Of a DNA stretch of 64,000 nt, positions 1 to 64,000 are shown in pieces. This DNA comes from Aurantiochytrium sp. KH105 (taxonomy: Eukaryota; Sar; Bigyra; Thraustochytrida; Thraustochytriidae). The notes beneath the pieces were generated by a model. It was not told the DNA's origin and made no database searches. It worked only from the letters and a program-made list of their open reading frames with translations. The position numbers and the translations under genes were made by a program. The first letter of the stretch is position 1; each line of letters begins with the position of its first letter. The stretch is taken from contig BGKB01000033.1 in assembly GCA_003116975.1 (NCBI GenBank), positions 310,001 through 374,000 on the forward strand. The letters run 5' to 3'.

Positions 1-123
1 GCAGCTCTCCTTGCCTGCAGCTGCAGCAGCTGCAGCAGCTGCACTGCTGCTTCTTTGTCCATTCCTCCTCGACCTTGCTTTCAGCGTCTTCGCCGCCGCC
101 GAAACGACGAATGACGCCGACAT
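1..123 (-). CDS. possible N-terminus of a gene cut by the left edge
   Basis: An ATG on the minus strand at 121-123 opens a frame that stays open to base 1 (41 codons). The peptide starts MSASFVVSAAAKTLKARSRR and continues with Ser and a run of Ala. It is rich in Ala, Ser and Arg with no acidic residues early on, as in a mitochondrial presequence. The Ala run comes from a CTG/CAG-type repeat, which weakens the case. Nothing downstream is visible, so no function can be given. An alternative plus-strand reading starting with TTG at 11 is hydrophobic but has no ATG. Confidence 0.25.
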   Translation of the reverse strand, partial: MSASFVVSAAAKTLKARSRRNGQRSSSAAAAAAAAAGKESC

Positions 124-1815
124 TGGTCACCGTCTTGATTGTTCTCAAGCGCGTGCAAGTCGCCCTCCTGAATCAGCTGCAGCTGCAGCAGCGCGCGTCT
201 AATTCATGGCAGCACTGCGCACGCCATGGTCCACGCGTCAGCCACAGCCATTGCTACAGAGATGGAGGGAGGAGGTTTATGGGGTAGATAGGACAGCCGC
301 AAGGGAAGAAAACGCAGGACAGGACACAAGGACAGGCCGCTCCGTCTCTCCTCCCACCCTCCCTCCGGTTTTTCTTCCTCTCCGCTGCGATCTCCGCACC
401 GTCCCGGCCGATGGTAAGATGCATGAAATCCATGCCGCCGCCACGCCCATCCATTTTTCGCCTTTGCAGCTGCTGGCTGCATTTGCTGCTGCTGCTGGTG
501 CTCATGCTGCTGGTGCTCGTGCTGCACATGCCAAAGATTGTCAGTCCTCCCCGGCTGGCGTCCTCCTCTTTTCACGGAGGCCGTTCGCTTGAGTATGATG
601 TGGTGTCCAAGAAAACTACATTCGCGGAGCCCGGCGCGGCAGGCAGAGGCTAGCCCAGGGCAAGCAAGGCAATCCTTTGCTTTCGTATCGCAGTCGCTTG
701 CGCTCGTGCGGCCGCCGGGTGAGTTCACGCGCAAGCTGCTGCTGCTGCTGCTGCGATGCTTGTCGCTCTTGCTTGCCCTCGGACGCGTCCGTCCCTTTTT
801 TCTAGCCCCCCGCGCGGTCTCTCATCCGCCGCTGCTCTGCTTGCTTCAGCTTGGCGCAGCCCTCCAGGCACTCGCACAATCCGGCCTACCAAGAGCGTTT
901 TTCGTTCCAACTGCCTGTAACATAGGCATACTACTAAATGAAAATAAACAAATAAAAATCCTCCACTAGGCCTAGCACAGGCAGAAACAGAGAGAGAGCT
1001 AGGCCTATACTCCAAGCAAGAAGTGTAGTATAGTATGATAGATATTATCGCAGCCGTGCAGAGAGGGCGGCTGTCGTCGGACATCGATCTTCCTCCGGCC
1101 GCGCCTTCCTCCGGGTCCACCTCGCTCTCCGCCGCTGCCGCACCCTCGCCGAAGTCTCCCTGCTGTGCCCCGTGCTGCTGCTGCACGCACCAGCGCTGCG
1201 TCCTCGCGACGCGACTGGCGCCAGCCCTCCCCTGCGGACGCGCGCCGGACCCGTCTCGCCTCCTCTGCCCTTTTCTCCCCCGCACGACCTGGCTGCCCCG
1301 GCCACCCATTCTTTCTCTCGCTCTCCTGCTCCCGCGGCCCTGCCCGGCCCTCCTTCCTGCGCTGCCTCCGCCCTCCCTCGCCGCGCCTCGCCGCCGTCTG
1401 CGCTGCTGCTGCGTCTCGCCGGTCGCCGCCGCGCGTGCCGCGCGTGCCGCGCGTGCCGCGGCGTGCAGCGGCGCGGCGCGGCGCGGCGCCGAGNGCGTGC
1501 CGCGCGTGCCGCGCGTGCCGCGGCGTGCAGCGGCGCGGCGCGGCGCGGCGCCGAGCGGGGCGGCACGGCACGGCACGGCGGCGGCGGGGCCGGGAGCTGG
1601 GTGGCGCGCGTCGCAGAGAGAGAGAGAGCGCGCTCCTTTTACTTGGCTGTGCCAGGCGGAGCGGAGCAGCCAGAGGAGATGGGGTTAGGATTCGACAGAT
1701 CAGGGCTGCTCCAAAACCCAAACTGCCGAGCAGAGGAGGAGAGCAGCGCAGAGCAAGAGCAGCGCAGAGCAGGAGCAGAGCAGGAGCAGAGCGGAAGAGG
1801 ACCGAGGCGGAGAAG
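124..1815. other. long intergenic stretch, low complexity, contains an assembly join
   Basis: No convincing gene. It holds CTG/CAG-type runs (about 450-530 and 738-760), short AG runs, two copies of a TAGGCCTA-like palindrome (966-975 and 999-1007), and a very GC-rich block at 1380-1600. A single N at 1494 lies between two exact 61-bp copies. Long open frames here are compositional (Arg, Ala, Pro) and most lack an ATG. The right end should contain the promoter and 5' leader of the gene at 1816. Confidence 0.6.
1433..1555. repeat. exact 61-bp duplicate flanking a single N (assembly join)
   Basis: Bases 1433-1493 and 1495-1555 are identical and are separated only by the N at 1494. This is what is left when two contigs ending in the same sequence are placed end to end without merging the overlap. 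It lies in a noncoding leader, so no protein is affected, but the true sequence is probably 62 bp shorter. Confidence 0.85.
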
Positions 1816-3345
1816 ATGGGTCTGGGCCAGACGACGACGGGCGCCGGCAAGATGCCGCGCCACTCGTTCCCCGTGCACTTTGCACGCTACGAGGTGCTTC
1901 GCGTGTACCTGATGATGATGGTGCTCGTGGTGCTGGGAGACATGGCCAACGCCCAGTACTACTCGACGTCCACGACGCGCGCGTGCGTGTGCGACTCTTA
2001 CGACGAGAACGTCGACTACTTTCCCAACAAGGTGGAGCCCTCCTCTGACGAGGGATGGAGTGTGGAGTACTTTAACAGCTACAAGAAGGTGACGGATTCG
2101 ACCGGAAACGTCACCTACTTGTACCTGTGCGGTACTCCAGAGCCGGACGTGGGATCGGATGAAGGCGCCGCCGTCATCTCCATCCCCGTCCAGCGCGTTA
2201 GCACTTCCTCCAGCACCAACTTTGCATACTTTGAGCTCCTTAACCAGCGTGACAACTTGGCCCTGTACGAGTCTTATTTCGGGTACGTGACGGGTGGCTG
2301 CATGATTCAAGCATTCGAGGATGGCCTCATGCTTGACCTTACCAACAGCGCGAACGCAGCGCCCGTTGACGTCCGCTTCCTCAGTGCCTACGATGCCTCC
2401 AGCGAAGTCCCTGTGATCGTCGCCAGGGCAACGTCCGCGTCGACCCCGCTTCTCGGCGCCGAGTGGATCAAGTTCTTCTCCCTCTTTTTTAACCGTGAGG
2501 AAGCTGCCAACGATATTTACTCCCGCATCGACGCTCGCTACGAGTGCTCTGCAGCCGAGGCCGCCGCCGCCCCGGAAACGCCTGTGCTCGCCGCCTTCCA
2601 GATTGACGCGACCGGCTCGTGGTCCACTGCTGTCGACGAGGACTGCACCGACCTCGATAGATCCACAATCGTCTCGTCTTATGCGATTCGCGAAGAAGGC
2701 ACGATCGATTATGAGCTCATGATCGACGCGGGGGCCACGATGGCCTTTACTCTTGATACCCTTACTGCAGCCAACGGCGGTAACTCTTCCAACATTACGC
2801 TCGGCATGATCCTTGATGCCGCTGCCGACGCTGATGTCATTCTCTTCGAGTCCACTTTCTACAGCATGAAGAGTGATGGCTGCCGCGAAAAGGTCAAGGA
2901 GCTCTTTGAGCAGACCGCCGCTGGTGCCGCCGGAAATGTCTACGATTATGGCAAGCTGATTTCCTCGGACGGCGGCACGAGCTGGTTCGAGGGCAAGTCT
3001 ACCCAGCCGGATATTGCGCTCCGTGATCTGATCTCGATCCTCTACCCAGACCTCCTCACTGACTACGAGCGTGTTTACCTTCGCAAGGCGATGGGATCCG
3101 ACGAGGAGGACGAGACCATTGCTTCCGCTAGCGACTGCGAGGACGTCAACGCTCCGCTCTACAGCGAGTGGCGTGAGTCGCCTTGCAATGATGACAGCGC
3201 CGAGGTGGATATAGTCGGTGTCGAATCTGTTAGCGCTGAGGACGTGTGCGAGGACGCCCCGAGCGCTGCGGTGCTCGGCGCCACGCCCGCGGCTGTCCTC
3301 GCGACCGCGGTCCTTATCATTGGCACTGCCGTCTTCGGTATCTAG
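1816..3345 (+). CDS. secreted or GPI-anchored protein, possibly periplasmic-binding-protein-like
   Basis: 509 residues from the first in-frame ATG at 1816; the frame is open further upstream but without ATG. A hydrophobic stretch at residues 30-41 followed by DMANAQ reads as a signal peptide; ATG at 1852 would give a shorter one. The C-terminus is a hydrophobic tail rich in Ala, Val and Ile ending at the stop, as in GPI-anchored or tail-anchored surface proteins. Several Asn-X-Thr/Ser sites and spaced cysteines fit an extracellular protein. A late segment (GGTSWFEGKSTQPDIALRDL) recalls the end of metal- or siderophore-type periplasmic binding proteins, where a Tyr/Trp-Glu motif precedes a Pro-Asp and a last helix; this resemblance is from memory and weak. 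It is convergent with the prominin-like gene. The secreted status is likely; the function is unknown. Confidence 0.8.
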   Translation: MGLGQTTTGAGKMPRHSFPVHFARYEVLRVYLMMMVLVVLGDMANAQYYSTSTTRACVCDSYDENVDYFPNKVEPSSDEGWSVEYFNSYKKVTDSTGNVTYLYLCGTPEPDVGSDEGAAVISIPVQRVSTSSSTNFAYFELLNQRDNLALYESYFGYVTGGCMIQAFEDGLMLDLTNSANAAPVDVRFLSAYDASSEVPVIVARATSASTPLLGAEWIKFFSLFFNREEAANDIYSRIDARYECSAAEAAAAPETPVLAAFQIDATGSWSTAVDEDCTDLDRSTIVSSYAIREEGTIDYELMIDAGATMAFTLDTLTAANGGNSSNITLGMILDAAADADVILFESTFYSMKSDGCREKVKELFEQTAAGAAGNVYDYGKLISSDGGTSWFEGKSTQPDIALRDLISILYPDLLTDYERVYLRKAMGSDEEDETIASASDCEDVNAPLYSEWRESPCNDDSAEVDIVGVESVSAEDVCEDAPSAAVLGATPAAVLATAVLIIGTAVFGI

Positions 3346-3718
3346 GCCTCGCTCCTCTCTCCTTTAATCGTGCGACTCCTTCCTTGGGCTCTTTCTTTAT
3401 GAAACAGTCGAAGTGACTGTAGTTTGCCGTCCCTCGATGCCTCACGCAATGAGCCACTCTTCCAAAGCAAGGTCGATAAGTCGGTCGCAAGATTACTTAC
3501 TAGGGCCTAAACGCGCCTCAAACAATCAAATGTCATTCTTCTTGTTTTAGTTAGATGTTTTCATCCGTTCATCCCGAGCCCTGTTCTCCCTCAGAGGCGG
3601 AACACAGGCGGGGTTTCATGCATATTAATCGCTTTTCCGCTTCTTCTTTTTTTTGATTTGCTTCATTAGATTTGCGTATGCGTTGCGTGTTTTTTCTTTT
3701 CGGTTCCTCCCTTCGACC
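3346..3718. other. convergent 3' intergenic region
   Basis: AT-richer than the flanking coding DNA, with T-rich tracts near 3600-3700. It must hold the 3' ends of the secreted-protein gene and of the prominin-like gene. No further gene seen. Confidence 0.6.
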
Positions 3719-5866
3719 TTACGCCTCGTCCGTCCAGACGGTTGAGTTCTTCTTCGGACTGTATAGGCGTGCGTGAATGTACAGACTTGTGATGATCATC
3801 GGAATACCGCAAAGAGCAATGAAGAGCAGAATAAGGGAAAGCACAATGATGGGTTGCAGCGTGCTTTCACAGAGCTCACTGTAAATACCGCTGTACACCT
3901 CTCCAATGAAGCTGCAGTCTCCTGCCGTTTTCAGGACCTCAACCTCATCGATGAGTGGCTGCAAGGTAATTTTGATGCCCGCATACGTGTCATTCATCGC
4001 CAGAACCGCGTCTTTAAAGGACTCGGTTGCATTATCCACCCCGATCATAGAACTCTGCAGGTCGCTGATGATCCCATCGATGGTTCCGGCCGCATCAGCA
4101 AGATCAAAAACGCCGTTTCGCGCGTCGTTCAATGTTGATTGGTCCGCAGTAGTGTGATCTGCTGGCGGTGCGCACGTTGCGTCGCGAGTGCAATCACGGT
4201 CGCAAGTATCCGTCGGAGTACAGTCTGCGAACGTGTAGTTGACAAAGCTTCCGCTGCCAGTGTAAAATTGACGCGCGTAATCATTGAGTGCGGCTAGCAC
4301 GCTGGCAATATCTTCGTCCGTGAGACCCATGTCGGCACGCTCAAGGCCATGCACATCCTCGCTGAGTGTCTCAAGATCTCCAAATTGCAGCGCGTCCGCA
4401 TCGATGGTGTTGTCACCTTCGAGTGCGTCAAAGGCATCGCCAAAGTCGAACTGCTCGCTCATGCCCAAAACCGTGAGAATTCCGGGAGGGTCCTCCGAAA
4501 AGCATTCAGTCAGGACCGCGCTCACGTCAAGTTCCAGGCCAGCGCTTCCGCTTCCGCTGCTGGTCGGTGCGTATGCATCGTCTGAGCCCAGCACCGGCTC
4601 GAGATAAAAGGAAAAGTTACTAGGAATGACGTCCATGACGGCGCACGCGTCCGAAAAAACGATGGAGATGGGTAGGAAAATTCCACTCAAAAGAAACAAC
4701 AGCATCATAAACAGATAGCTGAGGCAAAACGAGAGCGAAAGGCACCCGCGACCAACCTTGTCGTCAATCTTGCAAGGCGTTGCGTATGTCACTAGCACAA
4801 AAATGCCCGCCACCAGTGACAGAAACACAGTCGAGAAAAAGGCAAATGACGCGGTGGTTGTAGTGCTCAAGTACTGGTCCGCATATGTCTTGGCATCCGT
4901 GACAAAGTCCGAAATGTCATCGCGGAATTCGAGAATCTCACTGATTGCCTCTTTGGCCGACGCTGCGGTATCGATGATGAGCTCCTGAGAGTTGGCAATG
5001 CTCTCATTGACAGTTTTTCGTGTCTCATTGAGGGACTCCAAAATCGGATCAGCTTGGTCCGTCAATTCATCAAGGGCTACACTCACCTGCGCAGCGGCCC
5101 CGTCGAGGAAGCTGCTTGAAAAACCACTCGGAAGAGTGACGCCGCCCACCGTATCATTAAAGAGCCCGACCTTGGCAATCAGGTTTACAAGGGCTGCATC
5201 CATGCTCTCTGTACCCATTACCTGACTTGCCACGGCCGGGAGGATTGTCGCGCTCAGGTTCGTAATGGTGTCAACAGGGGTGATAATATCGTCGAAAAAG
5301 AGCTCCATCTCCACCGTAAGTGTGTCGAACTCGCAAAGCGTTGCGGCCGACCCATCGACCATGGAACCGATGTTGGAGATGGCCACAAAGGCGAGACTGC
5401 AGGCCACCACGCAAAAGAAGAGGTAAAAGGCGATTGGCAAGATTTTTTGCACAAAGCTGTACTCGTCGGGGTTTTTGCGCTTCCTGCAGCAGCACTTGTT
5501 CGAGCAGAAAACGCAGCATGGGCAAGCCAGCAGACTCAACACAGCGAGAGCGATGCCAGGGCTTGCAAACGGAACCACAGACATGGCATAATCTTGCGCG
5601 AAGGAACCTTCATCTTCCATGCCACTCTCGATAAAATCAAGCAGCATATTCTCGCCTCGGTAGCTTTGCAGCCTAGCAACAAGGGCATCGGCGTTTTCAT
5701 TGGCAACCTCAAGACCAGCACTAATGGTCTCTTGATCAAGAGCCGCGTCGGCCAGCGAGCTCGAGTTAGCGTCCAGGTAGTCATCGCAAAATGTTGCGGC
5801 GTCCGCGAGCGTAGACGCTGGCAGCACAGCCAGAATTGCTGACGCGTAAATTGCGACGCAGCGCAT
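3719..5866 (-). CDS. prominin-like pentaspan membrane protein
   Basis: 715 residues from the ATG at 5864-5866; the frame extends 17 codons upstream but opens there with TTG. Visible order: signal peptide (1-22, ending TLADA), ectodomain, TM1 (about 96-121), a short cysteine-rich cytosolic loop (CPCCVFCSNKCCCRKRK, 115-131), TM2 (142-169), a large outer loop with NXT/S sites, TM3 (339-364), TM4 (374-404), a second large outer loop with a Cys cluster (CTPTDTCDRDCTRDATC), TM5 (about 673-700) and a short cytosolic tail. Signal peptide, five membrane spans, two big glycosylated loops and a Cys-rich first cytosolic loop are the layout of prominins, which mark membrane protrusions and bind cholesterol in animals. 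The family call is by topology and Cys pattern, not by close sequence match. Tweety-type proteins are an alternative. Confidence 0.7.
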   Translation of the reverse strand: MRCVAIYASAILAVLPASTLADAATFCDDYLDANSSSLADAALDQETISAGLEVANENADALVARLQSYRGENMLLDFIESGMEDEGSFAQDYAMSVVPFASPGIALAVLSLLACPCCVFCSNKCCCRKRKNPDEYSFVQKILPIAFYLFFCVVACSLAFVAISNIGSMVDGSAATLCEFDTLTVEMELFFDDIITPVDTITNLSATILPAVASQVMGTESMDAALVNLIAKVGLFNDTVGGVTLPSGFSSSFLDGAAAQVSVALDELTDQADPILESLNETRKTVNESIANSQELIIDTAASAKEAISEILEFRDDISDFVTDAKTYADQYLSTTTTASFAFFSTVFLSLVAGIFVLVTYATPCKIDDKVGRGCLSLSFCLSYLFMMLLFLLSGIFLPISIVFSDACAVMDVIPSNFSFYLEPVLGSDDAYAPTSSGSGSAGLELDVSAVLTECFSEDPPGILTVLGMSEQFDFGDAFDALEGDNTIDADALQFGDLETLSEDVHGLERADMGLTDEDIASVLAALNDYARQFYTGSGSFVNYTFADCTPTDTCDRDCTRDATCAPPADHTTADQSTLNDARNGVFDLADAAGTIDGIISDLQSSMIGVDNATESFKDAVLAMNDTYAGIKITLQPLIDEVEVLKTAGDCSFIGEVYSGIYSELCESTLQPIIVLSLILLFIALCGIPMIITSLYIHARLYSPKKNSTVWTDEA

Positions 5867-6229
5867 TTTCAAGAGACAGCAGGTTCTCCTCAAAAACCTG
5901 CGTAGACGAGCACACAAGAGTGCCGCTCAGCACGCGAAAACCTTGGCGCGATGCGCGAGAATCGACAGCGCAGGGTTCCCAGCAACGTGCTCTGCAAGTG
6001 AATGGCAATGCAGGTTTAAAAAGACGGCATCTAGTCTTGGGAAAATGCGAAACAGCTATTGAGTAACGAGGGTGGTAGATGCCAAAAGAGCTTCCTCAAA
6101 AACTTGCGTGGCCCCAGGTTCTTTCGTTCAAATGCAACGAATAGTCCTCACATCGCGGTAACGATCTCATCAGGGAGCCACACCGCGATGAACAGCGTTG
6201 TTTGTTTTTACTGCTGTGACCAACAAGTA

Positions 6230-6307
6230 CAAGTTGCCAAATCGCACTTGCATGCACGCACTGTCAATCTGTATAGTGCCATGTAAATGGAACTATTTGG
6301 CAACTTG
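6230..6307. repeat. 13-bp inverted repeat, 52-bp loop
   Basis: CAAGTTGCCAAAT at 6230-6242 is matched perfectly by its complement at 6295-6307. It lies about 360-440 bp upstream of the prominin-like start codon. It could be a regulatory site or the ends of a tiny element; no target duplication was found. Confidence 0.5.
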
Positions 6308-6654
6308 AAGTTCACTCGCACCACACTGGCGAATAGAACTTCGGACCCGGACTCGGAATGTAACGTCTCCAACGGATATAATTTTGTCCGGTGGGCCCAA
6401 GAATAGAAATTTCTATGAAAAGATAAGTACCAGCGAATCTTAGAGCGGCGGAATACCGCAGCGCTGCTGGGGAACCCATTCCCACCTCGCGTCGCGCGTC
6501 TTAGATTGAAGTGTGACCGATAGTGAACAAGGAATCTAATACATCAAATTACGGAAGACTGGAGACAAAGAAATCTCGTAGCACATCAAAAGTATCAAGT
6601 CTAGTAGTCTATTGTACTTGCGAGCAGTAAAATCCAGACAACGTCAACGATTTT

Positions 6655-6680
6655 TCGTCGTCGTCGTCGTCGTCGTCTTC

Positions 6681-6711
<31 letters not shown>
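6655..6711. repeat. compound microsatellite (TCG)n-(TC)n
   Basis: About seven TCG units followed by a TC-rich run with one interruption. It lies just beyond the 3' end of the minus-strand glycosyltransferase gene. Confidence 0.9.
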
Positions 6712-6712
<1 letters not shown>

Positions 6713-6797
6713 GTTCCCCCTTTTCCCACCCCGCCCCCATTTCGCAAGGTAAGAAAGGAGGAAAATAAAACGTTTGTCGACCATAGTATCACGTGCA

Positions 6798-9047
6798 TCA
6801 GGACAGGAGCCACGGCTCGAGAGAAGCAGAAAAGTTGGCGAGCTTGACAGCGTGCCGAAGCTTGTACGTCGGTCTGCCGTTGTTGTCTTGCAAGCTTTTT
6901 TCAAAGCCCACAGAGTCATAATTGTAAAAGGATCTTGAGCCGTCCAGAAAGCCATAAAGCTGGAACGACGCGTACTTGCAGCTTGGCTTGTTGCGCTCGC
7001 AGGTGTCGAAGAAAAAGACCTCGTCAATGGCCCAGTTAAGTGGCGTGTAGGCTACCTCAAGCGACCACTGCATCATGCGCCGCGAGAGCCGCAGCGCACC
7101 GGCGTTGATACGACCTTTGCGGAGTCGTGGCTGCCAAAAACTTGCAACCCCCTTCCACATATTGACGTCTTCGGTCGCTGCCTCTCGCTTGAGAACAGTT
7201 TTGGGGTCATTGGAAAATTGCCAGGATACCGCAAGCATATCTGCGTCGTCGTGGCCGACCTTGTCAAACAAGGCAGACAACTTGCCGGTGAATGTCACAT
7301 CATAATCGAAGAGCCACAGATACTCCAGGTCCGGACGAGAATCCAACATGTGTTTGAAAATCACCATGGACGAAGCAAAGGTGTGAAACCACATGAAGCG
7401 GTTCACACTGTAGTGCTCCCGGGGAAAGATAATCTTCGTCGCGTTGGGGCCAACCTTTTGGCACAAGAGGGTGTTATAAAACGTCTCGCAAGCCTTGGCA
7501 AAGCCGTCCGGGGCTTCGAAAGGGATAGTATTCTGTACGATTCCATCACTGTCGAGCTGAATGAGCTCAAAGCCTGTCTCAACGCTGCGCTTCTGTTCCG
7601 CTTTGAACAAAGCATAAGTCTCTGGCGAGTGCCTGCCTTGAAAGGCGGCCACCACTTCGCCTCCTTCCTCGTACACACTGTGGGCCCATCCGTGCAGCGT
7701 CTGATTGACGCGTGGCGTGAGGATGTGCGTCTTCATTACCATGGCCTGATGTGCAAATCGACCTTGGCGAGGACGAGGGCGACGCGGACGAGAAGAGACA
7801 TCCAAGAGCTGTTCTTTGGCCACCTTGGCCATGCGCTCGACTTGGTAGGCTTTGGCGCAAGCCTTGGCGACACTCAGCTCCAGCTGGCCATAAAGCCAAC
7901 TTGTAAGTTGTCCAGCCGATGGCATGACTTTCTCCTTTTGCCATGCAACCTCTATCGGAAGAGGATATACTCCCTTCATTGGGGTTCCGGCAAGCAAATT
8001 TTCTACTGGAATCGCTTCAACAAATTTTCCAAGGCCACATTTGCGCGAACGAACCGCATACCCTGCAAGGGTCCCCACCGTGCACTCGTCGAGTGAAGTT
8101 GGCCGAAACCATGCCTCGTCCGTATATTTTGTTGCGTCCGCCGCATAGCGCGAGGGCTGCGGCGTCAGCATTAGTGCAAGGGCTGGCCGCATATTTTTAT
8201 CCTTTGCCCAGTCCACAAGGGGGGTACTCAACTTGGGCATTTTATTAAGATCGATGGCTGGGTTGGTGTCGGAGACCGTTCGCGGTGGTAGAGCAAGCTT
8301 GCGCGAAGCTGGACTATCCATCACGTCCTCCCTTGCGTTGATGCGCAATTCCCTTCGTCGAAGAGACGAGTCGATTTCTTTCTTAGGTTGGGCCGCTGCC
8401 TGCGTGCCCCAAATGGCACACTGGCTACCGCGCATCTTGGCCCAAATCTTCCCGAGATCCTGTTCCTGCTTGATACGCATTCCTGGGCGCAGATAAAAGA
8501 CGCTCTTGTACCCACCCAATGACCATAACGCTCGCATTTCGAAGCCGGCTTCGACAACCTCAACCCGCGCGCCCTTGCGAAGGATCTGGCGAATGTCCTT
8601 ACGAGTAAGACCAGCTGGATTTGTCACTACAATGAGGTCGGCAACGCGCGTCGTGGATTTTGCATTAAGCGCATTTACCTGTTCTGCGAGCGCTGCGATA
8701 TGAAGGAGTTGCATGCGCTTGAGCAGCGTCCGTTTATCCAGATACTTGTCTGCGAGCTCCTCAAGTCCTTGCTCAAAGTCATCACCAAAGTCGCGTACAA
8801 TGGTCGTCACGGCAAAATGTGCGCTTCCACGTTGGAAACTCCCGGTTTCTAGATCTTTCAAGCCATCGAAAGCAACATAGTCGAACATGGACCCTGGATC
8901 CTGAACCAAGTCTATTGGGTCTACAACGACAAGCGCAAACAAAACCGACATCAAGGCCAAGGCAGCGATTGCGAGCGCAGCTCGGGCGAGTCCACTTCGC
9001 GGTAGCCGGTGCGCGAGTGCGCTGGCGGCACGCCTCATCTCGTCCAT
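6798..9047 (-). CDS. Golgi-type II membrane glycosyltransferase, two-part
   Basis: 749 residues from ATG at 9045-9047 (a second ATG follows three codons later). A short basic N-terminus is followed by one hydrophobic span (about residues 20-42), giving a type II topology typical of Golgi transferases. The first half has an alternating strand-helix pattern (RVADLIVVTNPAG, then GYKSVFYLRPGMRI) like GT8/glycogenin-type folds, but the position where a metal-binding DXD would sit reads RPG, so this half may be inactive. The second half carries EYLWLFDYDVTFTG, a good DXD candidate (DYD), followed by a conserved-looking acceptor region (NWAIDEVFFFDTC). Substrate unknown. It is head to head with the GT10 fucosyltransferase gene, 978 bp between starts, so both could share a promoter and work in the same glycan pathway. 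Confidence 0.7.
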   Translation of the reverse strand: MDEMRRAASALAHRLPRSGLARAALAIAALALMSVLFALVVVDPIDLVQDPGSMFDYVAFDGLKDLETGSFQRGSAHFAVTTIVRDFGDDFEQGLEELADKYLDKRTLLKRMQLLHIAALAEQVNALNAKSTTRVADLIVVTNPAGLTRKDIRQILRKGARVEVVEAGFEMRALWSLGGYKSVFYLRPGMRIKQEQDLGKIWAKMRGSQCAIWGTQAAAQPKKEIDSSLRRRELRINAREDVMDSPASRKLALPPRTVSDTNPAIDLNKMPKLSTPLVDWAKDKNMRPALALMLTPQPSRYAADATKYTDEAWFRPTSLDECTVGTLAGYAVRSRKCGLGKFVEAIPVENLLAGTPMKGVYPLPIEVAWQKEKVMPSAGQLTSWLYGQLELSVAKACAKAYQVERMAKVAKEQLLDVSSRPRRPRPRQGRFAHQAMVMKTHILTPRVNQTLHGWAHSVYEEGGEVVAAFQGRHSPETYALFKAEQKRSVETGFELIQLDSDGIVQNTIPFEAPDGFAKACETFYNTLLCQKVGPNATKIIFPREHYSVNRFMWFHTFASSMVIFKHMLDSRPDLEYLWLFDYDVTFTGKLSALFDKVGHDDADMLAVSWQFSNDPKTVLKREAATEDVNMWKGVASFWQPRLRKGRINAGALRLSRRMMQWSLEVAYTPLNWAIDEVFFFDTCERNKPSCKYASFQLYGFLDGSRSFYNYDSVGFEKSLQDNNGRPTYKLRHAVKLANFSASLEPWLLS

Positions 9048-10025
9048 CGTCAGCAACGTTGTCTCGTACTGTTTCAACCCGTTGACCGACCCGCCGACCG
9101 TCGACCAATCAAACGATCAACCAGCCGAACGACCTCGTCTCACTCGCGGCGGCCACTGCTTAGCGGAGCAGCCAGCGCGGGGGCTCCGGCTTCGGCTCGG
9201 GCGGCCGCGCCGCGCGGCGGTGCCCTCGCTTCTGTGTGCGCGCTCGAGGCTCGGTATAGTAGCACTGCACGCCCCGTTCGTTCTTCTTTCTCACCTGGCT
9301 GATGAGGACTTCGAGGGCGGCTGCTGGGTAGAGGCTGCGGCGTGTCCTGCCCTGGTAGTCTGTTTCTCATGCTTCTCAGGGTCGGTCTTCTTATGACTCT
9401 CTCTCACGCTCAGTCGGGCTTTTCGTCTCGCCGCCGCGGGCGCGATCGCCTTGCGTGGGCCCTGGCGCCCGCGCGCGCCCTGCGGCCGACGAGCTGGGCG
9501 CCACGCGTCGCGGGCATGCACGCACCAGAGTTCAAGTTGTGGAGAGCAGAAGAAGTGATTGTTGCAGATTCTTCAAGTTCTTTCTTCGTCCAGGTCGCGC
9601 GAAGACAATTTCGATAACGGTGACGTCTCGGATGACCAAAGCGAATGTATGGGCCCTTGCCCTACCTAGCTCTCGGCGCGGGTGCTGCCAATTGAGCGAG
9701 CGCGCGGCGATTGCGCGAGCGAGCCACGCAAAGTAGGCTGTTGGCCCTCGGCAGCGGTTGGCCCCAGTCTGGAGTTTCTTTCTGTGGCGCAAGGTGTGAC
9801 CTGGCAAGAGAGTAGCTGAGGTGCATGGAAAATGGGACTTGATGGGACTCTTTTTGGGCCGTTGGCAACAGTTGCAGTTGAGGCGGCGACCCGGCCGGGC
9901 ATCGCGCAATTACCGTGACCTGGAGAAGGGAGACAGGCAGGCAGACAGACAGACAGACCGGAACAAACCTCTTAAAGCCAAGAGGTTTTATCGGAGACCC
10001 TGGCGCGGGACGAAGGTGAGCACCC
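9048..10025. promoter_or_regulatory. divergent intergenic region between two glycosyltransferase genes
   Basis: It separates the starts of the minus-strand type II transferase and the plus-strand GT10 fucosyltransferase, so promoters of both must lie here. GC-rich on the left, with CAGG/CAGA runs near 9925-9955. No clear TATA box or motif pair could be singled out. Confidence 0.5.
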
Positions 10026-11528
10026 ATGCGCGATGACGAACCGGAAAAGCGCGGCGAGAGACGAGGCCTCCCGCGAAAGGCGGTGACGGCCTTGTTGTCG
10101 GTCGTACTCTGGGGAGCGATGACTCTAGAAATTGAGTTCGTGAGAGCGCCGCTTGGTAGCTCTATTCACGTTGGCGCGCCTGGAGTCCGTGACCAAGGAC
10201 CTATGGTAGCGAACCTTGAGGAGACCTCAACTATAAACTGCGACAATCCTCAGGGTCTGCTGCAGGAGGCAGAATGCGGACACGAGTTTCGAAAATATTA
10301 CAATATGACGCGCCACGATTTAGAAGGCATTAGAGTTGCGTTCTATGGCCACATTATTGGCAGTAGCGCTTTTGAATTTCAAAGGGTATCAGGATGTCCT
10401 ATCACATCTAAAAATGGGGCGCCGGCTTGCCTTCAAGACCCGTCATGTTCCATGTTCAAGATTGCCAAGGGAGGTGATTTGCGAGGTGCCGATGTGGTCA
10501 TGGTCGATCGTATCGACGCAGAGCGTCTCACGAAAACTCGGTCGTGGGACAGAGAGATTCCACGCATGTTCACGCGGACCGATCAGAAGACAGGAGAAGT
10601 CCTTCATCGACGTCGCTTCCGCGTCCTCTATGTCCGAGAGGCTAGCTTCGTTAGCATAGAGGCACAATCGGAGGTTGACTTTGTCATGGGAGTTCACTAT
10701 TGGCATGGCCTCCTTAATCCCAACTTTTTGATGCGTCCTTCGACTTTTGCGCGTCGTAACGCCAAGGTTGCAGACGCCGTGGCTTCCAAGGGAAGGCCCA
10801 AGTTTGCTGTCTCTGTTGCCAGCAACTGCGAGCCCACACACAGCCGCCGTGGTGTCTACATTGATGATCTTGCGAAAGCACTCGGAAGTCGTGGAAACGT
10901 GGATCGCTATGGGTCGTGCCATGGTGCACTCGCTGCGCCGCCCAAGCCACTTTCCAAAATGGCTCCGATTGCTGCGGAATACAAATTCTACCTCGCTTTC
11001 GAGAACACAATCATGGATGGCTATGTGACGGAAAAGCTGCTTCAGAGTCTAACATTTGGTCCCGTCCCGGTTTACATGGGCGCCGCCGACATTTTCAACA
11101 TCACACGCACGCCTTCGTTCATTAACGTGCAAGACTTTGGATCCCCCGCTGAGCTCGCGGACTACCTCATTTATCTTGCCAACAATCAGACTGCCTACGA
11201 AGAATATCACTCTTGGCGTCACGTGCCTCTCGCAGAAGCACTTTCAGAGGATTACCTGCAAAGGGTTTCGCGACATGTCCCGAGCCTAGCCGCATACGCT
11301 GAGATTCGCAAAGCCTACGAAGAGGTCGCTCCCCAGCGCAAGGTGAATCCTCTGCGCGTGGCGAATTGTTGCACTCTATGTAACCCGAGACTTCTCGACG
11401 ACCTGACTCTCGCATCGTCGATCTCGCGCCGCTTCATTGCCGAGCGGCCTTGGTCTGCGTCTCGGATCCGCGCCGAGCTTTACCGCGCGTCAGCCTCGAA
11501 ACGACGAACGAAGAATGCATTGTCCTAG
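10026..11528 (+). CDS. GT10 family fucosyltransferase (alpha-1,3/1,4 type)
   Basis: 500 residues from ATG at 10026. A basic start and one hydrophobic span (about 19-38) give a type II Golgi topology. The catalytic C-terminal domain carries the GT10 signature: YKFYLAFENTIMDGYVTEK, then LTFGPVPVYMGAADI, the GDP-fucose-binding part of alpha-1,3-fucosyltransferases. Upstream, VSNCEP-like (VASNCEPTHSRRGVYIDDL) and YGSCHG match the usual Asn-Cys and Gly-X-Cys segments of the family. The expected role is transfer of fucose from GDP-fucose to N-glycan or surface glycan acceptors; the acceptor cannot be read from sequence. The neighbouring divergent gene is another type II glycosyltransferase. No intron needed. 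Confidence 0.93.
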   Translation: MRDDEPEKRGERRGLPRKAVTALLSVVLWGAMTLEIEFVRAPLGSSIHVGAPGVRDQGPMVANLEETSTINCDNPQGLLQEAECGHEFRKYYNMTRHDLEGIRVAFYGHIIGSSAFEFQRVSGCPITSKNGAPACLQDPSCSMFKIAKGGDLRGADVVMVDRIDAERLTKTRSWDREIPRMFTRTDQKTGEVLHRRRFRVLYVREASFVSIEAQSEVDFVMGVHYWHGLLNPNFLMRPSTFARRNAKVADAVASKGRPKFAVSVASNCEPTHSRRGVYIDDLAKALGSRGNVDRYGSCHGALAAPPKPLSKMAPIAAEYKFYLAFENTIMDGYVTEKLLQSLTFGPVPVYMGAADIFNITRTPSFINVQDFGSPAELADYLIYLANNQTAYEEYHSWRHVPLAEALSEDYLQRVSRHVPSLAAYAEIRKAYEEVAPQRKVNPLRVANCCTLCNPRLLDDLTLASSISRRFIAERPWSASRIRAELYRASASKRRTKNALS

Positions 11529-11800
11529 ATAGATCAATGAATAACGAAAAACTGCTCGAGTAATCCCATGTTCTTCACTGTCGCATGCACGCGCGCCTGC
11601 GCTTGGGCTTCCGCTTGCGCGCAGGCTAGCTGGCTAGATGTACGGGATTGCCTGCTGCGGGACCCGCGACGAGTTTCCTCACATGAAAATGCGAAAATGT
11701 CGCGTAAAAATCGCGTAAAAACCAAAATGGCGGGGGTCTCCGCGTACCCCTATCTCTGCATCCAAACGCAAATCGCGGAGAACCCTGCGCGGCGTTCGCA

Positions 11801-11832
<32 letters not shown>

Positions 11833-12059
11833 GGCGGCAGGCCTGCGCTGGCGCCGACAGGCGGGCAGGTGGACGGTCTGGCTGCCTGGCTGCCTGGCTG
11901 CGAGGCCGCGGCCCCGGTCGAAGAGCGAGCGCCAACGCCGCGACCAGCGAGCGCCTCGCAGGTCGCATTTACTTTGTTGTTCCAGGGTCAAGGCGCGCGC
12001 GCGGAGGGCGGCGGGCGAGGTAGCGTCGAGGCGAGGGCAGCAAAAGCAGAGCAGAGAGG
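11529..12059. other. intergenic region with GCGT tandem repeat
   Basis: Contains a (GCGT)n run at about 11801-11830 and GC-rich sequence before the bestrophin-like start. No gene seen; the promoter of the downstream gene is expected here. Confidence 0.6.
11801..11830. repeat. (GCGT)n microsatellite
   Basis: About seven uninterrupted GCGT units upstream of the bestrophin-like gene. Confidence 0.9.
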
Positions 12060-14419
12060 ATGATCGTCTACGATGCGAGAAAGCTTGGCGGATACGACAT
12101 CTTTTTGCATGCAAAGGGCAGCGCGCTCTACTCGGCCAAGACGCTTCCTATCGCATTTGCATCGGCATTGCTGGCCACTGTTTTTGCGTATGCGCCAGTT
12201 TTGCGCACATGGACAGAAGCACACGTGCTACAGAGTACATCTTACTTTGGTGTAGGTTTTTCACTTTTGTATGAGTCTGCACCGCGATCGACAGAGAAAA
12301 CTAACCCAGACGAGTTGTGTCACCGCGACAACAGAGCATCAGCTTCATCGTAGGCTTCACAGTCGTGTACCGCTCGCAGATCGCCTATGAGCGATATGCT
12401 GCGGCGCAACTGGCTTACTTCAACATGGCGTCCAAAATGCACGACTTTATTTCTTTCACCAATGCATTTCTGCTGGACAATGACGAACGCACGCTCGTGA
12501 TTCGCGATACCCTCGTACGCTGGGCTCGTGCGTACCACGAATTGGCGCTTGATGAGTTTCAAGGAACCGAGTTCATTCCGCTCGATCGCGCCAATCTCAC
12601 CCCGGAAGAAATTGAGCTGCTGATGCGCGATCGCAAACGCCCGATTCAGGTTTCGTCGTGGATGCACCGGCTCATCATGGAGAATCGCAAGTGTTTCAAA
12701 GCAGGCGATGCAATTCTCAGTCGCGCATTTCAGATTCAGACCAACGCCAACATGTACTTCAACAATGTGCGCCGCATTGCAGAGACCCCGTTTCCCTTTC
12801 CCTTTGTGCAGCTGACCAGCGTTATGATCCATATTTGGGCTATCCTCACGCCAATTGTCACTGCCGCATTCTTTCCGCAATCGTACATTCTGGCTGGTGC
12901 CATTGCTGGAGCGAGCACCTGGATTCTCTTTGGCGTGAACGAGACGGCCGCGCAGCTCGAGCTACCCTTTGAACCTTCCGCTAACAACCTTCCCGTCGTC
13001 TACTACACAGTCGCCTTTGATGACGACATGAGCGCCGTACAGTACATGCAAGTACCCGAGGTTTTTGAGTGTTGCCGGATGAACGACTTTACAACGCTCA
13101 AGGCAAAGTCAGCGCTCGCCGGCGATGCGACGCGCACGTCTGCGCCGGGGCCCGATCACGATGCTCACTTGCCTTCTCTTCACCACGAGCCTAATCGTGC
13201 AGCCAGTGACGTGGCGCCGGACTCCAACTCAATTATGAGTAAATTTCGGTACCGCAACAAGCTCGACGCCATTATGGAGCCTGAAAAAGAAGACCCTTCG
13301 TCGCCCCAGCTGCGTCCGCGGAGTCCGAACGCCAATGGTGGTCCGCTACGTACCGAGTCAGTCGGGAGTGATGGGATCAATGTTTCTCGGCAAGGCTCCG
13401 GGTCGAAGCTGTTCGACCTGTTCAGTCTTAACCGCGATGACATTCTGCGCGAGTCAGGCGGTGCGAAGACGGAAGAAAACGATGATCCGAGCGACAGTGA
13501 AACCGAAAGTGCAAATGGGGCAAAGAGCTCTGGTGGGTCTGTCAAAGACTATGAGAACCGGCAAAGAGCACTGAGCACAAATACTTCGCCCGGCGTGAAA
13601 AGGCTCAACGAGCTAAGCAAAGAATCAGCTGGAGATGGTGACACAAACACCTCGAGTGACGAGATTCGCCTCAACATTTCAAATAGCAAGGAAGCGAGCA
13701 AAGAAGGCACTGCATCCGAAGACAGTAATGACGTCATTCAGCTGCCTCGACGGAGCTCGCTTCCCAACTCGGGCCTGGCCCTCGACGACTCGGCCATCGA
13801 GACGCGGATTAGAAACAGGCACGACGAACCGGACAATTCCGTAGCACCTGGCGAGCGTCGACTCATTGAGAGCATGGACTCGCGGGCAGTCCTGTACCAT
13901 ACCGTTCATGGCGCAGAGGCCAAGCGCATGGCGCAAGATTTGCAAATCGAACGCGAGATTCAACGGCGTGCCGTTGCAAACCGCGCACTTGCACTGCAGA
14001 TACGGGTTGATCGGCAGCGGTATGATATGCGTCATCATCTCCGAGATGTGCCTTCATTGAATGCGGAAAATTACCATGCGGGCCACAATCACAACACGTT
14101 GGGATCGCGATCGCTCGACGAAATCTTTGAAAGTCGTGACTTCGTATCGGGCTCCATCAGTCGCTCCTCGGCGGGCCCTACAGAAACAGAGCCTCCTGCG
14201 CCGAACGATGATGCCTCGCTGCCAAGGCGCAACAGCAGTAGTCGTCCCAGTAGCCATCACACCGACCACGAGACCATTAGAAGCTATAATACCTTGCGAC
14301 GCAGGCTACTCGGCTCGTCCAGAAAGGTGGGTCGAAACGACGTGAACAACTGGCCTGGTTGGACCACGAAAAGCTTGGCGTGTTCGAGGACGCAGGGTTT
14401 CTTTAAAGTTTTCTATTAA
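12060..14419 (+). CDS. bestrophin-like anion channel with long cytosolic tail (2 exons)
   Basis: Exon 1 12060-12251, intron 12252-12334 (GTAGGT...AACAG, 83 bp), exon 2 12335-14419; both junctions are phase 0 and give 758 residues. The join makes SYFG-SISFIVGFTVVYRSQIAYERY, the bestrophin pattern in which a hydrophobic helix is followed by an Arg-X-X-X-Ala-Tyr-Glu-Arg segment. Exon 1 supplies the first membrane helix. Later, ASTWILFGVNETAAQLELPFE and ANNLPV match the G-X-X-X-A-X-X-X-E-X-PF...N-D/N-LP signature near the end of the channel domain (about residue 300). The remaining 450 residues are Ser, Asp, Glu and Arg rich with no recognised domain and are likely a disordered regulatory tail. 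Expected to be a chloride or bicarbonate channel; the membrane in which it sits is unknown. Reading exon 2 alone would lose the first helix. Confidence 0.88.
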
Positions 14420-14556
14420 CTCGTAGGTAGGTATAGTCAGACTCCCGACTGTTTTGCCCCCCCCAAAATGAAACCAGTTTTGTGTTCATCGACATTTCGA
14501 AAGCAAGTTATGGGGCCTTGACGCCGTCTTCTTGAAAGTTGCCTCCCTGTGTCGCA

Positions 14557-14587
<31 letters not shown>

Positions 14588-14973
14588 GCTGCGTGCGACT
14601 GAATGTTTACTTTAACGACAGACGTAGACTTCGTGTAAGTAACCTGCCTGATAAGTTAGCCAATGTTTCGGCCGTCTCGCACGCGATTCAATATGTCTAA
14701 TAGCGGGCACAACGTCAGAAAAGGCATTTTTGCATTCATTAGCGCCAATATCCGCCCGGGATCTCCGCGCATGGTTGTCGGATCGTACAGGGAAAGACCC
14801 ACAGACCCGCTCGATTGTGGCGTCGAAATGGTAGTGAACACCGCGCGCCACGAGCCTGGCGGCGAGTTCGAGGGGCTTCGCTTTGGGCGCTGCATCGTTG
14901 CACGTGCTGGTTGATCCACGCGTGTGCTTGGTTCGGGTTTCAAATTGAAAGTAAGAAACGTATCGTGATAGTA
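14420..14973. other. convergent intergenic region with CTG repeat
   Basis: 3' ends of the bestrophin-like gene and the DNA glycosylase gene. A CTG run (with one CTA) lies at about 14558-14592. No gene seen. Confidence 0.6.
14558..14592. repeat. CTG trinucleotide repeat
   Basis: About eleven CTG units with a single CTA interruption, in noncoding DNA between two convergent genes. Confidence 0.9.
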
Positions 14974-15825
14974 TCAATTTTGCTCAGGTTGGTCTTTCGC
15001 AAGACTTGTGCCGCCCTCGCCCCTGTACCTGAAACAATCGGGATGGTGATCGTTGAACATGCCAACGGCCTGCATGAATGCGTGGCAAATGGTCGGGCCA
15101 ACGAACTTGAAGCCTCGTTTCTTCAAGTCGTTGCTCATGCGTTTAGCCTCGGGAGTCACGGGTTGGTTGCGATCTGGGTTGGACAGCGGATCTTCCGGGG
15201 CAAAGGTCCACAAATACGCGCTCAACGACCCGTGCTCTTCGGTCACAAGCTGAGCTAGTCTGGCGTTACTCAAGACGCTTTCGAGCTTGCCCCGGTGGCG
15301 CACGACCCCTGGGTCCTTCATCATCTCCTCGACATCCGTGGCCCCAAGTTTGGCCACAACATCAATTTCGAAGTTCCGAAAATGCTTGCGATATCCCTCT
15401 CGCTTTTGCAAGATTGTATACCAGGAGAGACCAGCCTGTGCGCCTTCAAGCGAGAGCATCTCGAAGAGCTTGCGGTCGTCCTCGCGCACAGGCACGCCCC
15501 ACTCCTCGTCATGGTATCTTTGGTACAAGCTCGTGCCATTGCACCAGCCGCACCGCACCTTGCCGTCGTCCTCCAGACGCTCGTCTTTCCCCTCGGCCTT
15601 TCCCTTCTTCGTCCGGGCCGTCTTCGTCTCCGTCGTCTTGCTCTTTATCTTCTTCCGGGGCGGTCCTTCGTCCGCGGCGCGCGTCCCCTCGGCCTTGGCC
15701 TTGGGCTCGGCCTTGGCCTTGGGCTCGGCCTTGGTGGCCTTGGGCTTCTTCACGGACGACGAGCTCGCAGCCCTCACGGCTCCGCGTCGCGCGGCCGCCC
15801 GCGACGCCCGCGCCGCGGCCTGCAT
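14974..15825 (-). CDS. tag: DNA-3-methyladenine glycosylase I
   Basis: 283 residues from ATG at 15823-15825; the frame is open upstream but starts there with GTG, so this ATG is preferred. It excises 3-methyladenine from alkylated DNA in base-excision repair. The catalytic part starts near residue 90 and follows E. coli Tag closely: RCGWC (zinc Cys 92), YHDEEWGVPV (zinc His 105), LFEMLSLEGAQAGLSW with the key Glu at 127, GVVRHRGKLE, KKRGFKFVGPTICHAFMQA, and HHPDC giving the last zinc His and Cys. Bacterial Tag is about 187 residues; the extra 90 N-terminal residues are a Arg/Ala/Ser-rich start resembling a mitochondrial presequence followed by a Lys-rich linker. That suggests organelle or nuclear delivery but is inference. 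Divergent from the SpoU methyltransferase gene across a repetitive region. Confidence 0.92.
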   Translation of the reverse strand: MQAAARASRAAARRGAVRAASSSSVKKPKATKAEPKAKAEPKAKAEGTRAADEGPPRKKIKSKTTETKTARTKKGKAEGKDERLEDDGKVRCGWCNGTSLYQRYHDEEWGVPVREDDRKLFEMLSLEGAQAGLSWYTILQKREGYRKHFRNFEIDVVAKLGATDVEEMMKDPGVVRHRGKLESVLSNARLAQLVTEEHGSLSAYLWTFAPEDPLSNPDRNQPVTPEAKRMSNDLKKRGFKFVGPTICHAFMQAVGMFNDHHPDCFRYRGEGGTSLAKDQPEQN

Positions 15826-15841
15826 GTCCGCGCAGCGGGTC

Positions 15842-16127
15842 GCGGCCGGCGGGCGGCGTCTCTGCAGCAGCGCCGCGGCGGCGAGCGGGTCTGCTCCAGG
15901 CACGTTCGTATGCGCGGGCTCGGCGGGCCTAGCCACGCGCTCGATACGCGCCGCCGTTATACGCGTGCCTTGCCATGATGCCCTGCCAAGCTACGATGCC
16001 ATGGCGTGCCTTGCCTTGCCGCGGCCGGCGGGCGGCGCCTCTGCAGCAGCGCCGCGACGAGCGGGTCTGCTCCAGGCACGTTCGTATGCGCGGGCTCGGC
16101 GGGCCTAGCCACGCGCTTGATACACGG
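15842..16127. repeat. direct duplication of about 110 bp
   Basis: Bases 15842-15951 and 16021-16127 share a long near-identical block that includes GGTCTGCTCCAGGCACGTTC. They differ by a three-base indel and scattered substitutions. The duplication lies immediately upstream of the tag start codon. Confidence 0.85.
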
Positions 16128-16147
16128 CGCCATCATACGGCGCCACG

Positions 16148-16229
16148 CCATGCCTTGCCATGATGCCTTGCCATGATGCCTTGCCATGCCTTGCCATGAT
16201 GCCATGCCATGCCATGCCATCCCATGCCG
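16148..16229. repeat. CCATG/CCTTG tandem repeat
   Basis: Imperfect pentamer array of GCCTT, GCCAT and GATGC units. It lies in the divergent promoter region, 37 bp upstream of the SpoU ATG at 16266. Confidence 0.8.
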
Positions 16230-16265
16230 CGCCGCGAGCCCGGCGCAGACGCGCATCGCGGCACC

Positions 16266-17289
16266 ATGCGCGGCGCGCGGCGGCTGCACGCGGGCGCGCG
16301 CGGGGGCGGCCGGGCGCCGCGGCGGGGCGCGCGGGGCTGCGGCGGCGGGGATGCGCGCGGGCGCGGGGCGGCGCCCGAATGGGAGGTCCTGGGCGGCCGG
16401 CATGCGGTGGCGGCGGCGCTGTGGACGGCGGCGCGCGCNGGGCGCGCGGGGCTGCGGCGGCGGGGATGCGCGCGGGCGCGGGGCGGCGCCCGAATGGGAG
16501 GTCCTGGGCGGCCGGCATGCGGTGGCGGCGGCGCTGTGGACGGCGGCGCGCGCGCGGTACGGGCGGCTGCTGCTGCAGACGGGCGTGCACGAGCACTTCG
16601 GGGACAGGGACGTGGAGCGCATCCTGGCGCCCTTGCGGGCCCGCGGCGTCGCGCTGAACACGAGGCTCGTCTCGAGGGACAAGCTCGACGCCTTCAACCC
16701 GAACCACAGGGGCGTGGCGCTCGAGGTCTCCCCCATCGAGGCGCAGCAGACGACGGCGAGCGACGCATGCTGGGAAACCGGCACGGGGCGCACGGTGGTT
16801 TTGCTGGACCAGATCCAGGATCCGCAAAACCTAGGCGCCATGCTGCGCACGGCCTGGTTTCTTGGCGTCGACGACGTCGTCCTGAGCAGGAAGAACACCG
16901 CGCCGCTGAGCGAGACCGTGGCCCGCGTTTCTGCCGGCGCTTTGGACATGTTTTATGGAAAACAATCTCTTTGGGCAGTCAAGGGCCCATCGGCAGATTT
17001 CCTGCGCAGCTTGCACGAAGATCGGGGCTGGAGAACAATAGCAACCAAGGCCGGGGCCTCGGGTGCGTTGGAGGCTTCGAAATTACAAAGGGACGAGAAT
17101 GTCATTTTGGTCATGGGGAGCGAGGGTCCGGGATTGCGCCCAAAGGTTCTCGAGGCTTGCTCTGACTTTATGAGCATCCCTGGGCGCAAGGACGGTCTTG
17201 ACATCGAGAGCGGACAAATCGTCGATTCTCTCAATGTCTCGGTTGCTTTCGGCTTGCTTGCTTCCTCGCTAGTCCATCGTCGATCATGA
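16266..17289 (+). CDS. mitochondrial-type SpoU rRNA 2'-O-ribose methyltransferase (MRM1-like), 5' end disturbed by assembly
   Basis: The C-terminal domain has all three SpoU/TrmH motifs: LLDQIQDPQNLGAMLRTAWF (motif 1), ILVMGSEGPGLRP (motif 2) and DSLNVSVAFGLLASS (motif 3). An N-terminal substrate-binding domain starts PEWEVLGGRHAVAAALW. The expected role is ribose methylation of large-subunit rRNA in the mitochondrion, as for RlmB/MRM1. As assembled the frame is broken: 16325-16438 and 16440-16553 are identical 114-bp copies around the N at 16439. Removing 115 bp puts the ATG at 16266 in frame with the rest and gives about 302 residues starting MRGARRLHAGARGG, an Arg/Ala-rich presequence. The ATG at 16209 is in the same frame and is an alternative. 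Family certain; start inferred. Confidence 0.88.
16325..16553. repeat. exact 114-bp duplicate flanking a single N (assembly join)
   Basis: 16325-16438 and 16440-16553 are identical, separated by the N at 16439. The offset of 115 is not a multiple of three, so the join shifts the frame of the SpoU gene. Both copies encode the same EWEVLGGRHAV segment, in different frames. Confidence 0.93.
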
Positions 17290-17485
17290 GCAGATAGATC
17301 CATACGATCAAAACCCAAGGCTTGCTCTAGGCCAAGCCTATTGACCCCAGACCAATTAGGGTCTTCTACTTATTTGGCGCCTTCTTGGCTCGAAATTCGA
17401 GGTGAGGATAAAAAATATGCACCACGCAGGGAGCGAGTGGCATCTCCCACGCTTGTGGGAAGCTCGAGAGAACGAGAACGATCTT

Positions 17486-18196
17486 CTACAGCTCTGGGTC
17501 TCGCTGCGCTTCTGCGAAGGCCTGTGCACTGTCTGGATGTGATGAAAACGAGGCAGAGGAAGCCGCCTCTGCGCGCTCTTTGTACCCTTCACTAACCTCT
17601 TCAAGAGCACCTGTCATTGCTGAAAGATTATTTTCAATGCCTTGTGCCCATGCCTCAAGGCCCTGAAGATCTTCCATGGCGCGATTTAGTCCTTGGAAAG
17701 CGTCGAGCCAGCGAGTAGCTTGTCCTGCAAAAGCTTCTGCTTCTTGCGCGAGTTTTTGAGATTCCCGTTCGAGATCGTGCTGTGTCTTGTGCACGAGGAC
17801 CGCATCTCTGTTGACGGCCATGAGGGCCGTTGCATTGACTTTACGCCCAGCTTGAATCGCCGCTGCTTTGGCAACCTCTGTGCAAGTGTGGAGACCTTTT
17901 CGTTAGTCGAAATCGATTTTGACATACATTTGACGCCTCCTTGCCTGCCTGCTCGCTTGCCTCGCTCATTCTTTTGTATCTTGCACATCGAGGACTGGAT
18001 TGTCGAAGAGCGCACCGTTCGCACAAGTCCACGAAAGCTATCCTCTCTTGCTCTTGCTCTTGCTCTTGCTTGGGCTAAGCTGGGCTGCGCTGCGCTGGGC
18101 TCCGCTGCGCTGTGCTGCCTAATCTAGTTTCGACGTACCGATCTCGCGACGATTCTGAGTGCGGCGCTGCCGCTGCTCGCGCACAAGGTCCTGCAT
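17486..18196 (-). CDS. BLOC1S1: BLOC-1 subunit 1 (GCN5L1-like), 2 exons
   Basis: Exon 1 is 18139-18196 (ATG at 18194-18196), the intron 17878-18138 (GTACGT...CACAG, 261 bp), exon 2 17486-17877; the split codon is G-AG and the product is 149 residues. It begins MQDLVREQRQRRTQNRREIE, then VAKAAAIQAGRKVNATA, a long helical stretch with ERESQKLAQEAEAFAGQATRW, NRAMEDLQGLEAWAQGIENN and ALEEV. This follows BLOC1S1: a basic RRRE start, the QA..F..QT..W core, the LK.IGDVENWA..IE segment (here LQGLEAWAQGIE) and a final ALE.V. It belongs to the BLOC-1/BORC complexes that move and shape endosomes and lysosomes; a mitochondrial acetylation role has been described in animals. The C-terminal 25 residues are extra. 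Confidence 0.88.
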
Positions 18197-18429
18197 AGCT
18201 CCAAGTCACCGCTGCGGCGTCGGAGCGCTACTGACACCTGTTGCACCCGCGCCTAAGTCAACTCAACGTGCGCGAAGGCTCGTCGGTCTGCTGATCAAAG
18301 TTTGCTTGTTTTTGCTTTTTGCGAACAAGAGGACCAAGACTGAGCTGTCGAATCATATACTGAATGGCCGGCCAACCGCAAGTCTGAGCGCAAGCAAAAA
18401 GAGAGTTGTGATGGATGATATTTTTTTCT

Positions 18430-21400
18430 TTATTGTGGAGGCGAAGGCCACAAGGCAGTGTTGGCGCCCTGAGAAACGCGCTTGGCGCCCTCTTGCAAAA
18501 GACCGCGAATGACATTGCCGGTGTCCAGGTCAACCTGACTAACGACTTGCTCGAGCTCGGACTTGGCGGCGGGACCCGCATTCTCGAATGTTTGGAAGAA
18601 GAAGACGCACTCGTCCATGCTCTCCACCGGATACTCGTTGACATCGTCATCATCATCCTCTTCTTCCTCATCATCGTCGTCCTCCTCGTCGGGGTTGAAG
18701 ATGGAGGCGCCAAAGGCATGCGTGCTGTTGCCGGTCGACTGCTCAAACACGTTGAGCGTCTCGTCGACGTCCGTGGCGCCCTCTCGGAAGATGCCTGCGA
18801 GGCCATCGCCCTCGTCGTCCTCCTCGTCGAGGCTTTCGTTTTCCTCAGAGACGTTGGTATCGTCCTGGGCCGTCGTGCTACTGGCGGCCTCCTGACGCTC
18901 ACGTTTCTCAGCCTCGATAGCGGCGCGAAGCTGGTGCAGCATGCGGATAAGAGCGCCAATAGCTTTGGCCAGATCCTTGCGCTGCGCATTGATTTGCGGC
19001 GGCGTGTGCGCTGAAGGCAGAGCGAGGATTCGGGTGAAGGCGAAAATACAAATGAGCTTCTCTCCGGCCACGAGGTGCGATTCGAGGTGCTCGAAGCAGG
19101 TCATAAAGAAAGCGTCGAGGTTGGAGGCGCCAATGGCTTCGAGAGCAAGCACCGGATTGTAAAAGATTGCGCTCTGCACAGTGTTGAGCAGGGCAGTGAG
19201 AATGGCCGGTTCGAGGTTCATGGGGCCAAGGGCATTGATGGTTGTCATGACAGACTCCACAATTGGCCTCACGAGGTCGTCGACTTGGCCAGGGCACATT
19301 TGCAGAATCGTCGACAAGACGGCGGACGCCTCCGCGGCGCATTGGTCCACTTGGTTGTCGCCGAAACGGCGCATCTGGTCATCTAAAAGGGCGTTCAGCT
19401 CGATTTCCTCGATGCCATCGTCGTCATCGACAAAATCATCGTCATCATCGTCGTCATCGTTGCCAAAGCCTCCAGCGTCACCCCCTCGCTCATCCTGAGC
19501 GTTCTTCACGGCAAGATCGAGCTGATCCTTGCAGTAGGTAAAGACAATAGTTGCGTTCTTGCTGCCAGGAGGGTTGTGGTTGATAAAGCCCTGCGGGTCA
19601 AAGTGAATCATCGTCTCCGTAATCGCGAGGATCTCCGTAACGTATTCAGAGGACCAGCCCTTGAGCAACGAGGCAAAGAGGGGAATATAGCACCAGGAAG
19701 TGGGCGGCACAATTCGCGTCGAGTAAATAACACGATGGATCATGGCGAGCGCCTGGTCCAAGTAGTCGATCATATCAAGCTGCGTTTCGGCGATTGAACC
19801 TCCACAAAGCTGCTGACCGCAAACCATGGCAAGCTGATGAAGTGGGTCATCCTCTTCGGCGCCGTCCGCGATACCGGCTGCCAAAATATAATTGAGCATG
19901 GGCATGACGGTGGGCATAATGGTCTTGAGAATCTCGACGCCCGGGGGAGCGTCGGACGCGCTGTCTTTGGCCTTGTAGTTTTCCTCATTGGCGAACGCCG
20001 AAAGAATCGTGTGCAGGGAGTCGAGACAATCCATGGCAGCGCTCTCCACCTCAAAGCCTTCTTCGCCGGCCTTCATGTCGCTATCCTCCGAGGCAAAGCG
20101 AGAAAAGGCTCCAACCAAGTTCTTGCAAATGTCCTGGCCAAAGGGCAAGACTTCGCGCGGATAAATGTTGATGAGCTGCTGGAGCGCAGCAAACACATTG
20201 TCAACACCCACGTCCTGCATGATGGCAAGAAAACTTCGGACAACGTCAGGAAGCACGTTGCCAATGACCTTGTGCATGGTCTTGGTGCCGCGACGAAAAA
20301 TGTGAACCATGTTGCAGCTGGTCTCAACGCGGACGGGCAGCGACGGATCTGCAAGCAAACGGAGCATATTCTCCGCGACGGCTTGTTCGACGTTGAGGTT
20401 CGACCAGCGGAACCGGACCTTGACGAGCTTTGCGAGGCAGCGCACCGCTGAAAAGCGCACAAAGGGAAAGGGGCTCTTGAGGTCCGGAACAATGGCCTCG
20501 CCGACAAAGGTCTCGAGAGGAAAGCTGCCGTCCTTTTTCAGCACGTGGACGAGACATTCGACGGCGCGGAGCGCAGCGGCCTTGTCCATGGAGCGCTCAA
20601 AGTTCGTCGGGTCGGCGCGATGTTGCTGCACGACGTGATCAACGACGCGCATAGTAAAAGGAAGCGCGTAGCGCTTGCGCATGCGGCAGAGGGCCTCGAG
20701 GGCAGTGCTAGCGTCGTCGGTAAGGCTGATTCCGCGCGTGCTCATGGTGCGGTCGAATCGGTTCAAGTCCGCGACGAGATCCTGCGGGTCCGTCTCCCAG
20801 AGCTCGAGCTCGACTTGCGTCCACCGCAGCGACGGCAACAATACCTTGCCCACGAAGAATTCAAGGTCAGGCTTGATGAGCTGAAACATGGTGGCAAATT
20901 CTATTGCCTCCTCGATAATCATAATGAGGTAGCTAGCCACAAGCATGGTCACAAACTGGCCGTCCTGATAAATGGCCTTGAGCTGTTGCATGGCGCCAGG
21001 GACAATAATTTGCGTCGCGACACCCGTGCGCGAGGAAATTACCATGCAGAGACTATTATCGCCTTCACCCTTTGGGTATCCATAGCGGCTGAAGAGACGA
21101 TGCAGCGACTCTGCTGCGCGAACTTTTGCCTTCCACCAAGGCCAGTCATTGCGGGCCTCGATATCGGCCGGCTGGCCTTCGGGGACTGGCTTGTGCACAA
21201 GAGCCATGAGCATCTTTGACCACGCCGTCAGCTGCTCGCCGTCCTGAAAGTACGCAGGGATGGCAAGGTTGATCGCCTTGAGGAAAATTTTGCACACGAG
21301 TCTCATGAGCTCGGCTGCGTAAAGCTCATTGACATTTTGTGCAAGGAGGGCCTCGAAGAGCTGTCGCAGGAGGCCAAAGGTGGCCTCTGCAAGCTGATCG

Positions 21401-21963
21401 AGCGGCACTCGTTGTTCAACCTTCATCTGGAACCTGTACTTGGAGCAGATCTTATTGAGCACCGTCAAACCGGCATGCATCCGACCGGGGTCCTGCGTCA
21501 TGAGCAGCTTGACCGACTGATCGACGGGCGTGGACCATTCCTCGGGAAAGTCCTCCGAGGCAATCTTCTTCACGCAGGCGGCCAAGAGCTTGCGCAGAGC
21601 CTTTTGCTGCGAGAGGGCAAGGGCCTCGATGATGTTGTCGCGGACCATGGCCTTTTCACTTGGGTCCAGAATTTGCGGCCGCATGTTTCCAAAGTATTTG
21701 GCGTTCCAGCGCGTCGCGCGCTCCGATTCCTCCTCGGGCGTGCGCTTCCAGTTGAAGTGCACGCAGTTTTTCAGCTGCACCGCCGCCGCGACCCGCACGT
21801 CTTGCTCTGCATCGTCCCTGGCGACGATCTTGAGCAGCTCCACGAGGAACCCCTTTTCCGCGCTCGACTTGCTCAGGAACTCCTCGGCCTCCCTGCGCTT
21901 CGTCGCGTCCGGGTTCATCGTGTGCTGCAGCGCCAGCAGGAGCATAGCGGCGTCGACGCCCAT
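18430..21963 (-). CDS. importin-7/8-like nuclear transport receptor
   Basis: 1177 residues from ATG at 21961-21963, no intron. The N-terminus is an importin-beta N-domain: alternating helices with REAEEFL, AAAVQLKNCVHFNWK and DNIIEALALSQQKALRKLL. Helical HEAT repeats fill the rest, with typical importin-7/8 (Nmd5/Sxm1) segments such as AGLTVLNKICSKYRF and FWELWETDPQ-like spacing (LELWETDPQDLVADL). Near residues 860-880 is an acidic loop with a run of nine Asp, and a second acidic stretch lies near the C-terminus. These are usual in this subfamily for cargo or Ran handling. It imports cargo such as ribosomal proteins and kinases in other eukaryotes. Length is somewhat above the usual 1040. Confidence 0.9.
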   Translation of the reverse strand: MGVDAAMLLLALQHTMNPDATKRREAEEFLSKSSAEKGFLVELLKIVARDDAEQDVRVAAAVQLKNCVHFNWKRTPEEESERATRWNAKYFGNMRPQILDPSEKAMVRDNIIEALALSQQKALRKLLAACVKKIASEDFPEEWSTPVDQSVKLLMTQDPGRMHAGLTVLNKICSKYRFQMKVEQRVPLDQLAEATFGLLRQLFEALLAQNVNELYAAELMRLVCKIFLKAINLAIPAYFQDGEQLTAWSKMLMALVHKPVPEGQPADIEARNDWPWWKAKVRAAESLHRLFSRYGYPKGEGDNSLCMVISSRTGVATQIIVPGAMQQLKAIYQDGQFVTMLVASYLIMIIEEAIEFATMFQLIKPDLEFFVGKVLLPSLRWTQVELELWETDPQDLVADLNRFDRTMSTRGISLTDDASTALEALCRMRKRYALPFTMRVVDHVVQQHRADPTNFERSMDKAAALRAVECLVHVLKKDGSFPLETFVGEAIVPDLKSPFPFVRFSAVRCLAKLVKVRFRWSNLNVEQAVAENMLRLLADPSLPVRVETSCNMVHIFRRGTKTMHKVIGNVLPDVVRSFLAIMQDVGVDNVFAALQQLINIYPREVLPFGQDICKNLVGAFSRFASEDSDMKAGEEGFEVESAAMDCLDSLHTILSAFANEENYKAKDSASDAPPGVEILKTIMPTVMPMLNYILAAGIADGAEEDDPLHQLAMVCGQQLCGGSIAETQLDMIDYLDQALAMIHRVIYSTRIVPPTSWCYIPLFASLLKGWSSEYVTEILAITETMIHFDPQGFINHNPPGSKNATIVFTYCKDQLDLAVKNAQDERGGDAGGFGNDDDDDDDDFVDDDDGIEEIELNALLDDQMRRFGDNQVDQCAAEASAVLSTILQMCPGQVDDLVRPIVESVMTTINALGPMNLEPAILTALLNTVQSAIFYNPVLALEAIGASNLDAFFMTCFEHLESHLVAGEKLICIFAFTRILALPSAHTPPQINAQRKDLAKAIGALIRMLHQLRAAIEAEKRERQEAASSTTAQDDTNVSEENESLDEEDDEGDGLAGIFREGATDVDETLNVFEQSTGNSTHAFGASIFNPDEEDDDDEEEEDDDDDVNEYPVESMDECVFFFQTFENAGPAAKSELEQVVSQVDLDTGNVIRGLLQEGAKRVSQGANTALWPSPPQ

Positions 21964-22871
21964 CGTGCCTGTCTCCAGCCGGCCTGCTCGCTATCCAACT
22001 GGCTGGCTGCCTGGCTGGCGACCTGCTCGTCCGGCGGCCGCTTCCTCGCGCGCTCGAGGCCGGTCTATCTGCGCGCCCGCCAGCGCACGCCCCGCGCGGT
22101 CTCCAGCCCCAGCTCGAGCCCGCCCGCGCGGCGACGAGTGGTGGCTGGGTGGCTGGGCCGCGCGAGATGGGCCAGCCAGCGAGCGAGCGAGCGAGCGAGC
22201 TAGCTGCCTCCCGCCGAGGCCGCCCGCTGCCGGCGCGCGCAGGCGCTGCTGCCGGGCCGCGCGTCGCGCGTCCGGGTCCCTGCGCGCGTCGCGTCCGGCC
22301 GCGCCGGGGCTCGCGCCGGTGCTCGCGCGCGGGCCTGGCCGGGTCTGTCTCGGGTCTGCCGCGGGTCTGCTGTCCATGAGTCTGCCTGCGTGTCTGTCTG
22401 TCTGGCGCCCAACCACCGGCCGGCGGCGCCGCGCAAGTGGCCTATGCGCGCGGCGCAAGTGCGCGGCGGGGCATTCTTCACTTGCGGCCGCCGTCTCCAA
22501 GTGGAGGGGCGAACAAGCAGCGGAGGCTGGACGCAAGAGCAAACCGCCTGCGGTGCTGGGACGAAGCACCTGGCTGCGGATGGTGCGGGCGAAGGCGAGA
22601 CGCTGCGCCGAGGTGGAGATCGCGCAGGAGAGAAAATGCGTGCGAAGGGGGGGGGAAGAAGTGATCTTCAAGCTTTTAGGTTTCTATCGGTCAAGCAACA
22701 AAGGTGCGAGGCAGGCGAGGGGGTTCTCGGGAAGAGAAGAGGAGAAGAGAAGAGAAGAGAAGAAAACCCCGAATACTGACTGCAGCATGGAGAAAAGGTT
22801 TCCATGTTGCTGGCTGGTGAGACAAAGAAAAAGGGGATAGGGGCGTCTTGATCCTCGCAAGCGCTTGTCCT
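21964..22871. other. intergenic region, GC-rich with GAGC repeats
   Basis: Upstream of the importin gene and downstream of the Mpv17-like gene. Contains (GCGA)n at about 22178-22201, very GC-rich sequence, and an AAGAG-rich run near 22735-22765. No gene supported; long open frames here are compositional. Confidence 0.6.
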
Positions 22872-23774
22872 TTACGAAGAAGAAGTTGAAGAAGGAGGAG
22901 AAGAGGAAGCAGCAATGATGTCTACAGGCGAATTCGAAGCCTGGGCGTCCTTGTTGGCGACCATGGCGAGATAAATGTTCCAGACGACACCAATGAGACT
23001 AGATGCCACTGCACGGTGCAACGTGGGCACATAGCGGTAGACGAGCATATTGAACACAGGCCAGTAAAGCGAACCGGCCATGAAAGTTGGCACAAGGTCG
23101 CCGGCAATTTTGCGGCGCGCGTCCTCAAGCGAACGGCGCTCTCCGTTGGGCCCCGGCTGCAAAAGCGTGACAGCAGTAAACATGATGGGTAGCGAGACGC
23201 AAAACGCAAAGGTGCTATTGCAGAGCGTCTTCTTGACAATCTGAGCGCCAGAAGTGCCCGGCACCATCCTCTCGAGAAACATTTGGAAAGAAAAGGAGAC
23301 CGGGCCGGTGATGAAGGTGCCGATGAAGGCAAAGACGGCGCTCCGAGGCCAGTTCGTGACGTGCCCCTCCAGGATCATTTGACACAAGATGTCGCCCGTG
23401 CCCATGGACGCCCCAATGAGCACCACCGACCGCGCCATGGGCGCCACAAATGCGCGGACGCGAGCAGCGAAGCTTGGGTGCTCAAGGTGGCGCTGCGCCT
23501 GCTCCTGCGCCGCCTCGATGGCCTCTCGCGTGGTCGTGGACTTTGTCCGCGCCGCCATCGCGTCCCTCGCGGCCCGCCCCGTCCAGCAAGGACCGACGTC
23601 CGCGCCGCGCCGCGTGCCCGCCAGCGCGGCGCGGCCCCGCCTGGCGGCGGGCTCATGCCATGGGCCCTGCGCCTGGCGGCATCTCCCCGCGCTCTGGCGC
23701 AGCGCGCTCGCCGCGAAGCCCGCCCGCCGCAGGGGCCCCGCCCCGCGCTGCGCGAGTGCAGAGGCCGCAAGCAT
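22872..23774 (-). CDS. Mpv17/PMP22 family inner membrane protein
   Basis: 300 residues from ATG at 23772-23774. The first 70 residues are rich in Arg, Ala and Gly with almost no acidic residues, as in a mitochondrial presequence; a later ATG (MAARTKSTTTREA) is an alternative start. The family domain begins GTGDILCQMILEG, then GPVSFSFQMFLERMV, KKTLCNSTFAFCVSLPIMF, and ends with the diagnostic YWPVFNMLVYRYVPTLHR and SSLIGVVWNIYLAMVAN. Four membrane spans are expected. Members (Mpv17, Sym1, PXMP2) form weakly selective channels in mitochondrial or peroxisomal membranes. The Ser-rich C-terminus is extra. Family certain, organelle inferred. Confidence 0.92.
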   Translation of the reverse strand: MLAASALAQRGAGPLRRAGFAASALRQSAGRCRQAQGPWHEPAARRGRAALAGTRRGADVGPCWTGRAARDAMAARTKSTTTREAIEAAQEQAQRHLEHPSFAARVRAFVAPMARSVVLIGASMGTGDILCQMILEGHVTNWPRSAVFAFIGTFITGPVSFSFQMFLERMVPGTSGAQIVKKTLCNSTFAFCVSLPIMFTAVTLLQPGPNGERRSLEDARRKIAGDLVPTFMAGSLYWPVFNMLVYRYVPTLHRAVASSLIGVVWNIYLAMVANKDAQASNSPVDIIAASSSPPSSTSSS

Positions 23775-24241
23775 GGCGCGCGTTCTGGCATTGGTCGCTT
23801 GCGACGCACACTTCGCGCGTCACCTCCATCATCGCCCTCAAAGACGTCGTCGTCCTGTCCTGTCTGTCCTCCTCGAATGCATGCGGTGGTGGGAATCGCT
23901 GGGAACGGTCTTTGTGGCGACGCTGCGCACGATGCGAATACCGCCCGTCTCGCTTTCGAGGTCGAGCGAAAGTGACATGCTGCCAAGATGAGTGGGCGGT
24001 TGATTGCATGCGGTCTCATCTTCTTCAAGGTCTGCTCGACGCGAGCTCAAACAGCACGAACCCCCATCATACACCATCATGCGGCATAATTCACAATCGT
24101 TCTTTGTAGGAACCCTCGAGTTTTGTTGTGCGGCAGCGGCCCGAACATGATGTCATCCTTTACGCGTTGGCGACTGGGATGGCAAATACGCAAGTTGCGC
24201 ATCATGGAAGCTTTTGACAAATCCAAATCCTGTTAGGTATA
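23775..24241. other. intergenic region upstream of the Mpv17-like gene
   Basis: No gene seen. It should hold the Mpv17-like promoter and the 3' end of the first bZIP gene. Confidence 0.5.
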
Positions 24242-26029
24242 TCATTTTTTGAGTTCTATACTATTCATCGCTCGCACGTTCGAGTTGACAAGAGCCACTG
24301 CAGTTGGGCCAATGGTGAAATCGTCATTGACGAATTGCGTGGGAGTCATGTGAGCAAAGCCATTTTCAAGCAACGGACACGAATGAATGATCGTCCAAAG
24401 GCAGCCCTTACCATCCGTTCCAGGTCGCAACACATGGCCTTCGATAAGTGGAGCGCGGATGCGATGCACACCGTCCTGCGCAGGCTGCAAACCCACGTCA
24501 TCCGTCGTTGTAAAGCTGCAGACGATAAGAGACGCCTCAGGATCATCCGCGCTTACGGTTTCCAAAGGATCGATGGCGGGACGCGGCGTGCTCGTGGAAC
24601 TCCTTGCACCGAGGCCACTCTCCAAGTTTGATGCTGCTGCTTCCACTGCTGCCTGGGCTTCGGCCACTGCGGCCTCGGCGTCGAAGTCGGACTGATCTGT
24701 GGCCCCGTATCCGCCATCTAGATTGAGATCAACATTGAGATCGGCAGAGCGAGCATAGGCGCTAGCCCCGGTCGCCGTCTGGTCTTTTCCGGCTGACACG
24801 GGAAAATTCGTGGGCGTGAAAAGTTTTGTTGCACGCCATGTGATCGTGTAAATGAACTCGCGGCGTTGCCTGGTCCCAAAGGTATTCTCTTCGAGGTAGC
24901 GAAAAACGCGCATTTCGGGGTCTCCATCACGTTTGACTTTCTCGAAGCCGGTCGGAATTTCGGTAATTTTCACCTTGATGTTTCGCATATCGGGCGAGTA
25001 CAAAGCAGCGGTGACTTCAGGATGCGACCATGCTGTCCAAATCCGGTTCTTCATGTCCATTGGCGTGTCCGGGTGCCACGGCAAATCAATACGGTAGTTC
25101 CCGCGCTTACTGTCGCGCGCCTCGCAGTTCAGAGGGAGCGCTTGCAAGCCGACGTTACACTCTACAGCGGAACCATCGTGCGCGGGGACCTTCATTGTGT
25201 GCCAGTTCCAGGATTTATCAGCAACGCTGGTGAATACGAGACCGACGACTTGGCCCACGACACTTGCCGATCCGCTGTGGATGAGTCTGAACTGCTCCTC
25301 CGCTGTGAGATTGGGTGCTTCAGTTGTGGTTTCCTTTAACTTTTTGAGAAAGGCCCTATGCTTTCGGATCTCGACACGCAACAATTCATTTTCACGTTGC
25401 AGATTGACAGCACCCAGGTCTCGAAAGGCTTGAACTTCCGTCTGTAATTGTGCGATGCGGCCCAAGTACATCTCGCGCTCTTGTTCCAAAATCATATTTC
25501 GCCGCTGGAGCTCTTCCCGCTCGCATTTACGCTTCGCGCGCGTTGCGCGGCTCGAGGCAGCCACGATCGCGCGTCGTCGGGCCTTGCTTCCGGCGGGGCC
25601 CTTTTCGAGGCGGTTCTCCGCATCTGTATCATCGCTCGAGCTTGCAGCTGCAGGGAGCACGGCAGCGGAGGTGAAGCCTGAGGCGGGTTCAGAGGTAGTC
25701 TCTTTCTTTTTCTTGCCCGGAGGAGTCCTTCTTACGATGGCGGAGCTGCTGCTGCTGCTGCTGCTGACGCTGACGCTGCTGCTGCTGCTGCTGCTGCTCG
25801 CAGAAGTTGACACTGGCGATTTAACAAGGCTGATTGCATCCTTGGCAACAGAGAAAGTCTGGTCAACATCACCCTCTTCTTCCTCGCGTTCATCCTCTGA
25901 CGCTGGTCGCGAGGCTGACGAGATGATCTCCTGATCCTTTGGCGAGAGGACAAGCTCCGAGGGGTAAAAGGCACCGTTATAGAAGGTCTCGGGCGGAGCG
26001 CCATCGTCCTCGTCCCAGAACGAAGCCAT
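24242..26029 (-). CDS. bZIP-like transcription factor, paralogue 1 of 5
   Basis: 595 residues from ATG at 26027-26029 (the upstream frame opens with GTG). First of five tandem minus-strand paralogues. N-terminal acidic/aromatic motif ETFYNGAFYPSELVLSPKD (14-32), a Ser-rich linker, then a basic region RRRAIVAASSRATRAKRKCE (151-170) followed by heptads giving a leucine zipper (EEL, MIL, MYL, AQL). Aligning by the zipper puts Val 156 at the position of the near-invariant DNA-contacting Asn. The basic region has Cys where its sisters have Arg (KRKC). After the zipper a conserved segment starts LTAEEQFRLIHSG and the C-terminal domain (about 240-595) ends with LIEGHVLRPGTDGKGCLWT. That domain may be START/SRPBCC-like by layout, unproven. 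Probably a nuclear regulator that dimerises with sisters. Confidence 0.82.
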   Translation of the reverse strand: MASFWDEDDGAPPETFYNGAFYPSELVLSPKDQEIISSASRPASEDEREEEEGDVDQTFSVAKDAISLVKSPVSTSASSSSSSSSVSVSSSSSSSSAIVRRTPPGKKKKETTSEPASGFTSAAVLPAAASSSDDTDAENRLEKGPAGSKARRRAIVAASSRATRAKRKCEREELQRRNMILEQEREMYLGRIAQLQTEVQAFRDLGAVNLQRENELLRVEIRKHRAFLKKLKETTTEAPNLTAEEQFRLIHSGSASVVGQVVGLVFTSVADKSWNWHTMKVPAHDGSAVECNVGLQALPLNCEARDSKRGNYRIDLPWHPDTPMDMKNRIWTAWSHPEVTAALYSPDMRNIKVKITEIPTGFEKVKRDGDPEMRVFRYLEENTFGTRQRREFIYTITWRATKLFTPTNFPVSAGKDQTATGASAYARSADLNVDLNLDGGYGATDQSDFDAEAAVAEAQAAVEAAASNLESGLGARSSTSTPRPAIDPLETVSADDPEASLIVCSFTTTDDVGLQPAQDGVHRIRAPLIEGHVLRPGTDGKGCLWTIIHSCPLLENGFAHMTPTQFVNDDFTIGPTAVALVNSNVRAMNSIELKK

Positions 26030-27816
26030 GGTGTCCTCGCGCACGTCCCTCTCAAAAGTAGCAACTTCGGTGGGACCGGACTCTGCAAAGACGAGCGTGG
26101 CCGGTCGGACGCCCAGCCGCCTCGCCTGGCCGCCTCGGCACCCGGTCCTGCCTGCGTGTCTCTCTGAGGTCGCGCCGGCCCGCTGCCCGCGCCGCGCCCG
26201 CCCTCGCCTCTTTCGCGGACTGCAGCTGCAGCAACGACAGCACGAAGTAGAAGTTCTTGTAGTCGAAGCGGGCGTTTGCCGCGTGTTCAGGGGCAGCTTG
26301 CAGGCAAGCCTTCTGGCTGGTATTATCTATACTGCTGCTGCTGCTGCTTCCCTTTTTCTTCTTTCCAAATGTACTTTGCACCGACAGTGACGACAGTGAC
26401 AGCGACGAAGAAGTTGGAATTACGTAGAAGTCACGGGGAATAAGAAATTGCACCTCGCGGCTCCGGAGTCGCCTTGGTTGGTTGTTTGCCAGTTGCCATG
26501 GGTGATGGGCGTTGTCTGCATTCCTTGCTAGTACTGCACTTAGCGCAATACCTTCTTTGTCAAAGACACTTTCGTTTTCTGGTGTCCTGGGCGGAGTGCA
26601 CGACGCGAACCTTGGCCGGTCAGAGCCAGTGATGCCATTTTGGGGGTTTGCGCGATGTTTTCCGGAAATCGCAAAGTTCATTGTGCAAACGTCAGCGTGC
26701 GCAGGCTGCTGCTGCGTGGTGTAGTCTCCCGCACGCACAGGCACACGCACGCGTTCGAGCACTCGGGCTCGAACTTGCTACATGCAAGCTCGCTCATGTG
26801 CGCACACGCCAACTTTTGTACTGGTATAGACGAGTATAGAATAGAATGTGCTGGCTGGCAGCCAGGTAGTAGTAGGCCTATGCATTGGGCATTGGGCGTC
26901 AGGTGTGCAAGTTTGAAAGAAGATCGGCGCGGCCCCGGTCAGCTTCCGTCCCTGGTACTGGTGGTAGTGCTGCTGCAGCTGCAGCAGCTGCTCGTGGTGG
27001 TGGTAGTGCTTGTGATGCTGCTGCGGCTCCCTCTGGTGCGCTGCTACAGTATTTCATTCGCGGTGGTTGACTCTGCAAACTTGCTCGCTCGGCTTGCCTG
27101 CAAGTTACTTGTTTCATTTTGGCGACAGACAAGACATGGCAAGCAAGACCAAAGACTACAGGCTCGTGTCCAGGCCTAATTGTAAAACAGAAGACAAGAT
27201 CATCTTCGCCTTCTTTCCGCCCGTGGACGAGAAAGCGTTCGCTATCTAACTAAAGCCTAGGATAAAAGATCGCGCGATATCGTGGTTTATATGGCTGCGT
27301 CGCTTTTCCACACGAAATGTGCCTCGCGCCCCATGTCCGCTACCACTTCAGCCACGTGCACGCCTACTAGGCTTGTGAAGGTTGTAGAGTTTCGGCTGAC
27401 AGCCTTGTAACGTGGTGCCTTCAATAAAGTCGAAGAAAAAGGTGAAGACCTCACGGAATGTGTGGCGAGCCTCAGAAAGGGGTCTCAGAGCCTTGTATAC
27501 ACGTCCACCTCCTCCGTTTCGACAAGGCCTGCCTCCTCTTTCTGCTCGTGGTATGGATCGAGGTCTGGTGGATCGATGAAGGAACGAAACTCCCGATGCC
27601 CAGAACGCCGCGCATTTCTTTAATGGTCCCAAGACGAGCTCGCGTTCGTTGCGTAAACAGTGTCATCGAACGGATAAGCCCAGGCCCTGGCTGGGGAAAA
27701 GGAGTTATCACCCATCAAGTCTTTCCCAAAAACATCAGCAGCTCTTTCCGCACACGCGTGAACAACCACGGCGGGATAAATGGATCACGATGGTAGAGTA
27801 GATAGACCCATGAGCA
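26030..27816. other. 1.8-kb region between bZIP paralogues 1 and 2
   Basis: No intact gene. It contains CTG/CAG-type runs (near 26330-26350 and 26970-27030) and two TAGGCCTA-like sites (26873-26880, 27172-27178). At about 27350-27790 the minus strand shows stretches that read like real protein, but not in one continuous frame, so a decayed gene may lie there. The left end should hold the promoter of paralogue 1. Confidence 0.5.
27350..27790 (-). pseudogene. possible decayed gene of unknown family
   Basis: On the minus strand, protein-like peptides occur in more than one frame, for example DVFGKDLMGDN, FDDTVYATNASSSWD, FIDPPDLDPYHEQKEE and HTFREVFTFFFDFIEGTT. Their composition is balanced and unlike the shadow frames nearby, but no single open frame joins them and I do not recognise a family. 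It is not similar to the bZIP paralogues on either side. It may equally be chance. Confidence 0.25.
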
Positions 27817-29433
27817 TCATATTTTGACTTTGTTGATTGCGAGAATGTTGGAGGCGACGAGTTCGAGCCCGTTGGGGCCAATGGTCAGGTCATCGTTGAG
27901 AAGATCCTTGGTGTTGACGCCGTTGAAGCCCTGGTCGAGGAGCGGCACAGAGTGCACAAGCGTCCACAAGCAACCCTTTCCGTCTGGGCCGCGCCGCAAG
28001 ACGTGACCCTCAATTACTGGAGCGCTCACGCGCTGCACACCCTCCTCAGAAGGCTGCAGACCAGCATCGTCCGAGGTGGTGACGCTACAGACAATGAGAG
28101 CAGCGTCTGGATCATCGACACTGACGTTTTCGAATGGATCAATCGAGGGGCGAAGCGTGCCCTTGGTGGTGAACGAGTCGGCGTCAGCCGTGCCAGCTTC
28201 AGTCTTGATTTCAGACTTGGCACCGCTATTTTTCTCGCCGACAGGCATGTCGGCCGGTAAGGGAAACTTGCCCGGAATGAACACCTTGGTTGCGCGCCAG
28301 GAAATAGTGTACAGATAGTCGCGACGACGACTTGGTTCATGCTCGCCCTCCTCGTTGTAATGAAAGACGCGCATCTCTGGGTCGTCGGGCCTTTTAAGAT
28401 CCTCAAAGTTGGTGTGAACCTCGGAGATGCCGACTTTGACTTTGCGCGTGAGCGGCGAGTAAAGAGTCGCGCTAATTTCAGGTCTTGACCAGGCTGCCCA
28501 AATCTTTTGTTTCATCTGCATGGGGGTCTCTGGGCGCCAGGGCATGTCAATACGATAATTTCCGCGTTTTGCAGCGTGCACCTCGCAGCCGAGAGGCAGA
28601 GGCTGCAGACCGACTTTGCACTCGACGAGAGAATCGTCATAGGATGGAATGGTCAGCGTCGACCATTTCCATGTGTGATCCGCCGCGCTGGTGAAGACAA
28701 GGCCTACGACTTGACCAACAGCGCTTGCCGTGCCGCTATGGATGAGTCTGTACTGTTCCTCGGCAGTGAGCTTTGGCGCAGCTCGCGTTGCGTCTACAAT
28801 CGTGCGGAGGAAGGCCTTGTGTTTGCGAATCTCGACTCGAAGTAATTCATTTTCCTTTTGCAAATTCACCACACCAGAATCGCGAAAAGCTTGTACCTCC
28901 GTCTGTAGCTGAGCGATGCGCGTCAAGTAAATTTCGCGCTCTTGCTCGAGGATTTGATTACGTTTGTGAAGCTCTTCGCGTTCGCGTTTGCGTTTGGCTC
29001 GAGTCGCGCGACTTGAAGCGGCGACGACCGCGCGTCGTCGATTCTTTTCATTTTCTGCTTTTTTGGCAGGACGCCGTTTGCCATCACCTGTTGCCAAGGT
29101 CGCGCCAGACGTATCAGCTGGAGCAAGAGAATCTTCGTACGAGCTTTTCTCGTTTGTAGGCCGTGTGGTGCGCTCGCTGCCGGATGTCGATAAGGCATCA
29201 GCGCCTACCTGGGACCCTTGCAAGTCCTCAAGCTTAATGTCGCTAGCTCTGTTCAAGGAGGCGGAGGAGAAGGAGGCTGAGCCTTCATCATCCTCATCAG
29301 ACAATGATAGCGACGTGGAGGCGATAATGTCGAGATCTTTCGGCGGGAGGACAAGCTCGGCAGGGAAGAACGAGCCATTGTAAAACGTGTCGAGGTCAGC
29401 GCCGTCGTCCTCGTCCCAGTCCACGTACGCCAT
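27817..29433 (-). CDS. bZIP-like transcription factor, paralogue 2 of 5
   Basis: 538 residues from ATG at 29431-29433; the frame upstream opens with TTG. Closest to paralogue 1: both start MA..(D/F)WDEDDGA and share DTFYNGSFFPAELVLPPKD. Basic region NRRRAVVAASSRATRAKRKR (131-150) with Val 137 at the invariant-Asn position, zipper leucines in EEL, QIL, IYL, AQL. The linker before the basic region is Ser/Asp-rich and acidic. After the zipper: VEIRKHKAFLRTIVDATRAA, LTAEEQYRLIHSG, and the conserved end VIEGHVLRRGPDGKGCLWT. No intron. Same strand and spacing as its sisters, consistent with tandem duplication followed by divergence of the linker. Confidence 0.82.
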   Translation of the reverse strand: MAYVDWDEDDGADLDTFYNGSFFPAELVLPPKDLDIIASTSLSLSDEDDEGSASFSSASLNRASDIKLEDLQGSQVGADALSTSGSERTTRPTNEKSSYEDSLAPADTSGATLATGDGKRRPAKKAENEKNRRRAVVAASSRATRAKRKREREELHKRNQILEQEREIYLTRIAQLQTEVQAFRDSGVVNLQKENELLRVEIRKHKAFLRTIVDATRAAPKLTAEEQYRLIHSGTASAVGQVVGLVFTSAADHTWKWSTLTIPSYDDSLVECKVGLQPLPLGCEVHAAKRGNYRIDMPWRPETPMQMKQKIWAAWSRPEISATLYSPLTRKVKVGISEVHTNFEDLKRPDDPEMRVFHYNEEGEHEPSRRRDYLYTISWRATKVFIPGKFPLPADMPVGEKNSGAKSEIKTEAGTADADSFTTKGTLRPSIDPFENVSVDDPDAALIVCSVTTSDDAGLQPSEEGVQRVSAPVIEGHVLRRGPDGKGCLWTLVHSVPLLDQGFNGVNTKDLLNDDLTIGPNGLELVASNILAINKVKI

Positions 29434-30130
29434 CTCAGTTTCGATGGTGCCTCCAAACGCGTCGCGTGGTACTGCTGCGTGTAGTAGGCTTCGTGGTGGT
29501 GACAATTGTCCGTCCACTCTTCGAGAACTTCTTTTCGACCCCAATCGCGACGTCTGCGCGAAGTTGCCTGCCCCAGACGGAGACGGCGCCGCGACAGCGG
29601 ACCTCCGCCAGAGGGATGCGCTGTGACGTGCGCGCGCTCGTGGCTCGTCGAGCCCCGCGCGGTCTCCAGATAGATCTCTGCGCCAGTTGCTCGTTTGCGC
29701 AAGCTCAACTCAACTATCAATTTTTTGGGACGGAAATGGAAACGGAGGTCACGCTTCTCTCCTTCTGACAGTGTGAGTCATTTCGCAGCGGTTCCGTCGG
29801 TGTCAGCGAAGCGCATTTGTTCGCCACCAAATCTGAAACGATGGGGCGTTCCTGAGAAGAGATTTCTGGTAGAGCTCGAGATAGAGAGAGATGAGCTGGC
29901 AAGCCAGCGCCTCTACTGCCAGAGGTGAGTGACTCACTCTAGACTGACAGTGAGAATGGGTTGATCAAGAACAGAAACGCCGTGAGATAATAAATAGGCT
30001 ATGACTGACTCGGACTCTGCTCTATGATTTAATCAGAGCGCCAAAAGAATTAGGCTTCACAATGGTGTAGTGTCACCTGCGAGCGGAAATGGATGGTGTA
30101 TGCCAGCGTTTGCTGTAATAAAAACTAAGT
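29434..30130. other. intergenic region upstream of bZIP paralogue 2
   Basis: No gene seen. Holds the expected promoter of paralogue 2 and the 3' end of paralogue 3. Confidence 0.5.
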
Positions 30131-31675
30131 TTAGTCTTGAATGGAGTTCAAAACTCCCACGAGCGAGCTCATCAGCTCTGAAGCCATGCTACCAGGGCTC
30201 AGATCTTGATTGAGGATGTCTCTTTCATTGCTGGAGACTGCAAAACCTTTGTCCATCAAAGGCAGCGAAATCAGTATTGTCCACAGGCAGCCCTCCCCCC
30301 CCGGCGCGTGGCGCAGCACATGACCTTCAATCAGTGGCTCACCGATTCGATGTACTCCTTTTTCGCGAGGAAGGAGACCGGCGTCTTCTTTGGACGTTCC
30401 GCTACAAATAATCAAAGCGCTATATGGTTCTTTAGTACGCTCGAGTACACAGTCACGGCCTGACTCTCGGGCGATCCGCGCCTCGTTTACTGCTTGGCAA
30501 CATCCTTGCAATGACCCAGATGCATCCTCTTCTGTATTCCTGGCGCAAGATTGTTGCCTACGCGATGCAGGGAACGCAGCTCCAGTAAAGGCTGTGCTCG
30601 TCTTACGCGAAATGGCAGTGATGCAGTCGCGTATCCTGGCCTCTCCTTCCTGAAACTCTTCCTTGTAATGAAAGACACGAAAGTCTTCTCCGAATTCGCC
30701 TCGAAATTTGTCAAAACCAGTCTCGATTTCAGAAACAGAGACTTTGACGTCGTTTGGCTCGAAGACGGATTCTGCGTATGATTTGAGAAAAAGCTCCTCG
30801 GTTGTCCATATTTTCCATATCTTCCCACCCAGTTCGTCCACGCTTTCGGGCCGAAGAGGCATCTCGATTCGCGCGTTGATGCGCTTGGCCGTTTGCGCAT
30901 CGCACCCAAGAGGAAGAGGCTGCATGGCCATCCGAGATTTTTGGTATGTCCCATCGTGCGTAAGTGTGTCCATCGTGGACCATGTCCAAGACGAATCAGC
31001 CATGCTGGTGAACATGAGTCCGACAATTTGGCCAATAGCGCTCTCAGTGCCCTTGTGGAGAAGCCTGAACTGTTCTTCTGGAGTGAGACGAGGCACCGCA
31101 CTCGTGGCGTCAATAATTGTACGGATAAAAGCCTTGTGTTTTCGAATTTCGACACGAAGTAGCTTGTTTTCCATTTCTAAATTTGTTGACCCTGTATCGC
31201 GAAAGGTTTGGACTTCGGTCTGCAACTGAGCAATACGGCTGAGGTAGATCTCGCGTTCTAGTTCGAGCTCCTTGTTTCGTTTATGAAGCGCTTCGCGCTC
31301 ACGTTTGCGTTTGGCACGTGTTACGCGACTCGCAGCAGCAACGGCTGCACGGCGTCGACTCTTCTGTTCCTCCGACTCCCCCGCGCTGTTGGGAGGGGTC
31401 TTAGGCGGCAAATATCGCGTATCCTTCACGCTTTTACTACCTTGGTCATTGTCATGATTACTCGCAGTGGCGGGAACAGCTTCGTGGCTTCCTACTTTGG
31501 GACTTTCCCCGTTCTCCTCGGCCTCGGGCGAATCGCCTGCGGCGAGAAGTTTGAGGTCCTCATCGCTAAAGACAAGGCTATAGGGGAAGAAGTCATTCTC
31601 GAAAAAGGTCTCTTGCTCTTCCTCCTCGCCCTCGTCGATGCCTCCCTCTTGCACCTCCCGACCGAGAAAGTCCAT
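30131..31675 (-). CDS. bZIP-like transcription factor, paralogue 3 of 5
   Basis: 514 residues from ATG at 31673-31675; the upstream frame opens with GTG. Belongs to the second subgroup with paralogues 4 and 5. N-terminal motif ETFFENDFFPYSLVFSDEDL (22-41) preceded by an acidic run. Basic region SRRRAAVAAASRVTRAKRKR (106-125) with Val 112 at the invariant-Asn position; zipper in EAL, KEL, IYL, AQL. Then NLEMENKLLRVEIRKHKAF shared with paralogues 4 and 5, LTPEEQFRLLHKG and the C-terminal LIEGHVLRHAPGGEGCLWT. Somewhat more diverged than the other two in the second half. Confidence 0.82.
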   Translation of the reverse strand: MDFLGREVQEGGIDEGEEEEQETFFENDFFPYSLVFSDEDLKLLAAGDSPEAEENGESPKVGSHEAVPATASNHDNDQGSKSVKDTRYLPPKTPPNSAGESEEQKSRRRAAVAAASRVTRAKRKREREALHKRNKELELEREIYLSRIAQLQTEVQTFRDTGSTNLEMENKLLRVEIRKHKAFIRTIIDATSAVPRLTPEEQFRLLHKGTESAIGQIVGLMFTSMADSSWTWSTMDTLTHDGTYQKSRMAMQPLPLGCDAQTAKRINARIEMPLRPESVDELGGKIWKIWTTEELFLKSYAESVFEPNDVKVSVSEIETGFDKFRGEFGEDFRVFHYKEEFQEGEARIRDCITAISRKTSTAFTGAAFPASRRQQSCARNTEEDASGSLQGCCQAVNEARIARESGRDCVLERTKEPYSALIICSGTSKEDAGLLPREKGVHRIGEPLIEGHVLRHAPGGEGCLWTILISLPLMDKGFAVSSNERDILNQDLSPGSMASELMSSLVGVLNSIQD

Positions 31676-32085
31676 CTTTTCGGAGAAGACGATGTCTTGG
31701 ACGACTTTCAAACGCGCTGTTATACTTGCGACGCGCGACGCGCGCCCTGCAGCCGAGCGAGAGCGAAAGCACGAGGGAGGGCGTGGACTCCCTCGCCTCA
31801 CGTCCGCTTCTTGCTTGTGCGTGTCACTCTGCAGACCCAGCCAGGTCGTCAGCCAGCCAGCCAGCGAGCCAGCCAGGAGATAAAAGCCTATACATGCGTC
31901 AATTCCAAGTCATGCCCGAAAGTGATGTCGTTAGTAGTGGTGAGGATGATGGGAATGGTATTTTTTTAATGGTGATAGCGAACGAAAGGCCTACGATTGA
32001 AGACAGGAAATAAACCAAAAAATTGCCGTTTTCTGCAAAAGTAAAGTCTTGTACGTCAATTGGCCTTGTTGGGTCCTAGGCCAAG
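31676..32085. other. intergenic region upstream of bZIP paralogue 3
   Basis: Contains a CAGC-rich run (about 31849-31878) and a TAGGCCTA-like site (31987-31993). No gene seen. Confidence 0.5.
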
Positions 32086-33660
32086 CTAATCCATTTCATT
32101 GAGCATGACAAGGAGTTCATTGAGCATGCCAACCGTCGTTTCGCCAGGAGCAAAATCCTTCGTGAACATTGTTCCGTCAGCACTGCATCCTGCAAAACCT
32201 TCGTCCAAAAGCGGGAGCGACACAAAATTGGTCCAAAGACACCCTTTGCCGCCTGGTCCTCGACGGAGCACATGGCCTTCGATGAGCGGCTCGCCGATGC
32301 GATGTACGCCCTCTTGGATAGGTTTCAGCCCCACGTCGTCCTTGGATGTTGAGCTGCAGATGATGAATGCAGCACCCGGGTCAAGATGCACACGACGAAA
32401 CAAGCTTTTGGATGTATCGTCTGTAGATGACTCGCTGCCTTTGCATTTGTCTTCTCCGTCGGCAGATGAATTTGTGCCACCATCGTGGCCCTGAAAAGGC
32501 GTAAGATCAAGAAGAGTGCCATCGCCTGATAATGGAGAAGGAAAGGCAGAGGAAGTCAACGCTTTCGAGACCCGCCAGGTGACAGCATTAATGCAGTCGC
32601 GCGATTTCTCGGATCCATCTGAAAATTTCTCCTTGTAGTGAAAAACGCGCAAGTCGGGATCTGTAGCATCACGAAGCTTTTCGAATCCCGTATCCAGCTC
32701 TTCCAGCGATACGGTGACGCCTTGTGGCTCGAATAGCGGTCTCTTATAGAGACTGACGAAGGGGTCCTCGTTGGTCCAGATCGTCCATAATTTCTGCGCT
32801 AGCTCTTCGATGCTTTCCGGGCGGAGAGGCAGATCGATGCGTCCATTCACGCGCTTGGTCGTCTGCGCAGAGCAGCCCAGAGGGAGAGGTTGAACGCCGG
32901 TGTGGCACGGAATCTGCGTCCCTTCGGGGCCTTGGAGAGTAAGGGTGGACCACGTCCAGGAGGCATCAGCCATACTTGTAAACATGAGACCAACGATTTG
33001 GCTCACGGCGCTCTCTGTACCCTTGCGAAAAAGTCTGTACCGCTCTTCGGGCGTCAGTCGAGGTACTGCTCGCGTTGCCTCGACAATTGTGCGGATGAAG
33101 GCCTTGTGTTTGCGAATTTCCACACGAAGTAGCTTGTTTTCCATCTCAAGGTTGGCAGATCCTGCATCGCGAAAAGCTTGAACCTCAGTTTGCAGTCGGG
33201 CGATACGGCTGAGGTAAATCTCCCGCTCTTTTTCTAGCTCTTTGTTCCGCACCTGGAGCGCCTCGCGTTCACGCTTGCGCTTGGCGCGCGTTGCGCGGCT
33301 CGCGGCGGCTACAATGGCTCGGCGACGATTTTTTTCCTCTTCAGACTCCTCTGATTCTACTTTTGCGCCAGTGGTTTTCTTGGCTGCAGGCTGAGGGTTC
33401 TCGCTTGTACCATTTGGTTTCTTTGCAACCTGGAGATCGGCAGTACTCGCTTCATCGCTGCAAAATTGCTTGTCGGTTACCACGGATGCGGACTCTGATG
33501 ATGATTCGAGTGAATCTTCACTGCTAGCCAAGAACTGGAGATCATCTTCTCCAAGTACGAGGTCTGCTGGATAGAAATCGTCCTCGAAAAAGATGTTCTC
33601 TGTTTCCTCAGCGGCTTGGTCGCCCTGGACGTCTTTCCAGGACAGCTCGAAGAACTCCAT
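32086..33660 (-). CDS. bZIP-like transcription factor, paralogue 4 of 5
   Basis: 524 residues from ATG at 33658-33660; the long upstream extension opens with TTG and is basic low-complexity, so it is not used. N-terminal motif NIFFEDDFYPADLVLGEDDL (22-41). Basic region NRRRAIVAAASRATRAKRKR (111-130) with Val 117 at the invariant-Asn position; zipper in EAL, KEL, IYL, ARL. The post-zipper segment NLEMENKLLRVEIRKHKAF is identical to paralogues 3 and 5. C-terminal domain with MFTSMADASWTWSTL, DLRVFHYKEKFSDGSEKSRD and LIEGHVLRRGPGGKGCLWT. Closest relative appears to be paralogue 5. Confidence 0.83.
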   Translation of the reverse strand: MEFFELSWKDVQGDQAAEETENIFFEDDFYPADLVLGEDDLQFLASSEDSLESSSESASVVTDKQFCSDEASTADLQVAKKPNGTSENPQPAAKKTTGAKVESEESEEEKNRRRAIVAAASRATRAKRKREREALQVRNKELEKEREIYLSRIARLQTEVQAFRDAGSANLEMENKLLRVEIRKHKAFIRTIVEATRAVPRLTPEERYRLFRKGTESAVSQIVGLMFTSMADASWTWSTLTLQGPEGTQIPCHTGVQPLPLGCSAQTTKRVNGRIDLPLRPESIEELAQKLWTIWTNEDPFVSLYKRPLFEPQGVTVSLEELDTGFEKLRDATDPDLRVFHYKEKFSDGSEKSRDCINAVTWRVSKALTSSAFPSPLSGDGTLLDLTPFQGHDGGTNSSADGEDKCKGSESSTDDTSKSLFRRVHLDPGAAFIICSSTSKDDVGLKPIQEGVHRIGEPLIEGHVLRRGPGGKGCLWTNFVSLPLLDEGFAGCSADGTMFTKDFAPGETTVGMLNELLVMLNEMD

Positions 33661-34041
33661 GCTGGTCTTGCTCTCGCGAAACCTTCCTTCCTTCTTTCCT
33701 TCCCTCGCTCGCTTGATCCGCACACCGTGGTCAAGACGTCGCGTACGTCCGCGCAACCGCGCGCCCGTACGTGCGCGCCTGAACAGCTGCGTTGGACAGC
33801 CAACTCGTTGCGCGTGAGCCCCCCGCCGAATGCACGTGCGACACGAACTTCTACGCTCGTGTTGCGTTTTGCTTTTGTTACCGAATCGAACGAATCGAAT
33901 GGAAATAGGCCTAAAATACGAACGCGAAAGCGTTTTGCAATGAAAGCGGGGTAGGAAGTCGGGCACATTGTCCGTCAAGTCCCGCCTCGCGCAAGATAGA
34001 TAGAAGATGAAAAGAGGAAAGAGTTATATTTTACGCGTGAT
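33661..34041. other. intergenic region upstream of bZIP paralogue 4
   Basis: Contains a TAGGCCTA site at 33906-33913. No gene seen. Confidence 0.5.
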
Positions 34042-35679
34042 TCAATCCATTTCATTGATCATGGCAATCAAAGAATTGAACAACTTGACACTCACTTCTC
34101 CCAAGGCGAATTCGTCTGACAATAGCCCTCCATCGACGCTGCAGCCAGCAAAGCCAGTGTCCAAAAGGGGAAGCGAAACGAAATCGGTCCAATAGCACCC
34201 CTTACCGTCAGGTCCACTTCGCAGCACGTGACCCTCGATCAGTGGCTCGTTGATGCGATGTACCCCCTCTTCGGGAGGTTGAAGACCTGCGTCTTCCTTC
34301 GAGGTCGAGCTGCAAATGATGAATGCGTCGTCTGGATCGAGCTGGGCACCCTGAATGAGTGCATTAGGGGCTTTACCTACACATCCGCTGCTTGCAAGAT
34401 GCTCTTCTTCTTCTTCTTCTTCTTCTTCCTCTCCTTTAATTCTGGAAGAAGATCCAGGCAGCTTTGCTTCAGCAGGAATGTCTCCACTTGCCGCGTCATG
34501 AGGCTCTTCCAGAGAGCTCATCTCGCCAACAGTACTTTCGGTTAGAGAATGAGGGGATGGAAATGCGGATGCGCCAAGTGCTTTCGTCGTTTGCCAAGTG
34601 ACAGCGTTAATACAGTCGCGCACTTTTGCGGGTCCATCTTGAAAGTGTTCCTTGTAATGGAAAACGCGCAAATCGGGATCCTTTTCATCGCGAAGCTCGT
34701 CAAAGCCAGTCTTTAATTCCACAGATGACATCTTGACACCATGAGGCTCGTAGAAAGATTCCGAGTAAACTTTCGAGTACACGTTTGGATCGATCCAAAT
34801 GTTCCACAGTTTCTGACCTAGCTCTTTAATACTTTCCGGGCGGAGGGGCATGTCGATACGCGCGTTGATTCGTTTGGCCGTTTGTGCAGTACAACCAAGA
34901 GGTAAAAGCTGCACGCCTATCCTGCAGGGACCTTGTGCATTATCATGCTGTAAAAGATCAACGATGGACCAAGTCCACGATGGATCAGCCATGCTGGTGA
35001 ACATGAGACCGACGACTTGGCTGACTGCGCTTTCAGCGCCCCTGCGAAAGAGTCTGTACCGCTCTTCGAGCGTCATTTGAGGCACAGCGCGCGTAGCGTT
35101 GACAATCGTGCGGATAAAGGCCTTATGTTTGCGGATTTCTACACGAAGCAGCTTATTTTCCATTTCAAGATTGGTAGATCCCGCGTCCCGGAACGCCTGG
35201 ACCTCGGTTTGCAGCCGGGCAATGCGGCTAAGGTAGATTTCTCGTTCCTGTTCGAGCTCCTTGTTTCGCACTTGGAGCGCCTCTCTCTCGCGCTTGCGTT
35301 TGGCGCGTGTCGCGCGGCTTGCAGCGGCGACAACGGCACGACGTCGATTTTTAACCTCTTCTGAGTCCTCTGTTTTGATGTTGGTTTCGTTTTCTGTTTC
35401 TGCGCATCGCGTCTCGCTCCTAGTAGTAGGAGGAGTGGAGGTGGTAGTATCGAGAGTACCGAGTTGTTCAGTTTCGGCATCTTGTGCTTGGTATAGTGAC
35501 TCGTCAGTCTCTTCCGCGAAACCTTCGGACGAGTCACTGCTGGTCAACAATTGTAGATCGTCTTCGTTGAGAACAAGGCTGGCAGGGAAAAAGTCATTCT
35601 TAAAAAAAGTTTCCTCGGCCACGTCGCTCTCCTCTTCGGCTCCCCAAGCCAAAGGCTCGTTGCACTCCAAGTCCTCCAT
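34042..35679 (-). CDS. bZIP-like transcription factor, paralogue 5 of 5
   Basis: 545 residues from ATG at 35677-35679. N-terminal motif ETFFKNDFFPASLVLNEDDL (23-42). Basic region NRRRAVVAAASRATRAKRKR (111-130) with Val 117 at the invariant-Asn position; zipper leucines 135 and 142, Tyr 149, Leu 156, Phe 163. C-terminal domain as in its sisters (LIEGHVLRSGPDGKGCYWT), interrupted by a Glu run encoded by a CTT/TCT-type repeat near 34400-34430. Divergent from the ABC transporter gene across 566 bp. Last member of the array; no sixth copy is seen beyond it. Confidence 0.83.
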   Translation of the reverse strand: MEDLECNEPLAWGAEEESDVAEETFFKNDFFPASLVLNEDDLQLLTSSDSSEGFAEETDESLYQAQDAETEQLGTLDTTTSTPPTTRSETRCAETENETNIKTEDSEEVKNRRRAVVAAASRATRAKRKREREALQVRNKELEQEREIYLSRIARLQTEVQAFRDAGSTNLEMENKLLRVEIRKHKAFIRTIVNATRAVPQMTLEERYRLFRRGAESAVSQVVGLMFTSMADPSWTWSIVDLLQHDNAQGPCRIGVQLLPLGCTAQTAKRINARIDMPLRPESIKELGQKLWNIWIDPNVYSKVYSESFYEPHGVKMSSVELKTGFDELRDEKDPDLRVFHYKEHFQDGPAKVRDCINAVTWQTTKALGASAFPSPHSLTESTVGEMSSLEEPHDAASGDIPAEAKLPGSSSRIKGEEEEEEEEEEHLASSGCVGKAPNALIQGAQLDPDDAFIICSSTSKEDAGLQPPEEGVHRINEPLIEGHVLRSGPDGKGCYWTDFVSLPLLDTGFAGCSVDGGLLSDEFALGEVSVKLFNSLIAMINEMD

Positions 35680-36245
35680 GGTTGTTTCTGCTTTCTCACC
35701 TCTCCCTTCGCTACGGCTTCAACTGCAGCAGCAGCAGCAGCAGCAGCTTGCAGGGCGCGAAGCAGCTTCCCTTTCCCTCCCTTGCGTTCGCCTCCGTGTG
35801 TGCGTCCTTGCGTGCTTTGCACGCGCGCGCAAAGCGCCGACCAAGACAAGAGGTCGGTGGTCGCGCGAGTCTTGCGAGTTTGCGATCTTCTTGTTTGCGA
35901 CTCTGCGACCGCGGCTTTGCATAAACTTCAAGTTCCCTCTCTCCATTCCATCACCGTCGCGAGACTTCAACGCAAGGCAGGCCAAGGCAAGGCAAGGCGA
36001 GACCATCGCCCTCGGCCGGACGCAGGGAAGCCTTCGCGACGCGAGCTTGCTCGTCTCGGCGAAGGCGACGGAACCGCCGAGCCGAGAGGAGCGAGGTGGC
36101 GATCGCAGAACAGTGAAGAAGAATGGGGATTTGAAAAAGAAGAAGAGGAAGCGGGCGAATCAAGAAGAAGGAGGAGAAGAAGAAGTCGAGGCGAGGCAAC
36201 AAATCCCGAATCGAGGTCGATCCGCTGCGCTTCGTCGCGCGGGGC
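35680..36245. promoter_or_regulatory. divergent intergenic region, bZIP paralogue 5 and ABC transporter
   Basis: Promoters of both divergent genes must lie here. Contains a GCA run (35722-35747), AGGCA repeats near 35975-35998, and an AGAAG-rich stretch near 36115-36195 just before the ABC start. No gene seen. Confidence 0.5.
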
Positions 36246-38920
36246 ATGCGAGGCGGCATGGGCATGGGCATGGGCAGAGGAGGCGGCGCAGGGCGCGGGC
36301 GCGGCAGAGGCAGGATGGGACCGCAGCAGCGGAAACGGCCGGGCGACGACGACGAAGGCGAGGGTCTGGTCGACGCGGACTGGACCTCGGAGGAGAACGT
36401 GCAGCGTGATATCCTCGAGGTGAGACGCATTCGCGCTAATCTCGCGGTGCTCCTGCTGTGCGCCGTGCTCGATGTGGTCGCTGCGCTGTACTCTGCGTCC
36501 AAGGATGGTGCCGACGCGGCGTTTTCGTTCAAGAATTTTGATCTGACGCAAGATCTCGCCGACGTGATGCTCTTTGTGAGTATCCGAAGTTTAGTCATGC
36601 TTCTCGTCGCGGTTGCCAGTCAGCTTGGTCCTGCGTATGCGTGGAGTGCCAGCGTCGGTTATTGGACATCGTACTCGGCACTCGTGTACGCGATTGGCAA
36701 GCTGATTGCGTTTGACTGGTCTGCCTCGGGCGGTCGCGTCTACATTGGTCTCTTTACATGGATTGCCTTTGGCGTCGCCGAAATGGTCATTTTGAAGCGT
36801 CTCGAGTACTGGCTTTTGGAGCGCGGTCGTTGGACCGTACGACCCACCTCAGAGGGCGTTGCGGTGGACCAAGAAACTGGAAACGCTGCCGGCAGCGGCA
36901 ATAGCGTCAGCACCAGCATCAACGCCAATGATGACGAGGACCAAGACAGTATGCGCCGCGCCGCGGTGCCACTTCTAGGCAACCATGGGGGACAAATTGA
37001 ACGCGTGAAGCGAGTGCATCCGAGCCAGCTTCACAAACCAGACGGTGCAGAGGACAAGCTGCCGCCTTCGCAGCTTTCGAATGCTGGTTTGATGCGCGTG
37101 ATGAAGCCATATTTCTGGCCCCGCGGCTTTATGAACAAGCTGCGATGCCTTTTGACATGGGTTTTTCTGGGTCTCAGCAAGGCCTGTAATCTGGCGAGCC
37201 CGCTCTACATTGGCAAGGCAGTGCAAGAGCTATCGGAGGCGGGGACCACGGAAGGCACAGTATTCTTCCACATTGTCATGTTTTCGGGCCTGACGCTGGG
37301 CTCAAAGCTTTTAAAGGAGATGCAGAATGTCGTTTATCTCAAGGTGAAACAGACGGCGTACGTCGAGGTAGCCGAGGAGACGTTTACGCATTTGCACGCT
37401 CTTTCGCTCGAGTGGCACCTCAAGAAGCGCATGGGAAACGTGCTGCGAAGCATGGATCGTGGTGTGAGCGCAGCCAACACGCTCGTGACGTACCTCTTTT
37501 TGTATCTTTTGCCCTCGGTGGCAGAGTGCGTAGTTGTCTTTGTGATTTTCTACTCTCACTTTGACATTCCCACGGTTTCCGCCACGGCATTTATCTCCTT
37601 TGTTGCGTACTCGACGCTGACGGTACAAATCACGTTGTGGCGAAAGAAATTCCGTGAAAGACGAACTTGCACGATAACGAGGTCTCGGCGCGTGCTTCTG
37701 ACAGTCTCATTAACTACGAGACAGTCAAGTACTTTACCGCCGAAAAGTATGAGATTGGGCGATACACGGAGTCCATCTTCAACTTTCAAAAGTATTCCGT
37801 CAACACCTCGTACTCGCTTTCGTTTCTGAACTCGACACAAAACACCATTATTCAAGTGTGCACCGCAGTCTCGCTGTGCATGGCGGCGCACGAGGTTCTC
37901 ACTGGCTCGGGTCGCCTCACGATTGGCAGCTTCGTTTCGATTTCAAGCTACATTGGCAACCTCTTTGCGCCGCTCAGCTTTCTAGGATCCGTGTACAATG
38001 CGGTGATTCAAGCGCTGGTGGATATGACAAATCTTTCCGAGCTGCTAGCAGAAGAGCCTGATCTTACCGACGCGCCAAACGCGCGGTCTCTGGTGGCAGT
38101 CCCCTCGGGCCGCGCGGGGGCCGCGGTAGAGTTTCGGAACGTCTCTTTTCACTACCCTACGCAGCCACCCAACTCGGGCTTGCACGCGGTTTCGTTCACC
38201 ATTGCTCCTGGTACGACAACAGCCATTGTAGGCTCGACGGGAAGTGGCAAGAGTACGTTGGCTCGTCTGCTCTTTCGCTTCTACGACCCGCTGGAAGGCC
38301 AGGTGCTTATCTCGGACCAGGATATCAAACTTGTCACGCAGCACTCTCTTCGCAAAGCCATTGGTGTCGTCCCTCAGGACACGGTGCTTTTCAACGATAC
38401 CATCATTCATAACATTCGATACGGCAACCAGGACGCCACGTATGAGCAGATTGTAGAGGCTAGCAAGTCGGCGCAGATTTACGAGTTCATCATGAGTCTA
38501 CCCAAGGGATTCGACACAATGGTCGGCGAGCGTGGTCTCAAGCTTTCAGGCGGCGAGAAACAGCGCGTATCGATTGCGCGATGCCTTCTCAAGGACCCGC
38601 CCATTGTTGTGCTTGACGAGGCTACCTCGGCGCTGGACAATGTCACGGAGCGTAGCGTTCAAGCCGCGCTCAACAATCTGACCGAGAGCACGACAAGCGC
38701 CACCAAGGCTGCGCGAACGACCTTGGTGATTGCCCATCGCCTCTCGACCATTCAGACCGCGGAACAGATTGTTGTCTTGGAAAAGGGACAACTTTTGGAA
38801 AAGGGAACGCATCAGGAGCTACTGGACAAGGGCGAGGCGTATGCCAACTTGTGGCACTCTCGTCTTGAGCAAGAGCTGGAAATGCGCGCCAAGGCACAGC
38901 AGGAAATGACCGAAGAGTAA
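36246..38920 (+). CDS. ABCB6/HMT1-like half ABC transporter, one frameshift
   Basis: Two overlapping frames (36246-37829 and 37667-38920) form one transporter of about 891 residues. The N-terminus is a Gly/Arg/Met-rich start, then extra membrane helices (TMD0, about 65-200), a linker, the six-helix ABC membrane domain (from about 290) and a complete nucleotide-binding domain: Walker A GSTGSGKST, Q-loop VPQDTVLF, signature LSGGEKQRVSIAR, Walker B IVVLDEATSALD, H-loop VIAHRLST. TMD0 plus an ATM1-type core is the ABCB6/HMT1 layout (porphyrin, heavy-metal-thiol or peptide export from mitochondrion or vacuole). The frames meet at an A run (37657-37659): one extra A would give KKFREKTNLHDNE, matching the family's FR..MN..DNE. 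A consensus error is the simplest explanation; a true mutation is possible. Confidence 0.88.
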
Positions 38921-39316
38921 CAGATTCAAGAATTCTTGTTTGTAGCAAAAGAATGGTTGCCTTTTGTTTGTCTTCGATCGTGACACTTTTTCTTTTCTTT
39001 TTTTTCCATCAATGGAAAGCGACTTTCAACAAAGGGCACCAACCTTCAACTGGAAGGGGGTAGAGAGCGAGCGCAATCGAGAATAGGAAAGGAATGGATG
39101 CAAAGGTCAGTCAAATTGATTTCTATCTTGCGAACATTTGAAGGAGCTCATTTGCTGGACGCTCGCCATTTACGACAGCGTTGTCATCTTCAAGTCGAGA
39201 ACAGATTTTGCACAAGCAATATTTAAAATGGAAAGAGGAGTGCAGAGTTTGAGGGGAATGGTATTATGATTATTGGGGGTCAGGGGTGTGTGAGAGGAAT
39301 CGAATAATTTGCTTGC
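38921..39316. other. convergent 3' intergenic region
   Basis: AT-richer, with T-rich tracts near 38985-39006. 3' ends of the ABC transporter and thioredoxin genes. No gene seen. Confidence 0.6.
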
Positions 39317-39697
39317 TTATTCCAGCTGGCCCTTGATGAAGGTCTCAAAGTCCTCGAGAGCGCGGCGGCCCTGGTACTTTTCGCCCTCGCCAGAGCCCTC
39401 CTTGAAGAACTTGAGCGTGGGGTAGCCACGGACGCCGTGCTTGCTGCAAAGCTCCTTTTGCTGGGTGCAGTCGACCTTGGCGACGGTGACCTTGTCGTCG
39501 CCGGCGTACTTCTCCGCGAGCTCCTTCCAAGTGGGCGCAAGGCGCTTGCAGTGTCCGCACCAGGGGGCATAGAACTTGACAAAGGTGTGCTTGCCCGTGC
39601 CAGTGATCTGGTCCTGCGACTTGATCTCCTCCTGCGCCGTCACCACGGCCAGCAGCGCCATCAAGACGGCCACAACGCTCATGAACTTCATCATCAT
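39317..39697 (-). CDS. single-domain ER/secreted thioredoxin (PDI type)
   Basis: 126 residues starting [21 protein letters not shown], a clear signal peptide cut before QEE. The rest is one thioredoxin fold with active site [10 protein letters not shown] (Cys 47 and 50), the CGHC of protein disulfide isomerases, then [24 protein letters not shown] with the cis-Pro, and [11 protein letters not shown]. It would oxidise or isomerise disulfides in the secretory pathway. It lacks a KDEL-type retention signal (ends KGQLE), so it may be secreted or held by a partner. One domain of a-type only, much shorter than classical PDI. Confidence 0.93.
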
Positions 39698-40437
39698 CGT
39701 CGGCTCCCTGCCTTCCTCTCCGCTAACTCTCTCTGCGCTGCGCGCGAGGTCTGTGCGGGCGCGAGGCGAAGCAAGCGTGGACGGCGAGCGGGGCGCGTGC
39801 GGCTGCTGCTACTGCTGCTGCTCCTGCTGCTGCTGCGATGGTCGGCGTCGGCTCGCAGGTCGATCGGGGTCTGCTCTCGGGGGCCCGAAATCTAAGATTG
39901 GGCTCCGGCTTCCAGGCTGTCACGATCATGTCCGGTGATTTATTATATGAGAGGTCGAGAGTGCGTACGTTGAGAGCGCCGAGGCGTGCGTGCGCGACGC
40001 GAGAAGGAGAAACTCGGCGGGATCCGAAGCGAGAGAGAAAAGGGTGTCGCGGCGGCGAAAGATGCCGAGAAAAGAGGGGGTTGGGAGGGAGGCACGGCGG
40101 AGCCGGATGGAGGTTCGCGAGCACGGCAGCTCTGTACGATTTTGAAATGGACTCTGTGACCGCAAAATCGCGCGGGGAACACGTGCACTTACGGTGATCG
40201 TGGTCGTGCAATACTAACACTATGCTCGATTAAGCGGATGACGGTGATGCGGGCGCTTTATCTCTCGACATGTCTTCTGTTGGCGACTTTGAACCAATGG
40301 ATGAATGCCCTCCATACCAAACAAGAGTGAATCTCAATCCCCTCTGGTCTTTGAGCACGAAAGTTCGGCTCATGAGGTTCATCCGCATCCAGGTGCGCAA
40401 GGTCGATGTTTTTGTTCTTTCATAGCATGGTCTTTAG
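39698..40437. other. intergenic region upstream of the thioredoxin gene
   Basis: Contains a CTG-type run (39805-39836) and GC-rich leader sequence. No gene supported. Ends at the TTAG flank of the transposon. Confidence 0.5.
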
Positions 40438-40892
40438 CCCTGGCTAGCCACATGAAACCGAACGAAAAACCGAACGAAATTTCCTTTGCGCGATCTCGTC
40501 CAGCGCGCTCAAAACTAGCTCGCGCGCCTTGAAATTAAGCACAAGGAAGGAACTCAGCCCGTAGATTGCTGTGCCAAATTTTAAAGGCTTGGGAACCAGT
40601 TTTGGTCAAGGGGTAGGGAAAATTAGTTTTGGGGGAAGGCGGCGGATAAGTGGCCTATTTGGCCAGAATAGACCGATACAGTGAGACCGAACGAAATTAA
40701 TTAGGAGTAATATGACTAAGACTGTGTTAGGTGAGTTTCGCCTAGCCAAATCTCAAATTGCGTTGCGCTCGGGTGATCAAGATTTGCCGGCCTCCAAATG
40801 AGAGCACAATTGCTAAAATGAGCGAATGAGCATGCCAAGAGGTGCTGCTGAGCGACGTATCGTGCCAGGATAGTCGCAAAGGTATAGGAGCT

Positions 40893-41258
40893 TCATAGAT
40901 TCGCATGAGCTACCTGGACAGCACCATCCGAGGCGTGGAAGTGCGCCCAACAGTGCTTGCAGATGGCGGTGTCACATGCCAAGCACCATTTTTGCGTCCT
41001 ACGAGCTTGTCTAGCGTGTTCGTCAGGGATTTGACCCTTTTCGCACTTAGTGCAGCATATAGTGCACGCACAAGCTTGATCTTGCAGCAATTGCATGTGC
41101 TTGCCCTGTGCTCGGTTTGACAAAATCTCAGGGAGATGCCTGGCTCGATATCCAGGTGCTCTCGGATTCGGCACCTCTTCAGGCGGATCTTCGAGCTCGT
41201 TCGCATCCGCTCTGGTCCCTTTAAACATCACGTTTAGCGCCGATTCCAGCTCGTTTAA
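40893..41258 (-). CDS. piggyBac-like transposase, C-terminal part
   Basis: The frame runs from the gap to a TGA at 40893-40895. It ends with a Cys-rich ribbon: CTICCTKC, then RRTQKWCLACDTAICKHCWAHFH, matching the C-X2-C ... C-X2-C-X4-C-X2-C-X3-H layout that ends piggyBac (DDE_Tnp_1_7) transposases. The catalytic DDD part would lie in the gap. Beyond the gap the same strand is open from 41734 toward the terminus but no motif is visible there, and whether it is in the same frame cannot be known. Partial; the other half is not seen. Confidence 0.7.
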   Translation of the reverse strand, partial: LNELESALNVMFKGTRADANELEDPPEEVPNPRAPGYRARHLPEILSNRAQGKHMQLLQDQACACTICCTKCEKGQIPDEHARQARRTQKWCLACDTAICKHCWAHFHASDGAVQVAHANL

Positions 41259-41733
41259 NNNNNNNNNNNNNNNNNNNNNNNNNNNNNNNNNNNNNNNNNN
41301 NNNNNNNNNNNNNNNNNNNNNNNNNNNNNNNNNNNNNNNNNNNNNNNNNNNNNNNNNNNNNNNNNNNNNNNNNNNNNNNNNNNNNNNNNNNNNNNNNNNN
41401 NNNNNNNNNNNNNNNNNNNNNNNNNNNNNNNNNNNNNNNNNNNNNNNNNNNNNNNNNNNNNNNNNNNNNNNNNNNNNNNNNNNNNNNNNNNNNNNNNNNN
41501 NNNNNNNNNNNNNNNNNNNNNNNNNNNNNNNNNNNNNNNNNNNNNNNNNNNNNNNNNNNNNNNNNNNNNNNNNNNNNNNNNNNNNNNNNNNNNNNNNNNN
41601 NNNNNNNNNNNNNNNNNNNNNNNNNNNNNNNNNNNNNNNNNNNNNNNNNNNNNNNNNNNNNNNNNNNNNNNNNNNNNNNNNNNNNNNNNNNNNNNNNNNN
41701 NNNNNNNNNNNNNNNNNNNNNNNNNNNNNNNNN
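41259..41733. other. assembly gap of 475 N
   Basis: Unresolved bases inside the transposon. The gap size may be an estimate. Confidence 1.
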
Positions 41734-41942
41734 GCAAACTTGCAGAGGGGTGCGGGGGCATCGTGGGAACGATCTGGCCAATCGGCAAGATTTAAAATTG
41801 AATAGAAGTATTTAATGCAATGCCTCGCGTGTTTGCCAGAGATTTCGTTCGGTCTCACTGACCCAGCCTGCCGCCATACCGGGGAAACTATTTCGCCGAA
41901 AATTTCGTTCGGTTAGACCGAACGAAATTTAGCCAGGGTTAG

Positions 41943-42791
41943 GATTTTAGAAAATCGCGAACTGGCCTTGAACAACCAACTGTCGGTCGGATGCCTGCAG
42001 CAGCCTGAGAAGGGTTCCCGTTACAGTTACAAGCTGGGACCCGAAGTCTTGCTCTGACATTTGACGTCACGTTCTCTGGAGAACCACACTTTTGCTCATC
42101 AACCTATAGTATACCGCAAAGGGACGTGCGTGCAACGGTTTTTGCCCCAAAGACCAGAGTTACCAGTCATCAAGCCAGTTATACGAGAACAAAACTCCGT
42201 CAAGCGAACACATTGAAGTGGTTGTGGTTTGTTAACCCCTCTCTCAATGATGATTCTGCGTGGGTATAGGCCTACTCCGCTGTCAAATCACGCCTCCTAG
42301 CGGTGGCTATCCCAAAAACCAACGGCGTCTCCTCGGCGATCGGAGAAACCCATGCACCCGTGGACCGCACAACCCATTATTTCAAAATAATATATTTGGA
42401 TAACATGGCAGTTTTTATACGAAACGGAAAATAACATGTTTTACCGAGCCTAACCACCTAGAAGGGAAAAAACGATGAAGCGAAAAGCAAGCAAGACAAA
42501 GACCCAACTCCCCAAGCGCATCGACGACCAAGCTCGAGACGGGCCTGGCCTCGCCTTGCTCGACGCGCAGACGCGGAGCACTCCGCATCTGAAGCCGCCC
42601 GCCGCTCCCCCTCTCCCTCGGCACCGTCTTGGCCGCTAGCTCGCCCACGCTGCACCTTTGGCGTGAGTGGGTGGGTGGGCCGGCCGGCCGCACAAGTTCG
42701 ATTTCGAGTGCCTCAAACGCAACGAGGACGTGAACGAAAAGACCTTGAAGGAGGACGGACGAGCAGACGCGAGAGCACGAGACCGAGGAGA
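41943..42791. other. intergenic region upstream of the P-loop kinase gene
   Basis: AT-richer at the left, GC-rich near the gene. A TAGGCCTA site lies at 42267-42274. No gene supported. Confidence 0.5.
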
Positions 42792-43737
42792 ATGCACGTC
42801 ATTTGCCTGGAAGGATGCCACGGTACGTTTGCGAAAACCATATCATGCGCGCGAGGACGCAAAACCTAACATCTCCTTTTACCCACGAAAATTCAACCTG
42901 TCATCGGCCACGATGGGTGCGAACGTCTTTTGACGCGCTGTCGTGAATATTCCATGCACAGGATGCGGCAAGACGGAACTTTGTAGACGGTTCGAAAGCG
43001 AAGGTTTCCGCACGCTTGACGAGGCCTTTCTAGATATGCCCTCGTACGGCCTGCACCCCCAGTCCTTGCTCATGGAGACAACCTGGGTGTGCTCGTGGTT
43101 CGAGCGTCTTCTCAAGTACGCGCAAGGCTTCAAGGAGCGCGGAGAATCCCATGAACGTGTCGTCTTCTTCGCGGATCGATCTCCGATGAGCGCTGTCTTT
43201 TACAGTAGCCACGGCGAGCTTCTCACGCCCATCATCAACAAGCAAATGGAGGAGGTCCGCAAATTTGCTGACATCAACATTCATACAGTGCACGTCCGCG
43301 TCCAGCGTGAGATCCTCTGGAGACGCGTCCAAGCCCGTCTCGAGCTTGAACCCGACCGCGTTCTTTACAAAGAGGACCAGCGGGACTGGATGGACCAAGT
43401 CGTCTCCTTTTACGAGACCTTCGCCTGGGATACGGAAATCGACAACTCGGAGGAAGACGTGACCATGTCGCTCCAGAAACTGGTCGATCACACCGTGCGC
43501 ACCATCTGCAGCTCGCTCCCGGGCCTCGACGTGTGCATTCGTGATGCCACCCCTCATCTCTACAAGCGCGCTGGCACTGAAGCGGCCATGTATGATGATG
43601 ATGAGCACGCTGACTCTGGCGACGATGCCATGTGCAGCATCGATCTGCGCTCCTCAGCGATTCCACACCTCGCTGTCCCATCCCCGCGCCTTGCTGGCTC
43701 GCGCAGGGTCCAAGCGGCGCCACCCTTGATCAACTAA
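42792..43737 (+). CDS. P-loop nucleoside/nucleotide-kinase-like protein (2 exons)
   Basis: Exon 1 is 42792-42822 (31 nt), the intron 42823-42961 (GTACGT...CACAG, 139 bp), exon 2 42962-43737; the split codon is G-GA and the product is 268 residues. Only the spliced form has a full P-loop, GCHGCGKT (residues 8-15): the first half comes from exon 1 and the rest from exon 2. An Asp-Arg-Ser motif (DRSP, 82-85) after a hydrophobic strand (VVFFA) sits where deoxynucleoside and thymidylate kinases have their D/E-R-S/Y motif, and a Arg-rich segment (REILWRRVQARLE) could be the lid. This supports a nucleoside or nucleotide kinase; the substrate is not readable. The last 60 residues look disordered. Its 3' end converges on the LRR-kinase-TIR gene, 103 bp away. 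Confidence 0.78.
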
Positions 43738-43840
43738 TCTAAACAACGTAAAATCCAGCCTCACCTTGTTTGTATGTATGTATACCTATTGCAGTGCATT
43801 TGTTCTCGTTACGCAGTCGCCAAAGTTGTGGTGTCATCCA

Positions 43841-46800
43841 CTAAAGCCTGCTGGCACGCAGCTGAAGCTCAAGAATAAGCGCCTCGAGCTCGTGCTCTTT
43901 TTGGTAGTTGCGTTGAGGGATCTCCTCGCGCACCGAACCCGTGCTCGTTGCAGAAGAACCCCCTTCGTGCGACCCGTGCCATGAAAGAGCTTCGAGGTGG
44001 TCAAACAGCTTCTTCTGCAATTCAACGTGAAATTGCTCCTTCTCTTTGCCGCCATAGTTCCACCCACTCTCCACCGCGAGGAACTTCTTGCTCTTCAGCA
44101 ATTCATTGTCTTCGTCGATGGATTCGATACCTAATGCATCATGCACATCGCGGTAGCATCCAGGTTCCAACACAATCACGACCACCTCCGCCATGCTCAT
44201 CGACGAAACGCTGCTGAGCTTCCGTTTAAGGATCGGGACAACGTTGGATTCAAACTTTCCAACAACGTATAGTTCAGGAACTCTTCGCGGCTTCTCAGGC
44301 GCCCTCATTTTGAAGCCTGCGAGTTTGGCCAGTTCGCGAAGCATGGCTTCTTCTTCAAAGTGACGGCGACGATAAGGGATGATGTAGCACTTTTCCAGCG
44401 CCTCTTGAGCTGTCTCATAATACTTCTTGTAATTGTTCGCTGAATCGTGGACAGAAATGTCGTCATCACCGTCTGCGGCGCTCGCGCTGAGATCGAAAAG
44501 TGAGCTCGAGAGATCTTCTTCCAGCTTCCTTCGCTCGAGCCTGCGCTTGAACTCTTTCGCTTTCTTCCTCGCCTTCCTTGCTTCCTTCTTGCAGCTTTTC
44601 GCAAACTCCTCTTCATCTGTCTCGTTGGCAAGATCTTGCAGCATAGTCGCTCTATCCATCTCTGCCTTCGCTTGCACTTTAAGACTCTTCTCGTCCTCCT
44701 TCTCTAGGGTGTCTGGGGTCCATGGCTCGTCTTCGATCGCTCGCCAGGGACTAAAGCGCTCGTCCTCCTCTGCAAGAAAGAAGATGTGCTTCCACAGATC
44801 GCTCTCCATGCTTCTGAAGTAGTCCACGGCAAACTTGAGCTCGGCGAGACAAAAGGGCCGAAACAGGGCGTCCGTCGTCAGAACCATCACAAAGCACTGC
44901 GACGACATGACGCCACGCTGCATCGCTCCCATCGTGATGTCGAGTGCGCGCATATCGACCCACGCTGTCATCTGGTTCCGCTCGAGACCAGCGTCCAGAT
45001 CCTTGACAATACCAGCCGCCTGCTGCTGCATGTGCGACAGGAAAAAGTGGTACCTGGGCAGCTCGAGCAGATCATTCATGAGGGAAGGATTGTGATACCA
45101 TTTGTCGTCCTCTTGTCTGTTCCGTTGCGACAGTCTGAGTGTTGTTCGTATGGGATCGAAGTGCGGGCCAAGGCCCTTGAAACTTCTGTGAAGGCTCACA
45201 AGTCTGTCCTTCATCGGTCTCGCCATCTTGGTTCTGAGAGATTGTTGCCTTGACAAGCGCGTACGCTTTGACTTTGACCCAGATATGCGTCCAAACGCGC
45301 GACTTGTTCTGCGTTCAGACGCGCGCCTGCTTCCTGACTTGTGCTTCTTCCTGGACTCTCGCTGCCTCGGGTCCTCTGCAAGCGAAGCTCGCCGACTCGA
45401 GTCCTCTGCAGCTTCGCTTGAAGAATCGAACTCAGACTCCAGGATCTTGTCGAAAAAAGGATGTACCAGGATCTCAATAAGACCGAGTCGCTCCTTGGCT
45501 TTCCCGCGAAGACAAAGACGCGCTAGATCGCGGGCTGCCTCGATCTCGTTCTCACTGCCGCTCAAACCATCCTCCGCTCCACGAGCCGGTCTGTTACCGC
45601 GTCGAGCGTCTTTTCGCTTTTTGATGCGCTTCATGCGGTCTTCATCAAGACCAAGCCAGTTCATGAGCTTGCGCTTATCGTGATTGTGCACCAAATTATC
45701 ATCCGACTCGTCGACCATGAAGAGCTTGGTTCCCGAAAGCAACTGGTACAGCAACACACCAAAGCCCCATACATCCTGAGACGTGTGCCCCTTTGGCCTC
45801 TCATCGCCCTCGAAGATGCAGCGGGCAACCTCCGGGGACACGTAGCCAGTACTTGCTTTCTCGCTGACCTCGGCCCCAATCACCACAGAGGCATCGAGAT
45901 CGATCAGCTCCCACTTCTCTTCGCGATCGAGCCCTTCACCCGTCGGAGAGTCACGCCAGGCCATGGACACCATCTGCCTTCCATTCTTGTTGTCCACAAA
46001 AGTGTTTGCACTCGATGCACTTGTGCGCACCGCATTGCGCGGCTTGATATCGCCGTGGATACGACCGCTGTCGTGGAGGTTCTGTAAGGCTAATGCGATC
46101 TGGTACGCGATCTCGCGAATCTTGTCCAGATCGCGACCTGCGAATCGTTCGGTGTTGATCGCCTCGAAAAGAGATCGAGAACCACGAGGCATGACCAGAC
46201 ACATTTCCTTATCCAAGAGCTTGCGGTCCTTCTTGTTCTCGCGATTCAACAATTTCAGACATCCCTGGAGCTGGCTGCCATCTTTTGGCTCTCGCGCTTC
46301 GATTTCGCGATCGTACTGTTTTTTTTCGCGCATGATCTTGATCGCCACAGGCTTGTTGGTGCGTATATCTGTGGCAAAGTGGACGGCGCAGGTCTTGGAC
46401 TCGTGCACGGCTGGCCCCTCGGCAATCTCGTAGCGGCCGAGGTAAGTGCCGTAGTCCTTGGCCCAGGTTTTCGTCCTTTTGTTTGCAAGTGCGAGCGAGC
46501 GAGCTGATCGACCACTGGTGTCCTCTGTTCCCATCAAGAGCAAACCGTCTTGAAGAGGTAGCTTCTCAGTGATATATTCCTTCAAGAAGTCCTCCGGAAG
46601 TGCAAATTCCGTGCCACCAGGGCGGCAATCTAGCAGTGCATGAATGATCGGGACGACGTCATCATCCTCTTTTTTCTCGTCGTGCTGAAGCCAAAGTTCG
46701 TAGTCATCGAGAGGTAGTGCTAAGTCCGGATCATGAGCAACCAGCATCGACAAAAAAAATGCGAAGATGTGAGCATGTTCGCTTGCAAGATCGTGTGCAG

Positions 46801-49800
46801 CTGCCGTCCATCTCAAACCTGGCTCATCGAGAAGGTACTCGCGGATCTCTTGTACGCGCTCCGATCGAGTCAAAGGCTCCCAGATTGTCTTGCCATCCTC
46901 CTCTTCGCCAACCTTTCTGGACCAGAGGTCTCTGAAACTTAGTGGCCCTGGGATTTCGGGTATGCCACTTTGGAGATGGTCATAAGCGATAAGGAGCTTC
47001 TGTCAGCGAATTGTTAGAAACAAGCAATAGTGCGAGAGGAGACTTACAACAATGATGTCAGTGTAAAGTTCTTGTCCAGCAGACGGGCCAGATGCTCATA
47101 GCCTGCTGTGCCAATCTCGTTATCTTTGATGCTGCGCATGACGAATAATTGTGCAGTAGATGAATCCCAAAATTAGAAGAGGTGATTTGGGGGAGGCGCG
47201 ACATTTCGTTGCGTCAGTTTTGCTCATCAATCCAGACAAATAGAAATCATCTCAATCTGATGAGTGTACACATCTGCATTCGATGTAGTCGAGAGATTTT
47301 ATCCGGAAGCTGGAACTTACTGGAACGATGTCAGTGTAATATTGGCCGCCAAGCTATTAGCCAGTGACTTGGCGCCCTCGACGCCGATTTTGTTTGCTTG
47401 GAGACTGCGCGTTCCATGGCCGCATCATCAAATATAATTTGAAGAGCAATGGTGTGTTAGTTATGTCCGTCAATGAAGCCGAGGCAAGTCAGATCACTGC
47501 TGCTGCCCTTCTTTCACGCCTGCATGCATCCGCAATCAGAGCGGTCATGCGCACCCAGCTCCTCCCCACCTCCCAATCTCATAAGAATCGGACCATGAAC
47601 TTACTCTAGCGTCGTCAGCGTGCTGCTGGCCGCCAGTCCGTCAGCCAGCGCTTTGGCACCCTCAGCGCCGATCTGGTTCTCATAGAGACTGTGCGTGCCG
47701 TAGCAGCAACAAACAAAGCACACAAACGCGTAATCATGCACCAAAAAACGACCGTTTGTCAGTTCTGCCCGTCGGCATTGTCAAGCCAAGTCGAAGCCTT
47801 GCTGCCACCAGGATTGAGGTATACAATCGCGCTGTCACACAGTGCGCTCATGCGCCTGCCCGTTGATCTTGAACTTACCTCAGCGTCGTCAGCGTGCTGC
47901 TGGCCGCCAGTCCGTCAGCCAGCGCCTTGGCACCCTCATCGCCGATCTGGTTGCCACAGAGGCTGCGCGTGCCGTAGCAGCAACAAACAAAGCACACAAA
48001 CGCGTAATCATGCACAAAAAAAAGACCGTTTGTCAGTTCTGCCCGTCGGCATTGTCAAGCCAAGTCGAAGCCTTGCTGCCACCAGGATTGAGGTATACAA
48101 TCGCGCTGTCACACAGTGCGCTCATGCGCCTGCCCGTTGATCTTGAACTTACCTCAGCGTCGTCAGCGTGCTGCTGGCCGCCAGTCCGTCAGCCAGCGCC
48201 TTGGCACCCTCAGCGCCGATCCGGTTGCTTCCAAGACTGCGCGTGCCGTAGCAGCAACAAACAAAGCACACAAACGCGTAATCATGCACAAAAAAAAGAC
48301 CGTTTGTCAGTTCTGCCCGTCGGTATTGTCAAGCCAAGTCGAAGCCTTGCTTCCACCAGTATTGAGGTATACAATTGCGCTGTCACACAGTGCGCTCGTG
48401 CGCCTGCCCGATGATCTTGAACTTACTCCAGCGTCGTCAGCGTGCTGCTGGCCGCCAGTCCGTCAGCCAGCGCCTTGGCACCCTCAGCGCCGATCTGGTT
48501 GTATTCAAGACTGCGCGAACCGTAGCAGCAACAAACAAAGCACACAAACGCGTAATCATGCACCAAAAAACGACCGTTTGTCAGTTTTGCCCGTCGGCAT
48601 TGTCAAGCCAAGTCGAAGCCTTGCTGCCACCAGTATTGAGGTATACAATCGCGCTGTCACACAGTGCGCTCATGCGCCTGCCCGATGATCTTGAACTTAC
48701 TCCAGCGTCGTCAGCGTGCTGCTGGCCGCCAGCATTTTCCTGACTACTTCGGCACCCTTGTCATCAATGCTTTTCTTGCCAAGGCTGTGAAAGTGAAAGA
48801 GAAGAATATCGTCAGTCCTGATCTAGCAATCCCTGCAATTTGTGTATGATCTCTGAGAAAGTTGGGCATATCCTTTAGATCTACATCTGTACTTACTTGA
48901 GCGCTGTCAGCGTGCTGTTCTTGGAAACAGCCCTTGTAATAGCTTCCAGCCCATCGAAGCCGAACTCATTGTTACAAAGGCTGCATTACGACCAAGCTTT
49001 GCGTTAGCTTCTAATTCCGATGCGACGAAGGAAAGCATGCACAGAAGCGGTTTATCGGGACCTGTGACACTTACTTGAGCGAGGTGATCGTGGTGTTGTT
49101 GGCAAGAACTTGTGCAAGTTCTTTCGCGGACGTGTCCTCGATGTAATTTCGCGCAAGACTTTTCTTGTTGTCAATAATCTTTGTCTACTAGATCCGGCGT
49201 TCACATTCGCACAAACTTACTCGAGGGACGTGAGCGTCGTATTCGTGGCGACTGCCTCGGCCAGCGCTGTCGCGCCTGCATCATGAATGTCGTTGTTCTG
49301 TAAACTGAGGATATTAAAGATGTGGAAAGAAAAGATTAGCTGCCTGCTGCATGACTTCCGTCGAAACAACGCTCACTTTGAGAACGCGAGAGCATCTTCG
49401 TGGTGAAGCGCACTTACTTTAGATTCTCCAGCGTGCTACTTTGAGCAACCGCTACGGCCAATACTTTAGCGCCTGCATCCTCAATCCCGGCGTCTTCGAG
49501 GCTTTGTAAGTGAAGAGCAGGGTTCAGATTCTGGTTAGCTACAAGATCATCCCATCAAAGCTACTTTGCTCATGACGTACTCAATCAACGTCGCACCTCG
49601 AGCGATTTCGCGAAGTGCTCGCTGCAGTTTTACCCGCGCTGTTGCACCCAGATCCTTCAGCTCATCTTCGACGCCATCTTCAACATCCTCCTCTTCACGA
49701 CCTTTGTCGTCACCTTCGTGACCATCATTGTCATCGCCGCCATCGTAGTCATCAAGGTCGGCGACACTGCCTTCGTCGTCATCGTCGTTTACGAAGTCGT

Positions 49801-49954
49801 CTTCGCCCTTAAAACCTGACTCGTCATCGTGGAGCGCCTCCTCCTCGACCAGATCCTCTTCCTCTACCAAAGGCTCTTCCTCTTGCGCCTCCTCGGTGTT
49901 GCGTCCAGGCCTCGTGACCCTCCTCATGCGCTCGGCCATCCTCTTCATCTTCAT
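43841..49954 (-). CDS. LRR-protein kinase-TIR receptor-like protein (13 exons)
   Basis: Exons (minus strand): 49581-49954, 49418-49501, 49221-49304, 49075-49158, 48897-48980, 48701-48784, 48427-48510, 48153-48236, 47879-47962, 47605-47688, 47321-47404, 47048-47131, 43841-46931. Eleven internal exons are 84 nt, phase 2; total 1462 residues. An acidic N-terminus (about 1-124) precedes 11 ribonuclease-inhibitor-type LRRs such as LYENQIGAEGAKALADGL. The kinase (about 595-930) has VAIK (Lys 631), HGDIKPRN (Asp 727) and DLD in place of DFG (Asp 777). A basic Ser-rich linker leads to a TIR domain (about 1057-1190): YHFFLSHM, AWVDMRALD, FVMVLTTDALF, CLAEL with Glu 1130 at the NADase position. No signal peptide or membrane span, so an intracellular sensor is inferred. 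Uncertain: the first ATG (49952-49954) and the last acceptor (46932, TTTCAG), chosen because it keeps frame. Confidence 0.8.
47605..48733 (-). repeat. exact 274-bp tandem array of LRR exon plus intron
   Basis: Exon starts at 47688, 47962, 48236, 48510 and 48784 are spaced exactly 274 bp. The units are nearly identical in intron as well as exon, apart from the two to four codons at the variable LRR face (YEN, CGN, GSN, EYN) and small changes near the donor. The fifth unit matches only through about 48733. This is a recent tandem amplification within the LRR-kinase-TIR gene. Confidence 0.95.
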
Positions 49955-51035
49955 TCTCCTCACTCAGACAGCCTCCCCTTTCGCCTTCCTTCCTCCGTCA
50001 AGTCGTCGGCACGTGCCGCGTCTCTTCGTCGCTGCGCCGGACCTCGCTCGCGCGCCGCTTTCTCTTCTCTTCTCTTCTCTCCTCCGGCCTGCGCCGCGCT
50101 CGCCGCACGCCCGCCCGCCCTCTCCGTGTCTCGCTCCGTGTCTCGCTCGCTCGCTCGGCCGGTCGATCGATCGCGGTCTGTCTGTTGCTGCAGCGAGCGA
50201 GCGAGCGAGCGACAGCGAGCGGAGGCCGCGCTGTCCGAAACGATGGCTGACTGCTGCGAGTCATTCAATCATCAACCAATCAATCAAACTATCGATCGAT
50301 CGACCTGGGCCCTGCCGCGGCGAGCTCCGCGCCGCGCGCACTTCCCCGCGCAGAAGCAGTCTCTGCACCTCGCTCGGCTCTCCCTGGTTCACGCCGACGC
50401 GAACCTTGCGCGCGAGCTCCGGACGGCGGTCGCGGCGGCCGCGGCTGGCCCGAGCACGAACTCGCGCGCGAGACTTACTTCATCAAGCCCGGGTACTCAC
50501 GACAGACACGACGCACGTGCACGGCACGCGCGGCAGTAGTGGACAGAGGGGCGGATAGGGGTGCCCGGCGTCCTCGCCAACGCGCGGACTGGCCTGGCCT
50601 AGCAAGATTTCCACTCCGAGTCGGAGAACCTGCCTGGGCACGACGCGATCACGTGCGCACAGGAATTGCGGGGACGGCGCGAGGTTTGCGACAGCCACGA
50701 GGTTTGCGACAGCCGCGAGCGAGCAACAGCGCAAGGCATTCCGGATCCTACTGCTGAAACGCTCTGCTCAGACAGACGACTTCAGACCTGGGCTAGCGGG
50801 AAAGGGGGGGGGGGGGGTAACTCACTGCCGCTGAGCAGCCGGGAGAAAAGCGCAGCCGCGGAACAAACGAGCGAGCGGACCCGGTGCCGCGGAGATAGAA
50901 GCCGTAGAATACCATGAGTTTTCACCAGAGATTGGAACGAAAAGAGGGTTCTGGCATTAGAGATGAAAAGTTCCAGGCTCGCCTTGTCTACTACAAACGC
51001 GAATAAAGTGCCGAAATTATGCTGTCCTCCTCTAG
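49955..51035. other. upstream region of the LRR-kinase-TIR gene
   Basis: GC-rich, with (GAGC)n and (CTCG)n runs (50140-50160, 50195-50215), an ATCA/ATCG run near 50266-50302 and a 14-base G run (50804-50817). The promoter and possibly a further 5' exon lie here. No other gene is supported; long plus-strand frames are compositional. Confidence 0.55.
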
Positions 51036-51600
51036 CCTGCTGGCACGCAGCTGCAGCTCAAGAATAAGCGCTTTGAGCTCGTGTTCTTCCCGATAGTTGC
51101 GTCGAGGGATCCCCTCGAGCATTGACTCCATGCCCGTAGCAAAAAAATTCCTCTTCGTGCGACCCCTGCCATAAAAATGTTTCGAGGTGGTCAAACAGCT
51201 TCTTTTGCAGTTCAGCATGGAATAGCTCCTTCTCTTGGCCGCCATAGTTACACCCAATCTCCACCGCGAGAAACTTCTTGCTCTTCAGCAACTCATTGTC
51301 TTCGTCGACGGATTCGATGCTCAATGCGTCATCCTCAGAGAGATAGCATCCAGGTAATAGCACGATGACGACCACATCCGCCATTTTCATCGACGTCACG
51401 CCATTGAATTTTCGTCTTAGGTCGGGACAATGGGAGATTCGGGCACTCCAAAAACGTACCATCTCGGAATACGTCGCGGCTTCTCGGGCACACTCGTCTT
51501 GCGAGTCTTGCCATTTCGCGAAGCATGCAACTGTAAAAGTAAGCCCTGGATGTGCGGTAAGCGAGGCCGTCCGATGCAACGCAAGTTCGCGTTCACCATT
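51036..51600 (-). pseudogene. decayed copy of the 3' end of the LRR-kinase-TIR gene
   Basis: The minus strand carries VVVIVLLPGCY, ESVDEDNELLKSKKFLAVE and ELQKKLFDHLE, plus EHELKALILELQLRASRL, nearly identical to the last 150 residues of the intact gene (VVVIVLEPGCY and so on). Similarity fades upstream near 51560; kinase, LRR and most of the TIR domain are absent. Reading-frame breaks show it is not functional. It lies in the same orientation about 1.1 kb upstream of the intact gene's start, as expected from an old tandem duplication that left only a 3' remnant. Confidence 0.85.
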
Positions 51601-51878
51601 CGTATCTGGCATTGGGTTTTACCTCTCAATGAGGAAGGGGAAGTACTCACCGAGCACACGTGTTCGTGGAATGAACGCGCCAGGATCTCTATTGCTGCCT
51701 CGAACGGGACGATACAGGCGCTGCAACACCTGCTCGGTTAGGCCTAGCTAGTCCAACAGGCATCACACACAGTGGTCTGCGCAACGCATTTTCGGCCAAC
51801 GAGTCATCCATCACTTGCTGTGACAAACCTCTTTCCGGAGAGCAAGACTACGCTCCTGACTCGCTTCGCGTCGCGACG

Positions 51879-53349
51879 ATGCTTCGCGTGGAGGGCGCGC
51901 AGCTTTTCCGAGCGGTACGTTCACAGCGCGCACCTCCTTCGCCGCGAGCGCTGCGCGCGCAGCGCTCCTGGCCAAGGTCTGGGACGCCGGGGTTCGAGAG
52001 ATGGTGGGAAATGATTGGTCCCGGCGACTTGCTTGGTTGGTGGTGACAGGAGGCCGAGAGCGCGGGCTCGGAGGCCTTGCGAGCGCCTGCGCGCGCGCAA
52101 TGGAGCGAGCAAAAGACTGACGTGAGGTGGCATTGGCGCGGACGTGATACAGAGACTCACCAGCTCGATCCTGAGCAACCGGCCGGTGCTGATCGCCAAG
52201 ATCAGAGAGCTGGACGACCGGCCTGGCGTCACAGACTATGAAGTCTCCTTTGCCAAGCTCGTGGACAAACTGACCAATGGCACCGCCATTAGCATCAACG
52301 AAACAGGTACCTCCGTCACCGTGCGTCCCGGCTACATGGTTGGCGGTGCAATCGAGCACGAGTGTGAGGGTCGCGCCATTGGCTACTTTCTCGAGGGCAT
52401 TCTCCCGCTCTGCCTATTCGCAAGAGACCCTGTGGAGCTCACGCTAACAGGTGTGACGAATGATGACGTCGATATTTGCGTCGACCTCTTTGCCACCGTG
52501 ACGCTGCCTCTAGTGCGCCGTTTCGGCCTAGAGCACCCCCCCACGCTCGAAGTGTTGCGTCGAGGTCTTGCGCCTCGCGGCAAGGGCGTGGTCGTCCTTC
52601 GATCGCCCGTTGCGCGCGAACTTCGCGCAGTGCAGCTCATGGACCCGGGTTTTGTTCGCAAGGTGCGAGGTCTTGCGTACGCCGTACGCGTTTCGCCTCA
52701 ATTCGCCAACCGCATGGCAACGGAAGCCCGCGGCATTTTCAACACTCTCCTGCCCGACGTCTACATTAACACGGATCACACAAAGTCGCGCGATGTGGTG
52801 CCTGGTTTTGGCCTTTCCATTTACGCAGTGACAACGACGGGCTGCTTGCTCGGGTCCAAGCGTGCTGCCACGCGCCGGTCGCTCCTTGACAAGGGCAAGG
52901 CGAGTGCCAAAAACATTTTGGGCATCGACGACCCCGCCGCGGCTTTTCGGTCTAACAAAGAAATCGCCGCCGAAAACGACAAGGCCGCTGAAAACGAGCA
53001 AGACGATGAGACGCGTACCAAGGGGTGGAGGATACCTGGTGTCAAGGCCCAGTCTGAGCCGGAAGAGGTTGCAACGAACGTAGCCCACCAGGTCCTCGAG
53101 CAAATTGCGCAGGGCGGCTGCGTCGACGCAACACACCAGCCACTCTTGTTCATGCTCATGACACTTTGCCCAGAGGATGTGTCCAAGGCACGCGTGGGTA
53201 CTTTGACGCCGTACTCGATGCGCTACCTTCGCATGATCAAGGATTTTTTTGGTGTCACATTCCGTCTCCAGGTCGACGATGCAACGTCAACAACCTTGTG
53301 CTCGTGTGTGGGCGTGGGCTACAAGAATCTTTCGCGCAAGGTCACCTAA
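51879..53349 (+). CDS. RCL1: RNA 3'-terminal phosphate cyclase-like protein (rRNA processing), 2 exons
   Basis: Exon 1 is 51879-51914 (36 nt, MLRVEGAQLFRA), the intron 51915-52152 (GTACGT...TACAG, 238 bp), exon 2 52153-53349; 410 residues. The join restores the family's FEG..FRQRL start (here VEGAQLFRARL). Then LSNRPVLIAKIRELDDRPGV, KLVDKLTNGTAISINETGT, GVTNDDVDICVD, KVRGLAYAVRVSPQFANRM, DVYINTDHTKSRDVVPGFGLS and GGCVDATHQPLLFMLMTL follow RCL1 from yeast to human. RCL1 acts with Bms1 in early pre-rRNA cleavage in the nucleolus and lacks cyclase activity. A 70-residue Lys/Glu-rich insertion (about 250-320) is absent from animal RCL1 (373 residues). The exon-2 frame alone opens with GTG, confirming a missing first exon. 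Confidence 0.95.
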
Positions 53350-53698
53350 ATGTCACCGCATCAAGGTGCTCAGGGTGATAGATGGCAGGGAGGAGTCCTA
53401 TTCCTTTCTTCTTTACTTTGCCATGCGAGACGCCCCGTAGCGAAAGCGTTCTTGAATTTTTTATCATAGCATCATCGAGCCAGAGTAGGCCCTCGATTTA
53501 CTAAACTGTACAAGCAAGATGGCCCGTTTTTCTCACAGATGAATCGAAGAACCTGGGTAGAAATGCAGACCCCCCCCCCCCCCCCAAAAAAAAGAGAAAG
53601 AAAAAAAGAAAATACCAGCAAGTTGGACATCAAACTTCAAAATCAAATTGATTCACGTTTCATCAGAACCAAGCCCATAGGTTTCGCGTGACCGAGAT
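53350..53698. other. convergent 3' intergenic region
   Basis: Contains a homopolymer pair, a run of about fifteen C then nine A (53571-53594), and A-rich sequence. 3' ends of RCL1 and the DMT-like gene. No gene seen. Confidence 0.6.
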
Positions 53699-55525
53699 TT
53701 ACACGCCGCCAGTTGGAAGCTTGTGGTGACGATTAGTCTTGCGCATGCGTGGCCGGTTCGGAGCCACAGCAGCCGTAACAATGTCTGCGACGCCAGCAGT
53801 GCCAATAATGTTGTTGGCAGCGCTCTTGAAACCCTCAAAATTACTGAGATGCTGCTCATTGGAGACAAGCGCCAGCGCGCCAGAAGTCTCGTCCGTGTGG
53901 ATCGAGGGCAGGGCCTCATCCGAGTCGTCCTCCCCCATGGTAAGCATAAAGAGTCCAACAGAAACAATGAGGCACGAGAGAATCTTGATGCGCAGGTTGC
54001 TGACAGCAGACTCGCGACCAACACCGAGGAGCTTGAGAGCACCGAGGGCAAAGAGCAGATTGAGACCTTGCGAAAGCGAGGCCTCAGCGGCGTGCACGAT
54101 ACTCGCCTGGTAATACCAGCTGTATGCGAACTGGCTGAGGTAGTAGCCAAAGAGCGTGAGCAGCTGGCCAAACCCCGAAAAGAAAATGATCTTGCGAGGA
54201 ATGTTTTGAAGATCAATAAAGCGCTGGCGCAGCGAGGGAACGAGCGCGTACACAATGCAAAAGACCACAGCAAACCCGCACCAGGCGATAAAGAAGAACT
54301 CGAATTCAAGATCCGCGGGCAGGATGCCGCGAAACTTTTCCTTTTTGGCCGAGCTCTTGAGACTGTACGACATGACAAGGTCGTAGATGCCGACGGCAAA
54401 CTCTGAAACAACCACGTTGCGAACATAGCTCTGTTTCCAAAACTTCCAGCGAAGCATGCGCTTAAAGTCGCCATCCAAGGACGGGAGAATGCCGCCCAGC
54501 ACAATTACAAAGTAGCAAAAGAGATCAAACGGGCGAATGAACGTTGATCCCGTCAATGCCGCGGGAACCGCGGAACCCACAAGCATCCACGTGCTGCTGA
54601 CCTGGATAAGAGGGTTAATTACCGTGCTTGGCGCGTTATCGTACGCCTTGAGCAAGAAAAAGTAGTGCGAGAACATGAGGATTCCGCTCAGGGTCGCCAA
54701 CCACCACTCGAGGTCGTCGCCGGGGGACCAGATGAATTGGGGCTGCGAGCTCCCCTGCAGACTGGCAGAGTCCTTTTCCAGCGTGGCTGCCGCAGCCGCA
54801 GCGTGAATGGCGTGCCGAGAAAGGTGCACGCGTTTCAGCGACAACATGTACATGATGCTGCCCGTAGTGATACCGGCCACGGCGCAGTCTTGCACGCCGT
54901 CCAAGTGCTCTTCCTCGTCATCGCTCCCAACGCTACTATCGTCCCGATGCAGGCTGTTCTCGTTGCCCTCGAGGTCCTCGCTTTTGCTGCCTAATTTCCG
55001 CACGTCAGCGCTCAAGTCTGCAGGGCCACCATTGGCAGTGGTGCCGCCGATGCCATTATTTGTGGTGGAAACGTCGTTGTTGCCATCAAAGCTCGACGAG
55101 TGCGCGCGTCTGCTCCTCACTTCGAGTGCATCGGATGACACGTTGCCGTCTCCAAGACGTCCCGTCTCCATCGAGCTAGTCCCGTTTCGCGCATCGATGC
55201 GACTTCGATTACCCGCTGCTGCATTATTCTCTCCATTTCGCATGCGCAGCGAGGCCTCTCCCTGCTTTTCAAGGGTCTGTGAGCTCGAGCGATTTTTCAA
55301 TTTGTGCGTCGGGCTCGATTCGTTGGCGAGCGCGCGCAGATTTTCCGCCGACGACTTGTTGACCATCTTATCCGAGAGGGGCACCATTTCGAACCCGTGC
55401 TCTTCTTCGTCGTCGTCCTCGCCAATGCACATGTCGCACAGGATATCGGCCGCGCTCCAGCACAAGGCTGCGCCAAGCGTCGCAATGAGCCACTTGTTCT
55501 CATCATACCACTTGGAATCCTCCAT
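53699..55525 (-). CDS. multispan DMT/EamA-like transporter
   Basis: 608 residues from ATG at 55523-55525. One hydrophobic segment near the start (WLIATLGAALCWSAADILCD) is followed by about 200 residues of Ser/Asn/Asp-rich, charged, probably cytosolic sequence, then about eight to nine membrane spans (from LATLSGILMFSHYFFLLKA onward) and a short acidic tail. Features such as KAYDNAPSTVINPLIQVSS and a last pair of helices (LRIKILSCLIVSVGLFML) resemble the drug/metabolite transporter superfamily, where a helix ending in an A/S-P-X-X-X-X-X-P/L-L motif recurs. The substrate is unknown. The large insertion between the first and second spans is unusual. Divergent from the FHA gene. Confidence 0.72.
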   Translation of the reverse strand: MEDSKWYDENKWLIATLGAALCWSAADILCDMCIGEDDDEEEHGFEMVPLSDKMVNKSSAENLRALANESSPTHKLKNRSSSQTLEKQGEASLRMRNGENNAAAGNRSRIDARNGTSSMETGRLGDGNVSSDALEVRSRRAHSSSFDGNNDVSTTNNGIGGTTANGGPADLSADVRKLGSKSEDLEGNENSLHRDDSSVGSDDEEEHLDGVQDCAVAGITTGSIMYMLSLKRVHLSRHAIHAAAAAATLEKDSASLQGSSQPQFIWSPGDDLEWWLATLSGILMFSHYFFLLKAYDNAPSTVINPLIQVSSTWMLVGSAVPAALTGSTFIRPFDLFCYFVIVLGGILPSLDGDFKRMLRWKFWKQSYVRNVVVSEFAVGIYDLVMSYSLKSSAKKEKFRGILPADLEFEFFFIAWCGFAVVFCIVYALVPSLRQRFIDLQNIPRKIIFFSGFGQLLTLFGYYLSQFAYSWYYQASIVHAAEASLSQGLNLLFALGALKLLGVGRESAVSNLRIKILSCLIVSVGLFMLTMGEDDSDEALPSIHTDETSGALALVSNEQHLSNFEGFKSAANNIIGTAGVADIVTAAVAPNRPRMRKTNRHHKLPTGGV

Positions 55526-56659
55526 TCTTGCCTCCGATTAGATTAGACGAGGCCCGACGGCCGAGACCTTTACGTTTGCGCTCTTCTTCCTCGCGCCCTT
55601 CACGCCCACACACACGCGCGCACGAGAGAGGTTGAGTTCCCTCGGGCCGAGGTTGCCGAGCTGTTGTTCGCTCGCTAGCTAGCTAGGGAGAAGAGTCGAC
55701 CGTGCTGGGATCGCCGCTGTCTCCAGCTCGCTCCACGCCTGCGCGCCCGCGCGCCCGCGCTCGACTCTCACGCGAAGCGAACGCCGACGCGCACTCCGCT
55801 CCGCACGGCGTCCCGCCCTGCGTGCGCGCGCTGCGAGCTCGCTCGAGGTCTTGTTCTTCTCCACGTCGGCGTGGCCGCGCTCGGGCCTGGCTGGCTGGAT
55901 CCCGCAACGACGTTGACGCGCCGGGCCCTCCTCGCTCGCCCCCGGCAGCCCCGCGGGTCCCGCGCCTCCCCGCGGCGCGCTCCCGCGCAGCCTGCCCGCC
56001 TGCCTCCCGCGCGCGCCTCCTCTCCGCGCGCTGCTCTCCTCGGCGCCGCCGCCGCCGCCCGCGCCGTGGCCGCCGCTCTCGCGCGCCGTGGCCGCGTCCG
56101 CCTTCGCGTTCTGCTTCTCCCGGATTCAAACCGGAACCGGCGGCTCTTCCGCCTTGGCCGCTCCCGCGCGGACGGCAGCCGCCCCCCAGCAGCGCGCGAC
56201 GTTGGAGGGTTTTTTGAATCACCTGGCTGCTGGCTGGCTTGGCTTTGCTTCTTTGGTTTCGAATTGCGCGATCTAGCGAGGCGAGGCGAGGCGAGGCGGC
56301 GCGCGCGACGCGGGCGCGCAGACGCGCTACGACCGGGCGCGCGGCCGCGGGAGGGCTGCGAGCGCGGCGGAGGCGGCGGCCGCGAGGAGCCGCGGCCTGA
56401 CTCTCTCCGCGCGGGCGAGGGAGCGGAAGAGGCGGCCTGCCGCGCACGGAGGCGAGGACGTTGGCGCTGCGCGCGAGGAGGGCCGGAACTGGGAGCAGCC
56501 GAGAAGACGCGGCGGCGGCGGCGGCAAAGCAGCTTGAAGCCGCTCGAAGCCGCTGGAAGCCGCGGCCGGGGCGGCTGCGAAGAGCGGGGAGGTCTGCGGA
56601 CGGCCCAGCCGCCGCGCCGAGGTTTGCCGCAGAGCGCACGACAAGGGAGAGAGAGGATC
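55526..56659. promoter_or_regulatory. divergent intergenic region, DMT-like and FHA genes
   Basis: Very GC-rich. Contains GCTA repeats (55674-55686) and GAGGC repeats (56278-56299). A frame in phase with the FHA gene is open from about 55871 but has no ATG, so it is treated as 5' leader. No gene seen. Confidence 0.55.
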
Positions 56660-59035
56660 ATGGGCGAGACCACATCGAAAACGGCCTCCTTCAAAAAGCG
56701 AGAGCTCCAATCCGAAGCCCTGCGCAGCAGACTCGAGGGAGACCTGCACGCTGCGGAAAAAAGCCTCAAAGGCCTCCTGGACGTTTGCTGCGAGACGATT
56801 GGGGCTGCAGACGTCGAGGCCGTGCATGAGAAACTGCTCAATGACCCCGCCGCAGAAACTGATGTGCGTCTTGAAGTCGCCTTCTTGCTCGACGCTTTGG
56901 GAAATGTGCTGCGCGGCATCGAGCAAGAGGATCGTGTGGCTGCGGCCACAACGGCACCTGCTCGCGCCGTCGACGTTGCTGAAGCCGTCGCCGAATCTAA
57001 AAACGACGGCGCCCATGAGGTGACGACATCTTCTTCAGAGGCTCTAAGGCGAATCGAACAAGGACTCGCACTACGCAAGGCCGTGCAACGCGCAGATCCC
57101 GAAAATGAACGTCTTAAAATCACACTCGCGCGCTCCTATTCCTCGCTGGCAATGTTCTATCATGGTCGCCGCATGCAGCAAGAAGCAGACAAAGCCCATC
57201 TCGAAGCGCTTAATCTTTTCGCCGACGTCCCTTTGCACAGTACGGCGCGATCAGAAAAACCGCCCTCGCCGGCGGGCTCAGCGAGTAACGCATCGACTTT
57301 GGGCCCACTGCCGCCAAACGCATCGTCCATGGCCGCCGAAGATGACCTCGAGACCCCGGATGCCGGAAATGTCGCCGCTGCTCTCGAGGACGCCATCAAA
57401 TACGAAATCCCTTGGGAAAAGTTTCGCAAACAGCGCCTCAAAGCCCTGCAAGCCAAGGTCAAGGCGCACATTTTGCGAGCGCACCAGAGTGTTCAAGACA
57501 AGCGAGAAGCAAATGGAGGCGATGAAGAAGATGCAGGGCATGCGCGCCAAGACCCAGCTTTCGCAAGTGTCGCACATGGCGTGCAACGGGTGGTGGCCCA
57601 AGCGCAGCGAAGTCGGAACGTGCCGGCAAGCAGTGGGGACTTGGCGACCTCTGCGCGCTCGCAGCGAAACAAGATCGGTGGTACAAGCGCCGACGACCGG
57701 GACGCAGGGCAAACGCGATGTCGCTTGGTGCTGCTCCGACGAGACGCGCGCGTCTCACGAGCAGAGACAGGAGGTGGTCTTGGTTTGATCAACCCCTTGC
57801 TCATGACCGGCGAAGGTGAGCTCGCCTCACGGGCTGCCGAAAAGGCTACAGGACTCGATACGTCGGATGAGCACATTCCAGAGATTGTCGATCTTGACCC
57901 TGAAGCCCAAGAGCTCATCCATTTGGGCCGACAATCGTACACGGACGCTCTCGGCTTTTTCCAAAGCCGACTCGAGACGACGCGTCGTCGCATTGGATTT
58001 GTGCGTCTGGACAGCATACAGCACGACCGTCTCATTAGCCGCCGCCATGCTCAACTGAAATTTTCCAAAGTGCATCGTCTCTTGGCAACAGTGCTCGACA
58101 ACTCTTTACATGAAAATAAGAGTGATGAGAACATTGCAGGGAATGAAGAAAACCAAGCAGTCAATGGGAAAAGCGACGCGGCAAACGACGACAAGCGTGC
58201 GAGCGCACCGGGCGCAGGTCGGCCCGCAGAGGAGGGTGTCAAGAATCCCGAAACAGCAAGTCTTCAGACCGGCACAAACGCAGCTTCAGGTCAAGATGAC
58301 GCATCGAGAGCCGCTGCAGGCCGCCCAAATAACGGCGAGGCCGTTGCTGCCGCTGCACCTTCTTCTTCTTCGTCCTCGTCGTTGTCTGCTCCGCCGTCTC
58401 CTTCAGACCCTGCCGCCGAGGCCGCGGCGGCTGCGCAAGAGCGCTCCCACCAAAACGCTGACGAGCTTGCGTGGGTCATCCGGGACCTGGACAGTACAAA
58501 TGGAATTCTTGTCAATGGAATTCGTGTGCAAGAGTACCCGCTTCGCGATGGGGATATCGTGAGCTTTGGGGGCGCAACAAGCGTTCCCTTTGGATGCGCG
58601 GTACTGACGCACAAGCGTCGGCCCGTGAGTTCTGTGTTTGTGTACCGTTTTGAAGTGGTCAAGGCCGGAACGCGGGCGGAGGTGAAACGGCCAGAGTGGA
58701 AGCAGTACGGGTCGATGACGGCCGACTGGATGCCGGCGCTCTCGACGGTTTCTTCGCAGCTGGATCCTCTTGTAGAGGTCTTCATGCAAGAAAAAGCACG
58801 TTCCCGCGACGAGAATGAGCCAGCATCCAGCGACATGGAGAGTTTTCACTTTTTTGTCTTGTACATTTGCGCGCATCCTGAAAATATTCCCCAAGACGAT
58901 GCTCAGATCCGCACGCAGCTCGTCGAGAGCGTGCATGCAGCAAACCTCCTGCATCGCAAGGCTGTCGAACTCGACATTCCCTTTTCGCATTGGGCGAGCT
59001 GGATTCGCGCGCAGGCGCTCTCGCGCCCACTTTAG
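56660..59035 (+). CDS. FHA-domain protein with split FHA domain
   Basis: 791 residues from ATG at 56660, the first ATG in the frame. N-terminal half is helical with a possible TPR-like stretch (about 120-190: RKAVQRADPENERLKITLARS, then Tyr-rich SLAMFYHGRRM). The second half holds an FHA phosphothreonine-binding domain: RLDSIQHDRLISRRHAQLKFS gives the G/SRXHA strand, and VIRDLDSTNGILVNGIRVQE gives the D-X-X-S-T-N-G strand, followed by LRDGDIVSFGG. Between these two hallmarks lie about 130 residues of Ser/Ala/Asp-rich low complexity, where most FHA domains have about 15. The fold may still close around this loop. Likely a phospho-dependent adaptor in signalling or DNA-damage response; the pathway is not readable. 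Confidence 0.8.
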   Translation: MGETTSKTASFKKRELQSEALRSRLEGDLHAAEKSLKGLLDVCCETIGAADVEAVHEKLLNDPAAETDVRLEVAFLLDALGNVLRGIEQEDRVAAATTAPARAVDVAEAVAESKNDGAHEVTTSSSEALRRIEQGLALRKAVQRADPENERLKITLARSYSSLAMFYHGRRMQQEADKAHLEALNLFADVPLHSTARSEKPPSPAGSASNASTLGPLPPNASSMAAEDDLETPDAGNVAAALEDAIKYEIPWEKFRKQRLKALQAKVKAHILRAHQSVQDKREANGGDEEDAGHARQDPAFASVAHGVQRVVAQAQRSRNVPASSGDLATSARSQRNKIGGTSADDRDAGQTRCRLVLLRRDARVSRAETGGGLGLINPLLMTGEGELASRAAEKATGLDTSDEHIPEIVDLDPEAQELIHLGRQSYTDALGFFQSRLETTRRRIGFVRLDSIQHDRLISRRHAQLKFSKVHRLLATVLDNSLHENKSDENIAGNEENQAVNGKSDAANDDKRASAPGAGRPAEEGVKNPETASLQTGTNAASGQDDASRAAAGRPNNGEAVAAAAPSSSSSSSLSAPPSPSDPAAEAAAAAQERSHQNADELAWVIRDLDSTNGILVNGIRVQEYPLRDGDIVSFGGATSVPFGCAVLTHKRRPVSSVFVYRFEVVKAGTRAEVKRPEWKQYGSMTADWMPALSTVSSQLDPLVEVFMQEKARSRDENEPASSDMESFHFFVLYICAHPENIPQDDAQIRTQLVESVHAANLLHRKAVELDIPFSHWASWIRAQALSRPL

Positions 59036-59162
59036 GAGGGAGAAGAACTCTCTAACTCTGTGTAAACCTAGGTGTCGCCGCTGTTTCTCCTCATACCATC
59101 ACACAATTCTTTTATATGCTTACACACGATCAGAGAGGGGGCTTGCAAAGTACGTTCGAAGC

Positions 59163-59708
59163 TCAGCTGGTTGCTCGTCCCTTTTTCAAAGTGACAGCCA
59201 CAGAACGAAAGGCGCGATGATGCGGCGTACCGCCATAGACCTTGTCATTGGGAACAAATTCGCTGGCGAGGCCTTTGCGACTCTTCATCTCCTCGCTGGG
59301 TTCTCCGAACTGGCGGAACCAGTCCTGAAAGCCAGACACCGGGGGAGGTTTAGCCGTGAGAATGGCGTTACGGCGCTCCTCGTGCAAGGTTTCGATTTGC
59401 ACAGTCACGGCACGGAGCTGGTCCTCGAGTCGCGAGATACGTGCTGCGAGTTTGGCGAGCTCGTTGCCCTTTTCCATGCGTCGCACCCGTCTCGACCTTC
59501 GATGGTACTGGAAATAGCCGGGATTTCGAGACTGTGCAATGGCCGCCTCGAGGTTCTTGGTGGTCTTGCGGCTATTTTCCAGAGCGCCATCCTCGTTAGG
59601 GTCGTCGCTCTTGGCCGTAAGCCAATGGTTGAATTCCCGTGCCACCGCTGCCTGTTCGGCAAGAAGCGCGCGCTTCTTTTCCAGCAGCGCATCCATGCGG
59701 TCCGCCAT
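59163..59708 (-). CDS. small coiled-coil protein of unknown function
   Basis: 181 residues from ATG at 59706-59708; the longer frame has no ATG further up. The N-terminal two thirds are charged and helical (KKRALLAEQAAVAREFNHWL and ELAKLAARISRLEDQLRAV), predicting coiled coil. A basic patch (YHRRSRRVRRMEKG) may bind nucleic acid or membrane. The last 50 residues contain FQDWFRQFGEPSEE. No family recognised. Convergent with the FHA gene, 127 bp between stops. Confidence 0.6.
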   Translation of the reverse strand: MADRMDALLEKKRALLAEQAAVAREFNHWLTAKSDDPNEDGALENSRKTTKNLEAAIAQSRNPGYFQYHRRSRRVRRMEKGNELAKLAARISRLEDQLRAVTVQIETLHEERRNAILTAKPPPVSGFQDWFRQFGEPSEEMKSRKGLASEFVPNDKVYGGTPHHRAFRSVAVTLKKGRATS

Positions 59709-60649
59709 CCTCCTCCTGAACTCGCAGCGCTTGGCACACTGCCAACCACCCGCACGCAATCTTCGCGACTGCCGATGCCGCGCTGCGCTGCCCACGGATG
59801 ATCTATCTGGTGGACCCAGCTCACTTCAATTCGCAGTCAATTCCATTCCATTCCATTCGAGGCGATATCATCAATCAATCTAATCCTCCGGCACGTGTAT
59901 ATATCTATATTCTCTCTAGCCCGCAGCAGGTCGAGCGTCGAGACGAGCGAGACATGGCGATAACAGCGGCACGTGGCACATGTCACTCACTCTCTGCGCG
60001 CCACATCCCGCGTCCAAATCTCAGCTCATCTCCTCCAGGCTCTCGCCGATCGCAACGGATCAAAAAGAACCAAGGCGAACGCGTGCCGTCTTTAGGGCAG
60101 ACGGGCGGTCCTAGGGATTCTCATAGCAGACCCCTAGGGAGCGGGTACGTACGCCGTATCGTACCGCACGCGATACCGTACAAACCCTTTCCCTTTCTAG
60201 CGGCACTTGTCGCGGCGTGGGCAAGTGCGCTATCGCGGTTTGTCGCACTTGCGGGCGGCGAAAGTCGAGTCTCCAGGGGCACAGTGGCGGTGGTGGTCGT
60301 ACCGGCGGCAAGAAGTACGAATGGGACACCGCGCAGCACGTGCAGGGCTCAGTCGTGCCGGAGACAAGCAAACCCTCAAGCCGCAGACCTTCTTTCGCGC
60401 CGCGCCGCCCGAGGAAGGTCTCCGTGCGCGCTGGCCGCCGCGGGACGACGCCAAGAGGCTGGGCAGCGGCCGTCTGCGTGTCTGGACGACTGACTCGCCC
60501 GGAGCTGGGCGGGAAGAAGAACTGGACCAAGCTTGTAGCCGAGCGTGGTGGAGGAGAAGTCGCTCGAGCTTGCTCGCGCAGGGAGACCCGGAGAATCGAT
60601 CGAATCGATGGGTTACTCCACGTCGAGTACGACTTGGACGAGAACGAGC
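59709..60649. promoter_or_regulatory. divergent intergenic region, coiled-coil and ankyrin genes
   Basis: Contains TATA-like ATATATCTATAT near 59899-59911 and a GC-rich right half with several overlapping open frames (60207-60726) that look compositional. No gene supported. Promoters of both divergent genes should lie here. Confidence 0.5.
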
Positions 60650-61951
60650 ATGCGAAAGGTCCTTTCCGCCCTGGTGGTACTGGGCGTGACGTTGCTTGCA
60701 GCCCCGGCTCGAGCTACGCCGGATGAAGACCTCGTGACGGCTGCAGAAGCCGGCGACGTCGCTGGTGCCACAAGCGCAATCGCTAACGGAGCCGACGTAA
60801 ATTACGCTGTGGAGGATCAGGTCCCGGTACTTGCGCTCTGCTCTACGGTTGATGTTGCTGAAGTGCTGCTCACGAATGACAACATTGATAAGAATTTCGC
60901 CCCAGACACGAACAGCTCATTTGCAGCAGTTCACATTTTTGCATCGCGCGCCAACACAGATCTGGTCAATGCTCTGATTTCGACCTCGCCGCCAACACCG
61001 TCCCCAACGTCAGTCCTAAACGTTGACCAGCTCGAAGGCAAAGGGAAGTCGGCGCTGATGCTTGCCGCAGGCGCAACTTCTGATCTGTTGGGCTCCCCTG
61101 TAGACACAGCAGATGCCTTGCTGCAGGCAGGGGCCGACGCGACCCTGACGGTCAGCAGCACTGGTAACACAGCGATCCACTTTGCTGTCGCGGCCAAGCC
61201 CGATACTGGTGTCGCTGACACGCGCGTTGCGCTCCTCGAAAAGTTACTGAGTTATGGCGCGAGTGTAACAACGAAGAACGATGATGGACGTGGCGCCCTG
61301 CATGTGGCAAGCCAACCGAACGTGGGCAGCGGCGCAGTCGTCCAAGCTGTTCTTGCCGCTTCTGCTGCTGATATCAATGTGGCCGACACCGCTGGGGACT
61401 ACCCTGTGCACTTGGCTCTGAGGACCGCCCGAGAGACCAATGCCGCGACGGCAGAAAGCATCTTGAGCGCTTTGCTGACCGCCTCTCCCGACTTGACTGT
61501 TACGGGAAGCAACGGTCAGTCGCCTTTGCATCTTGGCGTGGCATCGGGTCAGGTCGAGCTCGTGACGGCGCTTGTGAATGCCGGCGCGCGCGACAACGTC
61601 GTGGATTCCAGCGGCGGACTGGCCATTCATGAGGCTGCAGCATACTTTGCTGTCACAGCAGCTCAGTGTTCGGAGATCACAGCCATTGCCCAAACCCTGG
61701 TCGAAAATGGTGAAGCTGATCTTGACGCCACAAACACGGCAGGTGAGACCGCGCTCGAAATTGCAGAGACAGCGCCCGAAGATCGACGATGCATTAGCCT
61801 CGAGCAGGCCCTCGGATCTTCGGTGACATCTGCACCTACTCCGCAGCCCACTCCAGCTCCCGTGGAAACACCTTCGGCGGCGACCTCGTTGCGTCCTCTG
61901 TCGACATTTTTGGCCGTCCTGATTTCTTTCCTGCTGTACAAGATGGAGTGA
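60650..61951 (+). CDS. secreted ankyrin-repeat protein with C-terminal membrane anchor signal
   Basis: 433 residues from ATG at 60650, chosen because it starts a clean signal peptide (MRKVLSALVVLGVTLLAAP, cut near ARA-TPDE); an ATG at 60608 would add 14 residues in front of it. The body is ankyrin repeats: DLVTAAEAGDVAGATSAI, GKSALMLAAGA, GNTAIHFAVAAK, GRGALHVASQP, GDYPVHLALRTA, GQSPLHLGVASGQVELV, GLAIHEAAAY. About eight repeats are visible, several slightly degenerate. The end is a Thr/Pro-rich stalk and a hydrophobic tail (TFLAVLISFLLYKME), as for a GPI signal or a single span. Ankyrin repeats outside the cell are uncommon in eukaryotes. Ligand unknown. Confidence 0.85.
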   Translation: MRKVLSALVVLGVTLLAAPARATPDEDLVTAAEAGDVAGATSAIANGADVNYAVEDQVPVLALCSTVDVAEVLLTNDNIDKNFAPDTNSSFAAVHIFASRANTDLVNALISTSPPTPSPTSVLNVDQLEGKGKSALMLAAGATSDLLGSPVDTADALLQAGADATLTVSSTGNTAIHFAVAAKPDTGVADTRVALLEKLLSYGASVTTKNDDGRGALHVASQPNVGSGAVVQAVLAASAADINVADTAGDYPVHLALRTARETNAATAESILSALLTASPDLTVTGSNGQSPLHLGVASGQVELVTALVNAGARDNVVDSSGGLAIHEAAAYFAVTAAQCSEITAIAQTLVENGEADLDATNTAGETALEIAETAPEDRRCISLEQALGSSVTSAPTPQPTPAPVETPSAATSLRPLSTFLAVLISFLLYKME

Positions 61952-62169
61952 GAAAACAAAACAAATGTTCTTTTATTATCACGGTGGCGAAAAGTAGTAG
62001 GTTGGCCTATGGTCAATGTGATTGGGTAGACGCAAAGCGGCTTGACGCTCTGCATCCATCAGAAAAGAAGGAAAAGAAAGAGAAGAAAGTGAAGAAAGAG
62101 AAAGAGGAACGAGAAAAAGAAAAGAAGCGCAATCTCGTGTGCGCGTACGTACGCTCGCAAGCAAGCAAA

Positions 62170-63177
62170 TTAGGTCGAAATGGCATCGAGATCAACCTCG
62201 GGAATGAAGTCTTCCTCCTCGATGACGTGGGTCCGTACAATGCGTGGGGTAAAAATGGGCACGTTGTAGATGGTGCGGGTCATGCTGTAGCGGACCGAAA
62301 GTCTTTCCCAGCGAAGGGGCTGACCACGTTGGCGCCACCACTTGCCGGCCTTGTCTTTAATTCCCCAGCGTTTGCGGGCCTTGTCTTCAGACGTCTTCGC
62401 CTTATTACGCTTGCGCGCCGCGTCTTTGTCTTGACTCTTGCCTCGCACCGCGTCCAAAACGCGGACAACCTCTTCGTCACTCTCCAAATTTGTCGAAATA
62501 TCGCCGACATGACGCACGGCATCCTCAGCGCGACTAAAGGTGGCGGTCACTTCTTCAACGCGGTCTTCGGGGATTCGCAGGTGCTCCGGGAGCATGTCCT
62601 GCACGGTCTGGACGTCCTCTGCTTGATCGCCTTCGTTGAGAAAGCTGACCATTGCAACCATGCGGTCCGCCTCGGTCCGAGCGCTCTCATCTGCGGCCTC
62701 TTCGTTCTCCTCGTTGTCGGCGATGGACTCAGCAAGGAGCGATGAAGCGGCAGCAACTTGCCGCTGCATGAAGTTAAGTTCCTCGAGACCCTCGACCTGG
62801 ATCATTTGAAAAGGGGCTCCGTAGCGGAGGTTCTGAAGCATTTCTTTCGTCTCTTCGTCACTCAGCAAGTTGTACACGAGAACGTTGTCAAACTTATCAT
62901 CGGCAACGTCCCAGTAGCACAAGAAGGTTCGTTTGAGTCCGAACTTCTCGATGCGTTCGTTCAATGAGTCCATCTTAGCGCGATAATCTCGCTCGAGCTG
63001 TGCCCAATTGTCTCTGGTGATCGCTGCGCGACTCCTTCGATGGTTTCCCGTGGCGCAGCCCATGCAGAGACTGGTGTTGGTAACGTGAGATTGCAGACCA
63101 GCCCGAGCCTCCTCCTCACTGATTTCCCCCTCCTCAAGGGCAGCGTCGAGGCGGGCCCGCCAGGAGTCTCTGCCCAT
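62170..63177 (-). CDS. unrecognised charged protein, tandem paralogue A
   Basis: 335 residues from ATG at 63175-63177; the frame continues upstream without ATG through Gly-rich sequence. It starts MGRDSWRARLDAALEEGEIS, has a CXXC-like spot (SLCMGCATG), a hydrophobic core segment (LKRTFLCYWDVADDKFDN, VLVYNLLSDEETKEML), an acidic middle (ADNEENEEAADES) and a Lys/Arg-rich stretch. It ends IFTPRIVRTHVIEEEDFIPE followed by VDLDAIST. The end resembles that of the partial gene at the right edge (FPVPVPRVKRS..., FFPDVDLDNN), so the two are tandem paralogues. No known family. Nuclear location is possible from the basic cluster but not shown. Confidence 0.65.
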   Translation of the reverse strand: MGRDSWRARLDAALEEGEISEEEARAGLQSHVTNTSLCMGCATGNHRRSRAAITRDNWAQLERDYRAKMDSLNERIEKFGLKRTFLCYWDVADDKFDNVLVYNLLSDEETKEMLQNLRYGAPFQMIQVEGLEELNFMQRQVAAASSLLAESIADNEENEEAADESARTEADRMVAMVSFLNEGDQAEDVQTVQDMLPEHLRIPEDRVEEVTATFSRAEDAVRHVGDISTNLESDEEVVRVLDAVRGKSQDKDAARKRNKAKTSEDKARKRWGIKDKAGKWWRQRGQPLRWERLSVRYSMTRTIYNVPIFTPRIVRTHVIEEEDFIPEVDLDAIST

Positions 63178-63824
63178 GCTTGCCTTGCTTCCCTTGCTTG
63201 CCTTGTTCAAGGTCCCCGACCCGTCCTCGTTCACGTGCGCGAGACGACCACGGCTTTCCGTGTTTGCCTCTTCTCGCTTTGCAGGTCTGCTGCGTCCGAA
63301 CAAGCCGCCAGACAGCCAGCCATCTAAACCCCCTCCCCCTCCTCCCCTCCCCCCCCCCGCTGTTCTCCGTTCTCCAACCAATGCAAGCCAGCGTTAGCTA
63401 CGTAGCAGCCCGTGCTGGACGTGGTCAACGCGCCCGAAGTGTGTCACGATTTTTTCTCAAGGTTTAGGGGATCACGGCCAGGAGTCGCCCGCTATCTATC
63501 TCGTCTAGTCCGTTCTCCTCCGCGCTGGACTTCCCCGACCCTTGTGGCGGGCGCACTGTCACGGTCCTGAGCTTTGCCGAATGCTTCGACTGTCAGAGGA
63601 CGTCGCTCGACGTGTCACGAAAACGTGGCCTCCCTGCTGCTGCTGCTGTCCTAGGACACATGGTGCCGCTCTCAGCGCAACGCATTTTGCTGTCACGCGA
63701 AAGATCAATTTATTAGAAATTTGGTTTATAATCTAAAACCTAGCTCGCCGTTGACGGGACTAACAAGAAGGTGAGCACGGCCTGTAGGGTCTACTGGACG
63801 CACACCAAGGACTAGGGGCCAGGC
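63178..63824. other. intergenic region between two tandem paralogues
   Basis: C-rich stretch at 63328-63360, and a TAGGCCTA-like site at 63821-63828 overlapping the stop codon of the edge gene. No gene seen. Confidence 0.5.
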
Positions 63825-64000
63825 CTAGTTGTTGTCGAGGTCCACGTCAGGGAAAAAGTTGCGGCAACTGACAGATCGCTTGACACGGGGAACGGGAACG
63901 GGAAACTTGCCCCTGATAGGACAGACCACCTCGCCAATCTCCATGGAGAAGCATTCCCAGTGAGCACTTCCGTCAGCTGCATCGCGCACCCGCCAACGCT
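63825..64000 (-). CDS. C-terminus of an unrecognised protein, tandem paralogue B, cut by right edge
   Basis: 58 codons and two bases of the next are inside the window, ending at a TAG (63825-63827). The peptide reads RWRVRDAADGSAHWECFSME, then GEVVCPIRGKFPVPVPRVKR and NFFPDVDLDNN. The order of a Trp-rich strand, a Pro-rich strand with (F/I)-X-P-R-V/I, and a final F-(I/F)-P-(E/D)-VDLD matches the end of paralogue A. The function is unknown. Confidence 0.7.
   Translation of the reverse strand, partial: RWRVRDAADGSAHWECFSMEIGEVVCPIRGKFPVPVPRVKRSVSCRNFFPDVDLDNN

Follow-up and report, generated by a model that had tools for sequence, protein, structure and literature searches.

Little is known about immune-type receptors in single-celled eukaryotes. 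In plants, the TIR-NBS-LRR proteins are intracellular LRR sensors with a TIR domain, and carry NB-ARC between the TIR and the LRRs. Passages of PMC11378527 describe the brown-algal LRR-ROCO proteins, candidate immune receptors in which each LRR is a single 72-bp phase-2 exon, exon shuffling and alternative splicing occur, and positive selection acts on four concave-face sites (14, 16, 18 and 19). Tetrahymena, according to parts of PMC6564038, has tens of thousands of 90-bp phase-2 LRR exons, some fused to protein kinase domains, for which unequal crossing over, possibly with retrotransposition, has been proposed. The LRR receptor kinases of oomycetes have about two LRRs in the sections of PMC2939053 and PMC3268121 that describe them, and a section of PMC11747288 places LRR, TIR and kinase, in that order, on the single chain of lancelet RIPK2 homologs.

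We analysed a stretch of 64,000 nucleotides of Aurantiochytrium sp. KH105 DNA (the window; contig BGKB01000033.1), in which a predicted receptor gene lies on the minus strand at 43841-49954. A sequence-only reading of this DNA had proposed that the gene joins an acidic N-terminus, LRRs, a protein kinase and a TIR domain on one soluble chain, and that it is a candidate for an undescribed intracellular receptor of immune type.

Exon structure of the receptor gene

The gene model comprised 13 exons and 12 introns, which gave a single frame of 1,474 codons plus stop with no internal stop. All 12 introns were GT-AG and 62-200 nt long, with the donor hexamer GTACGT in intron 1 and GTAAGT in the other eleven. 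Exon 1 (49581-49954) carried the start codon, an acidic N-terminus (44 D/E in aa 1-105) and the beginning of the LRR region. It was followed by eleven consecutive 84-nt exons, each with AG before it and GTAAGT after it, all in phase 2 and each encoding one 28-residue LRR. These were exons 2-5 (49418-49501, 49221-49304, 49075-49158 and 48897-48980), which with introns 2-5 form an older part of the array (48784-49501), exons 6-10 (48701-48784, 48427-48510, 48153-48236, 47879-47962 and 47605-47688, together spanning 47605-48784), and exons 11 (47321-47404) and 12 (47048-47131), which span 47048-47404. The earlier observation that the 84-nt exons all share one phase and one frame was upheld, with 11/11 in phase 2 and 1,474 aa open. 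Since all LRR exons are 84 nt and in phase 2, gain, loss or skipping of any of them keeps the frame. An assembly gap of ~535 N, at about 41259-41795, lies outside the receptor gene.

This organization resembles that of the brown-algal LRR-ROCO genes in its uniform phase-2 one-LRR exons and in the diversity at concave LRR sites described below. However, the exons here are 84 nt and encode 28-residue RI-type repeats, in contrast to the 72-bp exons and 23-residue LRRs in the passages of PMC11378527, and the effector part is kinase-TIR rather than ROC-COR; the likeness is one of exon organization. Tetrahymena shares the uniform LRR exons, an extreme phase-2 bias, recent clonal expansion and some kinase fusions (PMC6564038, in part), but has 90-bp exons, and "TIR" occurs 0 times in the text of PMC6564038. 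The exon system here is of the same kind as those of brown algae and Tetrahymena and differs from them in exon length and effector part.

The last exon (43841-46967; 3,127 nt) encoded a linker, the kinase, a second linker, the TIR, an insert and a C-terminal module, followed by the stop. As kinase and TIR are both inside this one exon, the kinase-TIR fusion is independent of splicing, and only the LRR-to-kinase join needs intron 12 (46968-47047). The 1,041 stop-free codons of the exon had a chance probability of ~2e-21 at local base composition, and a hidden-intron scan for the four donor hexamers GTAAGT, GTACGT, GTGAGT and GTATGT found 0 copies within it. The LRR-to-kinase join hangs on a single intron with an ambiguous acceptor, which places the first base of the last exon at 46967 or, with an alternative intron end at 46932, at 46931; either keeps the phase, and the two proteins differ by 12 residues. 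This would suit two adjacent genes joined wrongly by the model, one made up of exons 1-12 with LRRs only and the other, for kinase and TIR, beginning within the last exon.

The codon score with which we examined this alternative had been trained elsewhere in the window, on 16 stretches totalling 8,336 codons (one stretch with a stop in its best frame). In the annotated frame the score was above zero in 11/11 LRR exons and in 19/21 50-codon blocks of the last exon, and was near zero in the low-complexity linker at aa 934-1083 (0.05, -0.08 and -0.03). The first 90-nt window of the last exon (from 46966) scored -0.02, that is, without coding signal, and an in-frame ATG, the first of the exon, is present at 46747, both of which favor a separate kinase-TIR gene. 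However, the annotated frame scored 0.31 in the 90-nt window from 46906 and 0.17 in that from 46846, both before this ATG, and 73 open codons precede it (chance 0.035). With coding signal ahead of its ATG, the last exon is unlike a gene that starts there. In addition, GTAAGT ends exon 12 as it does ten other LRR exons, just 80 nt separate exon 12 from the open frame, and an LRR-only gene would need a stop or 3' end past exon 12, where none was seen. We consider a false join of two genes quite improbable, and the LRR and kinase-TIR exons very probably form one gene. For the single chain proposed earlier, phase, frame and the pre-ATG coding signal are support and no proof of the predicted spliced transcript.

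Domain architecture of the predicted protein

A Pfam scan of the spliced protein, in which 7 families were listed at E up to 1, identified LRR_6 (5.2e-50), Pkinase (1.8e-20) and TIR_2 (2.1e-7), all above curated cut-offs. This search had been suggested beforehand as a check, and it rejected neither the kinase nor the TIR call; together with the 44 acidic residues of the N-terminus, it confirmed the order of parts read from the minus-strand gene. The LRRs are of RI type. Among the best 60 of 82 PDB matches to them, a GALA protein ranked first (1e-45); further down were chains of ribonuclease inhibitor (7.6e-31) and of NLRP proteins, along with several proteins that, judged by name, are axonemal or leucine-rich repeat proteins. 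RI-type repeats are shared with the ribonuclease inhibitor and with the LRR domains of animal NLRs, but NACHT is absent here: NB-ARC, NACHT, Roc and COR had no Pfam match in the receptor protein.

The kinase domain (aa 627-938; 45452-46387) was assigned by the Pkinase match, which covers profile positions 14-263 of 263, and by its motifs. K643, D739 (in HGD), N744 and D789 (in DLD) are present. We take K643, D739 and D789 to be the positions of the VAIK lysine, the HRD aspartate and the DFG aspartate, with HGD and DLD as variants. The glycine loop is degenerate, and the profile match begins at position 14. A basic Ser/Arg-rich linker (aa 941-1060, with 31 K/R and 20 S of 120; 45086-45445) leads to the TIR core.

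The TIR core (aa 1074-1151; 44813-45046) matched positions 1-80 of the 122 in TIR_2 with 31.9 bits against a cut-off of 28. Leaving out the charged 126-residue insert that follows (aa 1165-1290; 44396-44773) raised the TIR_2 score from 35.3 to 35.7 bits, with 92 rather than 80 of the 122 positions covered; we do not read this as showing that sequence past the insert completes the TIR. AlphaFold models made without an alignment were poor (mean pLDDT 45.4 and 35.8) and confident only in part of this insert, where the single-sequence model showed a long helix. The C-terminal module (aa 1319-1435; 43961-44311) is without Pfam match and is conserved in a decayed upstream copy. PDB matches to the TIR were all weak (0.04-0.82) and included the NAD(+) hydrolase AbTIR (8g83). 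E1142 (44840-44842) aligned to a glutamate in 3/4 of these matches, and the fourth alignment stops before this residue. The AbTIR glutamate aligned with E1142 is presumably its catalytic residue. According to parts of PMC7075850, >70% of TIRs have a glutamate between strands C and D; this residue is critical to NADase activity where present, yet need not track activity. The receptor's TIR may cleave NAD+, the presence of E1142 being no proof of activity.

Hydropathy analysis (Kyte-Doolittle, 19-residue windows) gave a maximum mean of 1.37 across the receptor protein. No membrane segment was seen in these windows, nor a helix between LRRs and kinase, where the top window reached 1.34 (aa 500-518), nor a hydrophobic stretch in the acidic N-terminus. 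This agrees with the soluble chain proposed earlier, as far as hydropathy windows indicate. It also sets the protein apart from Toll-like receptors, which have their LRRs outside the cell and the TIR in the cytosol, and whose signal peptide and transmembrane helix were not seen here by hydropathy windows. The LRR receptor kinases of plants and oomycetes also have LRRs followed by a kinase and are present in stramenopiles, but carry a transmembrane helix between the two parts, unlike the protein described here (PMC2939053 and PMC3268121, in part). Compared with plant TIR-NBS-LRR proteins, the chain has no NB-ARC, its TIR lies towards the C-terminus and a kinase is added. The likeness to them lies in an intracellular LRR sensor and a TIR with the conserved glutamate (PMC7075850, in part).

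Among the matches listed in open-licence PMC, the order LRR-kinase-TIR was not found in published papers. As far as these matches show, the claim of an undescribed architecture held for the order of domains. It did not hold for their combination, which is not unique: the lancelet proteins, from a chordate, have the same three domain types, but with the TIR before the kinase in the passages of PMC11747288. No paper on a TIR domain in labyrinthulids was found in open-licence PMC, five searched terms were absent from PMC12258536 on thraustochytrid genomics, and the parts of PMC4053784, PMC5772912 and PMC9978483 that were consulted held nothing decisive for this receptor.

Variation among the recently duplicated repeats

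Exons 7-10 and introns 6-9 make up four repeated exon-plus-intron units of 274 nt, the intron being exactly 190 nt in each. These recent tandem duplicates extend from the 3' part of exon 6 to the 5' part of exon 10 (47638-48733, minus strand). Among the four units 12/190 intron columns were variable, with a mean difference of 0.035. The remaining exon sequence differed by 0.017 and 0.039, and a 16-nt LRR-face block, from the exon end through N9 of the next exon, had a mean difference of 0.406 with 10/16 columns variable. At the protein level, 23/28 positions were identical across repeats 7 to 10, and the x7-x8 residues were E-Y, G-S, C-G and Y-E. With all 11 repeats compared, variability was greatest at x8 (3.10 bits), x10 (2.85) and x7 (2.73).

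The variation was concentrated in the codons x5, x7, x8 and x10 of LxxLxLxxNxL, where 10/12 columns were variable compared with 16/262 elsewhere (Fisher 6e-10), x10 having joined the test set after the data were seen. We therefore also used a set fixed by the brown-algal paper, x3, x5, x7 and x8, to which we mapped sites 14, 16, 18 and 19 ourselves, the published consensus being one of 23 residues. In this set 9/12 columns were variable (3e-8), all in x5, x7 and x8; x3, itself in the a priori set, was invariant among the recent units. Columns within one codon are not independent in these column-level Fisher tests, and at the codon level the a priori test gave 3/4 replacement-variable codons against 2/24 (p = 0.011). 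pN was 0.53 at x5/x7/x8/x10 and 0.01 at the other 24 codons. pS at the same four codons was 0.49, so that dN/dS there was not clearly >1. Multi-hit codons, which add to pN and pS alike, account for this high pS, and the intron is the better reference for an argument from variation.

A receptor or scaffold of this architecture might instead act in ordinary cell signalling or in development, without an immune role; the differences between repeats would then reflect relaxed constraint, or else mosaic conversion among the LRR exons. RI-type LRRs are known also in axonemal, cytoskeletal and Ran-GAP proteins, and variable intron columns lie close to the acceptor: 3 of the 12 fall in the last 9 nt before it. 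Short conversion tracts may for this reason make part of the x-site pattern. However, relaxed constraint would hit the entire exon, yet pN at the other 24 codons is 0.01 and the introns are 3.5% different. We consider a non-immune role of this kind possible but doubtful.

In this one gene of one strain, diversifying selection and the retention of differences against homogenization may alike have produced the pattern. Differences among recent repeats gather at predicted ligand-facing LRR positions, as would be expected of a fast-changing immune-type sensor. The suggestion of an immune-type receptor thus gained evidence from ligand-face variation among recent repeats; immunity itself is a role that we still infer.

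Family turnover and proposed function

At 51010-51527, on the same (minus) strand, lies a tandem copy of the receptor gene's final 0.5 kb (its 3' end), with the frame broken, 416/528 aligned positions identical and 11 gaps. The receptor gene is therefore one member of a family, and tandem copies in that family have arisen and decayed at least once. The gene itself could be on the path of this upstream copy, decaying and with an inactive kinase, and the broken neighbor, the degenerate glycine loop and the DLD motif are consistent with such a fate. Against it stand 1,474 stop-free codons through 12 intact splice pairs, and the positive codon scores of every LRR exon and of 19/21 last-exon blocks; we regard decay as highly improbable.

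Searches for relatives covered only viruses, bacteria, archaea and plasmids, and absence from them therefore says little. No relatives of the last-exon protein, the TIR core or the kinase core were found in viral contigs, nor of the last-exon protein in genome contigs of bacteria and archaea. The last exon had no megablast match in plasmids, and tblastn against plasmids returned 1 record, a Paenibacillus PknB that matched the kinase part only. A PADLOC match to the anti-phage kinase mad6 (3.5e-26) was rejected as generic kinase similarity, as a mammalian PKA control scored 2.7e-83 on mad6. The TIR part matched PDC-S66 weakly (5.5e-4 and 1.8e-4), and the NCBIfam matches of the receptor were all far below cut-off.

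Elsewhere in the window, five consecutive ORFs on the minus strand at 24242-35718 (24242-26326, 27817-29709, 30131-31909, 32086-34023 and 34042-35718) appeared related by eye, each with a basic, heptad-like region and with C-terminal parts that resemble one another. Two of the five were scanned and matched bZIP below cut-off only; they are perhaps a tandem family of bZIP-like regulators. The plus strand carried an RNA 3'-terminal phosphate cyclase-like gene at 52126-53349 (RTC 1.4e-46, RTC_insert 5.2e-23) and an ankyrin-repeat protein at 60539-61951 (Ank_2 5.8e-24), whose hydrophobic C-terminal stretch, seen by eye, is possibly a membrane anchor. Rfam and tRNA scans of the 64-kb window gave no match.

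On balance, we favor a soluble intracellular receptor in which an exon-shuffled ligand surface drives a kinase-TIR tail. Eleven RI-type LRRs would form a curved sensor, with duplication and replacement of one-repeat exons altering its concave face. A ligand bound to this face would cluster or release the chain, and the kinase would then phosphorylate itself, for example on the Arg/Ser-rich linker, or other targets. The TIR domains would assemble and signal, possibly through NADase activity. A bolder extension, which we hold to be unlikely, is a repertoire-type system: LRR exons, skippable and renewed as 274-nt units, would be diversified and recombined or alternatively spliced into many faces, all wired to a kinase and an NAD+-cleaving TIR on one chain.

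The most interesting part of the locus, beyond the sequence-only reading, is the array of one-exon-one-LRR units with ligand-face change. The gene would be the third uniform phase-2 LRR exon system, after those of brown algae and Tetrahymena, here with variation centred on the ligand face and coupled to a kinase and a TIR on the same chain. If x5, x7 and x8 outpace the introns across strains, and if transcripts skip exons, exon-shuffled LRR sensing would be a repeated protist solution, and one independent of NB-ARC receptors.
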